Source of the DNA: a virus
Virus record (IMG/VR): IMGVR_UViG_3300044609_000988
Span: 1 to 64,000 of that record
Length of the DNA stretch: 64,000 nt
Direction: 5' to 3' (one strand)
In this document: positions 1 through 64,000 of the stretch, piece after piece
How the letters are laid out: each line of letters opens with the position of its first letter
Numbering within the stretch: position 1 is the first letter of the stretch
Program-made: the position numbers and the translations under genes
The notes under the pieces: generated by a model
What the model was told of the DNA's origin: nothing
Databases searched by the model: none
What the model saw: the letters and a program-made list of their open reading frames with translations, nothing else

Positions 1-141
1 GCCCGTGCTATGCCAGATGAATTTAAACTTGACACAAGCATTGACACTTTTACTGCTTACAAGATGTATATTTCGTCCAAACCTTGGGTTGCATCTAATT
101 ATCTTCGTATGCCAGAACGTAAGCCTGAGTGGGTAGCATAA
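1..141 (+). CDS. Hypothetical protein, C-terminal part (gene starts before the window)
   Basis: The last 46 codons of a gene entering from the left are read in frame 1 and end at TAA 139-141. The tail is aromatic and basic (YKMYISSKPWV, then RKPEWVA at the end). The next gene starts 3 bases after its stop, so the two are probably co-transcribed. I do not recognise the family and the fragment is too short to assign. Confidence 0.6.
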   Translation, partial: ARAMPDEFKLDTSIDTFTAYKMYISSKPWVASNYLRMPERKPEWVA

Positions 142-143
142 TT

Positions 144-329
144 ATGTCAGAATACAATTTTGAATACGAATCTTTGTCTGAACGAATTTACCAGCTTGAG
201 CTGCTGGTGGATCGTCTCAAGGATGAGCAAATCGAGACTGACAATACTCTGTATGAGATCCTAAACAGACTTGACACGATGGATCAAAACGAGTATACTA
301 TTAAAAACTTCGACCCTGGAGACGCCTGA
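144..329 (+). CDS. Small acidic coiled-coil hypothetical protein
   Basis: A 61-residue acidic protein. Residues 8-45 show a leucine/isoleucine heptad pattern (SERIYQLELLVDRLKDEQIE), so a short coiled coil is likely. I chose ATG 144 over the in-frame GTG at 129 because GTG 129 lies inside the end of the preceding gene. Its stop overlaps the next start (TGATG at 327-331), which suggests translational coupling. No family recognised. Confidence 0.6.
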   Translation: MSEYNFEYESLSERIYQLELLVDRLKDEQIETDNTLYEILNRLDTMDQNEYTIKNFDPGDA

Positions 330-730
330 TGACCACATACAAAGAGATTTGGGATTCTTTGAATGAACTTGACATGATGACATCCAAGATTGGATATGTC
401 AAAGAAATGATCGATACTTCTCTCGAAGCTATTGATAATCGTGATTACAAAAAAGCAGAATCCTTGCTGTATATCACATCTGATTATGTCAAGTATTTTC
501 TTGATCAGTATGATACTAACTTTCAAATTGCTTGGTCAACAGCAATCAATGCTGGCAAAGAACTTGATGATGTGAGGGCAAAACTCTCTCGCCTTGAAAA
601 TCCAGAGAATCCTCAGTATACTGAAGAAGAAATGGAAGCTATGTGCAACAAAGAACAACATTCTCCGACATATTATTTGTATGACAGAAATGATCCAACT
701 CGTAAAAATCCGTTTGATGTAGAATTATGA
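329..730 (+). CDS. Hypothetical helical protein
   Basis: A 133-residue acidic protein, predicted mostly helical from its composition, with a hydrophilic C-terminal tail (YYLYDRNDPTRKNPFDVEL). GGAG at 318-321 lies 7 bases before ATG 329, a good ribosome binding site. The end overlaps the next gene by ATGA at 727-730, so it sits in the middle of a coupled chain from about 144 to 1482. Function unknown. Confidence 0.6.
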   Translation: MTTYKEIWDSLNELDMMTSKIGYVKEMIDTSLEAIDNRDYKKAESLLYITSDYVKYFLDQYDTNFQIAWSTAINAGKELDDVRAKLSRLENPENPQYTEEEMEAMCNKEQHSPTYYLYDRNDPTRKNPFDVEL

Positions 731-999
731 AAGAAATACATTTGTTTGTACAAGAAGGGTGCCGCCCCTGTCTGTATGCAGAAACACAACTCAAGAAAGT
801 TAGTGGCTGGGAGGATGTTGTAAACATTACTCCTGCCAAAGAAAATGGTGAGTGGTCACAGTTTGCTAAGGATTGTGGTGTTCAAGCAACTCCAACTCTT
901 GTGGCATTGATTGATGGTAACGTTGTTGCTCGTATGGCAGGATCCCGTGACATGACCAGCACATTTTGGGAAACTACAATTTATAATCATGGAAAGTAA
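727..999 (+). CDS. Thioredoxin/glutaredoxin-fold protein (CRPC active site)
   Basis: A 90-residue protein with a thioredoxin-fold layout. The redox motif CRPC is at residues 12-15, directly after the first strand (KEIHLFVQEG), and the cis-proline segment ATPTLVALIDG lies near residues 55-65. It is close to glutaredoxin length. Thioredoxin-fold proteins with CxxC sites reduce disulfides, and in T-even phages they serve ribonucleotide reductase; no reductase gene is in this window, so the partner is unknown. The gene overlaps both neighbours (ATGA at 727, 11 bases at 989). Confidence 0.75.
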   Translation: MKEIHLFVQEGCRPCLYAETQLKKVSGWEDVVNITPAKENGEWSQFAKDCGVQATPTLVALIDGNVVARMAGSRDMTSTFWETTIYNHGK

Positions 1000-1264
1000 T
1001 ACACTTTTTGTTTGTGAATGTGGTGATGTGAGCCACCAGCTAATCATTTCTTATGATTCGGATCCATTCCTAAATGATAGTATTTGGTTTCAAATACATC
1101 TAGGTGATGTGGGTCTATTGAGACGAATTAAATATGCTTTCTTCTATATTCTTGGTAAGAAATCCAAGTATGGTTGTGGAGCATTTTCTGAGGTTCTATT
1201 TGATAAAAGTAAAACCAAACAACTGATTGATACACTTATTAAACACTATGAGGTGATGGTTTAA
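989..1264 (+). CDS. Conserved phage hypothetical protein with N-terminal CEC motif
   Basis: A 91-residue protein starting MESNTLFVCECGDVSHQL; a further Cys lies near residue 63 (KYGCGAF). The core DSIWFQIHLGDVG followed by RIKYAFFYILGKKSKYG resembles a small family I have seen in many phages, with no assigned function. The Cys pair with a nearby His suggests metal binding, which is inference. It overlaps the thioredoxin-fold gene by 11 bases and the next gene by one (TAATG). Confidence 0.6.
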   Translation: MESNTLFVCECGDVSHQLIISYDSDPFLNDSIWFQIHLGDVGLLRRIKYAFFYILGKKSKYGCGAFSEVLFDKSKTKQLIDTLIKHYEVMV

Positions 1265-1482
1265 TGGCACTATCCGAATCTGTAGCTACCAGTTTAAAAG
1301 AAGCCGAAGCATCACTTCGTAATGCTCTAGCATATGCTGCTCGCCAAGAGCGTCCACTTGTATGTAAAACTATCTCTTCGATGATTGGTGATATTGATCA
1401 ACTCATGAAGATTGATGATTTTATTGACAAGCTGGAAGAGCGTATGGGTGGAGACAAAGGAATGTTTGGTCCATTCACATAA
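1264..1482 (+). CDS. Hypothetical helical protein
   Basis: A 72-residue protein, predicted all-helical, beginning MALSESVATSLKEAEASLRNALAYAARQ. It is the last gene of the coupled chain that begins before 144; a terminator-like hairpin follows at 1497-1524. No family recognised. Confidence 0.6.
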   Translation: MALSESVATSLKEAEASLRNALAYAARQERPLVCKTISSMIGDIDQLMKIDDFIDKLEERMGGDKGMFGPFT

Positions 1483-1496
1483 CTTTACACAAATAT

Positions 1497-1524
1497 AAAA
1501 ACAATCTTAAGAACCATTGTTTTT
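1497..1524 (+). terminator. Imperfect terminator overlapping a promoter
   Basis: AAAAACAAT (1497-1505) can pair with ATTGTTTTT (1516-1524), and the 3' arm runs into a T tract. The same 3' arm contains TTGTTT (1517-1522), a candidate -35 for the next gene, so the terminator and the following promoter share bases. The A/T-rich stem makes this moderate evidence. Confidence 0.45.
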
Positions 1525-1544
1525 TGGTTAAATACATGTATAAT
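1517..1544 (+). promoter_or_regulatory. Sigma70-type promoter for the 1575 gene
   Basis: TTGTTT at 1517-1522, a 16-bp spacer, and a perfect TATAAT at 1539-1544. Transcription would start near 1551, leaving a 24-base leader that contains AAGGAG (1564-1569) ahead of ATG 1575. Confidence 0.55.
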
Positions 1545-1574
1545 GTGTTGAAATGCTGACACTAAGGAGCAACT

Positions 1575-1745
1575 ATGACACTAAGTAACGAAGAATGGAA
1601 TGAACTTGATTCTCTTAGGAAAGCAATCAACGAATATCCAGCATCAGTACACTGGGACAAGATGCAACGATTTGGTGATCTCATGGTAAGGTCACTGGAA
1701 GGTAAAGGAGACACATTTACGCCAACGCTCCGAGTGGACAGTTGA
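1575..1745 (+). CDS. Conserved small cyanophage-type hypothetical protein
   Basis: A 56-residue protein, ATG 1575 to TGA 1743-1745, starting MTLSNEEWNELDSLRKAIN. AAGGAG 6 bases before the ATG and a TATAAT promoter directly upstream support it as real despite its size. The core resembles a small family I recall from cyanomyoviruses; function unknown. Its last codons overlap the first dyad operator (1734-1757). Confidence 0.65.
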   Translation: MTLSNEEWNELDSLRKAINEYPASVHWDKMQRFGDLMVRSLEGKGDTFTPTLRVDS

Positions 1746-1792
1746 GCAAGTGGCACAGGGGGCTTGACGCCCCCTTTGTTTTGCCCTATATT
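1734..1792 (+). promoter_or_regulatory. Dyad operator + terminator hairpin + promoter cassette (site A)
   Basis: The 24-bp dyad at 1734-1757 (left GTGGACAGT, right AGTGGCACA) is followed by GGGGGC (1758-1763), TTGACG as -35 (1764-1769), a 17-bp spacer and TATATT (1787-1792). GGGGGC pairs with GCCCCC (1769-1774), leaving TTGAC as the loop, and a short T run follows, so the same bases can terminate the upstream unit and start the next. Gap from dyad to -10 is 29 bp. Confidence 0.75.
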
Positions 1793-1817
1793 AAGTGAGT
1801 CAACAACAGAGGACCAC

Positions 1818-2231
1818 ATGGCAACCCGCTCACGAATCGGCATCATGCTTCCTGACGAGTCTGTGCTGTCGGTGTACCACCACTTGGATGGCTATCCCGA
1901 GTGGCTGGGTCGTATTCTCAAGACCCACTATAACAGTAAAGAACTTGCTGTTATACTGATTGACGGTGGTGATATGTCTTCCTGTTGGACTGATCTGCCT
2001 ATGGATCAGGATGGTAATCCATCTGAGTATGGTCCGAACTACTATTCTCAACGTGGCGAAGATTGTCCTCCTCGCCTCGATGATAACAAGTATGACTATC
2101 TTGCTGATGGCGAAGAGTATGCCTACCTGTTCACCCTCGATGGTGAGTGGATCTGCTATGATCGCCACCAGTTTGAGGAGAACACTATGCCCACCGTTGC
2201 CGAGATTCCTTCTGGAGCACTGGCAGTCTGA
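1818..2231 (+). CDS. Conserved phage hypothetical protein of the MATRSRIGI type
   Basis: A 137-residue protein starting MATRSRIGIMLPDESVLSV, an N-terminus I recognise from a family widespread in large phages and cyanophages, followed by an HLDGYPEWLGRIL segment and an acidic C-terminal half. ATG 1818 is chosen over an in-frame TTG at 1764 because the promoter at 1764-1792 places the transcript start near 1799. It forms a single-gene cassette between two operator copies. Function unknown. Confidence 0.75.
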   Translation: MATRSRIGIMLPDESVLSVYHHLDGYPEWLGRILKTHYNSKELAVILIDGGDMSSCWTDLPMDQDGNPSEYGPNYYSQRGEDCPPRLDDNKYDYLADGEEYAYLFTLDGEWICYDRHQFEENTMPTVAEIPSGALAV

Positions 2232-2278
2232 CAACTGGCACACACCACCCCACAACGGGGTGGTTCCACCCCTATAAT
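2219..2278 (+). promoter_or_regulatory. Dyad operator + hairpin + TATAAT (site B)
   Basis: The dyad window is 2219-2242: the right arm ACTGGCACA is intact and the left arm degenerate because it overlaps coding sequence. A perfect TATAAT (2273-2278) lies 30 bp downstream. No -35-like hexamer exists at the right spacing. A CCACCCC/GGGGTGG stem (2246-2252 with 2257-2263) sits between operator and -10. Confidence 0.6.
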
Positions 2279-2328
2279 GAGTACATGCTCAGAAGAGAGC
2301 ATTTCGTAAACCTTATCATTTTATTACC

Positions 2329-2472
2329 ATGAGCAAGCAACTTCTGATTCAAATGCTTCGTAAGGGCGCCAATGGAGAGCAAATCCTGAGCATTCTTGAT
2401 GTTATTGCTGGCGATACTGTGATTGAAGAAATCGCCACGACTCAGCCCACTCTCGACGAGATTCCTTTCTGA
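2329..2472 (+). CDS. Small hypothetical protein
   Basis: A 47-residue protein, ATG 2329 to TGA 2470-2472, starting MSKQLLIQMLRKGANGEQIL. It has a helical N-terminus and an acidic tail (TLDEIPF). It follows the site B promoter with a leader of about 45 bases and precedes the next start by 2 bases, so the two are likely one unit. No family recognised. Confidence 0.6.
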   Translation: MSKQLLIQMLRKGANGEQILSILDVIAGDTVIEEIATTQPTLDEIPF

Positions 2473-2474
2473 TT

Positions 2475-2759
2475 ATGATTTCGCTTCCTGTGATCGACCA
2501 CCCCATCATTGAAGACACTAATGATGATGCTCATGTTGATCAGAATGATCTAAGTATCACACTGACATATGCTGAGCATGAAATGCTGTGTGATGTGCTG
2601 CTTCAAGCAGTCAACATGATGGAGTTTGCTTGTCCTTATGGGTATTTTAATCTGCCCATGGATAGTGAACTGATTCAACGATTCTCTATGATTGAGAATC
2701 TTCGTGAACGATTTAACACTGCCTGGTCCGACCGCTTTGATGATCATGAAATTTATTGA
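2475..2759 (+). CDS. Acidic hypothetical protein
   Basis: A 94-residue acidic protein. A Asp-rich N-terminus (EDTNDDAHVDQND) is followed by a helical segment (TYAEHEMLCDVLLQAVNMM). It overlaps the following gene by 14 bases, consistent with one operon 2329-3437. Function unknown. Confidence 0.6.
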   Translation: MISLPVIDHPIIEDTNDDAHVDQNDLSITLTYAEHEMLCDVLLQAVNMMEFACPYGYFNLPMDSELIQRFSMIENLRERFNTAWSDRFDDHEIY

Positions 2760-3021
2760 TCTTGAATTTAAACAGCATCCTGTCCTCGGTGGTGGTGATG
2801 CTGTACAAGCACTACACTTCTTTCCTAATGGTTATGGTGTAAGTGTGGTACGATTCCCTGGATCGTATGGTTATGCTGAAGGACTGTATGAAGTAGCAGT
2901 TCTTGAAGGTAGCATAGATGACTATGAACTATGCTATGATACTCCAATCACCGATGATATTCTTGGTCATCGTGATGAGACTGATGTAGAAAACATTATT
3001 CAAGAAGTTCAATCACTCTGA
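2746..3021 (+). CDS. Hypothetical protein
   Basis: A 91-residue protein starting MKFIDLEFKQHPVLGGGDAV. I chose ATG 2746 because an upstream in-frame start at 2692 would overlap the previous gene by about 70 bases. The sequence alternates short hydrophobic strands (GYGVSVVRFPGSYG, YEVAVLEGS) with acidic turns, suggesting a small beta-rich fold. The next gene starts 8 bases after the stop. Confidence 0.6.
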   Translation: MKFIDLEFKQHPVLGGGDAVQALHFFPNGYGVSVVRFPGSYGYAEGLYEVAVLEGSIDDYELCYDTPITDDILGHRDETDVENIIQEVQSL

Positions 3022-3029
3022 GGTAAATT

Positions 3030-3437
3030 ATGACTCGTTACAATGATCCCAACACCCCTGTTGCTATTGTTATTGGTGGTGGATTTGTAGTTGTTGTTGC
3101 TCTGCTATTCTTTGGTGGACCACTCTACAATGTGTGGCAACAATCTCTTGCTGGTAAAGCAGAACTACAGAAGGCAGAATATACTCGTCAGGTAGCAGTT
3201 CTGGAAGCACAAGCAAAGAAAGATTCGGCACAACAACTTGCTGATGCTGAAATCATTCGTGCCACTGGTGTTGCTAAGGCGAACCAAATCATTGGTGATT
3301 CGCTGAAGGACAACCGTGAGTATCTTCAGTATCTGTATATCACTGGTCTGGAAGAAGGTTCCAACAAAGGTAACGTGACCATCTATGTTCCGACTGAAGG
3401 TGGTATGCCCGTCCCTACTCTCCAAATGAACAAATGA
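3030..3437 (+). CDS. Membrane-anchored protein resembling the C-terminal part of SPFH/prohibitin proteins
   Basis: A 135-residue protein with three parts: a polar N-terminus, one membrane segment at about residues 12-31 (AIVIGGGFVVVVALLFFGG), then a charged Ala/Glu/Lys coiled coil (about 40-85), then a tail with YLQYLYITGLEEG and TIYVPTEGGMPVPTLQ. The coil plus the YLQYL...IYVP...PVPTL tail is typical of the C-terminal end of prohibitin/HflK-type proteins, but the globular band-7 domain is absent. TGAGG lies 6 bases before ATG 3030. It could interact with host SPFH or FtsH membrane complexes; that role is inference. Confidence 0.6.
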   Translation: MTRYNDPNTPVAIVIGGGFVVVVALLFFGGPLYNVWQQSLAGKAELQKAEYTRQVAVLEAQAKKDSAQQLADAEIIRATGVAKANQIIGDSLKDNREYLQYLYITGLEEGSNKGNVTIYVPTEGGMPVPTLQMNK

Positions 3438-3601
3438 TTGAACTCCTCGCCAGTGCTCTTATTGCTTCAAGCAATCAATCTGAAGACATTAACAAGTTCT
3501 GTGCTTATGTTGTGGGCATCCCATATGCTAGCGATAATTTCACTGACGAGGAATGGGAACGGTTTAAATATTGTAGAGAGCAATTAGGATATGATAACTA
3601 A
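3434..3601 (+). CDS. Small hypothetical protein
   Basis: A 55-residue protein, ATG 3434 to TAA 3599-3601, starting MIELLASALIASSNQSEDIN and ending YCREQLGYDN. Its ATGA overlap with the SPFH-like gene and the 11-base overlap with the following gene support coupled translation. It has an acidic C-terminal half. No family recognised. Confidence 0.6.
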   Translation: MIELLASALIASSNQSEDINKFCAYVVGIPYASDNFTDEEWERFKYCREQLGYDN

Positions 3602-3800
3602 CGATGGATATGCTACGGTTCCCTGGGGGAACCGTTTTGTTTTAATATACAATGGACAACAGCTCAGTGATCACAAGACAGATGATCAAGCAATCGAAGC
3701 ACTGAAAAAACATAGAGAGAAAAACAAACCGAAGCCACCCAAGGGTGCCAGTAAGAAAACTGGCACACGCCGCAAGTCAAAAGGCAAACTTGACCTATAA
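3591..3800 (+). CDS. Small protein with very basic C-terminal tail
   Basis: A 69-residue protein. Residues 1-35 form a short beta-like part (YATVPWGNRFVLIYNGQQLS); from about 40 onward it is strongly basic (HREKNKPKPPKGASKKTG, then RRKSKGKLDL), so nucleic-acid binding is plausible. Its 3' end contains a complete 24-bp dyad operator (3744-3767), and its stop overlaps a TATAAT box that serves the next gene. Confidence 0.6.
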   Translation: MITNDGYATVPWGNRFVLIYNGQQLSDHKTDDQAIEALKKHREKNKPKPPKGASKKTGTRRKSKGKLDL

Positions 3801-3801
3801 T
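3744..3801 (+). promoter_or_regulatory. Dyad operator + TATAAT inside a coding region (site N)
   Basis: Left arm GGTGCCAGT and right arm ACTGGCACA (3744-3767) match as inverted repeats at 8 of 9 positions. A perfect TATAAT (3796-3801) lies 28 bp downstream, with no recognisable -35. The whole operator lies within the preceding gene, yet the spacing is that of the intergenic copies. Start near 3808, gene at 3823. Confidence 0.65.
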
Positions 3802-3822
3802 ACATGTAGTTGAGGAACCACT

Positions 3823-3966
3823 ATGTACAACGTCACTGAAGATCAAGTCAATGATGCAGTTGAACTTGTATTCGACACGCTTCAATTGCCACCTAGGTTA
3901 GCAGATGATTTTTACATGCTGCTTGTCAACTGGCTAGACATGAAAGATGTTGAAATCATTGAATAA
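3823..3966 (+). CDS. Small acidic hypothetical protein
   Basis: A 47-residue acidic protein, ATG 3823 to TAA 3964-3966, starting MYNVTEDQVNDAVELVFDTL and ending MKDVEIIE. TGAGGA at 3811-3816 lies 6 bases before the ATG. Site N gives it its own promoter, and a late-promoter motif follows directly, so the transcription class changes at its end. Confidence 0.6.
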   Translation: MYNVTEDQVNDAVELVFDTLQLPPRLADDFYMLLVNWLDMKDVEIIE

Positions 3967-3969
3967 AAA

Positions 3970-3976
3970 ATAAATA
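3970..3976 (+). promoter_or_regulatory. Late-promoter motif ATAAATA
   Basis: ATAAATA lies 20 bases before ATG 3997. This heptamer is the core of T4-type late promoters in cyanomyoviruses and recurs here before gp25, gp8, gp13 and other virion genes. It is the only such motif I found in the accessory region (1-16 kb) directly ahead of a start codon. Confidence 0.6.
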
Positions 3977-3996
3977 TAGGTAAATGGCAAGATAAG

Positions 3997-5586
3997 ATGG
4001 CAGCAACTAATCTAAAAGAGAGTCTACAATGCCTTGCTTTTGCTTATTTTGCCGATAATACTAAAGTAGACAGTACACACGAAGAAGAATGGTATAATAT
4101 ATTTGCTCCAGACACATCAACGACACCAAAGAGTCTGAGAGCACAATACAAACAATACCTAAGTTCTTTGTACAGTGAAAAGATATTTGAACAAGTAATA
4201 GAAAAATACCACAGCACAGTAACACCAAAATCAGGTAAAGTGAGTATTGATGCTGCTGTGAAGAAAGTATATTTGGTAGTAAAAAAAGTAGTAGATTCAA
4301 ACCTATTCACATCTGGTCTGAAGAATTATATGTTCTTAGATCAGATGGATCCTTTCACTATTGCTGTGAAAGATGATTCTTTGAAAAGAATAGCGAGAGC
4401 ATTTAATCTATCAGGCAAAGCAGATTTATTCTCTCCAGCAGATATTTTTATTGTTAAAAGAGATAAGATCACTGAGATATTATCTGAATATAGTAAGCAT
4501 GTATTAAATGCTGATGATAATGAATTGCTTGGCAACATGTCATGGGGAACAACTGGCAAGAACACATACAGAACAATATCAAATAATTTCTTCAAGAAAA
4601 GATATTTGGTTGCTGTGTCATTAAAACTACCAGAAACTATATCTGGTGCTGGTGTGTTGAAGATTGTGGGCACAGAGAATGTAGAACCACATCTATTAGA
4701 TTTCATTGATCCTTATACTAAATTGATAGCAGCAATGCTAGCACACCCAGAAAAAACATCTAAACTAATCGACAAGGTAGTTGATATAGAGTTTGATAAC
4801 TTCAGAATCACTCCTGCTATTCTATCGTGGGAGTATCCAATCACATTTAGATATGCTGAAGTGATGGATCCACGTAATAGTAATCAAGCATTATACAAAA
4901 GAAATTTAAGATTTAAACTATTCACCTGGAGTAATGCTGGTTTCAATGCACAATGGTACAAAGGGCAGGGAGCACCTGGAAACTGGACTGGAGGTGCTGG
5001 CACCGAATCTCTTGGCGAACTTTTCGTAAAGTATAATGAATACCCACAAATACTCAAAGAATTAGTTGACATAAGAGAGAAAGCATTTTACTTTGCTATT
5101 CATAACTCAGAAAAAGCACCAAATATAGATGCTAAGTCCAAAGGACAATATAATAAAGCATTGGATGAAATTAGAAATCCAAAGATATTATCTGCCGACT
5201 TATCAAAGAATATCATTAAGTTCTTCAGTGAATACTCACCTAATTCAAAAGCATATCTAACATACCAAACAAAGGTTGTGAAAGATACCACTAAACAAAT
5301 GAAAAAAGCATCCACCACGGTGACAACAGATCCTAAGAGATTGAATGCACATTATGTTGCTTCTCAGTGTGCCTGGTTCTTATTCAGGGGTGGAGAAACA
5401 TTACACAAACATCTTAAGAAGAGAATGTTCTTATCATTGTTTGGATTGATTACTAAGAGTGGATATAAAATCTTCCAAGGTGAAGAAGAAACAGTCATGG
5501 AAGATTTTGTAATGAAAGTAATACAGAAGAACAAGAAAAATGTTGTGGCATACTTTAATTCATCACCACACATCGTCTTGTCATAG
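3997..5586 (+). CDS. Large uncharacterised protein, probably late-expressed
   Basis: A 529-residue protein with no family I recognise. Visible parts: SPADIFIVK at about 146-154; FFKKRYLVAVSLKLPE at about 198-213; a WSNAGFNAQWYKGQGAPGNW segment near 310-330; a lysine-rich C-terminal third. The D...SLK spacing is loosely reminiscent of PD-(D/E)xK nuclease folds, but the acidic residue before the K is missing, so this is weak. A late motif lies just upstream, codon use is AT-rich with AGA arginine as in the virion genes, and its neighbours are small early-type genes. A virion-packaged or late-acting protein is the best guess. Confidence 0.7.
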   Translation: MAATNLKESLQCLAFAYFADNTKVDSTHEEEWYNIFAPDTSTTPKSLRAQYKQYLSSLYSEKIFEQVIEKYHSTVTPKSGKVSIDAAVKKVYLVVKKVVDSNLFTSGLKNYMFLDQMDPFTIAVKDDSLKRIARAFNLSGKADLFSPADIFIVKRDKITEILSEYSKHVLNADDNELLGNMSWGTTGKNTYRTISNNFFKKRYLVAVSLKLPETISGAGVLKIVGTENVEPHLLDFIDPYTKLIAAMLAHPEKTSKLIDKVVDIEFDNFRITPAILSWEYPITFRYAEVMDPRNSNQALYKRNLRFKLFTWSNAGFNAQWYKGQGAPGNWTGGAGTESLGELFVKYNEYPQILKELVDIREKAFYFAIHNSEKAPNIDAKSKGQYNKALDEIRNPKILSADLSKNIIKFFSEYSPNSKAYLTYQTKVVKDTTKQMKKASTTVTTDPKRLNAHYVASQCAWFLFRGGETLHKHLKKRMFLSLFGLITKSGYKIFQGEEETVMEDFVMKVIQKNKKNVVAYFNSSPHIVLS

Positions 5587-5642
5587 TGGACAGTTTGCAA
5601 ACCGACACAGGGGCTTGACCAGCCCCTTTTTCATGCTATGAT
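5586..5642 (+). promoter_or_regulatory. Dyad operator + terminator hairpin + promoter cassette (site C)
   Basis: Dyad 5586-5609 (left GTGGACAGT, perfect centre GTTTGCAAAC, right ACCGACACA). GGGGCT (5610-5615) pairs with AGCCCC (5621-5626) and is followed by five Ts, a good terminator for the 529-residue gene. The loop holds TGACC of the -35 TTGACC (5615-5620); TATGAT lies at 5637-5642 after a 16-bp spacer. Gap from dyad to -10 is 27 bp. Confidence 0.8.
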
Positions 5643-5668
5643 ACGAGGGTAGTCAAGGGAGAACCCCT

Positions 5669-5860
5669 ATGAGCATCACCGCCAAAAAGCCCTATCCCCT
5701 GGGCATTGACAATCCTTTCCTGATTCGTGGTCGTTACGGCACCAGCAAGTGGGAGATCATTGATCGTGAATCACAGCAATGCCTTGGCGTGTATCCTAGC
5801 GAACTGATTGCCTACGATTGCCGTCGTGCCATGCTACGATATGCTGGTTACGATGCCTGA
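5669..5860 (+). CDS. Small hypothetical protein
   Basis: A 63-residue protein starting MSITAKKPYPLGIDNPFLIRG and ending MLRYAGYDA. GGGAGAA lies about 9 bases upstream. It is the first gene after the site C promoter and overlaps the following membrane-protein gene by 8 bases. Codon use is more GC-rich than the preceding late-type gene. No family recognised. Confidence 0.6.
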   Translation: MSITAKKPYPLGIDNPFLIRGRYGTSKWEIIDRESQQCLGVYPSELIAYDCRRAMLRYAGYDA

Positions 5861-6005
5861 TAAAATTAAATACGCTGCCAGTGCTGCTGTGGTGCTGGCA
5901 GTTTTCATCGGTTACAATATGTTTCTGATCAATCGTGATCAGCAACTGTTCAAGGCATACGATGCCTGCTCTCACAATCACCCATCCTGCGTTTATTACA
6001 AATGA
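5853..6005 (+). CDS. Small single-pass membrane protein
   Basis: A 50-residue protein from ATG 5853 (MPDKIKYAASAAVVLAVFIG). One hydrophobic segment at about residues 8-25 follows a short basic N-terminus; a polar tail has two Cys (YDACSHNHPSCVYYK). A longer reading from 5808 would lie inside the upstream gene, so the internal ATG is preferred. Function unknown. Confidence 0.55.
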   Translation: MPDKIKYAASAAVVLAVFIGYNMFLINRDQQLFKAYDACSHNHPSCVYYK

Positions 6006-6118
6006 CTGATCAACAAAAAGAAGAGATCATGATTGATGAACTGCTCATGATGGCAATTGAAGAAAAGGCAGCAGAACTTGAAATTACTGTTGATTACTAC
6101 ATGGAGGAGTTCATGTGA
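6002..6118 (+). CDS. Very small acidic hypothetical protein
   Basis: A 38-residue protein, ATG 6002 to TGA 6116-6118 (starts MTDQQKEEIMIDELLMMAIE). It is linked to both neighbours by ATGA and TGATG overlaps, which is the main support for it. Glu-rich and helical. Its last codons (ATGGAGGAG) also supply the ribosome binding site for the next gene. Confidence 0.5.
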   Translation: MTDQQKEEIMIDELLMMAIEEKAAELEITVDYYMEEFM

Positions 6119-6366
6119 TGAAAGTTTCCGTAAAAGATTTGTTGAATTGTCCTGAATGCGGAACTGAATGGATCACATCAGTAATTCCTGCGGAACGTCG
6201 AGAGAATTATGCTTGGCCATATTTCTATTCCCGCATCAATGCTTGCTACAGCATAGAAACTGACCGCACAGAATACTATCAATGCCCAGACTGTAAGGCA
6301 ACCTTCCCTCGCTTTGGTCCCGATGTCAAGACATATGAGGTTGACAGAAAGACCTATCCTACATAG
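6118..6366 (+). CDS. Zinc-ribbon protein
   Basis: An 82-residue protein with two Cys pairs, CPECG at about 11-15 and CPDCK at about 59-63, spaced as a zinc ribbon. The central part is aromatic (NYAWPYFYSRINACYS). I preferred ATG 6118 to GTG 6115 because of the GGAGGAG ribosome binding site upstream. Small zinc ribbons in phages often bind nucleic acids or RNA polymerase; no partner is evident. Confidence 0.65.
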   Translation: MKVSVKDLLNCPECGTEWITSVIPAERRENYAWPYFYSRINACYSIETDRTEYYQCPDCKATFPRFGPDVKTYEVDRKTYPT

Positions 6367-6393
6367 AATGTATCAGTACAACACTAAACTCGT

Positions 6394-6567
6394 ATGACTG
6401 CTAATCTAGAACAAGCAAATGCTCTTATTCAAGAGTATGCTGAACTGATCAGTAATCTTCAAACTGAAGTCGCTGGTCTTCACAAAGAAAATCAATTCCT
6501 TCGTGAGGAACTGGAAGAACTACAATTTGAAATGAACTCTCAATCAAACAGAGAATATGATTGCTGA
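6394..6567 (+). CDS. Small coiled-coil protein
   Basis: A 57-residue protein, ATG 6394 to TGA 6565-6567. Almost the whole length fits a heptad pattern (LIQEYAELISNLQTEV, then LREELEELQFEM). The following gene overlaps it by 11 bases. Coiled-coil proteins of this size are often adaptors; no specific role can be read from the sequence. Confidence 0.55.
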   Translation: MTANLEQANALIQEYAELISNLQTEVAGLHKENQFLREELEELQFEMNSQSNREYDC

Positions 6568-6820
6568 TCTTGTTATTGATTTTGAATCACACCTTAAACA
6601 TAATAAGGTGTGGTTAGTTCAAATTGATTTGCCTCTCCAGGACGCTCCAGAAGACGTTCCTAGCTCCATTACAGCTGATGTCTATGTCATTGCCTCAAAT
6701 CGAAACCAAGCAGTCTACATCGCCCAAAGCATGTACCCAGACTGCTTCGACACATGCATTGGAGAACGACCAGTTACAGAATACGAATATGCTGCCAGAA
6801 GGAACAGAAGTATATTATAA
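6557..6820 (+). CDS. Hypothetical protein
   Basis: An 87-residue acidic protein starting MIADLVIDFESHLKHNKVWL with a compact alternating pattern (VWLVQIDLP, ADVYVIASNRNQAVYIAQSM) that looks like a small alpha/beta fold. It overlaps the previous gene by 11 bases and the next by 32. Function unknown. Confidence 0.6.
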   Translation: MIADLVIDFESHLKHNKVWLVQIDLPLQDAPEDVPSSITADVYVIASNRNQAVYIAQSMYPDCFDTCIGERPVTEYEYAARRNRSIL

Positions 6821-6980
6821 TGGAATGTATGGAGTAGTTAGGTTTGCTTGCGAACATTACATGACAGTGTGTGTTCGTAAATTTCCTAATGAACATGTGA
6901 GGGATGTATGTATTCTTGTATATCCCAATCAGACTGACAGAATCACTCTCGTAAACGGAAACCACTCGCACGATTCATGA
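6789..6980 (+). CDS. Small beta-rich hypothetical protein
   Basis: A 63-residue protein from ATG 6789 (MLPEGTEVYYNGMYGVVRF). Strand-turn-strand periodicity (TEVYYNGMYGVVRF, MTVCVRKFP, VCILVYPNQTDRITLV) suggests an SH3-like barrel. I preferred this ATG to an upstream reading at 6624, which would lie wholly inside the previous gene. The ATGA overlap at 6977-6980 couples it to the next gene. Confidence 0.5.
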   Translation: MLPEGTEVYYNGMYGVVRFACEHYMTVCVRKFPNEHVRDVCILVYPNQTDRITLVNGNHSHDS

Positions 6981-7141
6981 CTTATTTTTCTGATTTTGAC
7001 ACAACTGAATATTTCTACGATGATGAACAACTGCGACGGAATGCTATCCGCAGTTTTGAAAACAAATTTCTCGCTCCAGCCAGTTACGAAACCGTCCCTG
7101 AGGCACTGCTGATGGACCTTGAGATCGACTATGATCAGTGA
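6977..7141 (+). CDS. Small acidic hypothetical protein
   Basis: A 54-residue protein, ATG 6977 to TGA 7139-7141, starting MTYFSDFDTTEYFYDDEQLR. It is rich in Asp, Glu, Phe and Tyr. It overlaps both neighbours (ATGA and GTGA), which supports translation. The acidic, aromatic composition would suit a DNA mimic or inhibitor, but nothing specific identifies one. Confidence 0.5.
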   Translation: MTYFSDFDTTEYFYDDEQLRRNAIRSFENKFLAPASYETVPEALLMDLEIDYDQ

Positions 7142-7350
7142 GTAGTCAACCAAAGCACATGGACACCATCGCCGTTCCCAAGCACATCCTAGAGAGCATT
7201 CTAGAGAGTCTTGAGCAATCGATGAAAGTATGTGAAAGCAAGAAGAATGAAGATGAATATGCTTATGCTTACATGTATGGTTATTTGAATACCACTGTCG
7301 AGCATAGTGTGTATCAACTTAAAGCTTTGGTCAACGAACAACTTTGGTGA
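7138..7350 (+). CDS. Small hypothetical helical protein
   Basis: A 70-residue protein read from GTG 7138, which overlaps the preceding stop as GTGA. An internal ATG at 7159 is an alternative start without a visible ribosome binding site. The body is helical and Tyr-rich (ESILESLEQSMKVCESKK, EDEYAYAYMYGYLN). No family recognised. Confidence 0.5.
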   Translation: MSSQPKHMDTIAVPKHILESILESLEQSMKVCESKKNEDEYAYAYMYGYLNTTVEHSVYQLKALVNEQLW

Positions 7351-7357
7351 AAACTAA

Positions 7358-7645
7358 ATGAGTAAGTTTCAATCGACTGTCTCCACAGTAGCAGCACTGG
7401 CTAGTATTTTTGCTGCTGGTGCTGCTGGTTATAAACTGGCACAGAATCAACCAGACTATGATCCAACAGAACCACCGCCTGCTATTGAGCAGAAACTGAC
7501 ACAGTTAGAGGAGAAGCTAGAACAAAAGCTCTCCACACCCCTCCAGCAGCCCCAACAGCAGGCTCCTGTTGTACCACAGCTGCCACCCACGCCACAAGTG
7601 CCACCAGCCCCTCCAGAGCCACCTACACAAGAGGTACAACCATGA
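7358..7645 (+). CDS. Membrane-anchored coiled-coil/proline-rich protein
   Basis: A 95-residue protein in three parts: an N-terminal hydrophobic segment (about 8-26, VSTVAALASIFAAGAAGYKL), a short coiled coil (IEQKLTQLEEKLEQKL, about 43-58), and a Pro/Gln tail (60-95) with repeated PPxP runs. Proline-rich stretches behind a membrane anchor occur in TonB-like and spanin-like envelope proteins that bridge the periplasm, so an envelope role is plausible but unproven. The end overlaps the next gene by ATGA. Confidence 0.55.
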   Translation: MSKFQSTVSTVAALASIFAAGAAGYKLAQNQPDYDPTEPPPAIEQKLTQLEEKLEQKLSTPLQQPQQQAPVVPQLPPTPQVPPAPPEPPTQEVQP

Positions 7646-7899
7646 AAATGAGAATTATTCAAAAGCCATCCTTAACAAATAATCCTGATATTCACTGGTA
7701 TCATGCTCAAGTACGACGATTTGGTATTTGGGTAGAATGTCGTGATGATTTGTTCATGTTTCTGAAGTATACGAGTGAGATGATGTCACAATCACATGAT
7801 ACTAGTCTCGAACGGGTGGAGCGTTTCGTAGAGTATGCCATGAGAGGGGAAGATATGTTCCCTAAATCAAGGAACAAAGTTGTTGCTGAGTATGAGTAA
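7642..7899 (+). CDS. Hypothetical protein
   Basis: An 85-residue basic protein starting MKMRIIQKPSLTNNPDIHWY with an aromatic N-terminal half (WYHAQVRRFGIWVECRDDLFMFL) and a helical second half. The ATGA overlap with the proline-rich gene and the 8-base overlap with the next place it inside one operon. Function unknown. Confidence 0.6.
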   Translation: MKMRIIQKPSLTNNPDIHWYHAQVRRFGIWVECRDDLFMFLKYTSEMMSQSHDTSLERVERFVEYAMRGEDMFPKSRNKVVAEYE

Positions 7900-8308
7900 G
7901 TTCTTAGGAGTCTACGAACTTATTCATGCAGTTTCACCTGTCTATCACAATTTAACTGATACTGATGCTCGTAGTGTAATTGAAACCACTGTGGGTGCAG
8001 CTATTTTCTATTTGCCAAAAAGCAAAGAAAAATTGTGGACTGGAATGATTTCTGAGGCAGCCTTACAACAAAATAAACGTTGTGAGGATCATATTTACCC
8101 ACGAAAGATTACTGCAATTGAATTACTGACACATGTTCCGCAATCATTACCACAATTTGAGCAATTGTATTGGAACAAATATGGTAAGTATCATTACGTT
8201 ACATCAGAAGAGAACCGTATGCTGGTTAAATATCAGAAAACAGGTGAGTTTACATCACCAGAGGAGGCATACGAATCATGTGGAATAAAGCTGATACGGC
8301 TAGGGTGA
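7892..8308 (+). CDS. Hypothetical protein
   Basis: A 138-residue protein from ATG 7892 (MSKFLGVYELIHAVSPVYHN). A basic/aromatic core (KRCEDHIYPRKITAIELL) is followed by a C-terminal helix (SPEEAYESCGIKLIRLG). The isolated CEDHIYPRK is faintly HNH-like (compare C..DH), but no complete HNH motif is present, so I do not call a nuclease. The C-terminus overlaps the next gene by 31 bases. Confidence 0.6.
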   Translation: MSKFLGVYELIHAVSPVYHNLTDTDARSVIETTVGAAIFYLPKSKEKLWTGMISEAALQQNKRCEDHIYPRKITAIELLTHVPQSLPQFEQLYWNKYGKYHYVTSEENRMLVKYQKTGEFTSPEEAYESCGIKLIRLG

Positions 8309-8499
8309 TCTCATCAGTATTGGTGATCACTGCTTATTACATTACCATGTATCATGACACCGTGATAGGTGCTAAGATCTATATGGTAGCAAACTCACTG
8401 GCAATACCGTATATGGTAAAGGCTCGCTGCTGGGATGTGGTAGTTCTACTGGCATTCCTGATCATCGTAGGTCTTCCCAAGGTGTTGACAGCAACCTGA
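8278..8499 (+). CDS. Small membrane protein, two or three membrane segments
   Basis: A 73-residue hydrophobic protein with segments at about residues 9-26 (RVISSVLVITAYYITMY), 31-46 and 50-70 (WDVVVLLAFLIIVGLP). GAGGAG (8259-8264) lies upstream. It closes the operon that starts near 7138; its last codons contain the -35 box of the next promoter. The family looks like one shared by cyanophages, with no known function. Confidence 0.6.
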   Translation: MWNKADTARVISSVLVITAYYITMYHDTVIGAKIYMVANSLAIPYMVKARCWDVVVLLAFLIIVGLPKVLTAT

Positions 8500-8513
8500 T
8501 TACCTGCTACACT
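8485..8513 (+). promoter_or_regulatory. Sigma70-type promoter without the dyad operator
   Basis: A perfect TTGACA (8485-8490), a 17-bp spacer and TACACT (8508-8513). The -35 lies in the end of the membrane-protein gene. No TGGCACA arm exists at the position where the other cassettes carry it, so this promoter should be outside that regulon. Start near 8520. Confidence 0.6.
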
Positions 8514-8536
8514 GTCCTCATACACAACGGAGAATC

Positions 8537-8758
8537 ATGGAACACGACGAAATGTACTTTGTGATCGACGGCAACGCCATTACTCTCGATGAAATGGGTG
8601 CTGCAGTGATCTGTAATGTCAACCAAGATGGTCAAGTTGACTGGGATTCTTTTGATCTGATTGATTGGATGGATCTCTCTCCTGACCAGTATCAATTGTA
8701 CAAAGCAGTAGTTGATTTCCTTCAAGATCATTCCACTCATCCCATGTACGTCAAATGA
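8537..8758 (+). CDS. Acidic hypothetical protein
   Basis: A 73-residue acidic protein starting MEHDEMYFVIDGNAITLDEM and rich in Asp/Trp in the middle (VDWDSFDLIDWMDL). GGAGAA (8530-8535) precedes the ATG. It is the first gene of a four-gene chain with ATGA overlaps (8537-9778). No family recognised. Confidence 0.6.
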   Translation: MEHDEMYFVIDGNAITLDEMGAAVICNVNQDGQVDWDSFDLIDWMDLSPDQYQLYKAVVDFLQDHSTHPMYVK

Positions 8759-8991
8759 ACATTGTAGCAGATCATCTCAAGGAATTACTGTTGCTGATTC
8801 CTGTATCACAAACTGAATACCAACCAACACCAAGAGAATCTCTTACACCAGAGCAGGAAAGATTGTTCTGGAGGTATCACGGTCATTTCCCCAATGACTT
8901 TGCTAAAGCAGTTGCAGATGCTCTCCCAGAAACACACAAGTTTGTTTCCTATGACCATTTAAGTAATCGTGTCACTGTGGAGGCAGTATGA
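8755..8991 (+). CDS. Hypothetical protein
   Basis: A 78-residue protein starting MNIVADHLKELLLLIPVSQT; the middle holds a LTPEQERLFWRYHGHFPNDF segment. It is joined by ATGA overlaps to both neighbours. No family recognised. Confidence 0.6.
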   Translation: MNIVADHLKELLLLIPVSQTEYQPTPRESLTPEQERLFWRYHGHFPNDFAKAVADALPETHKFVSYDHLSNRVTVEAV

Positions 8992-9230
8992 ATCCAGACC
9001 AAGAACAAGCACAACAAGAAAAAGAATATGAGTCTGTATCTGAGCAATCAGATCAGATTCTATTGTATATGCAGGATCGGTTTCAAGAACTGATGTCCGA
9101 GAATCGTATGGATGATGCCATTGCCATAGGTGATGAGTACATTGAATGGATTGGACAGTATCCTGATGAAGTATTTCTTTACTTCAATGAAAACGAACTT
9201 AAACAAGATTATGAGGCTAGAAAAGCATGA
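8988..9230 (+). CDS. Glu/Gln-rich helical hypothetical protein
   Basis: An 80-residue, strongly acidic, helical protein starting MNPDQEQAQQEKEYESVSEQ. The chain of ATGA overlaps continues on both sides. The N-terminal 20 residues are low-complexity. Function unknown. Confidence 0.6.
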   Translation: MNPDQEQAQQEKEYESVSEQSDQILLYMQDRFQELMSENRMDDAIAIGDEYIEWIGQYPDEVFLYFNENELKQDYEARKA

Positions 9231-9778
9231 GCAACCCCGTTGATAAATTTCAAACATTTGTTTCCAAGTATCCTAACATATATCAGGATTACCGACAGAA
9301 TGCAATCAAAATTATTGATGCTGCAATCAATGAACAAAACAAACGCAATCGTTTCTCAGCCAAAATGACTACATTCGGTGATGTAATTGGTGATTACATT
9401 CCATATGCTGCTGAAGATAAAGATCTTGAACTTAACAAGTACATTCGAGAAAGAGCATCTGAACTGTTTCGTGATTACATGGGTCATTGGAAAGATCGTA
9501 AAGATGATCTCCCTATTATCATCACAAAAGCTAACTATAGTAAAAAAACTGGAAAAATCCCTAGTTACTACAGTTTGAATACTGATACTACTACAGAGAA
9601 TACTGTTCTTTCTAATTTCATTGAACCAGTGACACAAGAAGTAACAACACAATCATCTGAAGAAAAGAATATTGTACAATTTAATTTGAAAGAACTTCAT
9701 GTACATATCAATGGTGATAGTACAAAGTCAATGAAACTTCAATTGATTGAGAATGGAGTGATTGTTTGTCCTCTGTAG
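9227..9778 (+). CDS. Hypothetical protein
   Basis: A 183-residue protein: a helical N-terminal half (about 1-95, with RERASELFRDYMGHWKDRK), a Ser/Thr-rich linker, and a short beta-like C-terminal part (NLKELHVHINGD, KLQLIENGVIVCPL). It is the longest gene of its operon. No family recognised. Confidence 0.6.
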   Translation: MSNPVDKFQTFVSKYPNIYQDYRQNAIKIIDAAINEQNKRNRFSAKMTTFGDVIGDYIPYAAEDKDLELNKYIRERASELFRDYMGHWKDRKDDLPIIITKANYSKKTGKIPSYYSLNTDTTTENTVLSNFIEPVTQEVTTQSSEEKNIVQFNLKELHVHINGDSTKSMKLQLIENGVIVCPL

Positions 9779-9963
9779 ATCCATTAAAGGTTGGGTTCTA
9801 TCAAGTAGAATATGTCTATCAAAATAGAACCCAATATGCTTGTTATTTCCAATTGGAATCAGCACAAGAAGCAATGATGAAGATGATTTCGAAAGGAATA
9901 CAAGTGAATGGTCTTAGTGAGTATAAACCAAACCCTAGTATAATATCTTATCAAAAGAGATAG
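9766..9963 (+). CDS. Small hypothetical protein, probable TTG start
   Basis: A 65-residue protein read from TTG 9766, overlapping the previous gene by 13 bases; no in-frame ATG exists near the start. The beginning (DPLKVGFYQVEYVYQNRTQ) looks like a beta hairpin and the end is basic (ISYQKR). A CCAATG/CATTGG hairpin (9971-9976 with 9994-9999) follows its stop. The start is uncertain. Confidence 0.5.
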   Translation: MSSVDPLKVGFYQVEYVYQNRTQYACYFQLESAQEAMMKMISKGIQVNGLSEYKPNPSIISYQKR

Positions 9964-10032
9964 GTATTCCCCAATGTTCCGCAAGTATAGAAGCATTGGT
10001 ATAACTAGGATGTTCTCAATGATACCTTTGAG

Positions 10033-10066
10033 TTTTCCACAGCCCTGCGGAAAAACCTGTGGAAAA
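10033..10066. repeat. Inverted pair of TTTTCCACA (DnaA-box-like) sites
   Basis: TTTTCCACA at 10033-10041 and its reverse complement TGTGGAAAA at 10058-10066, 16 bp apart. Each arm extends to AGTTTTCCACAG and CTGTGGAAAACT, a 12-bp perfect inverted repeat. An A/T-rich tract follows directly. It could also fold as a hairpin in RNA or DNA. Confidence 0.6.
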
Positions 10067-10176
10067 CTACTATGTTAATAAATGGTTAAAAAAATATAGG
10101 TAGTGTGCGGTATTGTTCGAGAACCTTCGAGGTCGTTGGGGGCTAAGCCCGCCACCTCTCGAAAGTCAAGGAGTTA

Positions 10177-10213
10177 TGTGACAGTTTTCAAAGTGGCACA
10201 CAGGGGCTTGACA
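10177..10213 (+). promoter_or_regulatory. Dyad operator followed by TTGACA (site D)
   Basis: The 24-bp dyad 10177-10200 (left TGTGACAGT, right AGTGGCACA, centre TTTCAA) is one of the best copies. CAGGGGC then TTGACA (10208-10213) follow with usual spacing, but no good -10 occurs 17 bp later (only TATGCT at 10226-10231, too close). It may be a spare operator or a decayed cassette. Confidence 0.55.
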
Positions 10214-10232
10214 AATAGCCTCACATATGCTT

Positions 10233-10282
10233 CGAGCCACTTCGAGGACTGGCACAGCCCCCCTTGACAACCATCTGTCAAG
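10233..10282 (+). promoter_or_regulatory. Dyad operator with TTGACA inverted repeat (site E)
   Basis: The dyad window 10233-10256 has right arm ACTGGCACA and left arm CGAGCCACT. After CCCCCC comes CTTGACA (10263-10269), repeated inverted as TGTCAAG (10276-10282), so the -35-like box lies in a 7-bp stem. No clear -10 follows. The right arm sits in a TTCGAGGACTGGCACA unit that recurs at site F. Confidence 0.5.
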
Positions 10283-10288
10283 TCCTCC

Positions 10289-10346
10289 TAGGACACTTCG
10301 AGGACTGGCACAGGGGCTTGACAGCCCCAGAAAAACCTGCTATAGT
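10289..10346 (+). promoter_or_regulatory. Dyad operator + hairpin + consensus promoter (site F)
   Basis: The dyad window is 10289-10312 (left TAGGACACT, right ACTGGCACA). GGGGCT (10313-10318) pairs with AGCCCC (10323-10328) around TGAC. TTGACA (10318-10323), 17 bp and TATAGT (10341-10346) form the most consensus-like promoter in the window. Gap from dyad to -10 is 28 bp. It drives the KTSC-like gene at 10479 through a 126-base leader. Confidence 0.8.
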
Positions 10347-10478
10347 GTATTCATGAAGTTGAGGAATTTCAAAAAAGCAGAAATCCCAGAAACTCAAAAA
10401 ACCCAAAAACTTAGATTTTAAGTTTTTTGAGATTTCTCAGAACTTCAATTTTAAACTTTAATCATTAATTGATAAAAC

Positions 10479-10706
10479 ATGAAAACTATCAACAACATTG
10501 AATCGAAAGCCATCAGTGCAGTGAGTGCTGGCGACGACAACATCGTGACCATTACATTCAACAGCGGCAAGAGCTATGATTACCGTGATATCACTGGTAA
10601 TTTTGTAGATTCTGTTGCAAATGCAATTGAAAACAGCCAGAGCGTCGGTCGTTTGTTCAACCGAGCCCTGAAAGAAGATCAGACGCTGCAAATTGTAGCT
10701 GTTTGA
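10479..10706 (+). CDS. KTSC-domain-like small protein
   Basis: A 75-residue protein. SKAISAVSAGDDNIVTITF followed by SGKSYDYRDI, then FVDSVANAIENSQSVGRLFNRAL follows the KTSC pattern (S-x-I, a strand, a G-x-x-Y-x-Y strand, then a helix ending in S-x-G-x-x-F-N). KTSC domains are short and found in phages and bacteria, sometimes fused to lysyl-tRNA synthetase; molecular role unknown. A second KTSC-like protein lies at 15172. The upstream leader is long and structured. Confidence 0.65.
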   Translation: MKTINNIESKAISAVSAGDDNIVTITFNSGKSYDYRDITGNFVDSVANAIENSQSVGRLFNRALKEDQTLQIVAV

Positions 10707-10756
10707 CCTGTTAAATAACAACAAACAACCCCAACTAGGAGTAATTTGAGTTAAAA

Positions 10757-10924
10757 ATGGCAAAAAACAATCGTAAGTACCAGAATCCCATGTCTGACAT
10801 CAAAAATCTACCGATTGAAGATGAATTCGAGGATTATGGTTATGATGTCCAGAATGCTAAACGTTATTCCGTCAGGAGCAAACGTCAAACTAAATTCAAG
10901 GACTACGATGATTATGCAGATTGA
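10757..10924 (+). CDS. Small charged hypothetical protein
   Basis: A 55-residue protein, ATG 10757 to TGA 10922-10924, starting MAKNNRKYQNPMSDIKNLPI and ending FKDYDDYAD. It has a basic N-terminus, acidic middle, basic RYSVRSKRQTKFK stretch and acidic end. CTAGGAG (10735-10741) is upstream. A textbook terminator follows, so it closes the 10353-10962 transcript. Confidence 0.6.
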   Translation: MAKNNRKYQNPMSDIKNLPIEDEFEDYGYDVQNAKRYSVRSKRQTKFKDYDDYAD

Positions 10925-10940
10925 GTGAGAATAATTATAC

Positions 10941-10962
10941 GGGGCTTTCGAGCCCCTTTTTT
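10941..10962 (+). terminator. Rho-independent terminator
   Basis: GGGGCT (10941-10946), a TTCG tetraloop, AGCCCC (10951-10956), then TTTTTT. Stem, stable loop and T tract are all present. Confidence 0.9.
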
Positions 10963-11007
10963 ATTCCCTTTGAAACGTACAGCATCATGTCCCTGGTGGT
11001 CTGACAC

Positions 11008-11067
11008 CTAGACAGTTTCAGAAGTGGCACACAGGGGCTTGTAGGGGGCTCTCAGAGGTGACATACT
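11008..11067 (+). promoter_or_regulatory. Dyad operator + weak -35 + CATACT (site G)
   Basis: The dyad window is 11008-11031 (left CTAGACAGT, right AGTGGCACA). After CAGGGGC comes TTGTAG (11039-11044), 17 bp and CATACT (11062-11067); gap from dyad to -10 is 30 bp. The start, near 11074, falls just before a CGGGG/CCCCG hairpin (11076-11090), so the transcript begins with a stem-loop. Confidence 0.65.
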
Positions 11068-11114
11068 ATGTTCATCGGGGGAACACCCCGACCAAACACT
11101 ACCGAGGTTCTCAA

Positions 11115-11294
11115 ATGACTTCCCAGCAACTCCTGCAGACCGCTCGTAACGTGCTGATGGGCACTGGCACCGATGCCAACCGTAAGCAGCTCCAGAGCTA
11201 TGCACTGCAGCAGGGTCGCACCCAGGCTCAGATTGCCAAGGCTAGCACCATGCGTCTGGCACTGTGGAGCCGTGGTTTCAAGTCCGCCATCTGA
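11115..11294 (+). CDS. Small basic hypothetical protein
   Basis: A 59-residue basic protein from ATG 11115 (MTSQQLLQTARNVLMGTGTD). Gln- and Arg-rich, helical (RTQAQIAKASTMRLALWSRGFKS). The promoter places the transcript start after a longer upstream reading from 11058, which I therefore reject. CGAGG lies about 9 bases before the ATG. It is a single-gene cassette between sites G and H. Confidence 0.6.
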   Translation: MTSQQLLQTARNVLMGTGTDANRKQLQSYALQQGRTQAQIAKASTMRLALWSRGFKSAI

Positions 11295-11338
11295 AGTGGC
11301 ACAAGGGGGTTGACACCAGCCCCCACCCATGTTATTCT
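11280..11338 (+). promoter_or_regulatory. Dyad operator + promoter (site H)
   Basis: The right arm AGTGGCACA (11295-11303) is intact; the left arm, inside coding sequence, is degenerate. TTGACA (11310-11315), 17 bp and TATTCT (11333-11338) follow; gap from dyad to -10 is 29 bp. GGGGG (11305-11309) can pair with CCCCC (11320-11324) around the -35. Confidence 0.65.
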
Positions 11339-11364
11339 TGATCTGTACCTGAGGGATTCACCCC

Positions 11365-11547
11365 ATGGCAATGATTTGTGACAACGCCCACTTCTACAAC
11401 CGAGTGGTGGCACACGAAAGCATTATGTCAGCCTGTGCCCGTTGGGTTGACCACTATAACTTCATGGCATCTATTCCCTGGAATACAGATGCTGAGACTG
11501 AAATGTTCCTTCACGAAAAGTCCGAGTACCTTTGCTATGATGTATGA
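11365..11547 (+). CDS. Small hypothetical protein
   Basis: A 60-residue protein starting MAMICDNAHFYNRVVAHESI with His and Cys scattered (ICDNAHFYN, ACARWVDHYNF, YLCYDV). TGAGGG (11350-11355) is 9 bases before ATG 11365. It is the first gene of a three-gene coupled unit (11365-11851). No family recognised. Confidence 0.6.
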   Translation: MAMICDNAHFYNRVVAHESIMSACARWVDHYNFMASIPWNTDAETEMFLHEKSEYLCYDV

Positions 11548-11672
11548 TGGTTGAGACCCTTGATTTTACTGGTGATGCTGTAACAGTTCTAGGACTGGTC
11601 GGTATCATCTCCACTGGCATCATCCTGGTGCTATGCTTCACTCGTTACTACAACTCCCCCCTAAGGAAATGA
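11547..11672 (+). CDS. Small single-pass membrane protein
   Basis: A 41-residue protein, ATG 11547 to TGA 11670-11672, starting MVETLDFTGDAVTVLGLVGI. One hydrophobic segment at about residues 11-31 (AVTVLGLVGIISTGIILVLC) precedes a short basic tail (RYYNSPLRK), which predicts N-out, C-in. It overlaps both neighbours by one and four bases. Confidence 0.55.
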   Translation: MVETLDFTGDAVTVLGLVGIISTGIILVLCFTRYYNSPLRK

Positions 11673-11851
11673 TCACCATCAATCGTGAACAACTCATCGA
11701 AGACTATGCCCAACTCATTGTAGAGGGTATGGACATGGACACTTTGGTATCTTTTGCATATGATACGTTGGTTGGTAATCTTGAAGCATACAGTGATGAA
11801 GAATTGCTAAAAGAAGTAAAAAAGTATAATCCTGAATTGTTGGAAAGCTGA
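11669..11851 (+). CDS. Conserved small acidic cyanophage-type protein
   Basis: A 60-residue acidic protein from ATG 11669 (MITINREQLIEDYAQLIVEG). AAGGA (11663-11667) is just before the ATGA overlap. The pattern INREQLIEDYAQ...LVSFAYDTLVGNL...DEELLKEV resembles a short family I recall across cyanomyoviruses; function unknown. AT-rich hairpins follow its stop. Confidence 0.65.
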   Translation: MITINREQLIEDYAQLIVEGMDMDTLVSFAYDTLVGNLEAYSDEELLKEVKKYNPELLES

Positions 11852-11863
11852 AAATCCTAAAAA

Positions 11864-11936
11864 TTGAGAAATCTTAATAAATCAAAAATTAAGATTTCTC
11901 AATAATCTTAAATCTTTACAAATTAAGATTTAAGAT
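11864..11936. repeat. Two tandem AT-rich perfect hairpins
   Basis: TTGAGAAATCTTAA (11864-11877) pairs with TTAAGATTTCTCAA (11889-11902), a 14-bp perfect stem with an 11-nt loop. ATCTTAAATCTT (11905-11916) pairs with AAGATTTAAGAT (11925-11936), a 12-bp perfect stem with an 8-nt loop. Both share the core AATCTTAA. There is no clean T tract, so a simple terminator role is uncertain. Confidence 0.6.
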
Positions 11937-11972
11937 ATAAAATATAACTGTAACAATTAATCTTTAATTCTT

Positions 11973-12098
11973 ATGTCTTATCTAACATTTGATCAGTATA
12001 TTATAGAAGAGATGAAAGAATATGATATAAAGAATAAAGATGTAGAATATGATGATTATAGTATAGTAGTAGATATAGATTATACTACTCAAGAATAG
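11973..12098 (+). CDS. Small acidic hypothetical protein
   Basis: A 41-residue protein, ATG 11973 to TAG 12096-12098, starting MSYLTFDQYIIEEMKEYDIK; very rich in Asp, Glu, Tyr and Ile. Base composition is extremely AT-rich compared with the cassettes on either side. A terminator follows 20 bases later. No promoter or strong ribosome binding site is obvious, so this is a tentative gene. Confidence 0.45.
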   Translation: MSYLTFDQYIIEEMKEYDIKNKDVEYDDYSIVVDIDYTTQE

Positions 12099-12119
12099 TA
12101 TAATAGGGATAGTTTCTTT

Positions 12120-12151
12120 ATACCCTCTAGTGTATTCTAGGGGGTATTTTA
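12120..12151 (+). terminator. Terminator hairpin
   Basis: ATACCCTCTAG (12120-12130) pairs with CTAGGGGGTAT (12137-12147) around TGTATT, with one mismatch, and runs into TTTTATT. It separates the AT-rich 11973 gene from the site I cassette. Confidence 0.7.
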
Positions 12152-12169
12152 TTGTTTGTCAAGTGACCC

Positions 12170-12229
12170 TGTGACACTTTGGGAACTGGCACAGTGGGGG
12201 TTGCATCCTGGTGGTTGCTCTGCCATACT
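12170..12229 (+). promoter_or_regulatory. Dyad operator + promoter (site I)
   Basis: The dyad 12170-12193 has left TGTGACACT and right ACTGGCACA. After GTGGGGG comes TTGCAT (12201-12206), 17 bp and CATACT (12224-12229); gap from dyad to -10 is 30 bp. The start near 12236 excludes a longer reading of the next gene. Confidence 0.7.
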
Positions 12230-12277
12230 GTGTGCATGGCTGAGGGATCAGCCACCACTGTTCAATTCTCTACAACA

Positions 12278-12571
12278 ATGAACACCGCAATTCTTCTCAA
12301 CAACCCCATCGTCGAAAAGTATAATGAACTGATGGATGAGGTTGCTAACAACGAGACCATCCAACAGATTCTTTATACAATCGCCACGGTGGTTGGATTC
12401 ATCGTCGGCGTCACGGTTTGGGTTGCTAACCGTGTCAGCGATTGGTATAATGAAGGTGGGCGTGAAACCCTGCTTCGTTATACACAACGTGTTCTGCTGT
12501 TCCTTAATTCTATCACAGAGAAAGCCTACTATCGGGTGTGTGATGTGACACTTTCTGAACTGGCACAGTAA
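12278..12571 (+). CDS. Small membrane protein
   Basis: A 97-residue protein from ATG 12278 (MNTAILLNNPIVEKYNELMD), chosen over ATG 12236 because the latter coincides with the predicted transcript start. One membrane segment at about residues 33-52 (ILYTIATVVGFIVGVTVWVA), then a basic amphipathic stretch (RETLLRYTQRVLLFLN). The last 10 codons contain the next dyad operator. Function unknown. Confidence 0.6.
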   Translation: MNTAILLNNPIVEKYNELMDEVANNETIQQILYTIATVVGFIVGVTVWVANRVSDWYNEGGRETLLRYTQRVLLFLNSITEKAYYRVCDVTLSELAQ

Positions 12572-12604
12572 CACCCACAGGGGGGCTGGATGCCCCCTAT
12601 ACTA
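12544..12604 (+). promoter_or_regulatory. Dyad operator + hairpin + TATACT, no -35 (site J)
   Basis: The dyad 12544-12567 (left TGTGACACT, right ACTGGCACA) lies in the end of the upstream gene. GGGGGC (12581-12586) pairs with GCCCCC (12592-12597) and TATACT (12599-12604) follows; gap from dyad to -10 is 31 bp. No TTGACA-like hexamer is present at the -35 position. Confidence 0.65.
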
Positions 12605-12626
12605 ACCTCAGTTCAAACAAACAACC

Positions 12627-12806
12627 ATGAATCGCTCCAAAGCTATTCAAACCATCATCAATTTTCTTCGGGTTGACAACAACTGTTCCACTGCTGAATA
12701 TACCTGGGTGAACAGGTATTCTAATCAGCAACTGCAACAGATGCTGAACGGTTGGCAACAGAATCGACCCCAATTGTTTGCTGCTCAAGGTTACTACGTT
12801 CTGTGA
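12627..12806 (+). CDS. Small hypothetical protein
   Basis: A 59-residue protein, ATG 12627 to TGA 12804-12806, starting MNRSKAIQTIINFLRVDNNC and ending AAQGYYVL. Asn/Gln-rich with a helical pattern (SNQQLQQMLNGWQQN). It follows site J with a leader of about 16 bases. No family recognised. Confidence 0.6.
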   Translation: MNRSKAIQTIINFLRVDNNCSTAEYTWVNRYSNQQLQQMLNGWQQNRPQLFAAQGYYVL

Positions 12807-12815
12807 GTTTGCATC

Positions 12816-13007
12816 ATGTTCGACCTCGCATTTGTCACACCTAAGTCTAAGAAAGCGAAGAACAGATTCGCTAACATGATGAATAGCAACCCCGAGTGTA
12901 TTGTAGAACAGATTAAAGAGAACCGTGTGTTCCTTCGTTCTACTAATGGCAAATACTTTTTTTGGGTTGCTGTAAAGAATGACACAGACTGGAGTGTAGA
13001 CTTCTGA
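12816..13007 (+). CDS. Conserved small basic cyanophage-type protein
   Basis: A 63-residue basic protein: MFDLAFVTPKSKKAKNRFAN, then PECIVEQIKENRVFLRSTNGKYFFWVAV in pieces. The pattern of a basic helix followed by a strand-turn-strand (VFLRST-NGKYFFWV) resembles a small family I recall from cyanophages; function unknown, nucleic-acid binding plausible. It is translated after the 12627 gene, 9 bases away. Confidence 0.65.
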   Translation: MFDLAFVTPKSKKAKNRFANMMNSNPECIVEQIKENRVFLRSTNGKYFFWVAVKNDTDWSVDF

Positions 13008-13010
13008 CCC

Positions 13011-13069
13011 TGTGCCAGTTGGGGCACTGTCCACCAACTGACCCCAGACCCCTCAGGGGGTGCCATACT
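13011..13069 (+). promoter_or_regulatory. Dyad operator in inverted style + CATACT, no -35 (site K)
   Basis: The 24-bp window 13011-13034 reads left TGTGCCAGT and right ACTGTCCAC, i.e. the site A/C type sequence in the opposite orientation, as expected of a symmetric operator. CATACT (13064-13069) lies 29 bp downstream; no -35 match. A GGGGGC/GCCCCC hairpin (13079-13084 with 13091-13096) starts the transcript. Confidence 0.65.
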
Positions 13070-13112
13070 ATGTTCATCGGGGGCAAGAGAGCCCCCACCA
13101 CCACACAGAGCC

Positions 13113-13859
13113 ATGCTTCACTTCTCCAAGGGTAACGCTAAGCTTAACAAAGGCACCCTGATTTTCAGCCTGCCTGCAGGTTCTACCTGCCCTGGTGCTC
13201 TGCAATGCTTCTCTATGGCAGTTGCAGATGAGAACGGCAAGCGTTCTATTGTTGATGGTAAGCACACCGAGTTTCGTTGCTTCGCTGCATCCTCCGAGGT
13301 GCAATATGATGCAGTTTTCCACAACCGCCAACACAACTTTAAAACAATTGTTGAAGCTCTCAAGTCTGGCAATTGTGCTGATCTTATCAACACTGAATTG
13401 CAAAAAGCTCGCAAAAAGTCTACTAAACTCGTCCGAATTCATGAGTCGGGGGACTTCTTCAACGCAGCTTACCTTCAGGCGTGGGTTATGGTTGCTATGC
13501 ACAATCCTGATCTGAAGTTCTACTGCTACAGCAAGAATCTGCCACTGTTTGTTGGTTTGGAGTTGCCCTCTAACTTCTACATGACGGCAAGCTATGGTGG
13601 CAAGTTCGACTACCTGATCGATGAAGGTGTGTTCACTCGCTATAGCAAAGTGTTCATGACAGAAGCAGATGCTAACGCTGCTGGTTTGATTGTTGATCAC
13701 GACGACAGCCACTGTTTCGAGGCTGCACCGTTCGCCCTGCTGGTGCATGGCACCCAACCCAAGGGCAGCGACTGGGGCAAGGCGATCCGCCAGCGTCGGC
13801 AGGCTGGGCAGTTTGGAGGGTATCGCAAGGCGACCGCCAGCCAGCCTGTGACAGTCTGA
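13113..13859 (+). CDS. GP88-family (Gene product 88-like) phage protein
   Basis: A 248-residue protein matching the phage GP88 family layout: LSxGNxKL-like start (FSKGNAKLNKGTLIFSLPAG), then STCPGALQC at about 24-32, FRCFAA near 54-59, RIHESGDFFNAAYLQAW at about 108-124, and LKFYCYSKNLPLF at about 133-145. Conserved Cys residues and the RIHxSGDF motif are family hallmarks; the role is unknown and metal or Fe-S binding by the cysteines is speculative. The sequence becomes clearly GC-rich towards its 3' end. It is a single-gene cassette between sites K and L. Confidence 0.75.
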   Translation: MLHFSKGNAKLNKGTLIFSLPAGSTCPGALQCFSMAVADENGKRSIVDGKHTEFRCFAASSEVQYDAVFHNRQHNFKTIVEALKSGNCADLINTELQKARKKSTKLVRIHESGDFFNAAYLQAWVMVAMHNPDLKFYCYSKNLPLFVGLELPSNFYMTASYGGKFDYLIDEGVFTRYSKVFMTEADANAAGLIVDHDDSHCFEAAPFALLVHGTQPKGSDWGKAIRQRRQAGQFGGYRKATASQPVTV

Positions 13860-13907
13860 CAGGTGGCACACAGGGGGCACCGCTGCCCCCACCCCTGCCT
13901 GTAGACT
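13847..13907 (+). promoter_or_regulatory. Dyad operator + hairpin + TAGACT, no -35 (site L)
   Basis: The dyad 13847-13870 has left TGTGACAGT and right GGTGGCACA. GGGGGC (13873-13878) pairs with GCCCCC (13885-13890); TAGACT (13902-13907) lies 31 bp after the dyad, with no -35. The leader GAGTCAACCACAGA (13912-13925) is nearly identical to those after sites A and P. Confidence 0.65.
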
Positions 13908-13931
13908 GATCGAGTCAACCACAGACGACCC

Positions 13932-14108
13932 ATGAAAACCGCCGAGCGCCTGTCTGCTGCCATCCTCGCTGCTGCTGCCCTGGGAATCGTGGTGGGGCTG
14001 CCGCTGTTCGCTTCCCTGAGGGATGCCAAGGCTCTCCAGAGCACCGCCCCCCTGTGCCACCCCACAGAGCGGCTGAGCGACTGCCTGGATCAGCTGCCCA
14101 CCGTCTAG
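13932..14108 (+). CDS. Small exported or membrane protein, GC-rich
   Basis: A 58-residue protein, ATG 13932 to TAG 14106-14108, starting MKTAERLSAAILAAAALGIV. A basic N-terminus and an Ala-rich hydrophobic segment (about 8-28) look like a signal anchor; two Cys follow in the tail (LCHPTERLSDCLDQL). Codon use is strongly GC-biased, unlike most of the window, which suggests recent origin from a high-GC genome. Confidence 0.6.
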   Translation: MKTAERLSAAILAAAALGIVVGLPLFASLRDAKALQSTAPLCHPTERLSDCLDQLPTV

Positions 14109-14111
14109 ACT
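14053..14111 (+). promoter_or_regulatory. Partial dyad operator + TAGACT inside a coding region (site O)
   Basis: The left arm TGTGCCACC (14053-14061) is intact and the right arm AGCGGCTGA weak, both inside the preceding gene. TAGACT (14106-14111) lies 29 bp after the 24-bp window, the same spacing as elsewhere. No -35. I include it because the position was predicted from the other copies. Confidence 0.45.
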
Positions 14112-14133
14112 AACCACAACGACACCCACCCCC

Positions 14134-14310
14134 ATGCTCAAGACCATCGCCCTGCTCTCCATCGGTGCTGCTCTCTATGCTCCCATCGGGGCTGTGGGTG
14201 CCGCTGCCATCGGGTTCGCTGCTGACACTGTGGGGGCTGTGAACGCCGCCACCGAGCGCCGCTGTGCCACTTACAACAGTGTCCTACCTGGCAGCTGCCA
14301 GCTCCCCTGA
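14134..14310 (+). CDS. Small exported or membrane protein, GC-rich
   Basis: A 58-residue protein, ATG 14134 to TGA 14308-14310, starting MLKTIALLSIGAALYAPIGA. Hydrophobic and Ala/Gly-rich to about residue 40, then a polar tail with two Cys (RRCATYNSV, GSCQLP). Same length and layout (hydrophobic N-terminus, two-Cys tail) as the preceding gene, so the pair could be divergent duplicates; sequence identity is low. Confidence 0.6.
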   Translation: MLKTIALLSIGAALYAPIGAVGAAAIGFAADTVGAVNAATERRCATYNSVLPGSCQLP

Positions 14311-14321
14311 CCCTGTAGACT
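14263..14321 (+). promoter_or_regulatory. Dyad operator + TAGACT inside a coding region (site P)
   Basis: The left arm TGTGCCACT (14263-14271) is perfect; the right arm AGTGTCCTA matches 6 of 9. TAGACT (14316-14321) is 29 bp after the window; no -35. The leader AAGTCAACCACAGA (14326-14339) repeats that of site L. Confidence 0.55.
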
Positions 14322-14348
14322 GATCAAGTCAACCACAGACACCCAACC

Positions 14349-14522
14349 ATGACCCTCGAAGAAGCAAACCAGATCTGGAATGATTGCTACAACAGCAGCG
14401 ATTATTCTCTCTGGGATAAGTACACTTCCCAACAGCGTCTGGATGCAATCGACACCCGCCAACTTGAGCACGAACGTGTAACTGGTGGCTGGGGAGTTTT
14501 CAACATCTCCGACCGTCACTGA
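14349..14522 (+). CDS. Small hypothetical protein
   Basis: A 57-residue protein, ATG 14349 to TGA 14520-14522, starting MTLEEANQIWNDCYNSSDYS and ending WGVFNISDRH. Aromatic and polar. It follows the site P promoter with a short leader; a second small gene follows 24 bases after its stop. No family recognised. Confidence 0.6.
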   Translation: MTLEEANQIWNDCYNSSDYSLWDKYTSQQRLDAIDTRQLEHERVTGGWGVFNISDRH

Positions 14523-14546
14523 TTCACCCACTAACTAACACGAACC

Positions 14547-14696
14547 ATGACCAGCCTCGCTTACACTGACGAGCAACAGATCGACGAGTTGGTATCACAA
14601 ATTATCGAGGATTTTGAAAATCTCGATGATAACGAATCTGAGGAAATCTTGGGAGAATTGGATTCTCTCATAGCACAAATTCTCCAAGATTCGTGA
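14547..14696 (+). CDS. Small very acidic hypothetical protein
   Basis: A 49-residue protein, ATG 14547 to TGA 14694-14696, starting MTSLAYTDEQQIDELVSQII. It is dominated by Asp/Glu (EDFENLDDNESEEILGELD) and ends in a helix. No separate promoter; probably co-transcribed with the 14349 gene. The stop is followed at once by the perfect dyad operator. Confidence 0.55.
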   Translation: MTSLAYTDEQQIDELVSQIIEDFENLDDNESEEILGELDSLIAQILQDS

Positions 14697-14701
14697 TACC
14701 G

Positions 14702-14760
14702 TGTGCCACTAATCAAAGTGGCACAGTAAATCACCATTCCCCCCTCAGCTGTGCCATACT
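14702..14760 (+). promoter_or_regulatory. Perfect dyad operator + CATACT, no -35 (site M)
   Basis: TGTGCCACT (14702-14710), six bases AATCAA, then AGTGGCACA (14717-14725): a perfect 9+9 inverted repeat and the cleanest copy. CATACT (14755-14760) lies 29 bp downstream; the -35 position reads CACCAT, so this promoter should need an activator if used. The leader starts with a CGAGGGG/CCCCTCG hairpin (14769-14775 with 14793-14799). Confidence 0.75.
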
Positions 14761-14812
14761 ATAGGCATCGAGGGGGGAAACGAGTTACCCCACCCCTCGC
14801 ACTTCCAGGACA

Positions 14813-15106
14813 ATGTTCAACAGCACCCGCCTCGCAGTTCTGTTCAACAACCCCACCGATCTTGCGTCCATTCTCATCAACAACCCCCGCAAGATCGGTC
14901 CCCGTCGTGCCACCATCCTGTTCGATCTTGCCACCAGTGGTGATCACAAATCCAACCGCAAGTTGGGTCGGGATGCACTCAAGCAGTGTGCCAAATCTGT
15001 GAACCGTCATCTCAACGTTGATGGCAACATTTGCGACCGAGTGTTCAACAAAGCAAGCAACGCTCGTCTACGCAATTGGGCACAGGATAAGAACACCACG
15101 GTGTAA
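14813..15106 (+). CDS. Basic hypothetical protein
   Basis: A 97-residue basic protein starting MFNSTRLAVLFNNPTDLASI, with Arg/Lys-rich helices (NNPRKIGPRRATILFDLA, SNRKLGRDALKQCAKSVN). It is the single gene of the site M cassette. A GGGGGAGT/ACTCCCCC hairpin (15117-15124 with 15136-15143) follows the stop without a T tract. Nucleic-acid binding is plausible from charge alone. Confidence 0.6.
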   Translation: MFNSTRLAVLFNNPTDLASILINNPRKIGPRRATILFDLATSGDHKSNRKLGRDALKQCAKSVNRHLNVDGNICDRVFNKASNARLRNWAQDKNTTV

Positions 15107-15171
15107 CAAACCCCACGGGGGAGTGAATATAGCTAACTCCCCCATTCCAGTTCTTCTCACTTTTCCTGAAA

Positions 15172-15444
15172 ATGTCCATTTCCTTCAGCATCACCGACTC
15201 CATGCTTTATCGGGAGTTCAGTGTAGATGAATCCTCGGCAATCTACTGCATCTCGGTGTTAGGCAACCACATCACAATCGCCTTCCAGAGTAACACTGAG
15301 AAGCAGTACATCTTCGAGGGCACAGATAGATTCACTGCCCACATTCGTGCCATCCTCACTGACTGGAACCCCGACGAAATTAGCATCGGCTCAGTTATAG
15401 CTAAAGCACGCAAATCTGGAGATCTCAGTATTCTTGAAATCTAA
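15172..15444 (+). CDS. KTSC-domain-like small protein
   Basis: A 90-residue protein with SSAIYCISVLGNHITIAF, KQYIFEGTDRF and IGSVIAKARKSGDL in KTSC order (S-x-I start, strand, Y-x-F strand, helix, and a C-terminal S-x-G...GDL). It is distantly similar in layout to the 10479 product. The function of KTSC domains is unknown. A strong terminator follows 34 bases after the stop. Confidence 0.6.
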   Translation: MSISFSITDSMLYREFSVDESSAIYCISVLGNHITIAFQSNTEKQYIFEGTDRFTAHIRAILTDWNPDEISIGSVIAKARKSGDLSILEI

Positions 15445-15478
15445 CAGTTTCTATTATTAATAGAATTACAGATTTTTT

Positions 15479-15508
15479 AGAGAGTGATAATTATCACTCT
15501 CTTTTTTT
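15479..15508 (+). terminator. Strong terminator, 12-bp perfect stem
   Basis: AGAGAGTGATAA (15479-15490) is directly followed by its reverse complement TTATCACTCTCT (15491-15502) and a run of Ts. The perfect symmetry means it could also terminate in the other direction. Confidence 0.85.
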
Positions 15509-15647
15509 ATTTGCAGAATATAATTATATTTTGTAAATCATATTTGCAGTGTATTAGAATAACAGTGTAATCGTATGTGTGAGTATAAAGAATAAACAGG
15601 TAATTACGATTCAAAGTATAAAGAATTGACAGTTAATCGTAATCGTT

Positions 15648-15665
15648 CGTTAATTATAATTAACG
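15648..15665. repeat. 18-bp perfect palindrome
   Basis: CGTTAATTATAATTAACG is its own reverse complement. It contains TATAAT (15655-15660) on both strands and lies 16 bp after TTGACA (15626-15631), so it may be an operator over a promoter for the 15762 gene; the TTGACA-TATAAT spacing (23 bp) is too long for a standard promoter, while TTAATT gives 18. Confidence 0.6.
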
Positions 15666-15761
15666 TATAGCGAAAGGGGACCCATCGTTCTAAGCTATAA
15701 ACGTTTCCCAGAGCCCTCGAATTATTCCTTTCATTAAAAAAAATTTCCCCCAGAAAAAATC

Positions 15762-16043
15762 ATGAAAAAAGGTCAAAAGTTATCAAATGCCACAACTCGT
15801 TCCCAACAACTCCAAGTTCGCAAAGTCATCAAAGAACAAGCAAAGAAAGAACGTCAAAGAATACGGGAATCTGCTAAGCCACGTAAGCCCTCGAATTCGA
15901 CCACTAGGCGTACCGCATCAAGATCTTCGAATAAATACACATATAGACCAAGCTCCCCAGATATCTTTGATAAGATGCTAGAGGGAATTTGGGATTTCAT
16001 TTTCAATATTGTCCAAAAAATTTCCCAGAAAATTTTCAGCTAA
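15762..16043 (+). CDS. Very basic protein with amphipathic C-terminus
   Basis: A 93-residue protein. Residues 1-65 are extremely rich in Lys, Arg, Ser and Thr (MKKGQKLSNATTRSQQLQVR, EQAKKERQRIRESAKPRKP); residues 66-93 form an amphipathic or membrane-binding helix (FDKMLEGIWDFIFNIVQKI). This suits a protein tying nucleic acid to a membrane or capsid, but no family is recognised. CCCCCAG precedes it rather than a clear ribosome binding site. Confidence 0.55.
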   Translation: MKKGQKLSNATTRSQQLQVRKVIKEQAKKERQRIRESAKPRKPSNSTTRRTASRSSNKYTYRPSSPDIFDKMLEGIWDFIFNIVQKISQKIFS

Positions 16044-16053
16044 AAAAGTCGCC

Positions 16054-16278
16054 ATGGAACACAAAGTAACTTTCAAAACCAAAGATGGTACTATAAAAGA
16101 GCAACGCTTTGATGACTTCAATCAATTCGCAGACACCATCGAGACACTTGCAACAGACTACTATGCTGGCATTCGCCCAGAGATTGAAGTAGAAACAATT
16201 TACCAAGATATGATTAAAAAGGAGAGAGTAACTGAGAATGGAAGAGTTGAACCAGAGGCTGAGTTTATTAGAGACTAA
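16054..16278 (+). CDS. Hypothetical protein
   Basis: A 74-residue acidic protein from ATG 16054 (MEHKVTFKTKDGTIKEQRFD). A beta hairpin followed by a helix (FNQFADTIETLATDYYAG). The ATG is preferred to an earlier in-frame start at 16009 that would overlap the upstream gene. It overlaps the next gene by 41 bases. Confidence 0.55.
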   Translation: MEHKVTFKTKDGTIKEQRFDDFNQFADTIETLATDYYAGIRPEIEVETIYQDMIKKERVTENGRVEPEAEFIRD

Positions 16279-16423
16279 GGTAGCACGAATCGAAGAGAAA
16301 TTGAATCAACTACCAATTCCTTTTAGATTAATGTACCGTCCTCCAGAAAAAACCGAACATGTAAACATAGTTCAGTACCTGGATGAGGTAGACAAAAGAT
16401 TAAAAGACCTAGAAAAAAATTAA
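16238..16423 (+). CDS. Small coiled-coil protein
   Basis: A 61-residue protein starting MEELNQRLSLLETKVARIEE; the first 25 and last 15 residues fit heptads (LNQRLSLLETKVARIEEKL; DEVDKRLKDLEKN) around PIPFRLMYRPPEK. GGAGAG lies upstream within the previous gene. It sits just before the spike-tip candidate; small coiled-coil proteins are common next to baseplate genes. Function unknown. Confidence 0.55.
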   Translation: MEELNQRLSLLETKVARIEEKLNQLPIPFRLMYRPPEKTEHVNIVQYLDEVDKRLKDLEKN

Positions 16424-16424
16424 A

Positions 16425-16787
16425 ATGCCTTTAGTTGCAGGACCAGAAACATTTGATACTACATCAACAGTACCAGGAGCATGTACGTACCCTGCCCAGG
16501 CACTTGGAGTATTTCAGCCAGGTGCTGCACTATTCTATGCAGGTGCCCCATTGAAGTTTGCACATGCTGCTTTGCCTCCAACTACAGTGCCTGGGGTTCC
16601 AAATACACCTAATGCTGTATGTGCTCCAGGTGTTCGAGTGTCTGTGAACAAAGTAAATAAATCTGTGTTCTTCAATAGCTTCCCACCGCTGGTCCAGGGG
16701 GACCTGTGCCAAGCTCTAGGGACTGAGAGACCTCTGGTAGGACCATTTACATACCCCAACCTCTTTGTTGCCAATTCGGGCAAATAG
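16425..16787 (+). CDS. PAAR-like protein, candidate baseplate spike tip (gp5.4-like)
   Basis: A 120-residue protein rich in Pro, Gly, Ala and Val with little charge. The C-terminal half (CAPGVRVSVNKVNKSVFFNS, then PPLVQGDLCQALG, then VGPFTYPNLFVAN) resembles PAAR repeats: V-x-x-x-x-x-S-V-x-x-N-S-x-P-x-x-x-x-G-D. PAAR proteins cap the central spike of contractile tails; T4 gp5.4 is 97 residues. The location just before gp25/gp6 fits. The N-terminal half is unlike standard PAAR, so the call is moderate. Confidence 0.55.
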   Translation: MPLVAGPETFDTTSTVPGACTYPAQALGVFQPGAALFYAGAPLKFAHAALPPTTVPGVPNTPNAVCAPGVRVSVNKVNKSVFFNSFPPLVQGDLCQALGTERPLVGPFTYPNLFVANSGK

Positions 16788-16796
16788 TGCTATGAT
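16768..16796 (+). promoter_or_regulatory. Sigma70-type promoter for the basic 48-residue gene
   Basis: TTGCCA (16768-16773), 17 bp, TATGAT (16791-16796), overlapping the end of the PAAR-like gene. No dyad operator at the expected place (16738-16761). The sequence TGCTATGATA also occurs at site C. Confidence 0.6.
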
Positions 16797-16822
16797 AGGG
16801 GGGTAGTTCACTAGTACATCAT

Positions 16823-16969
16823 ATGGCAAAGCGTCCTTCTTTTTCTGGCGGTCCCCAAATCGAGTCCAAGCCCAAGTCTACTCGCCAGGGTATGGGCAAG
16901 CACACGAAGTATGCTGCCAGCAGCCGTAACAAGGCTAGGAAGCGTTACCGTGGTCAAGGTCGAGGTTAA
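16823..16969 (+). CDS. Conserved 48-residue basic cyanophage protein
   Basis: ATG 16823 to TAA 16967-16969: MAKRPSFSGGPQIESKPKST, then GKHTKYAASSRNKARKRYRG and a short end. It is almost entirely basic and polar. I recognise the pattern as a short protein conserved across cyanomyoviruses with no assigned function; its charge suggests RNA, DNA or ribosome binding. Its own promoter and its own terminator make it a single-gene transcript just before the tail module. Confidence 0.75.
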   Translation: MAKRPSFSGGPQIESKPKSTRQGMGKHTKYAASSRNKARKRYRGQGRG

Positions 16970-16976
16970 TAATATT

Positions 16977-16998
16977 AGCGGCGAGAGCCGCTTTTTTA
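16977..16998 (+). terminator. Rho-independent terminator
   Basis: AGCGGC (16977-16982), GAGA tetraloop, GCCGCT (16987-16992) and a run of Ts. Confidence 0.9.
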
Positions 16999-17083
16999 TT
17001 GTCAATTTTGATGCTGTGTAAATAGTAACGAAGGGATAGCAACCCCTTTAAAAGTTCTGTTTGTACCTTCATGGAGTAAACAG

Positions 17084-17275
17084 ATGGCAAATTCACCAGT
17101 AGATAGAAGTGAGGACTTTATTCAATCAGGTATGACTCTGATTTCAGACCTTTCTTCCGAAAAATACCTTAAGAAAATTCATAAAAATCAATATAAAGTT
17201 CCTGAGAACCGACTTTCTCGCCAGTGTGGTGGGGCTGGTGGCTTCGATGATTTTGTAGAAAGGTTCGAAGAATAG
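17084..17275 (+). CDS. Small conserved hypothetical protein before gp25
   Basis: A 63-residue protein starting MANSPVDRSEDFIQSGMTLI, with CGGAGGFDDFVERFEE at the end. GGAG (17073-17076) is upstream. Its position directly before the baseplate genes, and its character, match small uncharacterised proteins next to gp25 in cyanomyoviruses. A GTAAATA sequence (17018-17024) upstream may be a weak late motif. Confidence 0.6.
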   Translation: MANSPVDRSEDFIQSGMTLISDLSSEKYLKKIHKNQYKVPENRLSRQCGGAGGFDDFVERFEE

Positions 17276-17278
17276 AAC

Positions 17279-17285
17279 ATAAATA
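17279..17285 (+). promoter_or_regulatory. Late-promoter motif ATAAATA before gp25
   Basis: ATAAATA lies 19 bases before the GTG start of gp25 and is the probable entry point for the gp25-gp6-giant gene transcript. Confidence 0.65.
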
Positions 17286-17304
17286 ACAATAAACATTTAT
17301 TTGT

Positions 17305-17697
17305 GTGGCTAAGACTCTTACCTTTAAAGATCTGAATATCACATTTAAGCCTCATCCTATCACTGGCGATCTAATCGTCACCAAGGATGAGGCTGCCATC
17401 AAGCAGTCTGTTGTTAACCTATTGTTAACCAACAGAGGTGAGAGATTTTTCAACGCAAATTTAGGTTCTTCTATTTCTTCATTATTGTTCGAACCTCTTG
17501 ATTATGGTACTGCTGGTATGGTATCAGCAGAGATTGAAAATACTCTGAAAGCATATGAGCCAAGAATTAAAGTTCTTGCAGTGAATACAGTACCTGATTT
17601 TGATCAAAATGGTTTTGATATTGAATTAATCTTCGAAATTATTGGTAGAGAAGACGTTCCACTTAATGTAGCATTTTTCCTAGAGAGAACACGATAA
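17305..17697 (+). CDS. gp25: Baseplate wedge protein gp25
   Basis: A 130-residue protein (T4 gp25 is 132) with the family pattern: an N-terminal KPHPITGDLIVTKDEAAIKQ segment, LLTNRGERFFNANLGSSISS (the hallmark TNxGERFF-like motif), and EIENTLKAYEPRIKV. gp25-like proteins share a fold with T6SS TssE and link gp6 dimers to the sheath start in the baseplate wedge. Translation begins at GTG 17305 since no ATG is available. gp6 follows directly. Confidence 0.92.
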   Translation: MAKTLTFKDLNITFKPHPITGDLIVTKDEAAIKQSVVNLLLTNRGERFFNANLGSSISSLLFEPLDYGTAGMVSAEIENTLKAYEPRIKVLAVNTVPDFDQNGFDIELIFEIIGREDVPLNVAFFLERTR

Positions 17698-19497
17698 ATG
17701 CCATACGCTCAGGTATCTAATTTAGATTTCACACAAATTAAGACTGCACTCAAAGAATATTTGAGAGCGCAGACTAGTTTTACTGATTATGACTTTGAAG
17801 GGTCGGTATGGAGTAATCTGCTTGACGTACTTGCCTATAATACCTACTACACGGCGTTTAACACCAATCTGGTAGTCAATGAGCTATTCCTAGATTCAGC
17901 CACCCTCAGGGACAACGTAGTAGCCTTAGCGAAGCAATTAGGCTACCGTCCCAAGTCAATCACAGCCCCCAAGGCTTTAGTTAGTTTTAATGTCGAATTT
18001 AGTGGCACAGCACCCAAAGAGATTATCCTAAAGAAAGGAACTGGGTTTGTAACATCATTTGACGACAATTTATACCAGTATGTTGCAACTGAAGATCACA
18101 CTGCTTCTGTAGTTAATGGTGAAGCTTCGTTTTCTCAAGTTGCAATTTACGAAGGATCATTAATCACAAATACTTTTACAGTTAATACTGGATTACAAAG
18201 TCAGCGTTTTATTCTCCAAAACCCTGCAATTGATACCACTAGCATTAGAGTTAAAGTATACCCATCAGCTAACGCTACTTCATACAAGATTTACCAACTT
18301 GCTGATAACATTTTAAATATTGACCCATCATCAAATGTTTTCTTTATTGAAGAAATTGAAGATGAAAAATACGAAGTTTTCTTTGGTGATGGTATTTTAG
18401 GTAGAAAATTAGAGAACGGTGAGTATATTGAGATTAGTTATCTCACCACAAACGGTTCTGATACGAATGGAGCTAGATCTTTCACCTTCAGTGGTGTTTT
18501 AGAAGACTTAGAAGAAAATTCAGACTACCCGCTAAGCATTGTTAATGTAACTACTAATGCTGCTGCTAGTGGTGGCGAAGAAGTAGAAAGCATTTCGAAG
18601 ATCAAATTTAATGCTCCGAAGTATTATGGCACTCAAGATCGTGCAGTTACAGCCGCTGATTATGCTGCTATTGTCAGGAATATTTACCCAGCGGTCGCTG
18701 ATATCATTATTTACGGTGGCGAAGAAGCAGAACCACCTGAATATGGTAAAGTAAAGATTTCAATCAAGCCAAATAACTCAGCTGCACTATCTTCATATAC
18801 AAAACAAGAAATTGTACGTGAATTGAAGAAGTATATGGTTGCCTCGGTAACTCCTGAAATTATTAATCCATCTATATTGTATGTTGAGTTATCATCTAAA
18901 ATTTTCTACAACAGACAGATCACAACATTAGTTCCTGAAGAAATTCGTTCAAAAGTAATTTCTGGACTACAAAATTATATTGATACATCTGACGTTGAAA
19001 AATTCAATGGTAAATTTAGATACAGTAAAGCAGTTGGCGTAATTGATGACGCAGACAGGTCAATTAATTCCAACCAAACAACCGTAATGATGAGAAAGGA
19101 TTTTTATCCTTCTATCAACTCAACCTTCTTTTATGAGGTTTGTTTCCAGAACCAATTCTACATTGATTGTGAAGAGCCTGTGATGCAATCATCTGGGTTT
19201 GTTGTTAGCGAATATCCCAATTATACAGTGTATTTGGAAGATAGGGCTGCCAAAATTGTCCTATATAGAATAGACTCTTTAACTGGTGATAAGATTGTTT
19301 TGAACGATTTTGTTGGAGACATAAATTATGAAAAGGGAGAGATTATGCTGTATGATTTAACTATCATAAAAGGTAGTTATTTTGACAATCGAATCGAGAT
19401 TCGTGTAAAACCAGCGTCCAATGATATCAATGCTTTGAGAAATGTATACCTTGACATTGATATTGCAAACAGTAAGTTCATCGCATATCAAGAGTAA
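17698..19497 (+). CDS. gp6: Baseplate wedge protein gp6
   Basis: A 599-residue protein of the gp6/J-like family (T4 gp6 is 660). The N-terminal part has FEGSVWSNLLDVLAYNTYYTAFNTN in pieces and LGYRPKSITAPKALVSF; the middle has KFNAPKYYGTQDRAVTAADY, a family hallmark. gp6 forms the ring that joins baseplate wedges, with gp25 and gp7 as partners. It starts directly after the gp25 stop. A stretch at about 17800-17990 has markedly higher GC and different codons from the rest. Confidence 0.92.
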   Translation: MPYAQVSNLDFTQIKTALKEYLRAQTSFTDYDFEGSVWSNLLDVLAYNTYYTAFNTNLVVNELFLDSATLRDNVVALAKQLGYRPKSITAPKALVSFNVEFSGTAPKEIILKKGTGFVTSFDDNLYQYVATEDHTASVVNGEASFSQVAIYEGSLITNTFTVNTGLQSQRFILQNPAIDTTSIRVKVYPSANATSYKIYQLADNILNIDPSSNVFFIEEIEDEKYEVFFGDGILGRKLENGEYIEISYLTTNGSDTNGARSFTFSGVLEDLEENSDYPLSIVNVTTNAAASGGEEVESISKIKFNAPKYYGTQDRAVTAADYAAIVRNIYPAVADIIIYGGEEAEPPEYGKVKISIKPNNSAALSSYTKQEIVRELKKYMVASVTPEIINPSILYVELSSKIFYNRQITTLVPEEIRSKVISGLQNYIDTSDVEKFNGKFRYSKAVGVIDDADRSINSNQTTVMMRKDFYPSINSTFFYEVCFQNQFYIDCEEPVMQSSGFVVSEYPNYTVYLEDRAAKIVLYRIDSLTGDKIVLNDFVGDINYEKGEIMLYDLTIIKGSYFDNRIEIRVKPASNDINALRNVYLDIDIANSKFIAYQE

Positions 19498-19502
19498 TCT
19501 AG

Positions 19503-22500
19503 ATGGCTCCAAAAACTAGAAAAATTTCAACCCTCGTCGAACAACAGTTACCAGGGTTCATATCTTCCGAATACGTAAATTTTTCTAAGTTCGTAGAAAA
19601 GTACTACGAGCAGTTAGAGTCGCAGGGTCAACCCATCGATATTATTAGTAATATCACAAAATATCGTGATATTGACTTCTATGAAGAGAATCTTTTAAAT
19701 CAATATACCACACTAGTATCTAATATTAGTGATAATGCTGCTAGTATTACTGTATTAGATGCAACATCATTCCCTAAAGAGAATGGTTATATTCGCATCA
19801 ATAATGAAATCTGTTTCTACAAATCTAGAACAGATACAGAATTTTTAGATGTTTCTAGAGGAGTTAGTGGAAATACTACTCTAGGAGACCTTTATTCAGA
19901 AACTACATTTGTATCTACAGAATCAGCCTCCCATGAAGCGGGGCAGTTAGTTTATAATGTAAGTAATCTGTTTTTATATGCATTCATTAAAAACTTCGAG
20001 TCTCAGTACTTAGGAGCTTTCCCAGAAAAGTATTTGAAGGGTCAGGTTGATAAAAGAACCCTGATCAAAAATATCAGTAAATTTTATAAAGCAAAAGGTA
20101 CTGATAAGTCAATTAAATTTATTTTTAATTCTATTGTATCCAGAGATGCAGGAGATATCCCTGAAGTATACAATCCAAAAGATTCCACAATCAAAGCATC
20201 TACTTCTGATTGGGTATCAACATACTCTTTAAAAGTAAAGTTTCTGTCTGGAGATCCTTTATCAATAATTGGAGAACGTCTAACTCAAGCACTAGACGAA
20301 ACAAAGCCAGATATGCTGTATGCATCGGCTATTGTTGATAACGTTGTATTCAAAGGATCTACAGAAGAAGGTGACATATACGAAATTATATTAGATCCAG
20401 CTACAATTAATGGAACATTTGAGATTGCTTCCAAAACAACATTAAGAAAATCAATCACCACAGGATTATCCACAGGACAAAAAATTAATGTAGGTTCCAC
20501 CATGGGTTGGAAGTCTACTGGAAAAATTTTGATTGGCAATGAAGTTATCAAATATAATGCAAAAAATGCAACTCAATTTGTAGTAGATCAACGAGGAACA
20601 CCGCCTTCTACACATTTTGCAGGAGATAATGTATATTCATTCTCGACAGTAACTTGCAAAGAAACATCTTTACTAACTTTAGGAATTTTATACAACTTAA
20701 ATGTTGCTCAAGCAGCACCTTATTCCGAAGAAAAAGATGCTATCCAAATTTCAGATTCTGGTTTTGAAACCAGAGATCCAATAATTTTTAATAAGACAAC
20801 AAATAATGTTAGGTGGATTATTAACGAATCCAATCTTTCACCAAGTATTCAATCTAATGTAGCACTTCAAAATGCTGTTTCTGAAGAACTCGCTAATGTT
20901 TCAGCAATTTACGAAGATGACCAGTATTATTACATCTGTTCTTCTGGTTATCCATCACATGATATTTTGTCGAGTGAAGTTGACGTAAACTTAGTTGGTC
21001 AGAATTTACTTCGTTTAATCAGAAAAAATCCCACCACAACAACAGAAGTATACTCAACTGGCAATAGAGACGTTGGTATTTTTGTTGATGGTACACTAGT
21101 TTTAAACCACAAAGACAGTGAATTTGTCAATTTTGGCAAAATTACTAAAATAACAGTAACAAAAAATGGCACAGGGTACAAGAACCCTCCATTTGTATTA
21201 ATTAACGATCAACCAAAGAAAGCCAATGCATCTTTATCAGGTGAAGTTTTAGAATCAATTGCGATCAATACTACCGAATCATTTACAAGAATTCCTTCAA
21301 TAACTATAACTTCTGGTAGAGGAGCCAAAGTAGATGCTGTAGTTACTAGTGGCAAGATAACTAGTTTAATTATTAGAAATCCAGGTGAATACTATTCATC
21401 TCCACCTGTTATTAGAATCACTGATTTGGCAGGTAGAGGCAAATTTGCAGATTATACAGCTGTAATATCACCAAAAGGTCAACTTGTAGATTTTGTCAAA
21501 GTAGACGAAGGGAAGTTTTACACCAAAGAAAATGTTGTAGTTGAAGTAATAGAAGATGCTAGAGGAACAGAAGCAAGTGCATTTGCTGAAATCGAGAAGT
21601 GGTCTTTTGATAGATTAAAGAAAAATGAATTAAAAGTTGATGACAGCTATGGTTATGTTGTCGAAACTTATGATAGTATCAATAGACAAGATAAAGATTA
21701 TGTTTACGGCAGAATAGCAAACCCAACCAGATTGAGAATACTGCTCAATGATAATTTAAATTCTGCATTTAACGAGCCATCATATAAAACTCATTCACCA
21801 ATACTTGGTTTTGCTTATGATGGTGTGCCAATTTATGGTCCATTTGGATACCAAAATCCAACAGATCCTTCTTCTTTGGTAGTAAGGTTATCTTCTGGTT
21901 ATCAATTAAAATCTTCTCGTCTAAATGGTCCTTCGGTAAACACATATCCATTAGGTACTTTTATTGAAGACTATGAATGGAAACCATCTGTCAACACAGG
22001 AAAAACAGAGCTAGACGAAAATAATGGTAGATTTTGTGTTACTCCTGATTATCCAAATGGTGTTTATGCGTATTTCTTGACAGTCAATTCAAGTAATGTT
22101 CCAGTTTTTCCTTATATTTTAGGTAAAAACTATTATTCTTTACCTGTAGACTCTAATTACAATTCAAATATTTCACAAAATGATCTTCCAGTAAAAGCTA
22201 GAAGATTAAGAACTCCTGAATTAGAAAATAATGGCTCTAGTGCATATGCTTATATTGAAAGTGTCAAAACTGGTGGAGTATCTGGTGCTACAGTAGAAGA
22301 TTCCCACAATAACTTTAAAGTTGGTTCTGTAGTAAGAATCAATAATTCGAATACTGAAGGAAGTGGGGCAGCAGCTTCAGTAGCCTCTGTTGTAGGCAAA
22401 AATGTTTTATCTCTGGAAACAAAACAAACAAAAGCTACAGAAATTAAAACGTTACAGACTGCATATTATTTTGAAGGTGATACTATCACCCAACCATCAA

Positions 22501-25500
22501 CTGGTGCTGTTGGTACATTAATTGGTAACGTAATTAATAACAATCAATTAGTTTTAAGAGATGTTAGTGGATCTTTTGAACCAAATGAAGAAATTGAATC
22601 CACTATTAATGTAATTAATTTAGTTTTAAGTCAAAACTCTTCATTTACTGCAGGTAGTGTCATATCTTTATCAAATGGCATTGATGATCCAGTAGCTACT
22701 GGATTGGTTTTAGAAACTACTAACAATCAAAATAGTTTAAAATTAAAAGTATTAACTGGTAATTTCTTAGTTGATAACACCTTATTCCTAAAGAGTGGTA
22801 ACTTAAATGATACTGTTGGTTCTAAAATTATTATTCTAAATTCATTAAGTATTGGCATCGTTGCTAACACAATTAATGACAATATTGCCATTGTAGAAAC
22901 AGATGAGAATCACAATCTAACTATTGGCGATAAAGTTATTATTGATGTAAATCCAGATGATTCTTTAACTGAAACAGAATATTATGTCAGAAAAAGATAT
23001 TATCAAAAAGTAACATTAAAAGCTCCTAGAGTAATCAAAAAGATTAATGACCTTGGTTTAGGTCGTTATGATCTATTAAATAGTGGCGTAGATTACTCTG
23101 TCGGCACTTATACCAACGTAGAATTAGTTTTTCAAAATAATACTACAGCAAGAAATGAAATTGGTCTTCCTGGCGATCCTGGTAACGCTAGAGCTACTAT
23201 AATCGTTTCTGGTGCAAATGGTTCTAATTATGGTGGAGTTGTACAGGTAATAATCACAAATAAAGGTACTGGTTACAGAAAAGGAGATATTTTAACTGTA
23301 GCCGATGATGATCTGAATAGATTAGTATCGAGTGTTTCTACACAAAGACTTACTTTATTAGTTGATCATGTTGGATTTGCTAAAGAAAATACAGAATTGA
23401 AATTGAATTCTATTGTTAGTGTTTCTAATGATGACCTTTTACAGATAGGTGACGAAATTGTTAAAGTTACTTCTGTAAACGAAATCAATAAATCTGTCTT
23501 TGTTGTTCGTGGTCAAAATCAAACTCGTATTGTAGATCATTATAATGGCAAAGAAATATCTTCATTGAATGCAAGATACAGATTTACTGAAGAACAAAGA
23601 ATTAAAGGTGATGGATTAAATGATCCATATGTATCTTCTTATGACGAAAAAACACAAGAACTAACATTGGTGTTTGATTACTCTTCATCATCTCCAAATC
23701 AACTACTAAGAAGTAATACTTTTTATGATGCAAGCAGCCCAAGAAAATTAGTAACTATTTCTTCCACGGATTCTTCTGAATATAGACTAGAATTTTCCAA
23801 AGATAACACAAATTTTGCTGCCAATCCAGTTGTACAAATCCAAAAATACTACAAATACAGATTTGATGTAAGTCATTTTTCAATGACTGATACTTATTTG
23901 GACTTTTCTTCCAGTTCAAATTATAATGTATTTACAGAAGAAAAGTTTGTAAGTAGCATTTCTCCTGGCAACCCTGGATCTTATTTGTCGATTAAATTGG
24001 GATTTGGACCAAATATTTCAACAAATACATTTGAGCAGAAAAAACCAATCAATTTCACCAATTATTTTTATTTTATTAAAGTATCTGATGTAAATACACA
24101 AAATTCGTATCTACAAGTAGTAGATGATCCACTGACAGGAGAAAAGGAAGTAGTTTATTCCACAGATACTAAATTTGTTTACAATCTATCTGGCGTTCCA
24201 GAATATGATGGTACAGGTACAATCGATTACACAACATCATCTAAATTTGCTATCGGCAAAATAAACAGTATATTAATTGAAAATTTTGGAGATGATTATC
24301 GTCGTGTTCCTACTGTGTATGGAATTGATGTTGCCGAAGAGTATGAAGCTAAAATTGATGTGATTTATGATGCTGTAGAGAAAAAAATTAAATCTATTGC
24401 TATTATTGATGGTGGGTCAAATTATTCCAAACCAAAAGCAATTGTTGTAGATGGAGATGGATCTGATGCTCAATTTGAAGTATCAGTAGATTCGGGCGCA
24501 ATTAATAGAGTTACTGTTCGCAACGAAGGAAGAAATTACTCATATCTCCCAACAATAAAGATTATAGAAACTGATGTAAAAGTATATTTTTCTAGTAATA
24601 ATATTGGCATTCCCCAAACAGTTAGTATTGTCGAAAATGGTTATGCCTTCCATAACGACAAAACATTATATCCCGAATTTAAATCTCCAACAACACTACT
24701 TCTTGAAGATGTAGTAGACAATGCTTTTGCTATAGGCGAAAAGGTAGTTCAATATGATAACGGAAATATTATTTTTTCTGCTGTTGTTGCCAAAAATGGA
24801 TTTAGACCAGGAAGCAATATTCTTAGACTTGAAAAAATTAATGGTGTAATTGATAAATCATTACCAATCAAAGGCACGGTCAAAAATAATACTGCGACGA
24901 TTAAGGCAGTATTATCAACTGTATTTGCTCCAGATATCAGAACCTTCTTTGACAATCAAGGAAGATTTGCTTCGGATAAAGGAAAGATTGGTGTTTCTTC
25001 GCAAAAGATCACTGATTCATTCTTTTATCAAGATTACTCTTATGTAATTAAATCAAAAACTCCAATTTCTGTTTGGAGAGATTTAATTAAAGAAACTGTA
25101 CACCCAGCTGGTTTTAAACTGTTTGGCGAAGTTGCGGTAGAATCTGATGGCAATACTTCTATGCCATCAGAAATAGAAGCAAATAAAACAGAGTCAGTTA
25201 CATTTATAAATCTTGGAGCAAAAAATATTTCCGTAATTGGAACTAGAAGATATGTAACCGAATCATTTGTAAACTTAAATGCTTTTAAAGTCGAAAGAGG
25301 TCTTGGATCTATTTCGGTAGATACTTTTGATAATTCAGAAACTATCGCTGGCGAATTTATTCTTTCCACTCCGTTTAATGGTAGATTAGATTCTTATGAT
25401 GGTCAGCCAATTGGAGATACTGTTTTTACATTAATTGATAAAAAATCTGGATTGCCAATTGCTCCATATAATGAGCAACAATTAATAATTACTTTAGATG

Positions 25501-28500
25501 GAGTTTTACAAGAACCTGGCGAAGCATACACTGTAAGCGGCACACAGATTACTTTTAGTTATCCTCCGTTTGGATCAAACACAACAGAAGGTCAATATGT
25601 TACTGGCCAGAAATTTTATGGTAGATATTTTAAATTCAAGACAGATGATTTAAATTTTGAATACTTAAGAAAATTAAGATCAATTGAGTCTGAATTTGAT
25701 GGCGTAAATATGCAATTTGATTTGTATTATGACAATAATGATATAGTAAAGACAGATAAAAATGAGAATTTAATCATAACATTAAACTCAATTGTTCAAA
25801 AAGCAAAATCATCTGTTATTGATACTTCAACTGAAGAGTTAAATTATTTACCAGAAAAAAATTCATATTATATCTTAAGATCAGATGATCCTGATGTTAC
25901 TGATAAAATTGTATTTTCTGATCCACCGATCAAACATTCTGACATAGATGAAAATACCGAGCCACAACTATCTGGCAGGGAGTCTTCATTTGGATATACA
26001 ATTGGTTCTTACTTGAGATTAAAAATTAATAATGATTTAATTGAGTATAGAAGAACTGGCCCATTTTTAATCATTGATGAAATTACTCAACGAGTAAAGA
26101 AAATTGATAATTCAAAATACGCTTTAGTTTTTATTGATGGTGTTCTACAAGTAGAAGGAGAATCATATAGAATAAGTGGTCCTACAATAACATTTACTAA
26201 ACCATTAAATTATTTTGTGTCAGAAAGTGGCGAAGCCATTTATCCTGATGTCAATATAATTCTATTATATGGTAGAGATATTGCTCAATCATTAACAGTT
26301 TATGATTTTGAAAAAGATACTTTCTACAATAAATTAACATTAACAATTACTGGTTCTGGTACATATACCCAGTTTATAAATTGGTATGGTCCTGTAGGAA
26401 CGAAAGAAATTTGGGTATATCAAAATAATAAAGCACTAGGAAAATTAAGAGCTTTTAGAAAAGCAACGGAAACCCAATGGAATATAACTTTATCATCACA
26501 AAACGTCTTATACAATTCTAATTACTCGCTCAAATTTTCTACCCATCCAGGTCTGAATGATCCTTCAGATCTGACCATTTCTGGCCCATATCAACTTTCT
26601 ACTTTATACGAACAGAATACTGATGGAGATAGATTATTAAGCAGATCTAGCAGCAGATACTTATATGGTTCTGAATTAGCTGACAAAGCTTGGTATGAAC
26701 AAACCAGATCATATGCTAATTTACATCCAGGTGATTTAATTAAAATTGATGGAGAAAAAGCATATCGTGAAGTTTCATCAATACCAGCTAAAGTAAAAAC
26801 AAAAGATTATCGTTATGATTCTTTTGTGAGTAATAATGTTTATAGCAAAATTTTTGCTACAAACTATAATGATATTGTTAGAGGCGAAGGACTAGCAGTT
26901 ATTGCAAATATCGCCAATGGAAAAGTTGTTTCTTTAGATTGGAATAAGAGAGAATTAGAATTATATTTTAAATATAACTTATTATTGCAACCAACTGCAT
27001 ATCAATATTATACACCACCAATTTTACAGTTTATTCCAAATGATAAAACTGGTGGTGGTGCTAGAGCTGAAGTTATTGTATATGATGGTCAAGTAATTGA
27101 TCTTAAATTACTTGACGGTGGTTCTGGATACATAGAAGCTCCTACAGTAGTAGTTTCTAGGGGTTATGATATTATCAAGGATCCTAATAGGAAAATTGAT
27201 AGCTTTACTGAGCTGAATTTAAATATAGAAATTACTGGATTTACATTAACTTTTTCTAGCTTTGTTGATGTACAAACTGCTAGAGTTGAAGGTAATGTAC
27301 TAGAAATTATTTCTTTTAATGGTCCTAATAATCTCAGTATTGAAGGAAATATCACTGCAATCATTCAAACAATTAATGATGTTGGATTAGAAAATAAAAA
27401 ATTATACACAGAACTTTATGTTTCTGCTGGATTTATTAGACCAATTGAATTCAGTAGTATTGTTTCTACTGATAGACAGATTACAAATATTATTGATGTT
27501 CCATTCGATGTAATTTCTCGTTCTACAGTAACTTCAACTGATAGACAAATCACAAAGAATATTACCAAAGTAGTTAATAATTCTATTATTGAAACTGCAC
27601 CATATTCTATTAATGATGTTGGAGCATTCTTGGATCTTCCCCTCACTGAAACTGATACTATTGTTTATATTCCTGATACAAGCAGATTCCCAGATTCTAG
27701 TAGATTACTTATTGGAAAAGAAATTGTAACTTATAACAAAAAGCTAAGTGATCGTTTCTTAGATGTTGCTCGTGGAACATTCGGAACTACTGCAACAACT
27801 CATAATGCAGGTGATTATCTTAGACACTTACCTGAACTTGTAACTGTAGTTTCTGCTGGGCCAACTACAGAAATTATTACCGAAGTTACTGTATCTCAAA
27901 TCAGTACTACTTATTTTGAATCGGTAAGAAGCACTCAGGTTTTATATGATGATACTCCTGTAGTAACTATACAAGATACAGCTACAAATATTATATCAAT
28001 TGAGCAAATTGACATACAAAATGCAAATAGCCGTATAGTTACTGAAATTGTTATTGCTCCACCAGATTCTAAGATCACTAGTTTTGTTACTACGATACAG
28101 CAAAATGGCACTGAGTACGTAACTGGTATTAATTCTGTAATTGATACTTATCAACAAATTTATTCTTCATCAATACAAACGATACTTGCTAATTCTATTG
28201 AGACAATAAGTTCTGCCACAAACACAATTGTTAATACCGACATTGAAATTCTAAAAGAAACAGCAGAACTAATAAGTCAATTTAATAATGTAATTTCTTC
28301 TTCAATTGTATCGGAAATTGATGTTCCTGTTTCTGCATACACATTTAGTAAAGTAATTACAACTAATGTAGCTAAAAATGCAGATATTGAAATATTCCGC
28401 AAGTTTGGAGTTCTAGATTATTTTGAAGAGTCTGTAGTATTGTTTAACCCAATTAAGACTAGAACAGGAGAAATTACATTAGAAGATCCAGAAAATGAAG

Positions 28501-29009
28501 TTGTATTGAGAAATTTAAGTACAATAAATGTTATTAATAAAACCATATTCCGTGAAGAGTTTTATACTTCATATCAAGTAGGAAACGTTGGATTAACTTT
28601 AAAATCTTTCCAAGATAATATGTTTATTGATACTGGAACATTTAACTCTGGCATGTCATTACTAGAGTTATCTTTAGCGTATCCATCATTGACAATTAAT
28701 GATTTTACGGAAAGACCAACTTCTGCAATTACATTGACAGGAGAAAGATTTAATATGGGAATTCCTTCTATTCAAAATCCTGTAGTCTATGCAGTCGGAT
28801 CTAATTTATCTTCTTCAAGTATAATTGGTGTTGTGGGAAATATTTCTGCATTCCCAACTACAGGTTACTTATTACAGGCTTCTTCTACTGGACAGTATAC
28901 TGTTGTTCAATATACTGGAAAAACTACATCAACATTCACTGGTTGTACTATTATTAATGGATCAAATATTATTAATTCAGGAAATCAAATTATACCATAT
29001 TCCGTCTGA
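19503..29009 (+). CDS. Giant baseplate/virion structural protein with YHYH-like domain (gp7 position)
   Basis: A 3168-residue protein lying between gp6 and gp8, where T4 has gp7 (1032 aa). N-terminus: LVEQQLPGFISSEYVNFSKF, then a helical part. At about 764-870 a YHYH-type domain is visible (PILGFAYDGVPIYGPFGY; NGVYAYFLTVNSS; FPYILGK). Much of the rest is beta-repeat material with G-x-G-Y-x-x-P-P units (NGTGYKNPPFV, GGSGYIEAPTV). A module with FLDVxRGxxG and HxAGD endings recurs about four times. The role as wedge initiator is inferred from position. Uninterrupted reading frame over 9.5 kb. Confidence 0.85.
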   Translation: MAPKTRKISTLVEQQLPGFISSEYVNFSKFVEKYYEQLESQGQPIDIISNITKYRDIDFYEENLLNQYTTLVSNISDNAASITVLDATSFPKENGYIRINNEICFYKSRTDTEFLDVSRGVSGNTTLGDLYSETTFVSTESASHEAGQLVYNVSNLFLYAFIKNFESQYLGAFPEKYLKGQVDKRTLIKNISKFYKAKGTDKSIKFIFNSIVSRDAGDIPEVYNPKDSTIKASTSDWVSTYSLKVKFLSGDPLSIIGERLTQALDETKPDMLYASAIVDNVVFKGSTEEGDIYEIILDPATINGTFEIASKTTLRKSITTGLSTGQKINVGSTMGWKSTGKILIGNEVIKYNAKNATQFVVDQRGTPPSTHFAGDNVYSFSTVTCKETSLLTLGILYNLNVAQAAPYSEEKDAIQISDSGFETRDPIIFNKTTNNVRWIINESNLSPSIQSNVALQNAVSEELANVSAIYEDDQYYYICSSGYPSHDILSSEVDVNLVGQNLLRLIRKNPTTTTEVYSTGNRDVGIFVDGTLVLNHKDSEFVNFGKITKITVTKNGTGYKNPPFVLINDQPKKANASLSGEVLESIAINTTESFTRIPSITITSGRGAKVDAVVTSGKITSLIIRNPGEYYSSPPVIRITDLAGRGKFADYTAVISPKGQLVDFVKVDEGKFYTKENVVVEVIEDARGTEASAFAEIEKWSFDRLKKNELKVDDSYGYVVETYDSINRQDKDYVYGRIANPTRLRILLNDNLNSAFNEPSYKTHSPILGFAYDGVPIYGPFGYQNPTDPSSLVVRLSSGYQLKSSRLNGPSVNTYPLGTFIEDYEWKPSVNTGKTELDENNGRFCVTPDYPNGVYAYFLTVNSSNVPVFPYILGKNYYSLPVDSNYNSNISQNDLPVKARRLRTPELENNGSSAYAYIESVKTGGVSGATVEDSHNNFKVGSVVRINNSNTEGSGAAASVASVVGKNVLSLETKQTKATEIKTLQTAYYFEGDTITQPSTGAVGTLIGNVINNNQLVLRDVSGSFEPNEEIESTINVINLVLSQNSSFTAGSVISLSNGIDDPVATGLVLETTNNQNSLKLKVLTGNFLVDNTLFLKSGNLNDTVGSKIIILNSLSIGIVANTINDNIAIVETDENHNLTIGDKVIIDVNPDDSLTETEYYVRKRYYQKVTLKAPRVIKKINDLGLGRYDLLNSGVDYSVGTYTNVELVFQNNTTARNEIGLPGDPGNARATIIVSGANGSNYGGVVQVIITNKGTGYRKGDILTVADDDLNRLVSSVSTQRLTLLVDHVGFAKENTELKLNSIVSVSNDDLLQIGDEIVKVTSVNEINKSVFVVRGQNQTRIVDHYNGKEISSLNARYRFTEEQRIKGDGLNDPYVSSYDEKTQELTLVFDYSSSSPNQLLRSNTFYDASSPRKLVTISSTDSSEYRLEFSKDNTNFAANPVVQIQKYYKYRFDVSHFSMTDTYLDFSSSSNYNVFTEEKFVSSISPGNPGSYLSIKLGFGPNISTNTFEQKKPINFTNYFYFIKVSDVNTQNSYLQVVDDPLTGEKEVVYSTDTKFVYNLSGVPEYDGTGTIDYTTSSKFAIGKINSILIENFGDDYRRVPTVYGIDVAEEYEAKIDVIYDAVEKKIKSIAIIDGGSNYSKPKAIVVDGDGSDAQFEVSVDSGAINRVTVRNEGRNYSYLPTIKIIETDVKVYFSSNNIGIPQTVSIVENGYAFHNDKTLYPEFKSPTTLLLEDVVDNAFAIGEKVVQYDNGNIIFSAVVAKNGFRPGSNILRLEKINGVIDKSLPIKGTVKNNTATIKAVLSTVFAPDIRTFFDNQGRFASDKGKIGVSSQKITDSFFYQDYSYVIKSKTPISVWRDLIKETVHPAGFKLFGEVAVESDGNTSMPSEIEANKTESVTFINLGAKNISVIGTRRYVTESFVNLNAFKVERGLGSISVDTFDNSETIAGEFILSTPFNGRLDSYDGQPIGDTVFTLIDKKSGLPIAPYNEQQLIITLDGVLQEPGEAYTVSGTQITFSYPPFGSNTTEGQYVTGQKFYGRYFKFKTDDLNFEYLRKLRSIESEFDGVNMQFDLYYDNNDIVKTDKNENLIITLNSIVQKAKSSVIDTSTEELNYLPEKNSYYILRSDDPDVTDKIVFSDPPIKHSDIDENTEPQLSGRESSFGYTIGSYLRLKINNDLIEYRRTGPFLIIDEITQRVKKIDNSKYALVFIDGVLQVEGESYRISGPTITFTKPLNYFVSESGEAIYPDVNIILLYGRDIAQSLTVYDFEKDTFYNKLTLTITGSGTYTQFINWYGPVGTKEIWVYQNNKALGKLRAFRKATETQWNITLSSQNVLYNSNYSLKFSTHPGLNDPSDLTISGPYQLSTLYEQNTDGDRLLSRSSSRYLYGSELADKAWYEQTRSYANLHPGDLIKIDGEKAYREVSSIPAKVKTKDYRYDSFVSNNVYSKIFATNYNDIVRGEGLAVIANIANGKVVSLDWNKRELELYFKYNLLLQPTAYQYYTPPILQFIPNDKTGGGARAEVIVYDGQVIDLKLLDGGSGYIEAPTVVVSRGYDIIKDPNRKIDSFTELNLNIEITGFTLTFSSFVDVQTARVEGNVLEIISFNGPNNLSIEGNITAIIQTINDVGLENKKLYTELYVSAGFIRPIEFSSIVSTDRQITNIIDVPFDVISRSTVTSTDRQITKNITKVVNNSIIETAPYSINDVGAFLDLPLTETDTIVYIPDTSRFPDSSRLLIGKEIVTYNKKLSDRFLDVARGTFGTTATTHNAGDYLRHLPELVTVVSAGPTTEIITEVTVSQISTTYFESVRSTQVLYDDTPVVTIQDTATNIISIEQIDIQNANSRIVTEIVIAPPDSKITSFVTTIQQNGTEYVTGINSVIDTYQQIYSSSIQTILANSIETISSATNTIVNTDIEILKETAELISQFNNVISSSIVSEIDVPVSAYTFSKVITTNVAKNADIEIFRKFGVLDYFEESVVLFNPIKTRTGEITLEDPENEVVLRNLSTINVINKTIFREEFYTSYQVGNVGLTLKSFQDNMFIDTGTFNSGMSLLELSLAYPSLTINDFTERPTSAITLTGERFNMGIPSIQNPVVYAVGSNLSSSSIIGVVGNISAFPTTGYLLQASSTGQYTVVQYTGKTTSTFTGCTIINGSNIINSGNQIIPYSV

Positions 29010-29013
29010 TCTG

Positions 29014-29027
29014 TATAAATATAAATA
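29014..29027 (+). promoter_or_regulatory. Double late-promoter motif before gp8
   Basis: Two overlapping TATAAATA boxes (29014-29021 and 29020-29027) lie 37-50 bases before gp8. This is the strongest late-type sequence in the window and divides the long tail operon. Confidence 0.7.
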
Positions 29028-29063
29028 CATCAGACATAAAAATTCACTAGAGAGTTCAAGTAA

Positions 29064-30893
29064 ATGGCTGCTATTATTTCAGATAAATTCAGGATTTTTA
29101 ATGCTGGACAATTTCTAGAATCTCTTTCGGAAGGTTCTACCGATACTGGCGTAGAGCGCACCAGAATGTACTTTTTTGTTGGTCGTTCTCAGAGATGGGA
29201 TTCGTACTTAGAAATTTACAGCAAAAATGCTACTGCATTTGTAGCGGGCCAAGAAGTTTACGTTGGCTCTTCTTATGCAAGTGCTACATTTAAAGCAAAA
29301 ATCCGTGTAGTAAATGCGGATAGCTTACTTCTTTATGATGTTCTTCCTAGCTCAACAGCTTCACCAAACGTTGGTTCAACTCTAAAAGGCTGGAACGGAA
29401 CTTCAGATACTGGTGCTCAGGCATTAACAGGTGTATATCGTTACGCTACCGAAGATGTTCCACCTGTTCCCCTAGATAACCAAGCAGAAAAATATGATAT
29501 CTATGATGATATTATTGCTGCTAAGAGAGTAACTTCAACATATGCAAGAACAGTAATCAGAAGATACAATTGGGATCTGGTTGCTAACCCTAAATTTGAC
29601 ATGTGGAAGCCTGATTACTCGGCTACCCCTGGCGGTGGTGGTCAAATCGGCAAATCTGGTGCAACTGGAGCATCGTCAATTTCTGATGCTAAGTTCTATG
29701 TTGTAAACTCAAATTATGAAGTATTCAAGTGTCTTTATAATGGCCAGTCTCCTGCAAACCCAACAGGAACAAATGCTACATATGAGCCAAAAACAACTCC
29801 AGCTGCTGGACAAGGAACCTATGCAAGTGGCATTTATTCAGAACCTTCTGGCACATATATCTGGAAATATTTGTTCACCATCCCAACCGATGATGTATTA
29901 AGATTCCTATCAACTGACTTTATGCCAATTGTTGATAGCACAAATGCTACTCGTGTCGCAACTGAAGCTGCTGCTGTAGATGGCGAAGTACGTGTAGTTT
30001 TAGTTGAGGCTGCTGGAGCAAACTTACCTAATGGCACTCACTATGCCCCTATTACTGGTGATGGTACTGGTGGTAAAGTACAAATTGTTGTTTCTGGTGG
30101 TGCAATTACTTCAGTTTCTGTAACTGCTGCTGGTAGTGGTTACACTTATGCAACTGTTGCTTTAGCAACTGGCACAGGTTCTGGAGCTACTGCATATGGT
30201 TTATTCAGTGACAGTGCATTAACTGCTGCTGTAACTGTTGCTTCAAACGCAACTGGAGCATTAGAGCCAATCATTTCTCCTCAAGGTGGTCATGGTGCTA
30301 ACCTAGAAGAAGAGCTAAATGGTAAGCGAGTAATGCTTAACATCCGTTTAACTTATGCTGAAGGTTCTGGCGACTTCCCAGTTGATAACGATTTCCGCAG
30401 AATTGGTATTTTAAGAAACCCACTTCTAAATGGAACTACTGATTATGCAACAGTAGATACACTTAATGGTTTATATTCCGTAAAAATCACTGGTGCTACT
30501 GCTGGTTTTGTTCCTGACGAAACTATTACTCAAACTGTAACTGGCGGAACTGCTCTAGGAACCGTTGTTTCATGGACTTTAGATTCTGGCAGCACAACTG
30601 CTGGCGTATTGAAGTATATCCAATCACCACAACTTCACAAGAATAATGGTGTTGTTCGTGCATTTGAATCAAATGCTTCTAATGCAATTACTGGCGGCAT
30701 TTCACTAGCTTCTGGTGCAGTTGACACCACTTTTGCTGATGGCACGGTTCTTCTTGGTTCTACTTTCACTGATGGCTTAGCTCTTCCAGAAATCAAAAAT
30801 AACTCTGGAGAAGTAATATACATAGAGAATAGAAGACTAATCACCAGAGCCCCTGACCAAATCGAAGATATCAAACTGGTTATTGAGTTCTGA
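29064..30893 (+). CDS. gp8: Baseplate wedge protein gp8
   Basis: A 609-residue protein. Alignable T4 gp8 landmarks: ISDKFRIF near the start, YFFVGRSQRWDS at about 34-45, YARTVIRRYNWDLV, GTYIWKYLFTIPTDDVLRF, DFRRIGILRNPLLNG, and the C-terminal SGEVIYIENRRLITRAPDQIE in pieces. T4 gp8 is 334 residues, so this version is nearly doubled, chiefly by insertion of G-x-G-Y repeat material around 330-400 and a domain near 470-560. gp8 sits in the wedge with gp10, gp7 and gp6. Confidence 0.92.
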   Translation: MAAIISDKFRIFNAGQFLESLSEGSTDTGVERTRMYFFVGRSQRWDSYLEIYSKNATAFVAGQEVYVGSSYASATFKAKIRVVNADSLLLYDVLPSSTASPNVGSTLKGWNGTSDTGAQALTGVYRYATEDVPPVPLDNQAEKYDIYDDIIAAKRVTSTYARTVIRRYNWDLVANPKFDMWKPDYSATPGGGGQIGKSGATGASSISDAKFYVVNSNYEVFKCLYNGQSPANPTGTNATYEPKTTPAAGQGTYASGIYSEPSGTYIWKYLFTIPTDDVLRFLSTDFMPIVDSTNATRVATEAAAVDGEVRVVLVEAAGANLPNGTHYAPITGDGTGGKVQIVVSGGAITSVSVTAAGSGYTYATVALATGTGSGATAYGLFSDSALTAAVTVASNATGALEPIISPQGGHGANLEEELNGKRVMLNIRLTYAEGSGDFPVDNDFRRIGILRNPLLNGTTDYATVDTLNGLYSVKITGATAGFVPDETITQTVTGGTALGTVVSWTLDSGSTTAGVLKYIQSPQLHKNNGVVRAFESNASNAITGGISLASGAVDTTFADGTVLLGSTFTDGLALPEIKNNSGEVIYIENRRLITRAPDQIEDIKLVIEF

Positions 30894-30932
30894 TCATTAG
30901 ATTAGTAAGAAATTCTCTAGAACTTATTTACA

Positions 30933-33900
30933 ATGCCACAGAAGACAAATCTTAATGTATCCCCATACTATGATGATTTTGACGCTAAAAAGAATTTCTA
31001 CAAAGTTCTTTTTAGACCAGGATATTCAATTCAGACGAGGGAGTTAACCTCCCTCCAGTCTATTCTCCAAAATCAAATTGAAAGCTACGGTAAATTTCAA
31101 TTTAAACAAGGAGATTTAGTAGTACCTGGAGAAGTCGGGTTAAATACTCGATTGGATTACGTTAAGCTGTCTTCTGTTTCAGAAGTAGCAGTGAATGTAG
31201 ATGGAAATATTGTTTTCCAAAAATATGATATTAAGAAGCTAATAGGTCAACAAGTTCAGGGAATTACATCTGGTGTTGTTGCTAATGTCTTAGCTGCAGA
31301 ATATAGCTCATCAACAGAATCCGATACACTATTTGTTAAATATACAACTAGTGGCAATTCTGGGGATGAGCTAACTTTTCGTCAAGGCGAAACTTTAGAA
31401 ATTATTAATGGTGTTAATACACCCCTACTTGTTGTTGGTACTGATGGAAGCGCCTTACCAACAAGTATTAAAATTACTGATCCAGATACAAATCAATCAT
31501 CATTCAAAGAAAGCCCCGCAATGGGATTTGCTTCTGCTGTTAAAGTAGAAGAAGGAATTTATTTTATTAATGGATATTTTGTAAGAAATAACGAACAGTT
31601 ATTAGTAATCAATAAGTATTATAACGAACCATCATTGATTGTTGGTTTTGATATTGAAGAGAATATCATTGCTCCTGAGCAAGATGCATCTTTATATGAT
31701 AATTCAAAAGGATTTTCAAATTCAACTGCTCCAGGAGCCCACAGATTAACTATTAATCTGAAGTTGAAAACTTATGAATATGGAGCACAGACTGATAAAA
31801 ATTTCATTCAGCTGTTATCAATTAAATCTGGTGTAGTTCAAAAGCAGATTAAGCAAGCTGATTATACTCTTTTAGAAAGCACTTTAGCTCGCAGAACATA
31901 TGATGAATCTGGTGATTACGTTGTAGATAATTTTTCTTTAGAAGTTAGAGAATATTATCAAAAAAATAATAATTTTGGTATCTTTACCAAAGATTCAAAT
32001 AATTTAGTTAATGGTCTTTCTGAATCAGAAGCTTCTTCCAAACTTCTTGCTAGTGTAGGTCCAGGCAAAGCTTATGTAAGAGGCTACGAAATTGTTAATG
32101 GAGAAACCAAATATCTACCAATTAACAAATCCAGAGATACTATTACTCGTGATAACATTACTTTAAAGACTCAAGGATTAGCTGAATTTAAAGTTACTAA
32201 CGTATATGGAACTATACCATTAAATGATGAAGGTGCTGATGCAACTGCATACCCAACTGTATTTTTAAATTCAGTATTTAATGATGGCACTATTGGTCTA
32301 AATGATCTAGAGTCGGCATCCAATCAAAAGCAAACTATTAGCAGAAGAAGCGAAGGGTTTGAAATTGGTTATGGTATTAAAACTATCTATATCTCAGTAT
32401 CTAGTTTAACCAATCCAATCCAAACTATCAATGATAGCAACTTTGATTCTGTATTAAATGATCTTTGGTTTATTAAGACAAGAACTGGCACAACACCATC
32501 AACTATTGATAGTGTAAGACCAATTGCATATTCCAAAGTAAATCGCCCAGATCTTGCTGCAGATGTTGCTTTATTAGAGCTTACTATATACGGTAAAAAG
32601 GATTTACTATCATTATTCCTCAAGGAATATGATGAACAATCTGCATCTAAATTACGTGATGTATTTTTATCTCAAGCAGATGCTTTCGCAAACCAAAATA
32701 AATTTGGTTCTGTAGTAGATTATAGTGAAGTTATTACTCCTGTTATTGGTCTAGCTAAACCAAAGAATTTTAGCCTAGTAGAAAGAGGCAATGGTTTTAA
32801 TCAAGATACTGATATTGTTATTTCTCGTGGCAGATTGAATGATGGTACTGCATCATACAACAGTACTTTCAAATTTAATTATTTCAATCCAGTATTTTTC
32901 ACCAGACTATTATTGGATAGTACTGTTCCTGAAAGTAACATCAGTAGCCAACAATTCACCCCAGGCAAGTACATCAAGGGTCTCCAGAGCGGTGCCTACG
33001 GGGTCGTAGAAGGCTCCTTAACCGAGTTTTACTCATATGGTAACACCCTTTTCGTAAAGACGCTCTCAGGCACCTTCCAGCCTGGCGAGAGCATCACTGA
33101 CGAAAATGGAAACATTTTGCGTATTGCTAAAGAAAATACAATATCCCACTTTATTGTTGCCAAGCGTGGTGCTGGATTTGTTAATCCAACTGTAACCATT
33201 GATGGCGTTTCATATGACAACTCGAAAGTAAAAGTATTTACGGAAGGAAGTTCAGTTTACAGAATTGATGTTTTAGATAGAGATTCAGTATCAGCAGAAT
33301 ATTCCACTCCACCTATTGTTGTTGTAAATTCAGCCGAAGCAACAGTTTCTACTTGTATAGTGGAACCAGTTTTATATAGAGATACAGTATACACTTACTC
33401 ACCACAAAATGTAAAGTCATTCTTTGCTGAGTATGGTTCTGCAAAGAATAATAAATTTACTGCTGATATCGAAGTAAATAAGACAGCTTATACAGATACA
33501 ACTCCCATAACTGATTTCAGTTTTACTGGATTTGCTGGAGACAAGTATATTGAATGCAATGGTTTTGGTGGAGATCCAACTAAGCTATTGACGCAAGGTG
33601 ATTTAATTCTATTTGCTGATGATGAAGGAAGAACGAATAGAATGATCGTTCAATATACTACTAAGCCAGAAGGATCAAAGAAAGCACGTATTTACTTAGA
33701 TTATGCATTGCCAGCAAATGCAATTAATGTTTCTGTCGTTAGATTAAGACCACAAATTTCAAATTTCAATACAAGTCTAATCTTCCCAACAGGTAGTAGC
33801 CAAGTAAGTTCACTAATCAAGGATAGTGCAGATAGTAAGTTCAAATATTATGTAAGAAGAGATTTTATCACTACAGGTTCTTCAAGTGGTGGTAGTGTTA

Positions 33901-36900
33901 CATTTGCTGCTCAACTACCATTTGGCACACAAAGATTTACTTCTTACTCAGAACAAAACTTCCTAATTACAGTTATTGATAGAGGAAGTTCAACTCTAGT
34001 TTCTAATGGAGATATTCTTTATATTGATCCAAGCTATGTTAATGTCGAAACTTCATCAGATACTACAAGTGGCTTGACTGCTGGTAGTGTTATAATTACA
34101 TTACCAAATAATTTCTTTGGCAATTTAACTTCAAACTTCCCTAAGTTAAAACTGTCGGCAACTATTGAAGTTACCAAAGCCAAGCCAAGATTAAAGACAG
34201 CAATCAAAAATAAGAGAATTGTAGTTACATCTAGTGGCGATAGAGTTATTCCTCTGCGTGGTCAGGATTATGATACAGAAGAAGTAGAAATTTTCTCTTA
34301 TTCTGATGCATATAAGCTAAAATATGTTTATGAAGGATCTTCAACAAATCCACCAAAAGTAGATACAAATGGCAATTTGATCTCTGGAACAGATGTAACA
34401 AATAGATTTACATTCGATGATGGTCAACGTGACACTCATTATGATGTATCCAGAATAATTTTAAAGCCTGGATTTGAAGCTCCAGTAGGTCAACTAGTTA
34501 TTGGTTTTGACTATTTTGAGCATTCCCAAGGTGATTTCTGCACAGTAGATTCTTATCTACACGAAGCTGGTGTTGGTTCGGAAGAAATTCCATCATTCAA
34601 TTCTTCTGTGTATGGAATTACTTCTCTAAAAGATGTAATTGATTTTAGACCAAAAGCTGATAACGATACTATTATTTCTGGATTCCAAGATAAGACTTTA
34701 CTTTCGCAACAAGATTATATTAAATTCTCTGGTCCTGGTGGCATTATAGCAGGATCTCCTGCATCAGATTTTAACTTAGAATACACATTCTCTTTCAGTG
34801 AAACACAATATCTCGATAGAATTGACGGAGTATTTTTAGATAAGAAAGGACAATTTATTATCAAAGAAGGTAATTCTTCATTAAATCCATCTAAGCCAGA
34901 AATTATTGATGACGCTATTGCTTTATACTATCTCTATATTCCTGCATATACAGACAGCAATAAAGATGTGAGAATTATTCCTGTCGATAACAAGCGTTAC
35001 ACTATGCGTGATATCGGCAAATTAGAAAAGCGTATTGAAAGATTAGAATATTATACTCTTCTCAGCGTATTGGAGCAACAAGCTTTAAATATGCAAATTA
35101 AGGATGAAATTGGTCTTGATAGATTTAAGAGCGGTTTTGTTGTAGATAATTTCGAAACTCATCGCATTGGTAATCTTCAATCTATTGATTATAAGTGCTC
35201 TATTGATACACAACAATCAGTACTAAGACCACAGGTAAAAGAAGACAACTTTACTCTCAAGGAAGTTTATACCAGAGTAGATGAAAGACAAAATGCTGGT
35301 TATCAAAAAACTGGCGATGTTGTCACACTACCATACACTAATGTAAGATTGCTGGGCAATAATTTTGCAACCAAGACTGTTAGCCCAAATCCATTTGTTG
35401 TTCTACAATATGTTGGTGATGCTAATATTAGCCCATCAGTAGATCAATGGTACAACACTGATGTAGTTCCTTTAATTACTGACACAAATACAAATTTATT
35501 CACTATTTTCCTGGCTAAAGCAGATTCCAGAGATTCATTTGCTAGTTTCTACAATTCATTTGTAGTTAACTGGGTAGGTTATAATAGAAATTTCTACAAT
35601 ATTGCTTCTCTATCAAATATTAATTCACAACAAGCATCTTCTAATGTAGAAATTGCTTCTGTTGCTAGTACTTCTAACATCAGCCCTTTCAATAACGAAA
35701 CTGCTAAAGGAGTAACAACAAAAACTACGAATGATAACTCAGTCATTTCTTCTATTCAATTCTTTGCTAGAAGTATTCCCGTTAAATTTAATCTAACCAG
35801 ATTAAAGCCACAGACACAAATTTATGTGTTTATGGAAGGAATTGATATTAACCGTTGGGCGATTCCTGATATTAGATATACTGGTATTGCTGGTAATTCA
35901 CCATCATCTTTCAATGCTCCAATTGTTACAGATGAAAATGGTAACGCAAGTGGCATTATTCTAATTCCTGCTGGCAAGCCACCAAGAGAAAATACTTCTT
36001 GGACAGGTAATGTTCAGACAGTAATTTATGATGATACTGCTTCTGATGTTTATATCACTTCAGGTATAAAAACTATTAGATTTACTTCCAGTTCAACCAA
36101 TGAAGTAAAAGATAAGGTAGATACTTACACAGAAACTAAATTCTATTCTTCTGGAACACTACCCGAAAATCCAGCTAGTATCATTTCAACTCTACCAGCA
36201 TACTTTAAAGCTAATGAAGGTGTTCAATTAGTAGATCAATCAACTAGCAATAAAGAAAAACCAAATCCATTAACACAAACATTTACTGTAGAAAATTTCG
36301 ATGGTGGTGTTTTTGTAACTGGTCTTGATTTGTACTTCAATAAAAAGAGTGACAATATCCCAGTTAGAGTTTACTTGACTAATGTTGATGTTGGAAAGCC
36401 TGGCAAATATATTATTCCAGGAACAGAATCAGCACTATTACCAAATACATACTTAAAAGTTTTTGCTAGTGGTAATTTGACTATCACTGTTGGCGAAAAA
36501 GTAAAAGGCAAGAGTTCTGGTGCCGAAGGTCCAATTTTAAAGGTATACGATAAAAATAATATTGAAGTTCTAGCTTCAACGATTGGAGAAATTTCTCTCA
36601 GCAATGAACAAGTATATACTCTTGTTTTAAGTAATCACAATGGCATTTCTTTCCAACAAAATGAAGCATTAGAAGTTCCTTCGGTTATTTTATACAATAA
36701 TAAAACTGCTCAAAATCTAGGACTAACAATTGCCAAAGATTCTGGAAAGGTCGTAGATCTTAAAATTAAGAACGTTGGTATCAATTATCAAAGTGCTATT
36801 CTCACGATTGAAAGTCCTCAACTACCTGGCGGCAGTACTGCTACAGGAACAGTTGATGTATCAAACGGCAAGATTTACAACACCGAAATTTCTATTGGTG

Positions 36901-39029
36901 GAAATGGATATACAGAACCACCTTCAGTAGTTATTCGTGGAACAGGAACTGGTGCAAGTGGAGCAGTAATTGAGTCTGTTATAGAAATTGATACCCCAGC
37001 AGTTCGCATGGGTATTGCAATCGATACTGCTGGAACTACGGCATCAACAATCCCAACTAGATTTAATTTTGAACATCCTGTATATTTACAGAATGATACT
37101 GAATATGCTTTAGCTATCGAAACAGATTCAACTGATTATAAGTTATGGGCATCTAGATTAACTGAAACTGAAGTAGCTACAGGAGCTGCAGTTACTGCAC
37201 AACCTTTACTCGGTTCCGTTTACAAATCACAGAATACTGATAACTGGACACAAGATTTATTTGAAGATATTAAATTTACTTTATATCGTGCTGAGTTTGA
37301 TATTAGCAGAAGTGCAGAACTTTTACTCACCAACGAAAATCCTGGTTATGAAAAATTAGAATTGGATCCGATTGAAACGTATGCTTTAGCCAATACTAAT
37401 GCAACTTCCCCATTATTCAAGAATAATAATTCCATCGTCAAAGTAAGACATAGAGATAATGGTTTTGAAACTTCGGGCAAATCATATGTATTCTTCAAAT
37501 CACTGAAGAATGTTGGTGGATTTAATGGTAGTGTTTTAAATTCTACTTTATTCAAAGTTTCTAACACAGGTCTAGACTATTACAATATTGTTGGTCCTAC
37601 TAGAGCAAGTTCCAACTCTGTTGGTGGCGGAGAAGAAGGATTGGTTTCTTATAATAGAAAGTTTGAAAAATTATATGCTCATATCAATTATATCCAAGCA
37701 CCAAATACCAAGATTGATAGTTTTGTAAAAACAACTAATATCATCCCAATTGATTCAAATACCCTAAATTATACTTCTTATTCACAATCTAATTTTGAAA
37801 AGACATTTATTAACGAAGAGCAATTCTTCACAAATCAAAAAATAATTGCTTCCCGCATCAATGAAATTTTAAATTCTGTAGATAGATCACTAACATACAA
37901 GATGCAGTTATCATCAACTGTATCATATCTATCACCTGTAATTGATCTTCGTGTTGCCTCAGTCAAAACCTCAACAAATCGAGTAGAAAATGCTGCTGGC
38001 AAAGAGCCTAGATTTGGCAAGAGATATCAAATTTTATCTTTCTTACCAATCTATCGTTTTACAATTAATGGAACTAGCCAGAATATTGAAATAAATCAAA
38101 CTATTGAAGGACTAACATCTGGTGCTAAAGGTAAAATAGTTAGAACTGAAGGTCAATCTGTTTGGGTAAAAGTTACTTCGCCATCAACCTTTACACAGCA
38201 AGAGTATGTATTCCTTTCTACTCAGTCGCAAGAAGGTGGTATTCTAGAAGGAATTGATATTTCAATTGCTAACAATAGCATTGTTCAGCAATCATTTAGT
38301 TTTGATATTGGTTCTACCGTTGTTGCATTTAATCCAAGTGCTACAAACGAAAAATATGACAACAAAATTAGTGGCAAAGTTGTTAATTGGGATTCTGCTT
38401 CCAGACAGTTAATTATAGAAAATGACAAAGCTCCAATCAATGCTGATTATGTAAGCAAGATTACTTTGGGTAGTGACTTCTCAAGAGAGCCTGATTCTGA
38501 TAATCAATCCCCAGATATTTTCCGTATTGGTGATATTCTTTATTATGATGGAATTGCTTTCGGAACAGAAGAATTTGTTGAGGTAGGTTCTATGGAATTT
38601 ACTAATGGCATTGATTTTGTTTCTGAAAGGGCATCAAACAATAGTTCTTCAGTTGCAAAATATGTAACTAAAGAAATCGCAATTAATCAACCAGGAACAT
38701 CTGTTGATGTGAGATTAACTTTAAATATCAAAGATATAGAAAATATTAAAGTTCTATACAAGATAAAGGAATCTTCCAGTCAAGTTAATTTCACTGATAT
38801 TGAATGGAATTACTTTAATATTGATGGCAATCCAGATAATAATGATTTGGCAACTTATTCAAACTCTATATCAGGTCAAATTGAAAATCAATCTGCATAT
38901 CAAGAATTGAAATATAGTGCCGCCAATTTATCTGAATTTAATTCATTTGCAATTAAAATTGTTATGAAGACAGATGATCCAGCTTATGTTCCGAAGATTC
39001 AAGATGTTCGTGCAGTTGCTTCTTATTGA
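30933..39029 (+). CDS. Giant DUF4815-type virion structural protein
   Basis: A 2698-residue protein. The N-terminus (SPYYDDFDAKKNFYKVLFRP, then RELTSLQSILQNQIESYGKF) is the DUF4815 signature found in cyanophage tail proteins. A second conserved part at about 1355-1440 has ERLEYYTLLSVLEQQAL. Later parts include a sugar-binding-like beta region (about 1780-2080, GVFVTGLDLYFNKKSDNIPV) and G-x-x-Y-x-x-P-P repeats. It lies where T4 has gp9/gp10, so a role at the baseplate periphery or fibre attachment is inferred. Residues about 675-726 are encoded by a GC-rich patch. Confidence 0.8.
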   Translation: MPQKTNLNVSPYYDDFDAKKNFYKVLFRPGYSIQTRELTSLQSILQNQIESYGKFQFKQGDLVVPGEVGLNTRLDYVKLSSVSEVAVNVDGNIVFQKYDIKKLIGQQVQGITSGVVANVLAAEYSSSTESDTLFVKYTTSGNSGDELTFRQGETLEIINGVNTPLLVVGTDGSALPTSIKITDPDTNQSSFKESPAMGFASAVKVEEGIYFINGYFVRNNEQLLVINKYYNEPSLIVGFDIEENIIAPEQDASLYDNSKGFSNSTAPGAHRLTINLKLKTYEYGAQTDKNFIQLLSIKSGVVQKQIKQADYTLLESTLARRTYDESGDYVVDNFSLEVREYYQKNNNFGIFTKDSNNLVNGLSESEASSKLLASVGPGKAYVRGYEIVNGETKYLPINKSRDTITRDNITLKTQGLAEFKVTNVYGTIPLNDEGADATAYPTVFLNSVFNDGTIGLNDLESASNQKQTISRRSEGFEIGYGIKTIYISVSSLTNPIQTINDSNFDSVLNDLWFIKTRTGTTPSTIDSVRPIAYSKVNRPDLAADVALLELTIYGKKDLLSLFLKEYDEQSASKLRDVFLSQADAFANQNKFGSVVDYSEVITPVIGLAKPKNFSLVERGNGFNQDTDIVISRGRLNDGTASYNSTFKFNYFNPVFFTRLLLDSTVPESNISSQQFTPGKYIKGLQSGAYGVVEGSLTEFYSYGNTLFVKTLSGTFQPGESITDENGNILRIAKENTISHFIVAKRGAGFVNPTVTIDGVSYDNSKVKVFTEGSSVYRIDVLDRDSVSAEYSTPPIVVVNSAEATVSTCIVEPVLYRDTVYTYSPQNVKSFFAEYGSAKNNKFTADIEVNKTAYTDTTPITDFSFTGFAGDKYIECNGFGGDPTKLLTQGDLILFADDEGRTNRMIVQYTTKPEGSKKARIYLDYALPANAINVSVVRLRPQISNFNTSLIFPTGSSQVSSLIKDSADSKFKYYVRRDFITTGSSSGGSVTFAAQLPFGTQRFTSYSEQNFLITVIDRGSSTLVSNGDILYIDPSYVNVETSSDTTSGLTAGSVIITLPNNFFGNLTSNFPKLKLSATIEVTKAKPRLKTAIKNKRIVVTSSGDRVIPLRGQDYDTEEVEIFSYSDAYKLKYVYEGSSTNPPKVDTNGNLISGTDVTNRFTFDDGQRDTHYDVSRIILKPGFEAPVGQLVIGFDYFEHSQGDFCTVDSYLHEAGVGSEEIPSFNSSVYGITSLKDVIDFRPKADNDTIISGFQDKTLLSQQDYIKFSGPGGIIAGSPASDFNLEYTFSFSETQYLDRIDGVFLDKKGQFIIKEGNSSLNPSKPEIIDDAIALYYLYIPAYTDSNKDVRIIPVDNKRYTMRDIGKLEKRIERLEYYTLLSVLEQQALNMQIKDEIGLDRFKSGFVVDNFETHRIGNLQSIDYKCSIDTQQSVLRPQVKEDNFTLKEVYTRVDERQNAGYQKTGDVVTLPYTNVRLLGNNFATKTVSPNPFVVLQYVGDANISPSVDQWYNTDVVPLITDTNTNLFTIFLAKADSRDSFASFYNSFVVNWVGYNRNFYNIASLSNINSQQASSNVEIASVASTSNISPFNNETAKGVTTKTTNDNSVISSIQFFARSIPVKFNLTRLKPQTQIYVFMEGIDINRWAIPDIRYTGIAGNSPSSFNAPIVTDENGNASGIILIPAGKPPRENTSWTGNVQTVIYDDTASDVYITSGIKTIRFTSSSTNEVKDKVDTYTETKFYSSGTLPENPASIISTLPAYFKANEGVQLVDQSTSNKEKPNPLTQTFTVENFDGGVFVTGLDLYFNKKSDNIPVRVYLTNVDVGKPGKYIIPGTESALLPNTYLKVFASGNLTITVGEKVKGKSSGAEGPILKVYDKNNIEVLASTIGEISLSNEQVYTLVLSNHNGISFQQNEALEVPSVILYNNKTAQNLGLTIAKDSGKVVDLKIKNVGINYQSAILTIESPQLPGGSTATGTVDVSNGKIYNTEISIGGNGYTEPPSVVIRGTGTGASGAVIESVIEIDTPAVRMGIAIDTAGTTASTIPTRFNFEHPVYLQNDTEYALAIETDSTDYKLWASRLTETEVATGAAVTAQPLLGSVYKSQNTDNWTQDLFEDIKFTLYRAEFDISRSAELLLTNENPGYEKLELDPIETYALANTNATSPLFKNNNSIVKVRHRDNGFETSGKSYVFFKSLKNVGGFNGSVLNSTLFKVSNTGLDYYNIVGPTRASSNSVGGGEEGLVSYNRKFEKLYAHINYIQAPNTKIDSFVKTTNIIPIDSNTLNYTSYSQSNFEKTFINEEQFFTNQKIIASRINEILNSVDRSLTYKMQLSSTVSYLSPVIDLRVASVKTSTNRVENAAGKEPRFGKRYQILSFLPIYRFTINGTSQNIEINQTIEGLTSGAKGKIVRTEGQSVWVKVTSPSTFTQQEYVFLSTQSQEGGILEGIDISIANNSIVQQSFSFDIGSTVVAFNPSATNEKYDNKISGKVVNWDSASRQLIIENDKAPINADYVSKITLGSDFSREPDSDNQSPDIFRIGDILYYDGIAFGTEEFVEVGSMEFTNGIDFVSERASNNSSSVAKYVTKEIAINQPGTSVDVRLTLNIKDIENIKVLYKIKESSSQVNFTDIEWNYFNIDGNPDNNDLATYSNSISGQIENQSAYQELKYSAANLSEFNSFAIKIVMKTDDPAYVPKIQDVRAVASY

Positions 39030-39235
39030 TGGACAATCGTTATTTAAAAGTTGAAGGCCACGAAAATTTGTATAGAGATTCATCAACGGGGGCTATTGTC
39101 AATACAGACAAACCAGCTCCCAAAAATTTTTCTAAACAATTTACAAATGCTATTGATGACATAAATAGTTTGAAGGAAGAAATATCTGAAATCAAAAGAC
39201 TTCTTAGAGAGATAGTAAGAAATGGCAGTTCTTAG
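39029..39235 (+). CDS. Small coiled-coil protein between giant structural genes
   Basis: A 68-residue protein from ATG 39029, overlapping the previous stop as TGATG. The N-terminal part (LYRDSSTGAIVNTD) is followed by a C-terminal coiled coil (INSLKEEISEIKRLLREIV). Overlap with the next giant gene by 14 bases implies tight coupling. Small proteins of this layout beside DUF4815 genes are common in cyanophages; an assembly or tip role is inference. Confidence 0.6.
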   Translation: MDNRYLKVEGHENLYRDSSTGAIVNTDKPAPKNFSKQFTNAIDDINSLKEEISEIKRLLREIVRNGSS

Positions 39236-42200
39236 ATCCGTTGCTAAAACAGATACATTTGAAATTTTTAGGCAAAAAGTAAACGAAATTGCTGGCGATG
39301 TTTTTAGCATTTCTTCTGGCGGTAGTGACCTATCTACAGGAAATCTTAAGTTGGGAGATGGCACAAGAACTGCCCCAGCATTAGCTTTTGTATCAGATGG
39401 TAGCTTAGGAATTTACAAACCAGCAGCAAAAACTTTTGGATTTGTGAGTGGTGGCAAGAAAATTGCTGATTATTCAGAAGCATCAGTATATACTTTCAAA
39501 GATTTAATTTTACAACAAAATATTTTAAATAATACGGGTATTTCTATAACAAATATTGGTAATAATTATGATGCTGGGGAATATTCTGATGTTAAATTAA
39601 TTGGTGGCACTGGAGATAATGCTACTGCAGATATCACGGTTACTGAATTTTCGGGGAGTATTAATTCAGTTGGAGCAAATTATATTGAAGGTAATTATAG
39701 TGGTATACCAATATCTGGTGGATCTGGCACAGGAGCTGTAGTATCATTTGATATTAATGGAATAGTTGGGAATATTACAGAAGGAGGAACTGGTTATATT
39801 CCAGGAACTTACGACAATATCGAATTAATTAATGGATCTGGCACAGGAGCAGAAGCTAGTATTGTTGTTACTGGAGATACTGTTCTTAGTGGTTCTATCA
39901 CAAATCCTGGTTCTGGATATACTGAAGGAGTATATAATTTTGTCGGAATTTTAAATAAACCACTCGATACTTTTGCAGTAACTTCAATATCAAATCCAGG
40001 AACTCCCCCACCAAATAATGTTTATCAAATTGACGGAGTAACCCAAGATACATTAACTTTAATTAGAGGAAATACTTATAGATTTGATGTATCAAATTCT
40101 TCTCTTTCTTCATATCCATTAATTTTTAGAGCAATTACTGATGAATTTTTGGCATCTGAAGATTATAATGTAGTCTCAAAAGGAACTATTGGAACTACAG
40201 GAGCATTTATAGATCTTATTATAAAACCAACAGCTTCATTAGGTAATATCAAATATGATTGTTCATCTGATCCAGGAATGGGATCGACAATTACTATTAT
40301 TGATGGAGCTTTAGGACAGTATGGAAGTATTGCAACTGCCACGGCAACAGTAAATTCTTCTGGTTTAGTATCTGATTTTGAAATTACTTCTTTTGGTTCT
40401 GATTACAAACAAACTGACGTATTACAAGTTTATTTTGGTGAAGTTGGAGGGACTGGTTCTGGGTTTGAATATACAATAGGATCTCCTTCTTATACTGGCG
40501 TAGTATCTGAAATTACTATCACAAATAACGGCATTAATTATTTAAAAAATAATGTTTTATCAATAAATTCTCTAGATGTTGGTGGCGAAGGATCTGGATT
40601 TGAATTTACAATAACGTCAGATCCTGGAATAGTATCAAATCTACAATTCAGCTCTAAAGGCTCTGGGTATCAAATCGAAGATATTCTTGAATTACCAGAA
40701 GAAATAACAAATATACAAACAAATTTAAATTCTCAAGTTTCGGGATTATCTACTACACTAAGTAATTCATCTACATTAGTTACCGTATCATCCACAAATG
40801 GTATTGTTGCTGGGATGACTGTTTTAACAGATATTTTAACCAGTGTTGGCGAACTTCCTATAGGAACAACTGTTCTTTCAGTAAATAGTTTAACTCAAAT
40901 AACATTATCCCAATTGCCTTCCACTTCAGGAACAGCAACTTTAAATTTTGTTTCGCCAGGACAACTTGACGAAATACAATTAGTTTCGGTTGAAAATATT
41001 ATAGTTGGTTCTACTGTAACACAAACAGCTGGTTCGGGACAATTAGATATAGATACCACAGTAACAGAAATTGACACAGAAACAAATATAATTACTCTAT
41101 CATCTCAGCCAGTAAAAGCAGGATCAGCAACTTTAACTTTTTCGCCTCCATTTGGAATTCCTGCAAATAAATTTGAATACGAAATTTCAAATTTAGGTAG
41201 TATTGAAGAATTTACTATTACTGCTGGAGGAAATGGATATTCGTTGGGAGATGTATTAACTGTAAACAACAAAGATTTAACACAGCCAATTGTATTTTCA
41301 GTAATTAATAAAAATTTACAAACAATTACTTTTGTTAATTCTATTTCAAGTGCAGTTTTTTCTGTTGGAGATACTATTACATTAACGGGAGGATCTTTAA
41401 TTCCTGTTATTTCCACAATTTATAGTATAAAATCTTCTGGGGGATTTATACAAAGTATATTAGTAGATTCTGGAAATTATGAATCAGGAGATATTATAAC
41501 TGGAGAATCAATAACAACTTCAAATTATGAAATAAATACTGCTTCTTCTACACAATATAGATATTTTATTGATACTGGTTCTGGTTACGAATTAACTCCA
41601 AATTTAACTCTATATGTAGGAAACACTTATAACTTTAATTTATCTGATAGTTCAAATTCTTCTCATATATTTTCATTAAGTAAATTTAGAGATGGCATTT
41701 GGGGACCTAGTTTAATTGAAAATATAACAACTACATTATCTACATCTTCTGCAACAATTATCGTAAATGATACTACTGGCATTTTGCCAGGAATGGAAGT
41801 TTCAGTTACTGATGGTGATGGGGTATTGGAGCTAGCAACTAAAGTATTGCAAGTTAATAATGTATCAAACTCAATACTGTTAGATAAAGCGCCAAGTTTC
41901 TCTGGTGCAGTAACATTAACATTTAGGGGAACACAATATACCGATGGAGTCGAAAGAGGACAATCCATCTTATCAATTAATGTAACAGAAAATACTCCAA
42001 ATCTTTACTATTATTGTGCTGCTCAAAATAGCACCCATGTTAATGAAGGTGGAGAAGATAACCAAGAAGCTGTTATCACGATCAACCCAAATAATCCAAA
42101 AGTATTTGGTAGTGATTTTTTACTCAGTGTAGATGAATTAACCACAGAAGATGTAATTAGTGGTAATATCGAAACTGGAGAATTTATAGCAGTTTCTTTT

Positions 42201-44081
42201 ACTGGCAATGAAGCAACCTTTGGATCTGCTTCGGTGACAGGAACTTTATCTGCACCATCAATTACAGGAAATGATATTACTGCTACTACAATTACATCTA
42301 CAGGTAATTTAGAATTATCTGGAACGGAAGTAAATGTGACAGGAGATTTTAATATTGGTTCCAATATTCAAGTAGTTTCTTCTAATGGTAATATTACAAC
42401 GTCAGGTATTCTCCAAACCAATGGCAGTTTAAACGTTAATAATATTTTAACGGTTATTGATAATACTATTTCTACTATTACTGGCAGTGATATTGTATTA
42501 GAACCGCCTACAGGAAGAGTAGCAAAAGTAAACACAACAACTGCTATTATAATTCCTTCGGGTAATTCTGCTCAACGACCAGCAGGAGCAGTTGCTCAGA
42601 ATGGAGCAATACGTTTCAATACAGAAACTGGACAATACGAAGGTTACAGTGCTGCTACAACTTCATGGTCATCTCTTGGTGGTGTCAGAGATCTTGATGG
42701 AAATACTTATATTGCTGCCGAAGCATTTACTGGTGCTAATGATAATATTTTATACTTTTTTAATGATACTAATAATACATTAAAACTAACAACATCGTAT
42801 CTTGATTTTAATACGGTAAAGAAACTTCGTTCTTTGAATATTTCTTTACCTACCTTCACTAATTGGTCAGCAAATACTCCAGTTACTCTCGGTTCTTATG
42901 TAAAGTATAGAAATAATCTTTACGAAGTAACTCAAGCAGGCACTACAGGAACTTCGGGTAACGAACCAGTTCATACAACTGGAGTTCAACCAAATGGCAC
43001 AGCACAATTAACTTGGTATATTTCTGCTGTTGCTCCATTAACATTTGAAGAAATTTCGGAACTTCAAGTTGGACCTCTTGGCAATCTCCCACTTATTGTT
43101 AATAGCGATTTAAGATTAGCAGATAATGTTTTATCAACAGATGTTAGTGACCTTATACTCAGACCAAATGCTGGTAAGAAAGTTACCATCGATGCTCAAA
43201 CATCTCTTGTAATTCCTGCTGGAGACAGCAATAATAGAGGTGTTGCTGCACAAGGTTCTATTCGTTATAGCACTACTTTATCTTCGTTTGAAGGTTATAA
43301 CGGAACTAATTGGACAAGTTTAGGTGGCGTAAAAGACGTTGACGGAAATACATATATTATTCCAGAAACTGCTCCTGGTGCTAATGAAAATATTTTATAC
43401 TTCTATAATGATGGCGAAAATACTTTACGCTTATCAAAAACAGCTTTAACTTTCCAGACAATTTCTACAATCTCATCAAATTCAAATACTTTAGCTATCA
43501 ATGCTAATCTAATAACTTTTGATAATTTATCAGCATCAATTGATAACTCAGGAACATCCACATTTATTTCATCCACACAAACTAATTTAGATTTAGGTCT
43601 GTCAGTTGGTCTTACAAATAAACATCTATTGAGATTAAATACCTCTGGAGATATTATTATTAATAGAGGATTTGGTACATCGATAGAAAATAACCTAGTT
43701 GTACTTTCTAATGAATTAAAAGATTTTGAATTGGATGATACTAAACTTTCTACAGCTGATATTAACTTAACTAAAGGAACTACAAATACTGGTTCTACAG
43801 TTCTTTATTCTCCATCTTCTGCCTCAGGAATTAAAGTCGTAGTTTCTGCTGAAAATATCACCACAAATGATGTTGAAATGATCGAATTTACTGTTACTGA
43901 TAAAGGAAGTGATATTTACCATAGTGAATATGGAAATGTTATTACAAATGATAATTTAATTAATATTACTTTTGATTTTAATGCTTCTAATGATGTCAGA
44001 ATGAATTTTGCTTTAGATGCCTCTGTTCAAACTGGCGATGAGGTAAATATTACAGTAGTAAAAACCATTATCAAAAAATAA
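39222..44081 (+). CDS. Large virion/fibre protein with cupredoxin-like modules
   Basis: A 1619-residue protein. Residues about 105-250 carry G-x-Y-x-x-G beta repeats (GGSGTGAVVSF, NGSGTGAEASIVV). Two cupredoxin-like modules follow: about 266-363 (YRFDVSNSS ... IKYDCSSDPGMGSTI) and about 780-956 (YNFNLSDSSNSSHIF ... LYYYCAAQNSTH). The C-terminal third is fibre-like, with a duplicated module near 1120-1190 and 1345-1410 (EGY...WxSLGGVxDxDGNTYI). The type I copper ligand set is incomplete in both modules, so they are probably structural. Confidence 0.7.
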   Translation: MAVLRSVAKTDTFEIFRQKVNEIAGDVFSISSGGSDLSTGNLKLGDGTRTAPALAFVSDGSLGIYKPAAKTFGFVSGGKKIADYSEASVYTFKDLILQQNILNNTGISITNIGNNYDAGEYSDVKLIGGTGDNATADITVTEFSGSINSVGANYIEGNYSGIPISGGSGTGAVVSFDINGIVGNITEGGTGYIPGTYDNIELINGSGTGAEASIVVTGDTVLSGSITNPGSGYTEGVYNFVGILNKPLDTFAVTSISNPGTPPPNNVYQIDGVTQDTLTLIRGNTYRFDVSNSSLSSYPLIFRAITDEFLASEDYNVVSKGTIGTTGAFIDLIIKPTASLGNIKYDCSSDPGMGSTITIIDGALGQYGSIATATATVNSSGLVSDFEITSFGSDYKQTDVLQVYFGEVGGTGSGFEYTIGSPSYTGVVSEITITNNGINYLKNNVLSINSLDVGGEGSGFEFTITSDPGIVSNLQFSSKGSGYQIEDILELPEEITNIQTNLNSQVSGLSTTLSNSSTLVTVSSTNGIVAGMTVLTDILTSVGELPIGTTVLSVNSLTQITLSQLPSTSGTATLNFVSPGQLDEIQLVSVENIIVGSTVTQTAGSGQLDIDTTVTEIDTETNIITLSSQPVKAGSATLTFSPPFGIPANKFEYEISNLGSIEEFTITAGGNGYSLGDVLTVNNKDLTQPIVFSVINKNLQTITFVNSISSAVFSVGDTITLTGGSLIPVISTIYSIKSSGGFIQSILVDSGNYESGDIITGESITTSNYEINTASSTQYRYFIDTGSGYELTPNLTLYVGNTYNFNLSDSSNSSHIFSLSKFRDGIWGPSLIENITTTLSTSSATIIVNDTTGILPGMEVSVTDGDGVLELATKVLQVNNVSNSILLDKAPSFSGAVTLTFRGTQYTDGVERGQSILSINVTENTPNLYYYCAAQNSTHVNEGGEDNQEAVITINPNNPKVFGSDFLLSVDELTTEDVISGNIETGEFIAVSFTGNEATFGSASVTGTLSAPSITGNDITATTITSTGNLELSGTEVNVTGDFNIGSNIQVVSSNGNITTSGILQTNGSLNVNNILTVIDNTISTITGSDIVLEPPTGRVAKVNTTTAIIIPSGNSAQRPAGAVAQNGAIRFNTETGQYEGYSAATTSWSSLGGVRDLDGNTYIAAEAFTGANDNILYFFNDTNNTLKLTTSYLDFNTVKKLRSLNISLPTFTNWSANTPVTLGSYVKYRNNLYEVTQAGTTGTSGNEPVHTTGVQPNGTAQLTWYISAVAPLTFEEISELQVGPLGNLPLIVNSDLRLADNVLSTDVSDLILRPNAGKKVTIDAQTSLVIPAGDSNNRGVAAQGSIRYSTTLSSFEGYNGTNWTSLGGVKDVDGNTYIIPETAPGANENILYFYNDGENTLRLSKTALTFQTISTISSNSNTLAINANLITFDNLSASIDNSGTSTFISSTQTNLDLGLSVGLTNKHLLRLNTSGDIIINRGFGTSIENNLVVLSNELKDFELDDTKLSTADINLTKGTTNTGSTVLYSPSSASGIKVVVSAENITTNDVEMIEFTVTDKGSDIYHSEYGNVITNDNLINITFDFNASNDVRMNFALDASVQTGDEVNITVVKTIIKK

Positions 44082-44084
44082 ACA

Positions 44085-44594
44085 ATGGCAACTAATTTAA
44101 AACAGTTTGATTCTGTAGGTGGATTTTCAGTAGATAATACTACTGTAATTAATAATTTAAAAGATGTTAAAAACGTCAACACATTAGAGTTAAAAAATAG
44201 CGAATTTTCTGATAGTACAAGAACTCAGTATATTTTACGTGGTACTAATACCGCTATATTAGGTACTGATGCTATTGGATCTCAAATTATTCTTCCATCA
44301 GAAACTATTAGTTTTATCACTGGTCATATTATTGGTGTTAATTCTAGTGGAGGAGGACACCATTCATCAAAAATTGAAAGTGTTGTATCATGTGATGTAG
44401 CTGGAAACGTTCAGGTTCTTTCTGAATTAACTACTATTGTAAAAGATAGTATTCCAGAAAGTCAAAATTGGACAGTAAATACTTATGATGGTGGGGCAGC
44501 TAATAGATTTAGCTATTCTGTTACCAGAGCAGGAACAACAGACACAATTAAGTGGATAGCTACAGTAGATGTGATAAGCATTCTGTGGTTATAA
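44085..44594 (+). CDS. Small virion-cluster protein
   Basis: A 169-residue protein starting MATNLKQFDSVGGFSVDNTT. The N-terminal 50 residues resemble the opening of fibre proteins (INNLKDVKNVNTLELKNSEF); the C-terminal part is beta-rich (WTVNTYDGGAANRFSYSVTR, then IKWIATVDV), similar in flavour to the end of the upstream 1619-residue protein. It is the last gene before a CTAAATA motif. Probably structural. Confidence 0.6.
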   Translation: MATNLKQFDSVGGFSVDNTTVINNLKDVKNVNTLELKNSEFSDSTRTQYILRGTNTAILGTDAIGSQIILPSETISFITGHIIGVNSSGGGHHSSKIESVVSCDVAGNVQVLSELTTIVKDSIPESQNWTVNTYDGGAANRFSYSVTRAGTTDTIKWIATVDVISILWL

Positions 44595-44598
44595 TAAA

Positions 44599-44605
44599 CT
44601 AAATA
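44599..44605 (+). promoter_or_regulatory. Late-promoter motif CTAAATA
   Basis: CTAAATA lies 42 bases before the 3077-residue fibre gene; AAGGAATAAC (44610-44619) and GAAGCGGAG (44627-44635) follow in the leader. Confidence 0.5.
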
Positions 44606-44647
44606 TACTAAGGAATAACATCTTCAGAAGCGGAGCAGCACAGCAAA

Positions 44648-47600
44648 ATGAGTTTTCAATTCAATTCTGATAAAGAAATAATTCAGGCAGTTAATCCAAA
44701 ACTCGTTGGTAGTAACGAACTTACTATTAGATCTGGAGAAGGCGCTTCTGAAAAAGAAATTTTTAGAGCACAATTAGATTCTCAAACTGGTTTACCAAGA
44801 GTTGGTATTAACAGAACTGGCAGACGAGTAGAAAGTATTAGGATTAATGAAGGTCAGGGAGGTACTGGTTACACACTAACTCCAAACGTAACTCTAACTG
44901 CACCAGATTTACCAAATGGTATTCAGGCTCTAGCTTCTGCTGTTGTTTTCAATGGCTCTGTTGTTGCTATTATTGTTGATAATTCTGGCGATGGATATTC
45001 GTTAGCTCCTGAAGTAACTATTACTGGAGGAAATGGTTCTGGCGCTGCTGCTACTGCTGTTTTGGACACAGTAGATTTTGAACTCGATATCAACGGTGCT
45101 ATCCGAACATCAACCTCAATTATTTCTGATACTGCTCGCATCTTAAACCTTGATATTGATAATTTTGTTACTCCCGATGCTAGTTTTAGAGCACCAAATT
45201 TAAAAACTTGGGCTAACGGCACTGGTACTCAATTTGTACCAAACGTAGTATTACAAAAAGATTCTTATAGATATGCTGCGGATAATATCTATCAGGCATT
45301 AAACACAGGAACAACAGGCTCTTCATTACCCATCCACAAAGATGGTATCGCTCTAAGTGGAGATGTTCAATTAAAGCATGTTGGTTATAGAGTAAATGAT
45401 GTAAATGCTCCGCACTATTTACAAACTGGAGAATCTGGTTTATTTCCAAGATCAATTACTCCTCTTCTTGGTGATAAATCAGATAAAATTGCTACCACAG
45501 AATATGTTCTGAACCTAGCTACTAATGACGTAGGTGGTCGTGTTTATGTTTCTGCCCAAATTGGTAATGATCAAAATGATGGTCGTTCTGCTGTTGCTCC
45601 AGTAAGAACTATTAAACGTGCTTGCCAAATTGCTTCGGCAACAGTAGGTGTTAAAGAAACTGTTATTATTTCGGGTGGCGACTATGTAGAAGATAACCCA
45701 ATTTCAATTCCAGCAGATTGTTCAATTGTTGGTGACAACTTACGTCTAGTAATTGTCAGACCAGCAAATCCCCGTAAACACATGTTTAAATTTGGGGATA
45801 AAAACTATCTAACAGGTCTTGTTTTCAGAGATCAAATTGATAGTAATGGGGATCCTGTGGCAACATGGGATTACGCCATGGTCTTTGATGACAAGCAAAG
45901 AATTTATTATGATTCTACTACTGGAGGAGATTTCGGAAGAAGCTTTCCGATTGGTCATCAAATTTTTGGACCACCTAGAATTAGAGTATCATTCCAAAAC
46001 CACACTGGCGGAACAGAATTAATTGCTGGGTTGAGCGTAAGTGGTATTAACACTGGCGCTTCGGGTTTAATTGCTGGCGTCACTTTTGAATCTACAACTG
46101 GCCCCGATGCTTATGTAAATGGTACAATTGATGTTGATATTACCAGTGGTTCGTTCAACAACGGAGAAACATTTGAATATACAGTAGGTATTGCTCCAGC
46201 ACAGCAAACATATGATTTCATTTCTACTGATATTACATCAATTAGAGCTGAAGGAGAAGTTGTATCTAATAACAAAGATTTAGCAATATCTTTACCAATT
46301 GTACGTATTGATTTTTCTCAACAAGGGACCGCAGAAACTTCCGAAGGGGGTTTCCAGTATGATCCAGCAGAGGATAATTCGGGTGGTATTGTTTTCTACA
46401 CCAACGCTCTAGTTGGTAGACAAAATACTCATGACTTTAAGGAAGGACAGCAAATTGAAATTCAAGGTCTCCCTATATCAGGACCAGATCTTTCTTATTT
46501 AAATGGCAAGCAAAGAATTTATAAAATTCTTCGTGATGCTGATGGAAGATCTAGAAGATTTGTTATTCAAAATAAACAAGATGAAAGTTTAACAGATTCT
46601 AATTTTATTCCAAATAATGCTTCTGTAAAATCATATGATTATTCTGTAACAGTATCTCTATTAAACTCACCAAACAAATTTGGGGTTGCTGAGTCAGTTT
46701 CCAGAAGATTTCAGGATGCTTGTATCTTAATTCGTAATAATATTCCTTTTATTGTTGATGAAGCTTATCTACAAATTAAAGATGAATTTGAGTATCTTGC
46801 TGTCCCAAATGAACAAAAATGTCGTAGAGATATTGGTCATTTTCTAAATGCTCTCATTCGTGACTTAGAATATGGAAGCAATTACCACACAATTGAAGCA
46901 GCTCAAACATATATTCAAAATGCTCAAATTGGATATTTGGGTAATGAAATTACCGAATCAGTAAGAGCATACGAGATCGCTAAAGATCTTGCTATCTTAG
47001 CGATGAGAAGATGGAGAACTGGCAATGGTCAACTTGCCAATTCATTATACACTCCACTATATTCATCGATTACTAGATATTTTGACCCAACTGTTATTCA
47101 AGACACTCTGGGAGCGGCCTGTGAGGACGTAGCAAGCGCCATCAATACCCTTGGGTATCTTTTTGTTGCAGTAATCACAAACAACGCTGTAGACCGTTAT
47201 CTAGACGCCTCAGAGCTGATTGCTCGTAATACTGATTTGATTGCCGAAGAAGCGGTAGGTTTTGTGCGAGCACAATATCCTGATCTTAATTTAAACCAAG
47301 ATAACTCAGAATCAAACAGATTTGTAGATGCAGCAAATTTAATTTTTGCTAACAAAGATGAAATTCAAGATAAAGCATTAGCACAAATTTCTGTAGAGTA
47401 TAGCGAAGCATCTTGGGGTACTGATTGGGTTATTCCTGGTGATACAATTAACCAAGACAATAAGAGAAACTTAGATTCTTATAGATTAATTCAAAAAAAT
47501 AGAACAGAAATTGTTAATAGTTCTTGGACACAATTAATTGCTCAATATCCAGGAGTAAGTACAACAGAAACTAAGTGCAAGAGAGACATTGGCTACTTTG

Positions 47601-50600
47601 TAGATGCTGTTTCGTTAGACGTATTTTTAGGTGGCAATAAGTATTCCAGAAAGTTTACTTTACAATATTTTAATAACGGAGCACCAATTTCAAATGGACT
47701 AGTTGGTGAGGAAACACAATCAGTATTTGCTTTTAATCAAGCCAGAGACTTGATGAAGTCGGCTATCACTAATCAGCTGACCTATAAAGATTTAACTATC
47801 ACAGCAGATTCTGCCACTGGTTCAAATACCTCCACATCATCTTGTTCTGACGTACAAACAAATATTACTAACCTTGTTTCCATAGTTACTGCAGTAATTT
47901 CTGCTGGAAATACAACTTCTCTGCCAGCAGAAAATGCTGGAACCATTTACAGCGGTTCATCGAAGTGCAGAAGAGATATTGGTTATTTTGCAACTGCTAT
48001 TGCAAACGATTTGGTCAGTGGAGGCAATTCAAATATTATCGAAGTTGCGAAATCATATTTCAATAACGGAACTCCAATTAGTAACGGTCTAGTGGGAGAA
48101 GAAGCTCAATCAGTTATTGCTTTCAACAAAGCAAAAGATCTAATGAAGTTGGCTATCACTAACCAACTTTACGCAAAAGATTTGACACTAACAGCTGATC
48201 CTCTTACCAATAACAACCAAGATCCAAATTCTTGTGCTAATGTCAAAACTGCTATTGATACCCTTGCCGCTATTGCTGTTACTTCTATTACCAATGGCAA
48301 TTTAACTTCTTTACCAACAGTAAACACTGGAAATACTGATATATGTAAGAGAGATATCAAGTATATTCTTTCTGCGGTAAGAAGAGATTTAACTCTTGGT
48401 GGAAATGCTGGTATGCTTACCGCTGCCGAAGCATACTTTACTGGAGCACAATTAACTGGAATACCAGAAGAAGAACTATCACCAACTCGTTATGCTTTTG
48501 AAAAAGTAAGAGATTTAGCCATTCTGGCAATGAGAAATTGGAAGACTGGTAACGGTACTGGAACTGTTTATATTCCAACATACACAATTAAGCAGCAATA
48601 TATTGATTCAACTATTGCTATTGATCCAGGAACTCCTATTTGTGCGAATGTTGCTTCATCTATTACAACATCATTTGCTTTACTGGATGATGTTCTTTCT
48701 GGGGAAATTCTTCCTGGTGCTACAGAAAAAACATACGGCACTTTATATGATACAACAAATATAGTATCTTTCCCAGACAATACTTTATACGATGCTAATA
48801 ATAAGGTAATTACTCCAAGAGCAACTTGGGATGATCTTCCTTATATTGAAGCTTCTCCATACACGCAAAACGCCTCAGTTATTTCATTCTTAGGCGGTGG
48901 TGGTGCTCTCATTGATGGTAGTAAAGTATCCCAGCCAAACTGCCCATTCCCAGGATTAGAATTAGACGGTTCGGCATCATTCCCAAATCAGGGTAAATCA
49001 ATGGTGGCGGCAGCGTTCACTATTGTGTCCTTCAATGGTGTTGGATATAAAATTATCAATGATGGATATGTACAGTTGGTTTCTGTATTCGTTCTATTTG
49101 CTGCTGATGGTGTACTTGCTGAGTCTGGTGGTTACGCTTCTATTACCAACTCAGCCACTAACTTCGGCATCTATGCTTTAAGAGCAAGAGGATACAATAA
49201 TTTTGCGTATAGTTTTGACGTTGGTACAATCACCAATGTATCCACAACCCCAACTGGAAGAACAATCTTTACAGTGGATGGTTTAGGTAGAGAACCACTA
49301 GAACATTATATTGTAAAAATTGATGGTTACAGCAACTTAAATCCAGAAATTGAATACTTTATCGATACTGTTTCTGGAGTTACAGTTGGTCCCCCATTCT
49401 CTGCTCAAATTACTTTAGAAAGTGGTTCTGGAGATCCAGCAGAATTTATTCGTGATTCCGACAATGTAGCTGTTAGCACAGGAATTGGGGAATTTTCTGG
49501 AAAAACTATAAGATTACACAGACCATCTATCGTTAACTCTTCATCGCACACATGGGAATTTGCTGGTTCTGGCACTAACTACAATGCTCTACCAGAAAAC
49601 GGTGGTGTTAAGATTGATGCTAACGAGCAAGTATCTCAGGATTATGGACGTGTTTACTGCTCGGGCACAGATGAACTTGGTGACTTTAAAGTAGGTACTT
49701 TTGCTAAGATCGAAAACAGAACTGGTAACATTACCTTTACAGGTACAGTTACAATTTCGGAAGTTGAATTCCTTAAATTGAAAGGTGGCGACGTTGTTGT
49801 TACTGGTTTTGATAACTCAAATACACTTGGCGGAGCTAATACAACCGACTCCAAACTACCAACTCAAAAGGCAGTTAGAGATTATATTACTAACAACCTC
49901 GGTCCTTATATTAATAAACCATATTCCACAAATGCTGTTCCTAGAGCACTTGTAGAATTAACAGATTCTGGTAAAATTTCTATTGATCAGATTCCTCCAC
50001 TACGTCCATTTAACGTATATACAATAGAGGATCAAGCAGAAAGACTTTCGATCGAAGGTGCTCTTGCTGGTGATATTGCTATTCAACAAGACACTGGCAC
50101 TTCATATATTTTAAATAATGATAATGATAGCCTATTTGTTTCCTTTGCTGTAGATACTGACTTAGTATTTACAATTGGAAATATTTTTACAGGTGATATT
50201 TCTGGCGGCCAAATTCAAGCTACAGAGTATCGCACTGGAGTAGTTTATCAAATTAGTCTTTCTAATGCTGGTTCTGGATATACAATTGCTCCAACAGTAA
50301 CTATTTCTGGAGGCAATCCTGGTGCTGGGGCTGTTCAAGCAAGTGCTATTGCTACAATTGCCAATGGTCAAGTTGTGACCGTACAAATTATAGAGTTCAA
50401 TGGGTTTGTTGGGGGCAAGGGATACACAACACCACCAACAATTACATTCTCTTCTCCTGGTGGTGCTGGAATTACTGCGACAGGTTCTTGCTTAATTGAA
50501 AGTAGATTATATGGCGATATCGTCAATAATGTTAAAATAACAGATACCGATACAATTCAGTCTAGCAATTCTCCCACAGATACAGTAAACATAAACAGAT

Positions 50601-53600
50601 CTGTAAATACCTCTGCTAATAATATTAATAATTGGGTATCACTTTCAACTACACAAATTTCTGCTACTGATATTACTTCTGGCGTTATTTCTACATCAAG
50701 ACTTGCTAATAACTCAGATGCTGCTAACTCATTTACTTTCTTAAGAGGAGATCAAAGCTATGCTCCTGTTCTTCAGTCGATTAAAGGAGCAGAAGTAAGA
50801 TACTTTGCTAAGCTAATTCAGCAAGCAAATACTGGATCTTCTCAGTTAGTATTCAGCACAAATTCCAATACATTACTTGGTCACTCAGTTATTGATAATG
50901 TATCTGGTATTGCTCCAAATACCAATATAACTGGCGTATTGAGTGCTGCTGGTATTACTACTGTATCGATCAATAATCCATTATCTCAAAATATTCCTTC
51001 AGGAACAATTATAGAATTTTTGAGAGGCGCTTCTCCACTTACTTTTGAATCATCTTTAACACAAGGTAATTTTGTTGATAACATTGTTGTTTCTAATGGA
51101 GGTTCTGGTTATACCAGTGGTCAATATTTTGATGTTCCATTAACAGGCGGTTCTGGAACAGGACTACGTTGTAATATTATTGTTTCTGGAGGTTCTGTTA
51201 CAGAAGTAACAACCACTAATAGTGGTCAAAATTACACAGGCGACTTTAATATCACTTCTTCTCCTGCTGCTATTGGTCCAGGATCTGGATTAGTTTTAGC
51301 AGCTAAAATTAGCACTGTTAATCGTCAATATGCCAATACTTCAATAGACATTCAAAGAGTTAGTGATCTAACAATTTCGGCAGACCCATTCGGTACGGTT
51401 GGTGTTTCTAGATTCCTTAAGTCACAATTTATTATTGGTCAAGCTGGAAACGGTTCCATTCAATTAAAAACTGGTCCTGATAGTGGTCTTGATGCTGACT
51501 TACTTGATGGTGCTCAGGGTGCTTTCTATCTAAATGCCAGTAACCTAAACTCTGGTACTGTATCAACAGATCGTCTATCTGGAACATACAACATAAGTAT
51601 TTCTGGACAATCTGGTAATACATTACGTCTAATTTCATCAACTTCAAACCCAACTTCAAACCCATCACCTAGCAATTTCGCTACTGGTGTTATCACTGAT
51701 ACAAAAAATAATAGCTCCGATGGTTTGAATGATGGTGGCTCAAGACACCTAGTAATGTCCATCAGAAATGGTGGTGCTGGATTTGACGCTACCTTCGGTG
51801 GTGTTAGACAACTAGCATTTACTGATAATGATAATATGTGGCTTCGTGGTTCTGGCACGGGGGTAAGTGAATTTGGCTCATGGGGTAAAGTTTGGACTTC
51901 ACTTAATGACGGTCCAGGAACTGATATGGATGCCGATAAACTTGATAACCGTCAAGGTACATGGTATCAAAATGCTTTAAATATTAACTTCGGAACTCTC
52001 AGTGATAATAGATTACCAACATATCAAACCACAAAGAGTTTCAACAGTTCCATTAAACTTTTAACAACTACAAATAATCCAAGATATAAAATTTATGTCA
52101 GCGGTTTATTATTAACAACTGCCCCATTCCTTGCTGGTTTAGAAGTTAATCTGTATAATGCCAATGCTCAAGGAACAGGAACAATTTTAATTACAAATAT
52201 TGAGACATTTGATGATGCTAATGATAACAATAATGATTACACTATCATTACTGGTTCTTTACAAACAGGCACATTTATCGGAGCCCTAACAATTGGTACA
52301 GCAAGTAACAGAATTACATTCCAAGATTTCAGTCTTGATGCAACTGGCACTTTCCAAACCGCTTCGCTTGATAGTGATGGTGGCATTGCTAGATTAAAAC
52401 TGGGTAGAAAAGATGGCACTGCTTCAGCTCCAGCTATTTACTTCAATTCTAGCCAATTAGCAGCTACAAATTATAATGCTGCTATTGTATCTTCTGGAGG
52501 AAATGCTACTGATGGTAGTGGTACATTAAATGTACTTGTAGCTAGTGCTAATGGATTAACAGTTAATAACAACACTGTTTGGAACGCTGGAAATGTAACG
52601 TTCAATAGCACTAATGTTTTAAGCACTGCAGTTATTCGTGATGCGTCTGGCAACTTTGCTGCTGGTACTATTACCGCTGCTTTAACTGGCGCTGCTTCGG
52701 CAAACGTCTTAAAGGCTGGCGATACCATGACTGGTTCGCTAACAATTAGCGGAGCAAGTAGTAATTTAAGTGTCGGCGGAACTCTTGGGGTTACAGGTAA
52801 TACTACTTTATCTGGTAGCTTGACGGTTGACACAAATACTTTATTTGTTGACTCTACGAATAATAGGGTTGGTATTGGAACAAATTCTCCTGTTGGTCCA
52901 TTATCACTTGATGTTAATGGAAAAGGAAGATTTATTGGCAATGCAGAAAATGGCAATGGTGGATATGCTTTATCTGTATGGGCTACAGGAGCATCTCAAA
53001 ATACAGGTATTTCGTTCTACCCAACATTTGATAATTTCCCTTCTGATACTGGCCCAAGAAGAGCAGTTGATTTAATTGCTGGATTTGATGGTGGAACATG
53101 GGAAACACAATATTTTGCCATTCACGTTGGTGGTTCTGGTGGAAATGATGTTCAAAATATCACAACAGAAAGATTAAGAATTATAAACACAGGTGAAGTT
53201 GGTATTGGAAGAACACCAGCAACTGGTTATTCATTAGATATTAATGGAAAGGCAAGAGTATCTACTGGATTTGAAATTGATAATAGTCTCGATAATTCAG
53301 GTGCTCCATTATTCTTCTTTGGTTCTTCGTCAGCAAGAAACTTTAGAATTGGTAACCAGTTACTTGTTAATGATGTATTTGAAATCACGCCATCAACTAC
53401 AGGTGGTGGTGCTACATTCACAACGCCAGCATTTTCTATTCGTGGTGCTGATGGTAATGTTGCTATTGGTTCAACTACATTTGCTAATCCAGGAAATACT
53501 ATTCAATATAAATTAAATGTTGCTGGTAATATTAACTTCACTGGAACTCTTTATCAAAATAATGAAGCTTTTGTAACTTCTAGATGGACTGCTTCATCGA

Positions 53601-53881
53601 ATGGAACTGATATTCATAGATTATCTAAGGTCGGAATTAATAAAGCAGATCCAGCATATACGTTAGATGTTGGCGGAGATGTTAATTTAACTGGCAAAAT
53701 ATATGTTTCTGGTAATGCTCAGTGGATAGATACTAAAGGTATTATTAGAACTTCGTCAAATTTAATTAGCGAAGATATAACTATTCCTACTAATACTAAT
53801 GCTGTAAGCACTGGACCACTAGTAATAAATACAAATAACATCATCACGATTTCTGAAGGTGCTGTTTGGACAATCGTGTAA
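44648..53881 (+). CDS. Giant tail-fibre-like virion protein
   Basis: A 3077-residue protein. In order: G-x-G-Y beta repeats (about 60-145); a parallel beta-helix, pectate-lyase-like part (about 290-400; GRVYVSAQIGNDQNDGRSAV, TIKRACQIAS); an unusual helical region (about 700-1400) with four C(R/K)RDI repeats at about 724, 976, 1106 and 1233; a beta part; a KLPTQKAVRDYI element near 1734; paired fibre repeats (LDADLLDGAQGAFY; DADKLDNRQGTWY); and C-terminal shaft repeats (LTVDTNTLFVD...NRVGIGTNSP) near 2694-2760. It is the probable long fibre or its scaffold. Confidence 0.8.
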   Translation: MSFQFNSDKEIIQAVNPKLVGSNELTIRSGEGASEKEIFRAQLDSQTGLPRVGINRTGRRVESIRINEGQGGTGYTLTPNVTLTAPDLPNGIQALASAVVFNGSVVAIIVDNSGDGYSLAPEVTITGGNGSGAAATAVLDTVDFELDINGAIRTSTSIISDTARILNLDIDNFVTPDASFRAPNLKTWANGTGTQFVPNVVLQKDSYRYAADNIYQALNTGTTGSSLPIHKDGIALSGDVQLKHVGYRVNDVNAPHYLQTGESGLFPRSITPLLGDKSDKIATTEYVLNLATNDVGGRVYVSAQIGNDQNDGRSAVAPVRTIKRACQIASATVGVKETVIISGGDYVEDNPISIPADCSIVGDNLRLVIVRPANPRKHMFKFGDKNYLTGLVFRDQIDSNGDPVATWDYAMVFDDKQRIYYDSTTGGDFGRSFPIGHQIFGPPRIRVSFQNHTGGTELIAGLSVSGINTGASGLIAGVTFESTTGPDAYVNGTIDVDITSGSFNNGETFEYTVGIAPAQQTYDFISTDITSIRAEGEVVSNNKDLAISLPIVRIDFSQQGTAETSEGGFQYDPAEDNSGGIVFYTNALVGRQNTHDFKEGQQIEIQGLPISGPDLSYLNGKQRIYKILRDADGRSRRFVIQNKQDESLTDSNFIPNNASVKSYDYSVTVSLLNSPNKFGVAESVSRRFQDACILIRNNIPFIVDEAYLQIKDEFEYLAVPNEQKCRRDIGHFLNALIRDLEYGSNYHTIEAAQTYIQNAQIGYLGNEITESVRAYEIAKDLAILAMRRWRTGNGQLANSLYTPLYSSITRYFDPTVIQDTLGAACEDVASAINTLGYLFVAVITNNAVDRYLDASELIARNTDLIAEEAVGFVRAQYPDLNLNQDNSESNRFVDAANLIFANKDEIQDKALAQISVEYSEASWGTDWVIPGDTINQDNKRNLDSYRLIQKNRTEIVNSSWTQLIAQYPGVSTTETKCKRDIGYFVDAVSLDVFLGGNKYSRKFTLQYFNNGAPISNGLVGEETQSVFAFNQARDLMKSAITNQLTYKDLTITADSATGSNTSTSSCSDVQTNITNLVSIVTAVISAGNTTSLPAENAGTIYSGSSKCRRDIGYFATAIANDLVSGGNSNIIEVAKSYFNNGTPISNGLVGEEAQSVIAFNKAKDLMKLAITNQLYAKDLTLTADPLTNNNQDPNSCANVKTAIDTLAAIAVTSITNGNLTSLPTVNTGNTDICKRDIKYILSAVRRDLTLGGNAGMLTAAEAYFTGAQLTGIPEEELSPTRYAFEKVRDLAILAMRNWKTGNGTGTVYIPTYTIKQQYIDSTIAIDPGTPICANVASSITTSFALLDDVLSGEILPGATEKTYGTLYDTTNIVSFPDNTLYDANNKVITPRATWDDLPYIEASPYTQNASVISFLGGGGALIDGSKVSQPNCPFPGLELDGSASFPNQGKSMVAAAFTIVSFNGVGYKIINDGYVQLVSVFVLFAADGVLAESGGYASITNSATNFGIYALRARGYNNFAYSFDVGTITNVSTTPTGRTIFTVDGLGREPLEHYIVKIDGYSNLNPEIEYFIDTVSGVTVGPPFSAQITLESGSGDPAEFIRDSDNVAVSTGIGEFSGKTIRLHRPSIVNSSSHTWEFAGSGTNYNALPENGGVKIDANEQVSQDYGRVYCSGTDELGDFKVGTFAKIENRTGNITFTGTVTISEVEFLKLKGGDVVVTGFDNSNTLGGANTTDSKLPTQKAVRDYITNNLGPYINKPYSTNAVPRALVELTDSGKISIDQIPPLRPFNVYTIEDQAERLSIEGALAGDIAIQQDTGTSYILNNDNDSLFVSFAVDTDLVFTIGNIFTGDISGGQIQATEYRTGVVYQISLSNAGSGYTIAPTVTISGGNPGAGAVQASAIATIANGQVVTVQIIEFNGFVGGKGYTTPPTITFSSPGGAGITATGSCLIESRLYGDIVNNVKITDTDTIQSSNSPTDTVNINRSVNTSANNINNWVSLSTTQISATDITSGVISTSRLANNSDAANSFTFLRGDQSYAPVLQSIKGAEVRYFAKLIQQANTGSSQLVFSTNSNTLLGHSVIDNVSGIAPNTNITGVLSAAGITTVSINNPLSQNIPSGTIIEFLRGASPLTFESSLTQGNFVDNIVVSNGGSGYTSGQYFDVPLTGGSGTGLRCNIIVSGGSVTEVTTTNSGQNYTGDFNITSSPAAIGPGSGLVLAAKISTVNRQYANTSIDIQRVSDLTISADPFGTVGVSRFLKSQFIIGQAGNGSIQLKTGPDSGLDADLLDGAQGAFYLNASNLNSGTVSTDRLSGTYNISISGQSGNTLRLISSTSNPTSNPSPSNFATGVITDTKNNSSDGLNDGGSRHLVMSIRNGGAGFDATFGGVRQLAFTDNDNMWLRGSGTGVSEFGSWGKVWTSLNDGPGTDMDADKLDNRQGTWYQNALNINFGTLSDNRLPTYQTTKSFNSSIKLLTTTNNPRYKIYVSGLLLTTAPFLAGLEVNLYNANAQGTGTILITNIETFDDANDNNNDYTIITGSLQTGTFIGALTIGTASNRITFQDFSLDATGTFQTASLDSDGGIARLKLGRKDGTASAPAIYFNSSQLAATNYNAAIVSSGGNATDGSGTLNVLVASANGLTVNNNTVWNAGNVTFNSTNVLSTAVIRDASGNFAAGTITAALTGAASANVLKAGDTMTGSLTISGASSNLSVGGTLGVTGNTTLSGSLTVDTNTLFVDSTNNRVGIGTNSPVGPLSLDVNGKGRFIGNAENGNGGYALSVWATGASQNTGISFYPTFDNFPSDTGPRRAVDLIAGFDGGTWETQYFAIHVGGSGGNDVQNITTERLRIINTGEVGIGRTPATGYSLDINGKARVSTGFEIDNSLDNSGAPLFFFGSSSARNFRIGNQLLVNDVFEITPSTTGGGATFTTPAFSIRGADGNVAIGSTTFANPGNTIQYKLNVAGNINFTGTLYQNNEAFVTSRWTASSNGTDIHRLSKVGINKADPAYTLDVGGDVNLTGKIYVSGNAQWIDTKGIIRTSSNLISEDITIPTNTNAVSTGPLVINTNNIITISEGAVWTIV

Positions 53882-53895
53882 TAAAAAATAATTAA

Positions 53896-54777
53896 ATGGA
53901 TCCAATTTCTTCAAAATTAACATCTAATAACATTAATATCTCCAGGGGATTAATTTTACCTGTTTACACCAATGACCCTGGGGATGGCAACCCAGGGGAG
54001 ATTATTTATGTTAATGGACAATTAAAATATTATAGAGAAGGAAAATGGTTATTCATAACTGATGGAAAGAAAGATGGATTGACAGAAGCCACTGCTGTTG
54101 ACAAATCAACAGATATTCTTGTAGCAAATCCATCTGCTCCCAGTGGTTGGTATTGGATAAAAACAAATAATGTAGCTAGACAATATTGGGTAGATAATAC
54201 CTATGATGGTGGTGGATGGGTTTTGGTTGGCAGTCACCCAATTAATGTTTCAATTCAAGCTTTAACATATGCTCAAGCGGCAGAATCTTATTCAGGAAAT
54301 GCTTCTTCTACATATGGAACAGGAGATCCAAAATCATATTCTGTTTGGGTTGGATTAAATGGATGGGATGCTATTGCTACAGCAAACGCTGCTGGCAGAA
54401 ATTTTGTTTATTACACCGCTAATTCTCAAGTTTCTTTGGGATCTACTGCTTCGCATGTTAGAAGAAGTAGATGGAAGTGGAGCGGATGGAATTCTTTATA
54501 TTCTTGGAATAATGCCAACACTTTAATTAATGAAGTTGGTGCTTCTACTCCAGGTTTATGGTATTATCATATGTCATATAATTTCACTACATATGACAGA
54601 GACCAAGATGCTTATAGTGCTAATTGTGCTACTCTTTATAATAATGCTCCTTGGTGGTATGGAGCTTGTTGGGATGGCAATTTTTGGGGAGGAAATGGAA
54701 GTGGATATGCTAACGCTGCTTTCTGGACAGGTTCTGGAGGAGATTATTACAACTATGGAGCAATGTACGTAAAATGA
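53896..54777 (+). CDS. Fibre-tip adhesin with fibrinogen-like C-terminal domain (copy 1)
   Basis: A 293-residue protein. Residues 5-58 are the shared cassette (SKLTSNNINISRGLILPVY, then GEIIYVNGQLKYYREGKW). From about 80 it follows the fibrinogen C-terminal pattern: GWYWIKTNN, QYWVDNTYDGGGWVLVGS, and near the end DAYSANCATLYNNAPWWYGA then CWDGNFWGG and GAMYVK. The paired Cys flanking the WWY motif is typical of that lectin fold, which binds acetylated sugars in animal ficolins. Here it probably recognises host surface glycans. Copies 2 and 3 lie downstream. Confidence 0.75.
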   Translation: MDPISSKLTSNNINISRGLILPVYTNDPGDGNPGEIIYVNGQLKYYREGKWLFITDGKKDGLTEATAVDKSTDILVANPSAPSGWYWIKTNNVARQYWVDNTYDGGGWVLVGSHPINVSIQALTYAQAAESYSGNASSTYGTGDPKSYSVWVGLNGWDAIATANAAGRNFVYYTANSQVSLGSTASHVRRSRWKWSGWNSLYSWNNANTLINEVGASTPGLWYYHMSYNFTTYDRDQDAYSANCATLYNNAPWWYGACWDGNFWGGNGSGYANAAFWTGSGGDYYNYGAMYVK

Positions 54778-55019
54778 AAAAACCCTGTAATAGACTTAAA
54801 ATAGCAAAAAACAAAATTGATGTTGATTCTGAAGGAATGTTTACTTATATCTTTGAATGGTATAATAATGAAAAATTAATGATACAAGAACCATACAAAA
54901 TTCAATCAGATAATTATGGATTACCAATTGAAAATTATAATATTAATGAAATGATCGAACATAAACAATATTGTTGTTTAGAAATAGATTCAAATACTCT
55001 AAAAATAGAAGAAATTTAA
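54774..55019 (+). CDS. Small hypothetical protein between adhesin genes
   Basis: An 81-residue protein starting MKKPCNRLKIAKNKIDVDSE, joined to the first adhesin by an ATGA overlap; the third copy of the adhesin lacks such a partner. A possible assembly helper for the adhesin, by analogy with small fibre chaperones encoded directly after adhesins; this is inference only. Very AT-rich. Confidence 0.5.
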   Translation: MKKPCNRLKIAKNKIDVDSEGMFTYIFEWYNNEKLMIQEPYKIQSDNYGLPIENYNINEMIEHKQYCCLEIDSNTLKIEEI

Positions 55020-55023
55020 TCCA

Positions 55024-55947
55024 ATGGCAGCCAATTCAAAATTAACATCCAACAACATTAATATCACCAAGGGATTAATTTTACCTGTATATGACGTAGA
55101 TCCTGGTGATGGCAATGCGGGAGAGATTGCTTATGTTAATGGACAATTAAAATATTATGTCGGTGGAAAATGGACATTCATAACAGAAGGCAAAGATGGG
55201 TCTACTGCTGATAGAGCAGCTGAGTCAGCATCGGCAATTCTCGCAATAAATCCCTCTGCTTCTGATGGCGTTTATTGGATTAATTTACCTACGGCTGGAC
55301 CAACACAAGTCTATTGTATTATGAATAATTCATATAATGGAGGTGGATGGATGATGGCAATGAAAGCAACTAGAGGAACAACTTTCAATTTCAACGCAAA
55401 TTATTGGACAACAACAAATACATTAAATCCAACTCAAACAAATATTAATGATGGGGATGCAAAATTTGAAACCTTCAACAGATTTGAAGCAAAAGATATT
55501 TTAGCAGTTTGGCCAGATTTAACAGCAAACTCAGGTTGTTTTAATGTTTCTAGGGGGCATATTTGGTTGGAAAATAGTTTTTGGCAGGGAGGAACTAAAA
55601 TTACTTTAACAAATCTGTTTAATACAGCTAATGAATATTTTATTCGGGATGCTAATAATTTCTGTGGCATCAACCAATTTTCTCGCCAAACTGATGTTAG
55701 ATTTTATGGATTTAATTATTCAAATGATCAAAATTTAGCTAGGACTAGGTGGGGATTTGGTTGGAATGAAAATGGAGGTGGCCTTTGGCCGAATGGAAAT
55801 CAAGGAAGTGATGATGTATCGGGTGGTATTGGTATGACAGGAACTCAACAAGGACAGGTCAATTATTCTGCTGGAGATTTTATTGGTTGCTGTCAAAGTG
55901 TCACGGGATTTAATAGATCAGCAAGAGTAGAGATTTATGTCAGATAA
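55024..55947 (+). CDS. Fibre-tip adhesin with fibrinogen-like domain (copy 2)
   Basis: A 307-residue protein. The N-terminal cassette (SKLTSNNINITKGLILPVYD, then GEIAYVNGQLKYYVGGKWTF) is nearly the same as in copies 1 and 3. GVYWINLPTAGPTQVYCIMN and YNGGGWMMAMKA (about 83-115) are clear fibrinogen-like entry motifs; the middle and end are different from copy 1 (FIRDANNFCGINQFSRQTDV, CCQSVTGFNRSARVEIYVR). The shared head with variable tip implies interchangeable receptor binding. Confidence 0.75.
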   Translation: MAANSKLTSNNINITKGLILPVYDVDPGDGNAGEIAYVNGQLKYYVGGKWTFITEGKDGSTADRAAESASAILAINPSASDGVYWINLPTAGPTQVYCIMNNSYNGGGWMMAMKATRGTTFNFNANYWTTTNTLNPTQTNINDGDAKFETFNRFEAKDILAVWPDLTANSGCFNVSRGHIWLENSFWQGGTKITLTNLFNTANEYFIRDANNFCGINQFSRQTDVRFYGFNYSNDQNLARTRWGFGWNENGGGLWPNGNQGSDDVSGGIGMTGTQQGQVNYSAGDFIGCCQSVTGFNRSARVEIYVR

Positions 55948-56002
55948 TATGAATCTTTCAAATTACAAAATATCGTTGATTAATTAAAAATTAATAATTT
56001 TA

Positions 56003-56848
56003 ATGGATAATTCAAAATTAACATCTAACAACATTAATATCACCAAGGGATTAATTTTACCTGTGTATGACGTAGATCCTGGTGACGGTACTATGGGGGA
56101 AATTGTTTATGTCAATGGACAATTAAAATATTATGTGGGTGGAAAATGGACATTCATAACTGATGGAAAAATAGGAACATCAGCTAGTTCACCTGCATTA
56201 AACGCAGCTCAAATTAGAGCTGCTGGGATAAGTGCTGATGGTGATTACTGGTATCAACCAACAGGGGCATCGTCACCGATTCAGTTGTATACAAATTTTT
56301 CAAATGCTCCAGCAGGAAAAGGTTATGTTCTCGTTGCTAGAGGAAGAGAATCTACTGATTGGTGGAATACTAACGGACAAAATACTTCCGCTTTAACATC
56401 ATCTTCATTAGATACAAATACACCAATTGCTGTTCTTCCAAACACATTTGTGAATGGTTTAATTAATAATCAGTGGAATGGAATGAGATTCATAACAAAT
56501 AGAAGAAATGGAGCAGATTCTTGGTTATTTGTTGGAACCCAAAGCACTACTTTTAGTTGGACTTATTTTCAGCAATCTGGATCTAGCGTTTCAGCTACTG
56601 CTCAACAATTTAATGGAGTATTTTTATCTGGTGGAGCACGAATAACATATGGATCTGGAATATATTGGACAGATACTTTAAATTATGGAAATGGTAATAA
56701 CTGCGATAGAACATTTACTTGGTCATGGGGAGGTCATGGATCTTGGCAAGGGTGGTCTGGTGGATCTTCATGTACTCCAACTGGATCTTTCCAACTTGGA
56801 GGTGAAGGTCACGCACTTCAATTAGTAAATTGCTACGTAGAGTGCTAA
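56003..56848 (+). CDS. Fibre-tip adhesin (copy 3)
   Basis: A 281-residue protein with the same N-terminal cassette (SKLTSNNINITKGLILPVYD; GEIVYVNGQLKYYVGGKWTF). The entry segment is divergent (ISADGDYWYQPTGASSPIQL, KGYVLVARGRESTDWW) and the tip is Trp/Gly/Ser-rich (FTWSWGGHGSWQGWSGGSSC), ending in NCYVEC. It probably shares the fold of copies 1 and 2 but with a third specificity. Confidence 0.7.
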   Translation: MDNSKLTSNNINITKGLILPVYDVDPGDGTMGEIVYVNGQLKYYVGGKWTFITDGKIGTSASSPALNAAQIRAAGISADGDYWYQPTGASSPIQLYTNFSNAPAGKGYVLVARGRESTDWWNTNGQNTSALTSSSLDTNTPIAVLPNTFVNGLINNQWNGMRFITNRRNGADSWLFVGTQSTTFSWTYFQQSGSSVSATAQQFNGVFLSGGARITYGSGIYWTDTLNYGNGNNCDRTFTWSWGGHGSWQGWSGGSSCTPTGSFQLGGEGHALQLVNCYVEC

Positions 56849-56877
56849 ATTATAATTATAATTATAATTAATAAATA
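56849..56877 (+). promoter_or_regulatory. AATTAT tandem repeat and late motif ATAAATA
   Basis: An (ATTATA)-type tandem repeat of about four units (56849-56870) runs into ATAAATA (56871-56877), 24 bases before ATG 56902. It marks the start of the glycine-rich adhesin unit. Confidence 0.5.
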
Positions 56878-56901
56878 TTTTAACGGAATAGAGTGTCATT
56901 T

Positions 56902-57957
56902 ATGTCTACATTAAATGTCGGTATTTTAAATGCCAGTAACAGAATAAAACTTCCTATACTCACAACTACCCAAAGAAATTCTTTGGCGCTTGAAGTGGGA
57001 TTGATGATTTTTAATTCTACTGCCAGTGAAGTTCAATTTTATAATGGAACTGAGTGGATAAATCCAGGCAAAGGTAAACTTAGTGCTACTGGAGGAGTTA
57101 TTACTACAGCTGGATTATATAAAGTTCACACATTTACAGGTAATGGGTCTTTTGTACTTACGGGAAGTGGGTTGGTAGAATATTTAATCGTTGCTGGTGG
57201 TGGCGGCGGCGGTTCTGATATGGGTGGCGGCGGTGGAGCTGGTGGAGTAATTATTGGTTCTACAACTTTATCATCTGGAACATATCCAATAACAGTTGGT
57301 GGAGGAGGCAGTGGTGCTCCTGCAGGAGTAGGACAAGTTAGAGGAACTAACGGAAATCCCTCAACTTTTAATAATTTAACAGCTATTGGTGGTGGTGGCG
57401 GTGCTAGTTGCCATGATAGATCAACAAGCCCAGCAGGAAATGGTGGATCAGGAGGAGGAGCATCTGGCGGAGGAACTCTTCCTAGTGGAGGATCTGGAGG
57501 TGGTGGATACGGGGGAGGAATTAGAGGATTAGGAACTCCTGGTCAAGGAAATGATGGAGGGTCAGGAATATATGCTTGGTATCCTGGCGGCGGTGGTGGT
57601 GCTGGAGCTGCTGGAACAAACAACCCAGCAACTGGTGGCGTTGGAGTGCAAAGTTCTATTCTAGGTGTTTCTTACTTCTGGGGCGGCGGCGGCGGCGGAT
57701 CTGGATATTCTGCAGGCGGAGGAAATGGTGGTAATGGTGGCGGCGGCGGTGGAGCCGTAAACGTTACTTCTGGCGGTTCTGGATTAAATAATGGATCCCC
57801 TGGTGGTGGAGGAAGTCCAAATTCACAAACCAATAGGCCTGGAGGTAATGGTGGCGCCAACACTGGTGGCGGCGGTGGTGGTGGTAGTCACTACAGTGCT
57901 AATAATTTTGGCGGTACTGGTGGTTCTGGAATAGTTGTAGTAAGATACTTAGCATAA
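56902..57957 (+). CDS. Glycine-rich fibre adhesin (copy 1)
   Basis: A 351-residue protein from ATG 56902; I reject the in-frame GTG at 56893 because the paralogue downstream starts at the equivalent MSxLNVGI. The N-terminal 70 residues contain LPILTTTQRNSLALEVGLMI and FNSTASEVQFYNGTEWI; then ITTAGLYKVHTFTGNGSFVL leads into glycine-rich arrays (about 95-345), with runs such as GGGGGGSDMGGGGGAGGVII. Such arrays form polyglycine II lattices in gp38-type receptor-binding adhesins. Host recognition is the likely role. Confidence 0.75.
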   Translation: MSTLNVGILNASNRIKLPILTTTQRNSLALEVGLMIFNSTASEVQFYNGTEWINPGKGKLSATGGVITTAGLYKVHTFTGNGSFVLTGSGLVEYLIVAGGGGGGSDMGGGGGAGGVIIGSTTLSSGTYPITVGGGGSGAPAGVGQVRGTNGNPSTFNNLTAIGGGGGASCHDRSTSPAGNGGSGGGASGGGTLPSGGSGGGGYGGGIRGLGTPGQGNDGGSGIYAWYPGGGGGAGAAGTNNPATGGVGVQSSILGVSYFWGGGGGGSGYSAGGGNGGNGGGGGGAVNVTSGGSGLNNGSPGGGGSPNSQTNRPGGNGGANTGGGGGGGSHYSANNFGGTGGSGIVVVRYLA

Positions 57958-57960
57958 ATA
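57953..57960 (+). promoter_or_regulatory. Late-promoter motif CATAAATA
   Basis: CATAAATA overlaps the stop codon of the first glycine-rich gene and lies 36 bases before the second. Confidence 0.5.
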
Positions 57961-57996
57961 ATTATTAATGCAATACGATAATTTTGAGGATATTTC

Positions 57997-59079
57997 ATGT
58001 CTAGATTAAACGTAGGTATTATAGAAGCTGTATCTAAATTTAAAATCCCTACTTTTACTAAAGCACAAAGAGATGCTATGGTGCCAGAAACTGGCATGAT
58101 GATATATAATTCAACTGATCAAATACTTGAAATTTATTTCGGAAAATGGGTAGGTGCTGGAGAAAAAGTATCAGCTTCAGGATCTTCATTCACTGCAACT
58201 GGAGGTACTGTAACAACAGCTGGAGGATATAAAATACATACTTTTTTGGCAAATGATACTTTTGCTATATCTACAGGTACAACTTCAATTGAATATTTAA
58301 TCGTTGCTGGTGGCGGTGGCGGTGGTATGGATATGGGTGGTGGCGGTGGAGCTGGCGGAGTAATTATTGGCTCCACTTCTTTAGGTCCTGGTTCATATCC
58401 AGTAACAGTGGGTGCGGGAGGAAATGGTGCTCCAGCTGCTAGCACAAACGGACAACCAGGCGGTCACCAATATACTATTTCAGCTACCAATGGAATTAAT
58501 TCAACTTTTAACAATTTAACCGCTGTTGGTGGTGGATTTGGTGGTAGTTCTTATTATGGATATCTCCCAAATTATGGCAACGGCAACACTGGTGGTTCTG
58601 GTGGAGGAAATTCTGGCTACAGTGATGGTAATATACGTGGTCCCAAAGCAGGAACTCTTGGTCAAGGAAATAATGGAGGGCAAGGCGGAGGACAATATTA
58701 TTCTGGCGGTGGTGGTGGTGCTGGCGCTGCTGGATCTAATTCCCCAAGCCAAGCAAACGGTGGTATTGGAGTACAAAGTTCAATAACTGGCGTTAGTTAT
58801 TATTGGGGCGGCGGTGGCGGAGGAGCCGCTTATTCTTTAGGATCTGGTGGATCTGGTGGAAATGGTGGTGGCGGTGGTGGCGCTGGCAATAGTCCTGGAA
58901 TAGGTGGGGCTGGATTAAATTCTGGATCTAACGGTGGGCCATCAAATAGTAACCAACCAGGGGGAAATGCTGGCACAAACACTGGTGGCGGTGGTGGTGG
59001 CAGCGCTCATTACAACTCCAACAATAAAGGTGGTAATGGTGGTTCTGGAATAGTTGTAATTAGATACTTATCTACATAA
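57997..59079 (+). CDS. Glycine-rich fibre adhesin (copy 2)
   Basis: A 360-residue paralogue of the previous gene with the same plan: MSRLNVGIIEAVSKFKIPTF, MIYNSTDQILEIYFGKWVG, TTAGGYKIHTFLANDTFAIS, then glycine arrays (IEYLIVAGGGGGGMDMGGGG, GVSYYWGGGGGGAAYSLGSG). Loops between glycine runs differ most from copy 1 (HQYTISATNGINSTFNN; SSYYGYLPNYGNGN), as expected if they contact the receptor. Confidence 0.75.
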   Translation: MSRLNVGIIEAVSKFKIPTFTKAQRDAMVPETGMMIYNSTDQILEIYFGKWVGAGEKVSASGSSFTATGGTVTTAGGYKIHTFLANDTFAISTGTTSIEYLIVAGGGGGGMDMGGGGGAGGVIIGSTSLGPGSYPVTVGAGGNGAPAASTNGQPGGHQYTISATNGINSTFNNLTAVGGGFGGSSYYGYLPNYGNGNTGGSGGGNSGYSDGNIRGPKAGTLGQGNNGGQGGGQYYSGGGGGAGAAGSNSPSQANGGIGVQSSITGVSYYWGGGGGGAAYSLGSGGSGGNGGGGGGAGNSPGIGGAGLNSGSNGGPSNSNQPGGNAGTNTGGGGGGSAHYNSNNKGGNGGSGIVVIRYLST

Positions 59080-59097
59080 TATAAAGGAGAATTAAAA

Positions 59098-59487
59098 ATG
59101 GCACATTTTGCTCAATTAGATGAAAATAACACAGTAACACAAGTAGTTGTAGTTTCTGATGTTGATACTTGTAATGAAGAAGGTTTTGAAGTAGAAGAAA
59201 TTGGACAACAATTTTTAAAAAATATGTATGGACAAGATACTAGGTGGGTGAAAACTTCATACAACGGAACTATAAGAAAAAATTATGCTGGAGTTGGTTA
59301 TACTTATAATGAAAAATTAGATGCTTTTATTCCACCAAAACCATACGAATCTTGGATATTTGACGAAAATTTATTTTATTATGTCGCTCCAGTTCCAAGA
59401 CCAGAAAAAGAAGGCAAAGTCTATTTTTGGGATGAAGAAACTCAAAAATGGAATGAACAAGATTTTATTTCACCATTAAATAATTGA
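59098..59487 (+). CDS. Conserved cyanophage virion-cluster protein
   Basis: A 129-residue protein: MAHFAQLDENNTVTQVVVVS, FLKNMYGQDTRWVKTSYNGT, IRKNYAGVGYTYNEKLDAFI, and PKPYESWIFDENLF. The pattern resembles a family I recall as frequent in cyanomyoviruses next to fibre genes, with no known activity. AAGGAG (59083-59088) gives good initiation. An aromatic/Asp-rich end (YFWDEETQKWNEQD). Confidence 0.7.
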   Translation: MAHFAQLDENNTVTQVVVVSDVDTCNEEGFEVEEIGQQFLKNMYGQDTRWVKTSYNGTIRKNYAGVGYTYNEKLDAFIPPKPYESWIFDENLFYYVAPVPRPEKEGKVYFWDEETQKWNEQDFISPLNN

Positions 59488-59496
59488 TTTAGTATT

Positions 59497-59694
59497 ATGA
59501 AAAAAACATATGTATTGGTAGGTGTTAATACTGCCATTTCTTTACTAAGACCAGGAGCACAATTTTGTCTATCAAACACAAATTTTATTGAGTGGAATGA
59601 TCCAAGACCAGCTCCATCTTGGGACGAAATAATGGAAACTGTATCAAAAATTAAAGAATTTGAAGATACAATACAATCCATAGAATTAGAATAA
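59497..59694 (+). CDS. Small hypothetical protein
   Basis: A 65-residue protein starting MKKTYVLVGVNTAISLLRPG; the segment FIEWNDPRPAPSWDEIMETV resembles the ends of phage fibre-assembly-type proteins (W-x-x-P-x-P-x-W-x-E-I), followed by a helix. An assembly role beside the adhesin genes is plausible but unproven. Confidence 0.55.
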   Translation: MKKTYVLVGVNTAISLLRPGAQFCLSNTNFIEWNDPRPAPSWDEIMETVSKIKEFEDTIQSIELE

Positions 59695-59697
59695 ATA
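59691..59697 (+). promoter_or_regulatory. Late-promoter motif ATAAATA
   Basis: ATAAATA overlaps the previous stop codon and lies 29 bases before ATG 59727. Confidence 0.5.
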
Positions 59698-59726
59698 ATA
59701 CAGTCACATCATTTTACATTACGATT

Positions 59727-59909
59727 ATGGACACTGAACAACTCAAAAAGAACTTCGAAGAGCAACTTGCTACTGCCGAAAAGCAGATTATTGATCTCGA
59801 AGCAAATCTAGAAAAAGCAAAAGAGTATCGCCTTAAACTTCAAGGTGGTCTCGAAACTCTAGCTCTTCTTAATCCTCCAGAAGAAGCAGAAGAAGCTTCA
59901 GCAGAATAA
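59727..59909 (+). CDS. Small coiled-coil protein
   Basis: A 60-residue protein: MDTEQLKKNFEEQLATAEKQ, IIDLEANLEKAKEYRLKLQG, ending in an acidic tail (PPEEAEEASAE). One continuous coiled coil. Small coiled-coil proteins with this outline occur before gp13 in cyanomyoviruses; role unknown. A terminator follows at once. Confidence 0.65.
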   Translation: MDTEQLKKNFEEQLATAEKQIIDLEANLEKAKEYRLKLQGGLETLALLNPPEEAEEASAE

Positions 59910-59916
59910 CCTCAAG

Positions 59917-59949
59917 TCCCTTCTTGATAAATACAAGAAGGGATTTTTT
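59917..59949 (+). terminator. Terminator whose loop is the late-promoter motif
   Basis: CCCTTCTTG (59917-59925) and CAAGAAGGG (59933-59941) form a perfect 9-bp stem. The 7-base loop is exactly ATAAATA (59926-59932), the late motif for gp13 (ATG 59962, 29 bases after it). GATTTTTT completes a standard terminator. Confidence 0.8.
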
Positions 59950-59961
59950 GTATCTAATTAA

Positions 59962-60792
59962 ATGGCACAGCCATCATCAAGACAGGAATTGATTGACTAC
60001 TGTAAGAGACAGTTGGGTGCTCCTGTGCTGCAAATCAATATTGCAGATTCTCAGGTTGATGATATCATCGATACTGCTATACAGTATTATCAAGAATATC
60101 ATTATGATGGCATTGAAAAGATGTATCTAAAGCATGAATTTACTGAAGAAGATGTACTAAGATTTACCGAGACAGATGAGATTACTTCTACAGATGATCC
60201 AGACGGATCTGTATGGAAAAATAGAAAAAATTTCATAGAAGTTCCTGATCATGTAATTGGTATTGAAAAAGTATTTGGAGTTACTTCCAATCTTTCTTCG
60301 AATGAAATGTGGGGATTGAGTAACCAGTATTTCCTACTTGATATTTTTTCTTTCTCATCTGGTTATACTTTTGGCAACTTTGATATGTCATATTACTATA
60401 TGATCAAGCAGTATTTTGAAACTCTTGACATGGTAGTTAACGTTGGTGGATTAGTACAATACCGTTTCAACAAACGTCAAGATAGATTATACCTTGATAT
60501 TGACAGAACAAGAATTAAGGAAGGTAGATATTTAGTTATTGAATGCTACAGAGCATTAAACCCAGCAGAATGGAATCAAATCTGGAATGATAGTTTTATC
60601 AAACGTTATGTCACTGCTTTGATGAAACGCCAGTGGGGAATGAATTTAATTAAATATAACAATGTTCAGTTGCCTGGTGGCATTACATTAAATGGTCGTC
60701 AAATCTGGGAGGATGGCGATGCTGAAGTCAAAGATCTGGAATCAAGAATATTTACAGATTACTCCCTACCTCCAATGGATATGATCGGATAA
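59962..60792 (+). CDS. gp13: Neck protein gp13
   Basis: A 276-residue protein (T4 gp13 is 309). Landmarks: SSRQELIDYCKRQLGAPVLQ at the N-terminus, VDDIIDTAIQYYQEYHYDG, and VECYRALNPAEWNQIW-like IECYRALNPAEWNQIWND near the end, plus KRYVTALMKRQWGMNLIKY. gp13 and gp14 form the neck that closes the filled head and joins the tail. Directly followed by gp14 (1 base). Confidence 0.92.
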   Translation: MAQPSSRQELIDYCKRQLGAPVLQINIADSQVDDIIDTAIQYYQEYHYDGIEKMYLKHEFTEEDVLRFTETDEITSTDDPDGSVWKNRKNFIEVPDHVIGIEKVFGVTSNLSSNEMWGLSNQYFLLDIFSFSSGYTFGNFDMSYYYMIKQYFETLDMVVNVGGLVQYRFNKRQDRLYLDIDRTRIKEGRYLVIECYRALNPAEWNQIWNDSFIKRYVTALMKRQWGMNLIKYNNVQLPGGITLNGRQIWEDGDAEVKDLESRIFTDYSLPPMDMIG

Positions 60793-60793
60793 G

Positions 60794-61666
60794 ATGCCTA
60801 CCAGTCCTTATTTTCCAAGCTACTACGATGGTTATCAAGGTGAACAAGACCTAGTTCAGGATCTTGTTGACGAGCAGATTAAGCTGTTCGGTTCTGATAT
60901 CTATTATCTACCAAGAACTCTTCTTAAAGATAATACTTTAGATGATTTAATTTACTCTAAATTTGAAGAGCAATTTCAAATTGAAATGCTATTGCAAAAT
61001 GTGAGTGGATTTGGTGAGTCAGAATTTATTAGTAAATTTGGTCTTAAGATAACACAAGAAATTAGATTTAATGTTTCTTCTCGGAGATGGAGACAAGAAG
61101 GTACTGCATTTGGTTTGGATGCCAGACCTTTGGAAGGAGATCTATTATTCTTTCCATTGACCAAAGACTTGTATGAAATTAAATTTGTGCAAGTAGAGGA
61201 AGTATTTTTCCAGTTTGGTCAATTGCCATTCTATTCTATTACTGCAGAAATTTATGAGATGGGCAATGAATCTATCGATACTGGAGTTGCTGATATTGAT
61301 CTAATCGAAAGCATTCTATCTCCAGCTATTGACATTGTTATGCTGGAAGATAGTGGTACAGAAAATTATATTGTTGGGGAAATTGTAACTGGATCTGTAT
61401 CCGACGTTACTGCAAAAGTTTCAAAATGGAATTCCCAAACAAGAACACTTACTGTTATTACTAGGACAGGAACGTTTGTTGAAGAAGAAAATATTGTTGG
61501 GGAAGATAGTGATGCTTCGTGGACAGTAGAATCATTCTCTACATTAGAGGACCCAAATAACAATTACGAAGAAAATAAATATATTGAAGACACTGCCGAT
61601 GATCTTTTAGATTTTTCTGAGGGTAATCCTTTCGGTGAGTATGGTAATTTTATGGATAGCTTCTAA
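60794..61666 (+). CDS. gp14: Neck protein gp14
   Basis: A 290-residue protein (T4 gp14 is 256). The opening QDLVDEQIKLFGSDIYYLPR and LEGDLLFFPLTKDLYEIKFV, plus VFFQFGQLPFYSITAEIYEM, fit the family. The C-terminal 100 residues form a separate acidic beta part (ENYIVGEIVTGSVSDVTAKV). It acts with gp13 at the head-tail joint. The stop overlaps the gp15 start by one base (TAATG). Confidence 0.9.
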   Translation: MPTSPYFPSYYDGYQGEQDLVQDLVDEQIKLFGSDIYYLPRTLLKDNTLDDLIYSKFEEQFQIEMLLQNVSGFGESEFISKFGLKITQEIRFNVSSRRWRQEGTAFGLDARPLEGDLLFFPLTKDLYEIKFVQVEEVFFQFGQLPFYSITAEIYEMGNESIDTGVADIDLIESILSPAIDIVMLEDSGTENYIVGEIVTGSVSDVTAKVSKWNSQTRTLTVITRTGTFVEEENIVGEDSDASWTVESFSTLEDPNNNYEENKYIEDTADDLLDFSEGNPFGEYGNFMDSF

Positions 61667-62478
61667 TGTTAGGTACACATTTTTATAACGAGGCAATTAA
61701 AAAAACAGTTGTCGGATTCGGAACTCTTTTCAATAATTTAGAAGTTCAGCGTAAAGATCCCCAGACAGGGGAGATGCTTGAAGTTCAAAAGGTTCCTATT
61801 GGATATGGTCCAAAGGATAAGTTTGTTCGTAGAATTGAGGAGAACCCCGATCCTACTCCAGGTGCTCCTTATGAGTATATGAGGATTCCTCGTATCTATT
61901 TTGAAATGACTGGTATTAATTATGATGGCGGACGTAAAGTAAGTCCTATACAAAAATACAAAAATATTATTTCTGATAATGGAAACGAGGTGAGAGTTCA
62001 GTATGTTCCAGTACCTTATAACATTAGCTTTGAGCTTGGCGTTTTAGCAAAGTCACAAGATGATGGACTACAGATTGTAGAACAGATTTTACCATACTTC
62101 CAACCAAATTTCAACGTCACTATCAATTTTATTCCCGAGATGGATGAAAAGAAAGATGTTGCTATTGTATTGAATAGTGTTGATCTAGATGATTCGTGGG
62201 ATGGTGATTTTAAAAGTAGGAGACAAATTATTTGGACTTTTCAGTTCACTGCTAAGTCATATATTTACGGTCCCTTCAATCAGGCTGACATCATTCGTAA
62301 GGCAATTATTTACGAAACTGTTGGTGATCTTGATCAAAACAAACGTAATGCTAGATTTACCTACACACCAGAAGCACTTGAAGATAAAAATGATGATGGT
62401 GTTATCAATGCTTTAGATGATGCTTTATTAACAGCAGATGATGACTTTGGATTTAATGGAGAGATTGATCTACTATGA
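61666..62478 (+). CDS. gp15: Tail terminator / sheath stabiliser gp15
   Basis: A 270-residue protein (T4 gp15 is 272). It shares the T4 hallmark QIVEQILPYFQPNFNVTINF and SRRQIIWTFQFTAKSYIYGP; the start MLGTHFYNEAIKKTVVGFGT matches the family opening. gp15 hexamers cap the tail tube and sheath and meet gp13/gp14. The extreme C-terminus has EDKNDDGVINALDDALL (about 243-259), a dockerin-like calcium-binding loop pattern. gp16 overlaps by ATGA. Confidence 0.92.
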   Translation: MLGTHFYNEAIKKTVVGFGTLFNNLEVQRKDPQTGEMLEVQKVPIGYGPKDKFVRRIEENPDPTPGAPYEYMRIPRIYFEMTGINYDGGRKVSPIQKYKNIISDNGNEVRVQYVPVPYNISFELGVLAKSQDDGLQIVEQILPYFQPNFNVTINFIPEMDEKKDVAIVLNSVDLDDSWDGDFKSRRQIIWTFQFTAKSYIYGPFNQADIIRKAIIYETVGDLDQNKRNARFTYTPEALEDKNDDGVINALDDALLTADDDFGFNGEIDLL

Positions 62479-62897
62479 ACGAATTTGAAAAGAATATGGA
62501 ACAAATATTTGACATTGAAGTTACATCAGAAGAAACAGAAATTATACAAGAAAAGCCAACTGCCCCAGTTAAAAAAGAAGATCCAGAAAAAGATTACGAA
62601 TATACCAGGGGTCAGCTCTACGACCTCATAGAGAAGGGCCAGGAGGCCGTACAAGGGGCCTTAGAGGTTGCTCAGGAGTCTGGGCACCCCCGAGCATTTG
62701 AAGTCGCTGTGAACGCTATGAAGCAGGTCTCAGACATGACTGATAAATTAATTGATCTTCAGAAGAAGATGAAGGATCTTGACGCTCCTATTAAAGGTAA
62801 AGGACCTACCACAGTTAACAACACAATGTTTGTTGGTAGCACCGCCGACCTGCAGAAAATGCTCAAGGATATGGGCAAAAACATGGCAGAAGAATAA
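62475..62897 (+). CDS. gp16: Small terminase subunit gp16
   Basis: A 140-residue protein (T4 gp16 is 164). An acidic N-terminus is followed by a helical core (YTRGQLYDLIEKGQEAVQGA; GHPRAFEVAVNAMKQVSDMT; DKLIDLQKKMKDLD), then the C-terminal VNNTMFVGSTADLQKMLKDM that parallels T4 IQNATVFMGSPTEL. It recognises concatemeric DNA and regulates gp17 during packaging. Bases 62605-62735 are GC-rich compared with the flanks. Confidence 0.9.
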   Translation: MNEFEKNMEQIFDIEVTSEETEIIQEKPTAPVKKEDPEKDYEYTRGQLYDLIEKGQEAVQGALEVAQESGHPRAFEVAVNAMKQVSDMTDKLIDLQKKMKDLDAPIKGKGPTTVNNTMFVGSTADLQKMLKDMGKNMAEE

Positions 62898-62900
62898 ATA
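62894..62900 (+). promoter_or_regulatory. Late-promoter motif ATAAATA
   Basis: ATAAATA overlaps the gp16 stop codon and lies 20 bases before ATG 62921; AAAAGGAAAA between them is the ribosome binding site. Confidence 0.55.
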
Positions 62901-62920
62901 TCAAATAAAAGGAAAAAACA

Positions 62921-63190
62921 ATGAGAATTAAATTACTCGGAACTGTTGTAACTCTTTCAACTACTCCAAACGAAATCAGCACAACTGCTACTGATGTTTT
63001 ACTTGTTCACGATGCTGGTGGTAATGCTGGAAGAACTATCACCCTCTATGAAGCTGATGGAACTACAGTAGTTGGTTCCTTTTATTCCAATCCAGGAACA
63101 GAACTTGTGCTTCACAAAAAAGCAGGACAAAAATTAAAAGTAGATACTGGATCGGATGTTCGTGCTACACCAGTTGGTTATTTCTCGTAA
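62921..63190 (+). CDS. Small beta-rich conserved protein, probably structural
   Basis: An 89-residue protein starting MRIKLLGTVVTLSTTPNEIS. Strand-turn pattern throughout (TDVLLVHDAGGNAGRTITLY, VVGSFYSNPGTELVLHKKAG, QKLKVDTGSDVRATPVGYF). The composition suggests a small beta sandwich or decoration protein. Own late motif and good ribosome binding site predict high late expression. It overlaps the next gene by one base. Confidence 0.65.
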   Translation: MRIKLLGTVVTLSTTPNEISTTATDVLLVHDAGGNAGRTITLYEADGTTVVGSFYSNPGTELVLHKKAGQKLKVDTGSDVRATPVGYFS

Positions 63191-63669
63191 TGAAAAAAAG
63201 AGTTCCCACAGAAAGAGAGATAGCCAGAAAACATGGAGTCTCTGTCAAATATGTTATACGTCAAGCTGAAGTTGGTTCTACTGTAGAGCGTGAGCATGTT
63301 ACTGACCACAAAGCTGCCTATGAAATTGCTCTACAGCATTTAGATGAATTTCCAGATTACTACAAACATTTACTAGCAATGGAAAAGAAAATGAAAGCAG
63401 AATATAAAAAGAAAAAAACTTATAAAGAAATAAAAGAATCATTGGTGGCAGAAAACCACATTGATGTTGCCATGGGCAGAGAACTTGATGATGAAGGAGC
63501 AATGATCATGAATCAAATTGAAGAGATTAAACATTGTTGTGATCGTCTCAAAATGTCTATTAAGTCACCCACAATGCAGGTTCCTGGTTGGGTTCAATCC
63601 AAGGTAACTCTTGCTGCTGATTATATGGATTCTGTTGCGTCATACATGGACAACAAGCACGAAGGGTGA
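63190..63669 (+). CDS. DUF5661-domain protein with C-terminal helical module
   Basis: A 159-residue protein. Residues 1-65 match the DUF5661 pattern (RVPTEREIARKHGVSVKYVI; EREHVTDHKAAYEIALQHLDEFPDYYKHLLAME in pieces). After a Lys-rich linker, residues about 105-155 form a second module (IEEIKHCCDRLKMSIKSPTM; PGWVQSKVTLAADYMDSVAS) that I recall as an independent small domain in cyanophage proteins, so this looks like a two-domain fusion. Function unknown. Confidence 0.7.
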   Translation: MKKRVPTEREIARKHGVSVKYVIRQAEVGSTVEREHVTDHKAAYEIALQHLDEFPDYYKHLLAMEKKMKAEYKKKKTYKEIKESLVAENHIDVAMGRELDDEGAMIMNQIEEIKHCCDRLKMSIKSPTMQVPGWVQSKVTLAADYMDSVASYMDNKHEG

Positions 63670-63721
63670 GCATTCCTTAACAAAACTTCGGTAACTATTG
63701 TAACACCATAAACATGGTATT

Positions 63722-63728
63722 CTAAATA
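63722..63728 (+). promoter_or_regulatory. Late-promoter motif CTAAATA
   Basis: CTAAATA lies 28 bases before ATG 63757. Confidence 0.45.
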
Positions 63729-63756
63729 TAATATTGACCTTATACAGGTGAGAACT

Positions 63757-63993
63757 ATGAATACCAAAACATGCCCAAAGTGTGGTGCTCAATGGATTGA
63801 CAATCAGCACTTCTGGACTGGCACGAACAAGAAAGGTGACGAATCAGAACTTGCTTCTTTGGTTTGTGACAAGTTTGGTGATGCTACATGCATCAATCCC
63901 TGCAAAGGAACCACTGATGGAAAGGGTTGGGAAAATAGATTAAATAATATGGATGCTATTGATAAAGATATTGAGCGTAGTTTGAATGGCTGA
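63757..63993 (+). CDS. Small zinc-ribbon-like protein
   Basis: A 78-residue protein from ATG 63757, preferred over GTG 63748 because AGGTGAG (63746-63752) is then its ribosome binding site. CPKCGAQW at about residues 6-13, with further Cys at LVCDKFGDATCINPCKG (about 36-52), fits a zinc ribbon. It stands just before the expected position of the large terminase gene. Function unknown. Confidence 0.65.
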   Translation: MNTKTCPKCGAQWIDNQHFWTGTNKKGDESELASLVCDKFGDATCINPCKGTTDGKGWENRLNNMDAIDKDIERSLNG

Positions 63994-64000
63994 TGACATT
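63986..64000 (+). CDS. Possible start of the next gene (cut by the window end)
   Basis: ATG 63986 opens an in-frame reading (MADDI) that overlaps the preceding stop by 8 bases and runs off the window. In T4-like order the large terminase gene gp17 would come next, but five codons cannot show this. Confidence 0.3.

Follow-up and report, generated by a model that had tools for sequence, protein, structure and literature searches.

Features of the gap in the window

The window analysed here comprises the first 64,000 nucleotides of a virus record that is 81,108 bases long. The gp6 and gp15 domains of tail genes are encoded in it, and they support the T4-like identity that the original prediction had assumed. 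A gap without called genes spans positions 9964-10478, holds DnaA-type boxes and is flanked by two small genes (Table 1). The upstream gene was rejected as a linkage marker, because it belongs to a large family whose relatives are located mostly away from the element described below. With regard to base composition, GC content rises to 0.55 and GC skew is negative at 13001-16000 of the window, and GC skew rises to 0.31 at 54001-60000.

Table 1. Features in and around the gap (window coordinates)
Feature	Position	Strand	Remarks
Upstream small gene	9766..9963	+	phrog_13402; function not known
Perfect 12-bp inverted repeat	10031..10068		Encloses the outer boxes; arms 10031-10042 and 10057-10068
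Exact DnaA-type box TTTTCCACA, left	10033..10041	+	Converging
Near-box TGCGGAAAA	10046..10054	-	1 mismatch; 12 bp from right box
Exact DnaA-type box (inverse of TTTTCCACA), right	10058..10066	-	Best conserved of the three
Conserved A/T tract AAATGGTTAAAAAAATATAGGTA	10080..10102		Candidate DNA-unwinding element; also in box-less S-RSM4
Conserved block	10135..10153		Family form GTTGTTGTCTTAGCACGCC; window form GTTGGGGGCTAAGCCCGCC
Putative leftward promoter-like pair	10141..10169	-	TTGACT (10169-10164), 17 bp, TTAGCC (10146-10141)
Sigma-70 early-type promoter TTGACA-17-TATAGT	10318..10346	+	Preceded by TGGCACA module
Downstream small gene, KTSC-like	10479..10706	+	Domain match below the Pfam cut-off

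As had been predicted, the two exact boxes converge within a perfect inverted repeat, with 16 bp between them (25 bp from start to start). The near-box, which that prediction did not include, stands in tandem with the right box at 12 bp; its homologous place is occupied by an exact TGTGGAAAA in most relatives. A single TTTTCCACA is not rare in the window (three against 1.3 expected). A pair of TTTTCCACA within 30 bp was found in none of 400 dinucleotide-preserving shuffles of the window. The A/T-rich stretch described beside the boxes was also confirmed, since 10068-10104 is 81% A/T. Its least stable 25-bp segment is at the 99.4th percentile of the whole window, but at the 100-bp scale the stretch reaches only the 20th.

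According to the alignment of 21 elements, the boxes, the A/T tract, the block GTTGTNGTCTTAGCACGC and TGTCAA follow each other in a conserved order. Read on the minus strand, the block and TGTCAA give TTGACA-17-TGCTAAGAC (also given as TTGACA-17-TAAGAC) in most relatives inspected, a better promoter-like pair than that of the window. The CTTAGCACGC block thus forms part of the leftward pair, which would direct transcription across the A/T tract and into the boxes. The -10 hexamer of this pair is a weak match across the relatives and is poorest in the window. The parts conserved in the family are two boxes (tandem or converging), the AAATGGTTAAAAAAATATAGGTA tract, the CTTAGCACGC block and the rightward sigma-70 promoter. 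In the window, the latter is a member of the early-promoter module that is repeated in this phage. Between 1748 and 14716, about ten copies of A(A/C/G)TGGCACA precede TATAAT-like hexamers by a few tens of bp. A structured RNA was considered for the element and rejected: 0 conserved base pairs were obtained on 21 sequences, and no Rfam match was found in the window.

Conservation and variation among T4-like cyanophages

At least 20 genomes of T4-like cyanophage isolates, which represent many genera, carry the same intergenic element, and it is usually the main box cluster of the genome. The presence of the element in many related viruses indicates that it is real. In a blastn search, the intergenic region matched S-PM2, Sf-FR1, S-CAM1, S-CAM3, Sf-CH11, S-RIM32, DSL-LC02 and DSL-LC03, and according to whole-genome counts in the phages found by blastn, the clustered boxes are located at this element. 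The best conserved part of the alignment is the core TTGTGGAAAAACCTGTGGAAAA with the A/T tract; the left inverted box varies. In S-PM2 (AJ630128), tRNA genes are annotated at 17414-19333, two of them over the element, which lies at 19.2 kb. These tRNA genes are not in the sequence there; ARAGORN located the set at 163.4-165.3 kb, about 145,968 bases beyond the annotated place, and thus the tRNA coordinates of AJ630128 are displaced.

In order to lessen selection bias, 12 Kyanoviridae genomes were picked by accession, regardless of boxes. A box pair within 35 bp was detected in Syn9, P-SSM7, P-TIM68, S-SM1, S-SM2, S-ShM2, Syn19 and Syn33, and no box cluster was detected in P-SSM2, P-SSM4, P-RSM4 and S-SSM7. 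A cluster in 8 of the 12 genomes compares with 0.03 expected from box numbers under random box placement, an expectation that ignores common descent and rejects chance, not shared ancestry. P-HM1 and P-HM2, which are outside Kyanoviridae according to their records, are also without a cluster. Where a record starts at gp59 or close to it, the cluster is mostly located about 46-61 kb away from this gene. Contigs were also collected through the downstream KTSC gene with no use of the boxes, and in all six of them the cluster lies about 410-470 bp upstream of the gene.

The original prediction depended on the pair being present in close relatives. Cyanobacterial-type boxes are indeed shared by the relatives of this T4-like phage, and the finding survives. 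The inverted arrangement itself, however, is not what has been conserved: in its place, two or three boxes in tandem are found in many relatives, and some relatives have no boxes. In most relatives, the genome has no more than two or three boxes. In several genomes the main array is followed, about 0.2-1.1 kb downstream, by a second box array (S-RIM32, 61859-61880; S-CREM1, 88401-88432; P-SSM7, 46602-46631; S-ShM2, 53068-53092; contigs L192 and L194); that of DSL-LC03 (80507-80579) consists of five boxes, 0.4 kb downstream of the element. Clustered TGTGGAAAA tandem boxes were also seen in other virus contigs that do not clearly belong to this type of element (L022/L083, of which L083 comes from a 284-kb contig, L064 and L077).

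Converging boxes are spaced by 12-14, 23-25 or 31-34 bp, with no intermediate values. The converging boxes had not been selected for; the p-value of the phasing is inflated by kinship among the sequences. Tandem boxes mostly follow each other at 12 bp, a spacing on which most of the contigs concerned had been selected. Helically phased spacings of the converging boxes would place proteins in contact on one face of the DNA; the phasing therefore points to a multiprotein complex at the boxes.

In the case of S-RSM4 (about 140.2 kb, minus strand), the A/T tract and the block are kept and the boxes are absent. Contigs L161, L163 and L176 similarly keep the downstream part of the element without boxes. 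In these four, the box position is occupied by another inverted repeat, GTTCTCAATA...TATTGAGAAT or similar, and the boxes are therefore an exchangeable module. Such an exchange is compatible with a changed initiator, but also with a regulatory role.

Candidate ligand and comparison with known systems

In cyanobacteria, the DnaA box is the 9-mer TTTTCCACA, which is supported by experiments in Anabaena and Cyanothece (PMC4674748). In 28 Cyanobiaceae dnaN loci, 17 exact boxes were found in 13 loci, solely within 400 bp upstream of dnaN, and some of them are followed by the DnaA-trio-like CTACTAC. A phage-encoded DnaA was considered and rejected, as PF00308 is absent from the phage's own contig and the DNA-binding domain of DnaA (PF08299) is absent from all 20 phage records tested. 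As the box is of the cyanobacterial type and occurs at host dnaN, and the phages tested have no DnaA of their own, host DnaA is the likely ligand.

The phage element shares with cyanobacterial oriC (upstream of dnaN in S. elongatus, Anabaena 7120 and Cyanothece 51142) the clustered TTTTCCACA boxes in non-coding DNA beside an A/T-rich region. In contrast, the phage element has neither a dnaA or dnaN neighbour nor a DnaA-trio, its conserved boxes have the A/T tract on the opposite side, and its 12-bp tandem spacing was not seen in the host regions inspected. Mimicry of the host oriC layout was rejected, because the box spacing differs and the arrangement is no copy of the host origin.

In T4, the minimal origins oriF and oriG are each made up of a promoter plus an unwinding element rich in A/T, and oriE apparently relies on an early promoter; the review of T4 origins does not mention DnaA (PMC3016281). 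The phage element resembles oriF and oriG in its size of about 100-150 bp, in the promoter-like site reading into the A/T tract and in the T4-type replisome; R-loop priming is a feature of oriF and oriG in T4. The T4 promoters are MotA middle promoters, whereas cyanomyoviruses have the T4 replisome and no motA (PMC2984593). For Syn9, a single theta origin was predicted by Weigele 2007, as cited in PMC2984593, where the citing passage gives no place for it. Syn9 carries the present element at 52565-52597.

Possible roles of the element

We tentatively propose, with a little less than even confidence, that a conserved nucleoprotein element of T4-like cyanophages extends from 10031 to about 10170 and serves as an early origin of replication at which host DnaA assists. 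Host DnaA would bind the two or three helically phased boxes. Then DnaA, transcription from the leftward sigma-70-like promoter, or both, would open the adjacent A/T tract, and the phage gp59/gp41 helicase system and the replisome would be loaded on the opened DNA. The scheme would be similar to that of T4 oriF, with host DnaA and an early-type promoter replacing MotA. The proposal builds on directly supported features, namely the sequence parts, their conservation, the helical phasing, the lack of a DnaA domain in the phages tested and the box at host dnaN. From these we infer DnaA binding, unwinding, transcription and origin activity at the element. The place of the cluster relative to gp59, the extra box arrays within about 1 kb, the leftward promoter-like pair of most relatives inspected, the make-up of the T4 origins, the theta origin predicted for Syn9 and the lack of a consensus RNA structure also speak for an origin.

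Several results count against an origin. Above all, S-RSM4, L161, L163 and L176 lack the boxes yet keep the rest partly or wholly. P-SSM2, P-SSM4, P-RSM4 and S-SSM7 have no cluster. The leftward -10 is poor. GC skew, which had been suggested as a check, gave no support: neither a minimum nor a consistent switch was observed at the element in the complete genomes of S-PM2, Syn9 and DSL-LC03. No conserved DnaA-trio was found on the 3' side of TTTTCCACA in the 21 aligned elements, and the conserved TTTTCCACA boxes have the A/T tract on their 5' side, while the trio of the host is on the 3' side.

A chance match with no function is extremely improbable. A single TTTTCCACA is about as frequent in the window as expected, but the shuffles, the family-wide conservation and the helical phasing all disagree with chance, and the conservation already refutes it. 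Alternatively, bound host DnaA might regulate the flanking promoters and couple early phage genes to the DnaA state. The element adjoins both the leftward promoter-like pair and the strong rightward early promoter, and its 12-bp tandem 9-mers resemble the E. coli nrdAB control region. We nevertheless regard this role as rather unlikely, because in the window about 250 bp separate the boxes from the rightward -35, the adjoining genes are small and of no known function, and the secondary arrays up to 1 kb away would be left unexplained.

A binder other than DnaA, from phage or host, might share the 9-mer by coincidence. The box-less relatives carry a different inverted repeat at the box place, so another protein could serve the slot. 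However, the 9-mer is identical to the host DnaA box and is present upstream of host dnaN, which makes such a coincidence unlikely. The boxes have also been proposed as a decoy, in which phage copies would titrate or inactivate host DnaA and halt the initiation of host replication. The titration site datA of E. coli contains multiple DnaA boxes and an IHF site and stimulates the hydrolysis of DnaA-ATP. The phage element is similar to it as a strong DnaA-box cluster outside an origin; datA works with IHF and additional boxes, and the comparison with the phage element covered the box count. The exact and phased boxes, the extra arrays in some genomes and the titration by surplus DnaA boxes documented in E. 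coli (PMC5835720) would fit a decoy. We consider it quite improbable, however, because of the small number of boxes in most relatives, and because a pure sponge leaves the A/T tract and the CTTAGCACGC block unexplained, both of which persist in the box-less S-RSM4.

Returning to an origin assisted by host DnaA, a broader form of this proposal is possible, if doubtful: the whole family of lytic T4-like phages would start replication at a conserved host-DnaA origin with a modular initiator slot, in which S-RSM4-type lineages would have swapped the boxes for another inverted repeat and kept the tract and the block. On how T4-like cyanophages begin DNA replication, we know of one theta-origin prediction, and we know of no dependence of textbook T4 on a host initiator. 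A search of the open-access literature found no earlier report of the element; the Syn9 prediction possibly represents partial prior knowledge of it. The element is a precise and conserved candidate, about 150 bp long, that exists in natural tandem, converging and box-less variants and makes the question of the replication start directly testable. T4-like cyanophages are abundant ocean viruses, and the element hints at a possible dependence of a lytic T4-type phage on the initiator of its host.

Follow-up and report, generated by a model that had tools for sequence, protein, structure and literature searches.

Three consecutive genes of one virus begin with a similar short module and end in different C-terminal domains. 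This raises the question of what these domains are, and whether the similar 5′ DNA is a means of exchanging them. The initial annotation of the window (the whole stretch of 64,000 nucleotides analysed here, which is part of an 81-kb IMG/VR virus record) described three adhesin genes that share one 5′ cassette, called the foot below, and carry different fibrinogen-like tips. It took them for a built-in system of host-range diversification. The observation is real and is partly confirmed, but it was overstated. The three genes are found at the places given for them, as intact open reading frames on the same strand (Table 1), while an 81-codon gene and two further foot-bearing genes, 4 and 5, had gone unmentioned.

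Homologues of T4 gp25, gp6, and gp8 lie upstream of the adhesin run, at 17305–30893. Between these baseplate genes and the gp13- to gp16-like genes there are very large fibre-like genes, followed by five genes of one plan with interspersed small open reading frames. The adhesin run thus occupies the T4 gp12/wac position. With its counterpart in Synechococcus myophages such as S-PM2, the gp6 homologue shares 66% identity. The gene order and this identity indicate that the phage is Kyanoviridae-like (T4-like), and its host is probably a freshwater cyanobacterium. A syntenic relative, locus L020, has 73% DNA identity to the 3′ half of the giant fibre-like gene. Promoter-like sites show no excess over shuffled sequences.

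Table 1. Positions of the adhesin genes, their foot repeats, and the flanking genes in the window.
Feature	Position	Strand	Length	Description
Giant fibre-like gene	44648..53881	+	3077 aa	Open reading frame directly upstream of gene 1
Gene 1	53896..54777	+	293 aa	Type-A foot (codons 1–58) and fibrinogen C-terminal tip (residues ~73–293)
Foot repeat, copy 1	53908..54069	+	162 nt	80% (ungapped) or 82.1% (gapped) identity to copy 2
81-aa ORF	54774..55019	+	81 aa	Overlaps the stop of gene 1 (ATGA); weak match to phrog_14793 (E 0.0018), of unknown function
Gene 2	55024..55947	+	307 aa	Type-A foot and phrog_1325 tip; predicted intelectin/fibrinogen-like fold
Foot repeat, copy 2	55033..55194	+	162 nt	Reference copy
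Gene 3	56003..56848	+	281 aa	Type-A foot, fibrinogen-like entry subdomain (residues ~60–155), and orphan remainder
Foot repeat, copy 3	56009..56170	+	162 nt	~91% identity to copy 2
Gene 4	56893..57957	+	354 aa as listed	Type-B foot and glycine-rich tip; PF21722 (E 2.5e-13)
Gene 5	57997..59079	+	360 aa	Type-B foot and glycine-rich tip like that of gene 4; PF21722 (E 3e-15)
gp13-, gp14-, gp15-, and gp16-like genes	59962..62897	+		Head-tail adaptor, head closure, sheath stabilizer, and small terminase; PHROG matches phrog_211, 460, 227, and 445

The feet of genes 1–3 are termed type A. Identity between these genes stops at codons 55–58 in every pair, which gives a foot of ~55 codons. DNA identity is 90.7% between copies 2 and 3, and 80–82% between copy 1 and either of them, and the similarity to copy 2 is far above chance (E = 2e-61 and 7e-41). 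The longest exact runs shared among the feet are 38, 28, and 21 nt. The repeat coordinates given earlier are correct to a few bases, but the wording "nearly identical" is too strong for feet with 80–91% identity and a longest exact run of 38 nt. The foot proteins are 77–91% identical across the three genes, with dS values of 0.36–0.50 and dN values of 0.04–0.17. The substantial synonymous divergence means that much of the likeness of the feet is that of a conserved protein, and the excess of dS over dN indicates that this protein is under constraint.

Among ~115 fetched loci, 14 loci including the window have adjacent genes that are alike at their N-termini alone. No other 5′ repeat in these loci equals the type-A feet in identity over this length, the others having ~70–75% over >100 nt. 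The pattern is thus common, and the window is an extreme case of it. Type-A feet align with type-B and other cyanophage feet (hhalign E 8e-8), and by this profile comparison the feet are one superfamily. A search for other genomes with type-A feet gave the same strain and L020 only. A foot-like motif, IPAGDSNNRGVAAQGSIRYSTTLSSFEGYNGTNWTSLGG, is also present inside a 1619-residue structural protein (39222–44081), at residues ~1320–1371. The foot may be a small beta-rich docking or trimerisation module. Its docking role is a guess, since the motif occurs in the large structural protein and many relatives of the tips are footless.

The tip of gene 1 matches PF00147 (E 1.3e-5; 25.6 bits against a cutoff of 22; residues 80–277) and NF040941 (E 1e-9). 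Among PDB chains, its family profile matches those of angiopoietin-like proteins, tenascin, and ficolin, with a best E of 1.2e-8. The sequence comprises the entry GGGW motif, an acidic D-x-D, and an NCA...WWY...C block (TTYDRDQDAYSANCATLYNNAPWWYGACW). This acidic block is conserved in the family and is aligned to ANGPTL2/6 and others. These matches make tip 1 a genuine fibrinogen C-terminal domain, in line with its first description. Cyanophage annotations already include fibrinogen-like domains, as in Q58LR8 of P-SSM4.

The tip of gene 2 belongs to phrog_1325 (E 1.3e-44), a family for which this comparison found 69 distinct proteins, from many aquatic phages. It also matches NF040941, the YCDxxxxGGGW fibrinogen-like domain, with 40.1 bits against a cutoff of 30, whereas PF00147 gives no match at E up to 1. 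Copy 2 therefore keeps the entry motif and has a different conserved end, as had been noticed. Mean column identity is 50% over 31 relatives. The AlphaFold2 model of the tip is good, with a pLDDT of 86.8 and a pTM of 0.81. In a Foldseek comparison with solved structures, the best matches of this model are the intelectins of Xenopus, lamprey, and human, followed by ficolins. The intelectin matches have an E of 2.7e-7 and a probability of 1.0, with a TM of ~0.5 and an rmsd of 6.5 over the full-length model. A sequence profile likewise places intelectins at the top, weakly, with an E of 0.005–0.02 for the entry part only, and the sequence identity of tip 2 to intelectins and ficolins is 10–17%. 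The predicted intelectin-like resemblance is the least expected and newest element of the locus, and the literature search found no paper combining intelectin, bacteriophage, and tail fibre. Tentatively, phrog_1325 may be a viral family of intelectin-like lectins, a portable tip moved between receptor-binding proteins.

Gene 3 has no family match in Pfam, PHROG, or NCBIfam. The first ~95 residues of its tip align with a cyanophage fibrinogen-like family, A8 (hhalign E 1.6e-8), which is itself alignable to the family of gene 1 (E 6e-8). On these alignments, tip 3 is homologous to the fibrinogen-like superfamily by its entry subdomain only, which agrees with its earlier description as the more divergent copy. 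Relatives sought in viral and bacterial genomes were limited to the same strain and weak entry-domain matches. The AlphaFold2 model of gene 3 is poor, with a pLDDT of 42.6.

Genes 4 and 5 show the reverse of the pattern in genes 1–3. The start of gene 4 is probably the in-frame ATG at 56902. The DNA match between the two genes begins at codons 63–65 and has 67% identity over 928 nt. The dN value is 0.46 for the feet and 0.28 for the tips, so the feet are more diverged and the tips more alike. The 81-aa open reading frame between genes 1 and 2 is possibly a dedicated assembly factor. Small open reading frames are also present 3′ of several homologues of tip 1 (loci L008, L009, L013, L014, and L015).

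Comparison with relatives shows how feet and tips are combined elsewhere. L020 has the gene-2 tip on a type-B foot, with 83% protein and 79% DNA identity. The DNA match to gene 2 begins at position 55192 of the window, which is the foot end, and the foot beneath the L020 tip has no detectable DNA similarity to the type-A foot. The type-A foot of L020, in turn, bears another tip, which matches concanavalin/LamG below the cutoff. Tip 2 is nearer to the tips of other phages (83% for L020, 64% for S-H9-2) than to tips 1 and 3. The foot of gene 2, in contrast, most resembles those of genes 1 and 3, and blastp aligns gene 2 with the tip-2 gene of L020 over the tip alone. These comparisons support separate histories of foot and tip. 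In the 69 proteins that contain it, tip 2 follows short feet, a foot with a glycine-rich part, a foot with a LamG-like part, or ~20 short footless leaders. A count of the independent foot types was dropped, as single-linkage clustering of the N-termini of tip-2 proteins merged 43 of 47 into one group.

Exchange of tips at the foot end, as expected in the initial annotation, is seen in L020 and in further pairs of loci. In these pairs, DNA identity is 83–90% across the upstream gene and then the foot as far as codon 39–51, the tip is unalignable, and the match resumes at the gene end. L050 has 83–86% identity to L060, L063, and L077 through codons 47–51, then a dissimilar tip, and again 82–84% near the gene end. 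The tip is replaced after codon 39 between L038 and L040. In L038 (3096–12578), many tandem genes of ~230–240 aa have repeated N- and C-terminal modules. The clean replacement pairs belong to other, more distant phages. L020 is the only near relative with a type-A foot, and exchange of these particular feet is therefore seen once. In P-RSM4 and S-MS29 (L105 3959–6594 and L104 2680–5315), three genes in a row carry similar fibrinogen-like tips on different feet, and all of these genes are annotated as hypothetical. A conserved N-terminal module with an exchangeable C-terminal module is thus found in L020, in the phrog_1325 proteins, in P-RSM4 and S-MS29, and in the L050 and L038 pairs. In Cyanophage P-TIM40 (L005 9950–13046), two annotated tryptophan halogenases adjoin the tip cluster, and their 5′ ends share a short DNA repeat with 86% identity over 50 nt.

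The initial annotation would have the 5′ cassettes act as homology arms, by which tips are swapped between copies or between co-infecting phages while the foot is kept. Among the fetched loci, the type-A feet do surpass all other 5′ repeats of comparable length in similarity, and tip replacement beside a conserved foot does occur in other phage pairs. Nevertheless, this explanation is quite improbable. The longest exact run and the dS values given above speak against it, and the mismatches between the feet lack clear clustering (P of the longest run 0.04–0.23). The mismatch positions thus give no clear sign of recent gene conversion between the feet. In the L020 swap, the two feet concerned share no detectable DNA similarity. 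Within a single genome, recombination between direct repeats in tandem would mostly remove genes, which also counts against such arms. The locus is unchanged in three assemblies, with no cluster variants having crossovers at the repeat, even though so few assemblies are a weak test, and only three N calls occur, in the 81-aa open reading frame. The longest sister contig has two substitutions in the giant gene, at 50143 and 50153, and a few N calls; the other sister assembly is identical over its covered part, from 55806 on. Inverted repeats of at least 30 nt are absent at 50–62 kb. What stands of the earlier interpretation is that tips of the fibrinogen type share a foot and lie at the position of adsorption genes, and that feet and tips are exchanged among natural relatives. 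These comparisons support tip exchange over evolutionary time, and not a system dedicated to it and driven by identity of the foot DNA.

The locus is probably best explained as a multi-gene receptor-binding cassette, in which feet and lectin-like tips are reassorted, between genes and between phages, by rare recombination at or near their junction. This explanation builds on the open reading frames and their homologies, the context of the locus, the fold predicted for tip 2, and the incongruence of feet and tips. Each gene would encode a lectin-like tip behind a small, beta-rich foot at the N-terminus. The type-A genes would carry three variants of the fibrinogen/intelectin superfamily, namely canonical fibrinogen, intelectin-like, and a divergent third, while genes 4 and 5 would add type-B feet with glycine-rich tips to the same cassette. 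In the virion, the foot would most likely dock the protein to the tail apparatus or trimerise it, and the putative lectin tips would most likely bind host surface glycans, so that several specificities could be present on a single virion. For the likeness of the feet, selection on their protein would suffice, and homogenising DNA exchange would be unneeded. Tandem duplication of one ancestral gene without recombination, followed by fast divergence of the tips under host selection with the feet constrained, is very improbable. All three tips do share a fibrinogen-like entry subdomain and stand in tandem, as duplication would have it. However, tip 2 is nearer to the tips of other phages, while its foot is nearest to the feet of genes 1 and 3, and this incongruence makes recombination necessary and simple duplication with divergence insufficient. 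It is also unlikely that the products are other virion or host-directed proteins, such as whisker-like sensors or secreted lectins, that use a common structural module. In favour of this reading, the position is also that of T4 wac, the function is unannotated in the relatives, and the strong conservation of tip 2 is not what a hypervariable receptor binder would show. Against it, receptor binding is in keeping with the lectin-like folds and with the replacement of cassettes, and the variable host-recognition islands of marine phages show an enrichment of similar C1q, lectin, and fibrinogen-like genes (PMC3909814).

Modular receptor-binding proteins that are mixed and matched are already known in phages. 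The metaviromic islands of marine phages contain fibrinogen-like, C1q, and lectin domains, and a tail fibre in them has a conserved N-terminus and a variable C-terminus (PMC3909814). The genes of these islands were inferred from read recruitment, whereas in the window a single genome has several tips on copies of the same foot. T7/K1F and Klebsiella phages have a conserved N-terminal anchor, a horizontally exchanged C-terminal binding domain, and several receptor-binding proteins per virion (PMC6872550). Their tips are tail fibres, tailspikes, or depolymerases, with docking structurally supported in type examples, whereas the window has lectin-like tips and a putative docking role. Among the paralogues of the mosaic adhesive trimers of Bdellovibrio, the N-termini are closely alike and the C-terminal tips are exchanged, some of them with lectin folds like those of animals; these trimers differ in being bacterial and in forming long trimeric fibres, and the parts of that source consulted report no fibrinogen or intelectin tip (PMC10769870). 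The closest likeness in gene order is the tail-fibre cluster of P-RSM4, S-MS29, S-H9-2, and S-MbCM7 (T4-GC 349, 612, and 613; phrog_1325), which also comprises tandem genes of ~300 aa, with foot and fibrinogen-like tip, 3′ of a large fibre gene. In P-RSM4 and S-MS29 the tips are alike and the feet differ, whereas in the window the feet are alike and the tips differ. Animal intelectins (X-type lectins) and ficolins are the best matches of the tip 2 model, and the fibrinogen motif of tip 1 also occurs in ficolin and angiopoietin-like proteins. New are the case of three tips on one foot, with its mirror images, and the model-based assignment of phrog_1325 as intelectin-like.

These host-recognition genes of cyanophages are "hypothetical" in almost every record examined, and the comparison supplies a domain grammar of foot and tip for them. 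With fibrinogen-like and intelectin-like tips recognised and the exchange junctions placed, differences in cyanophage host range become testable. If the intelectin-like assignment holds, tip 2 would be a viral counterpart of an animal innate-immune lectin fold, and phages would use the fold by which vertebrates read microbial sugars.
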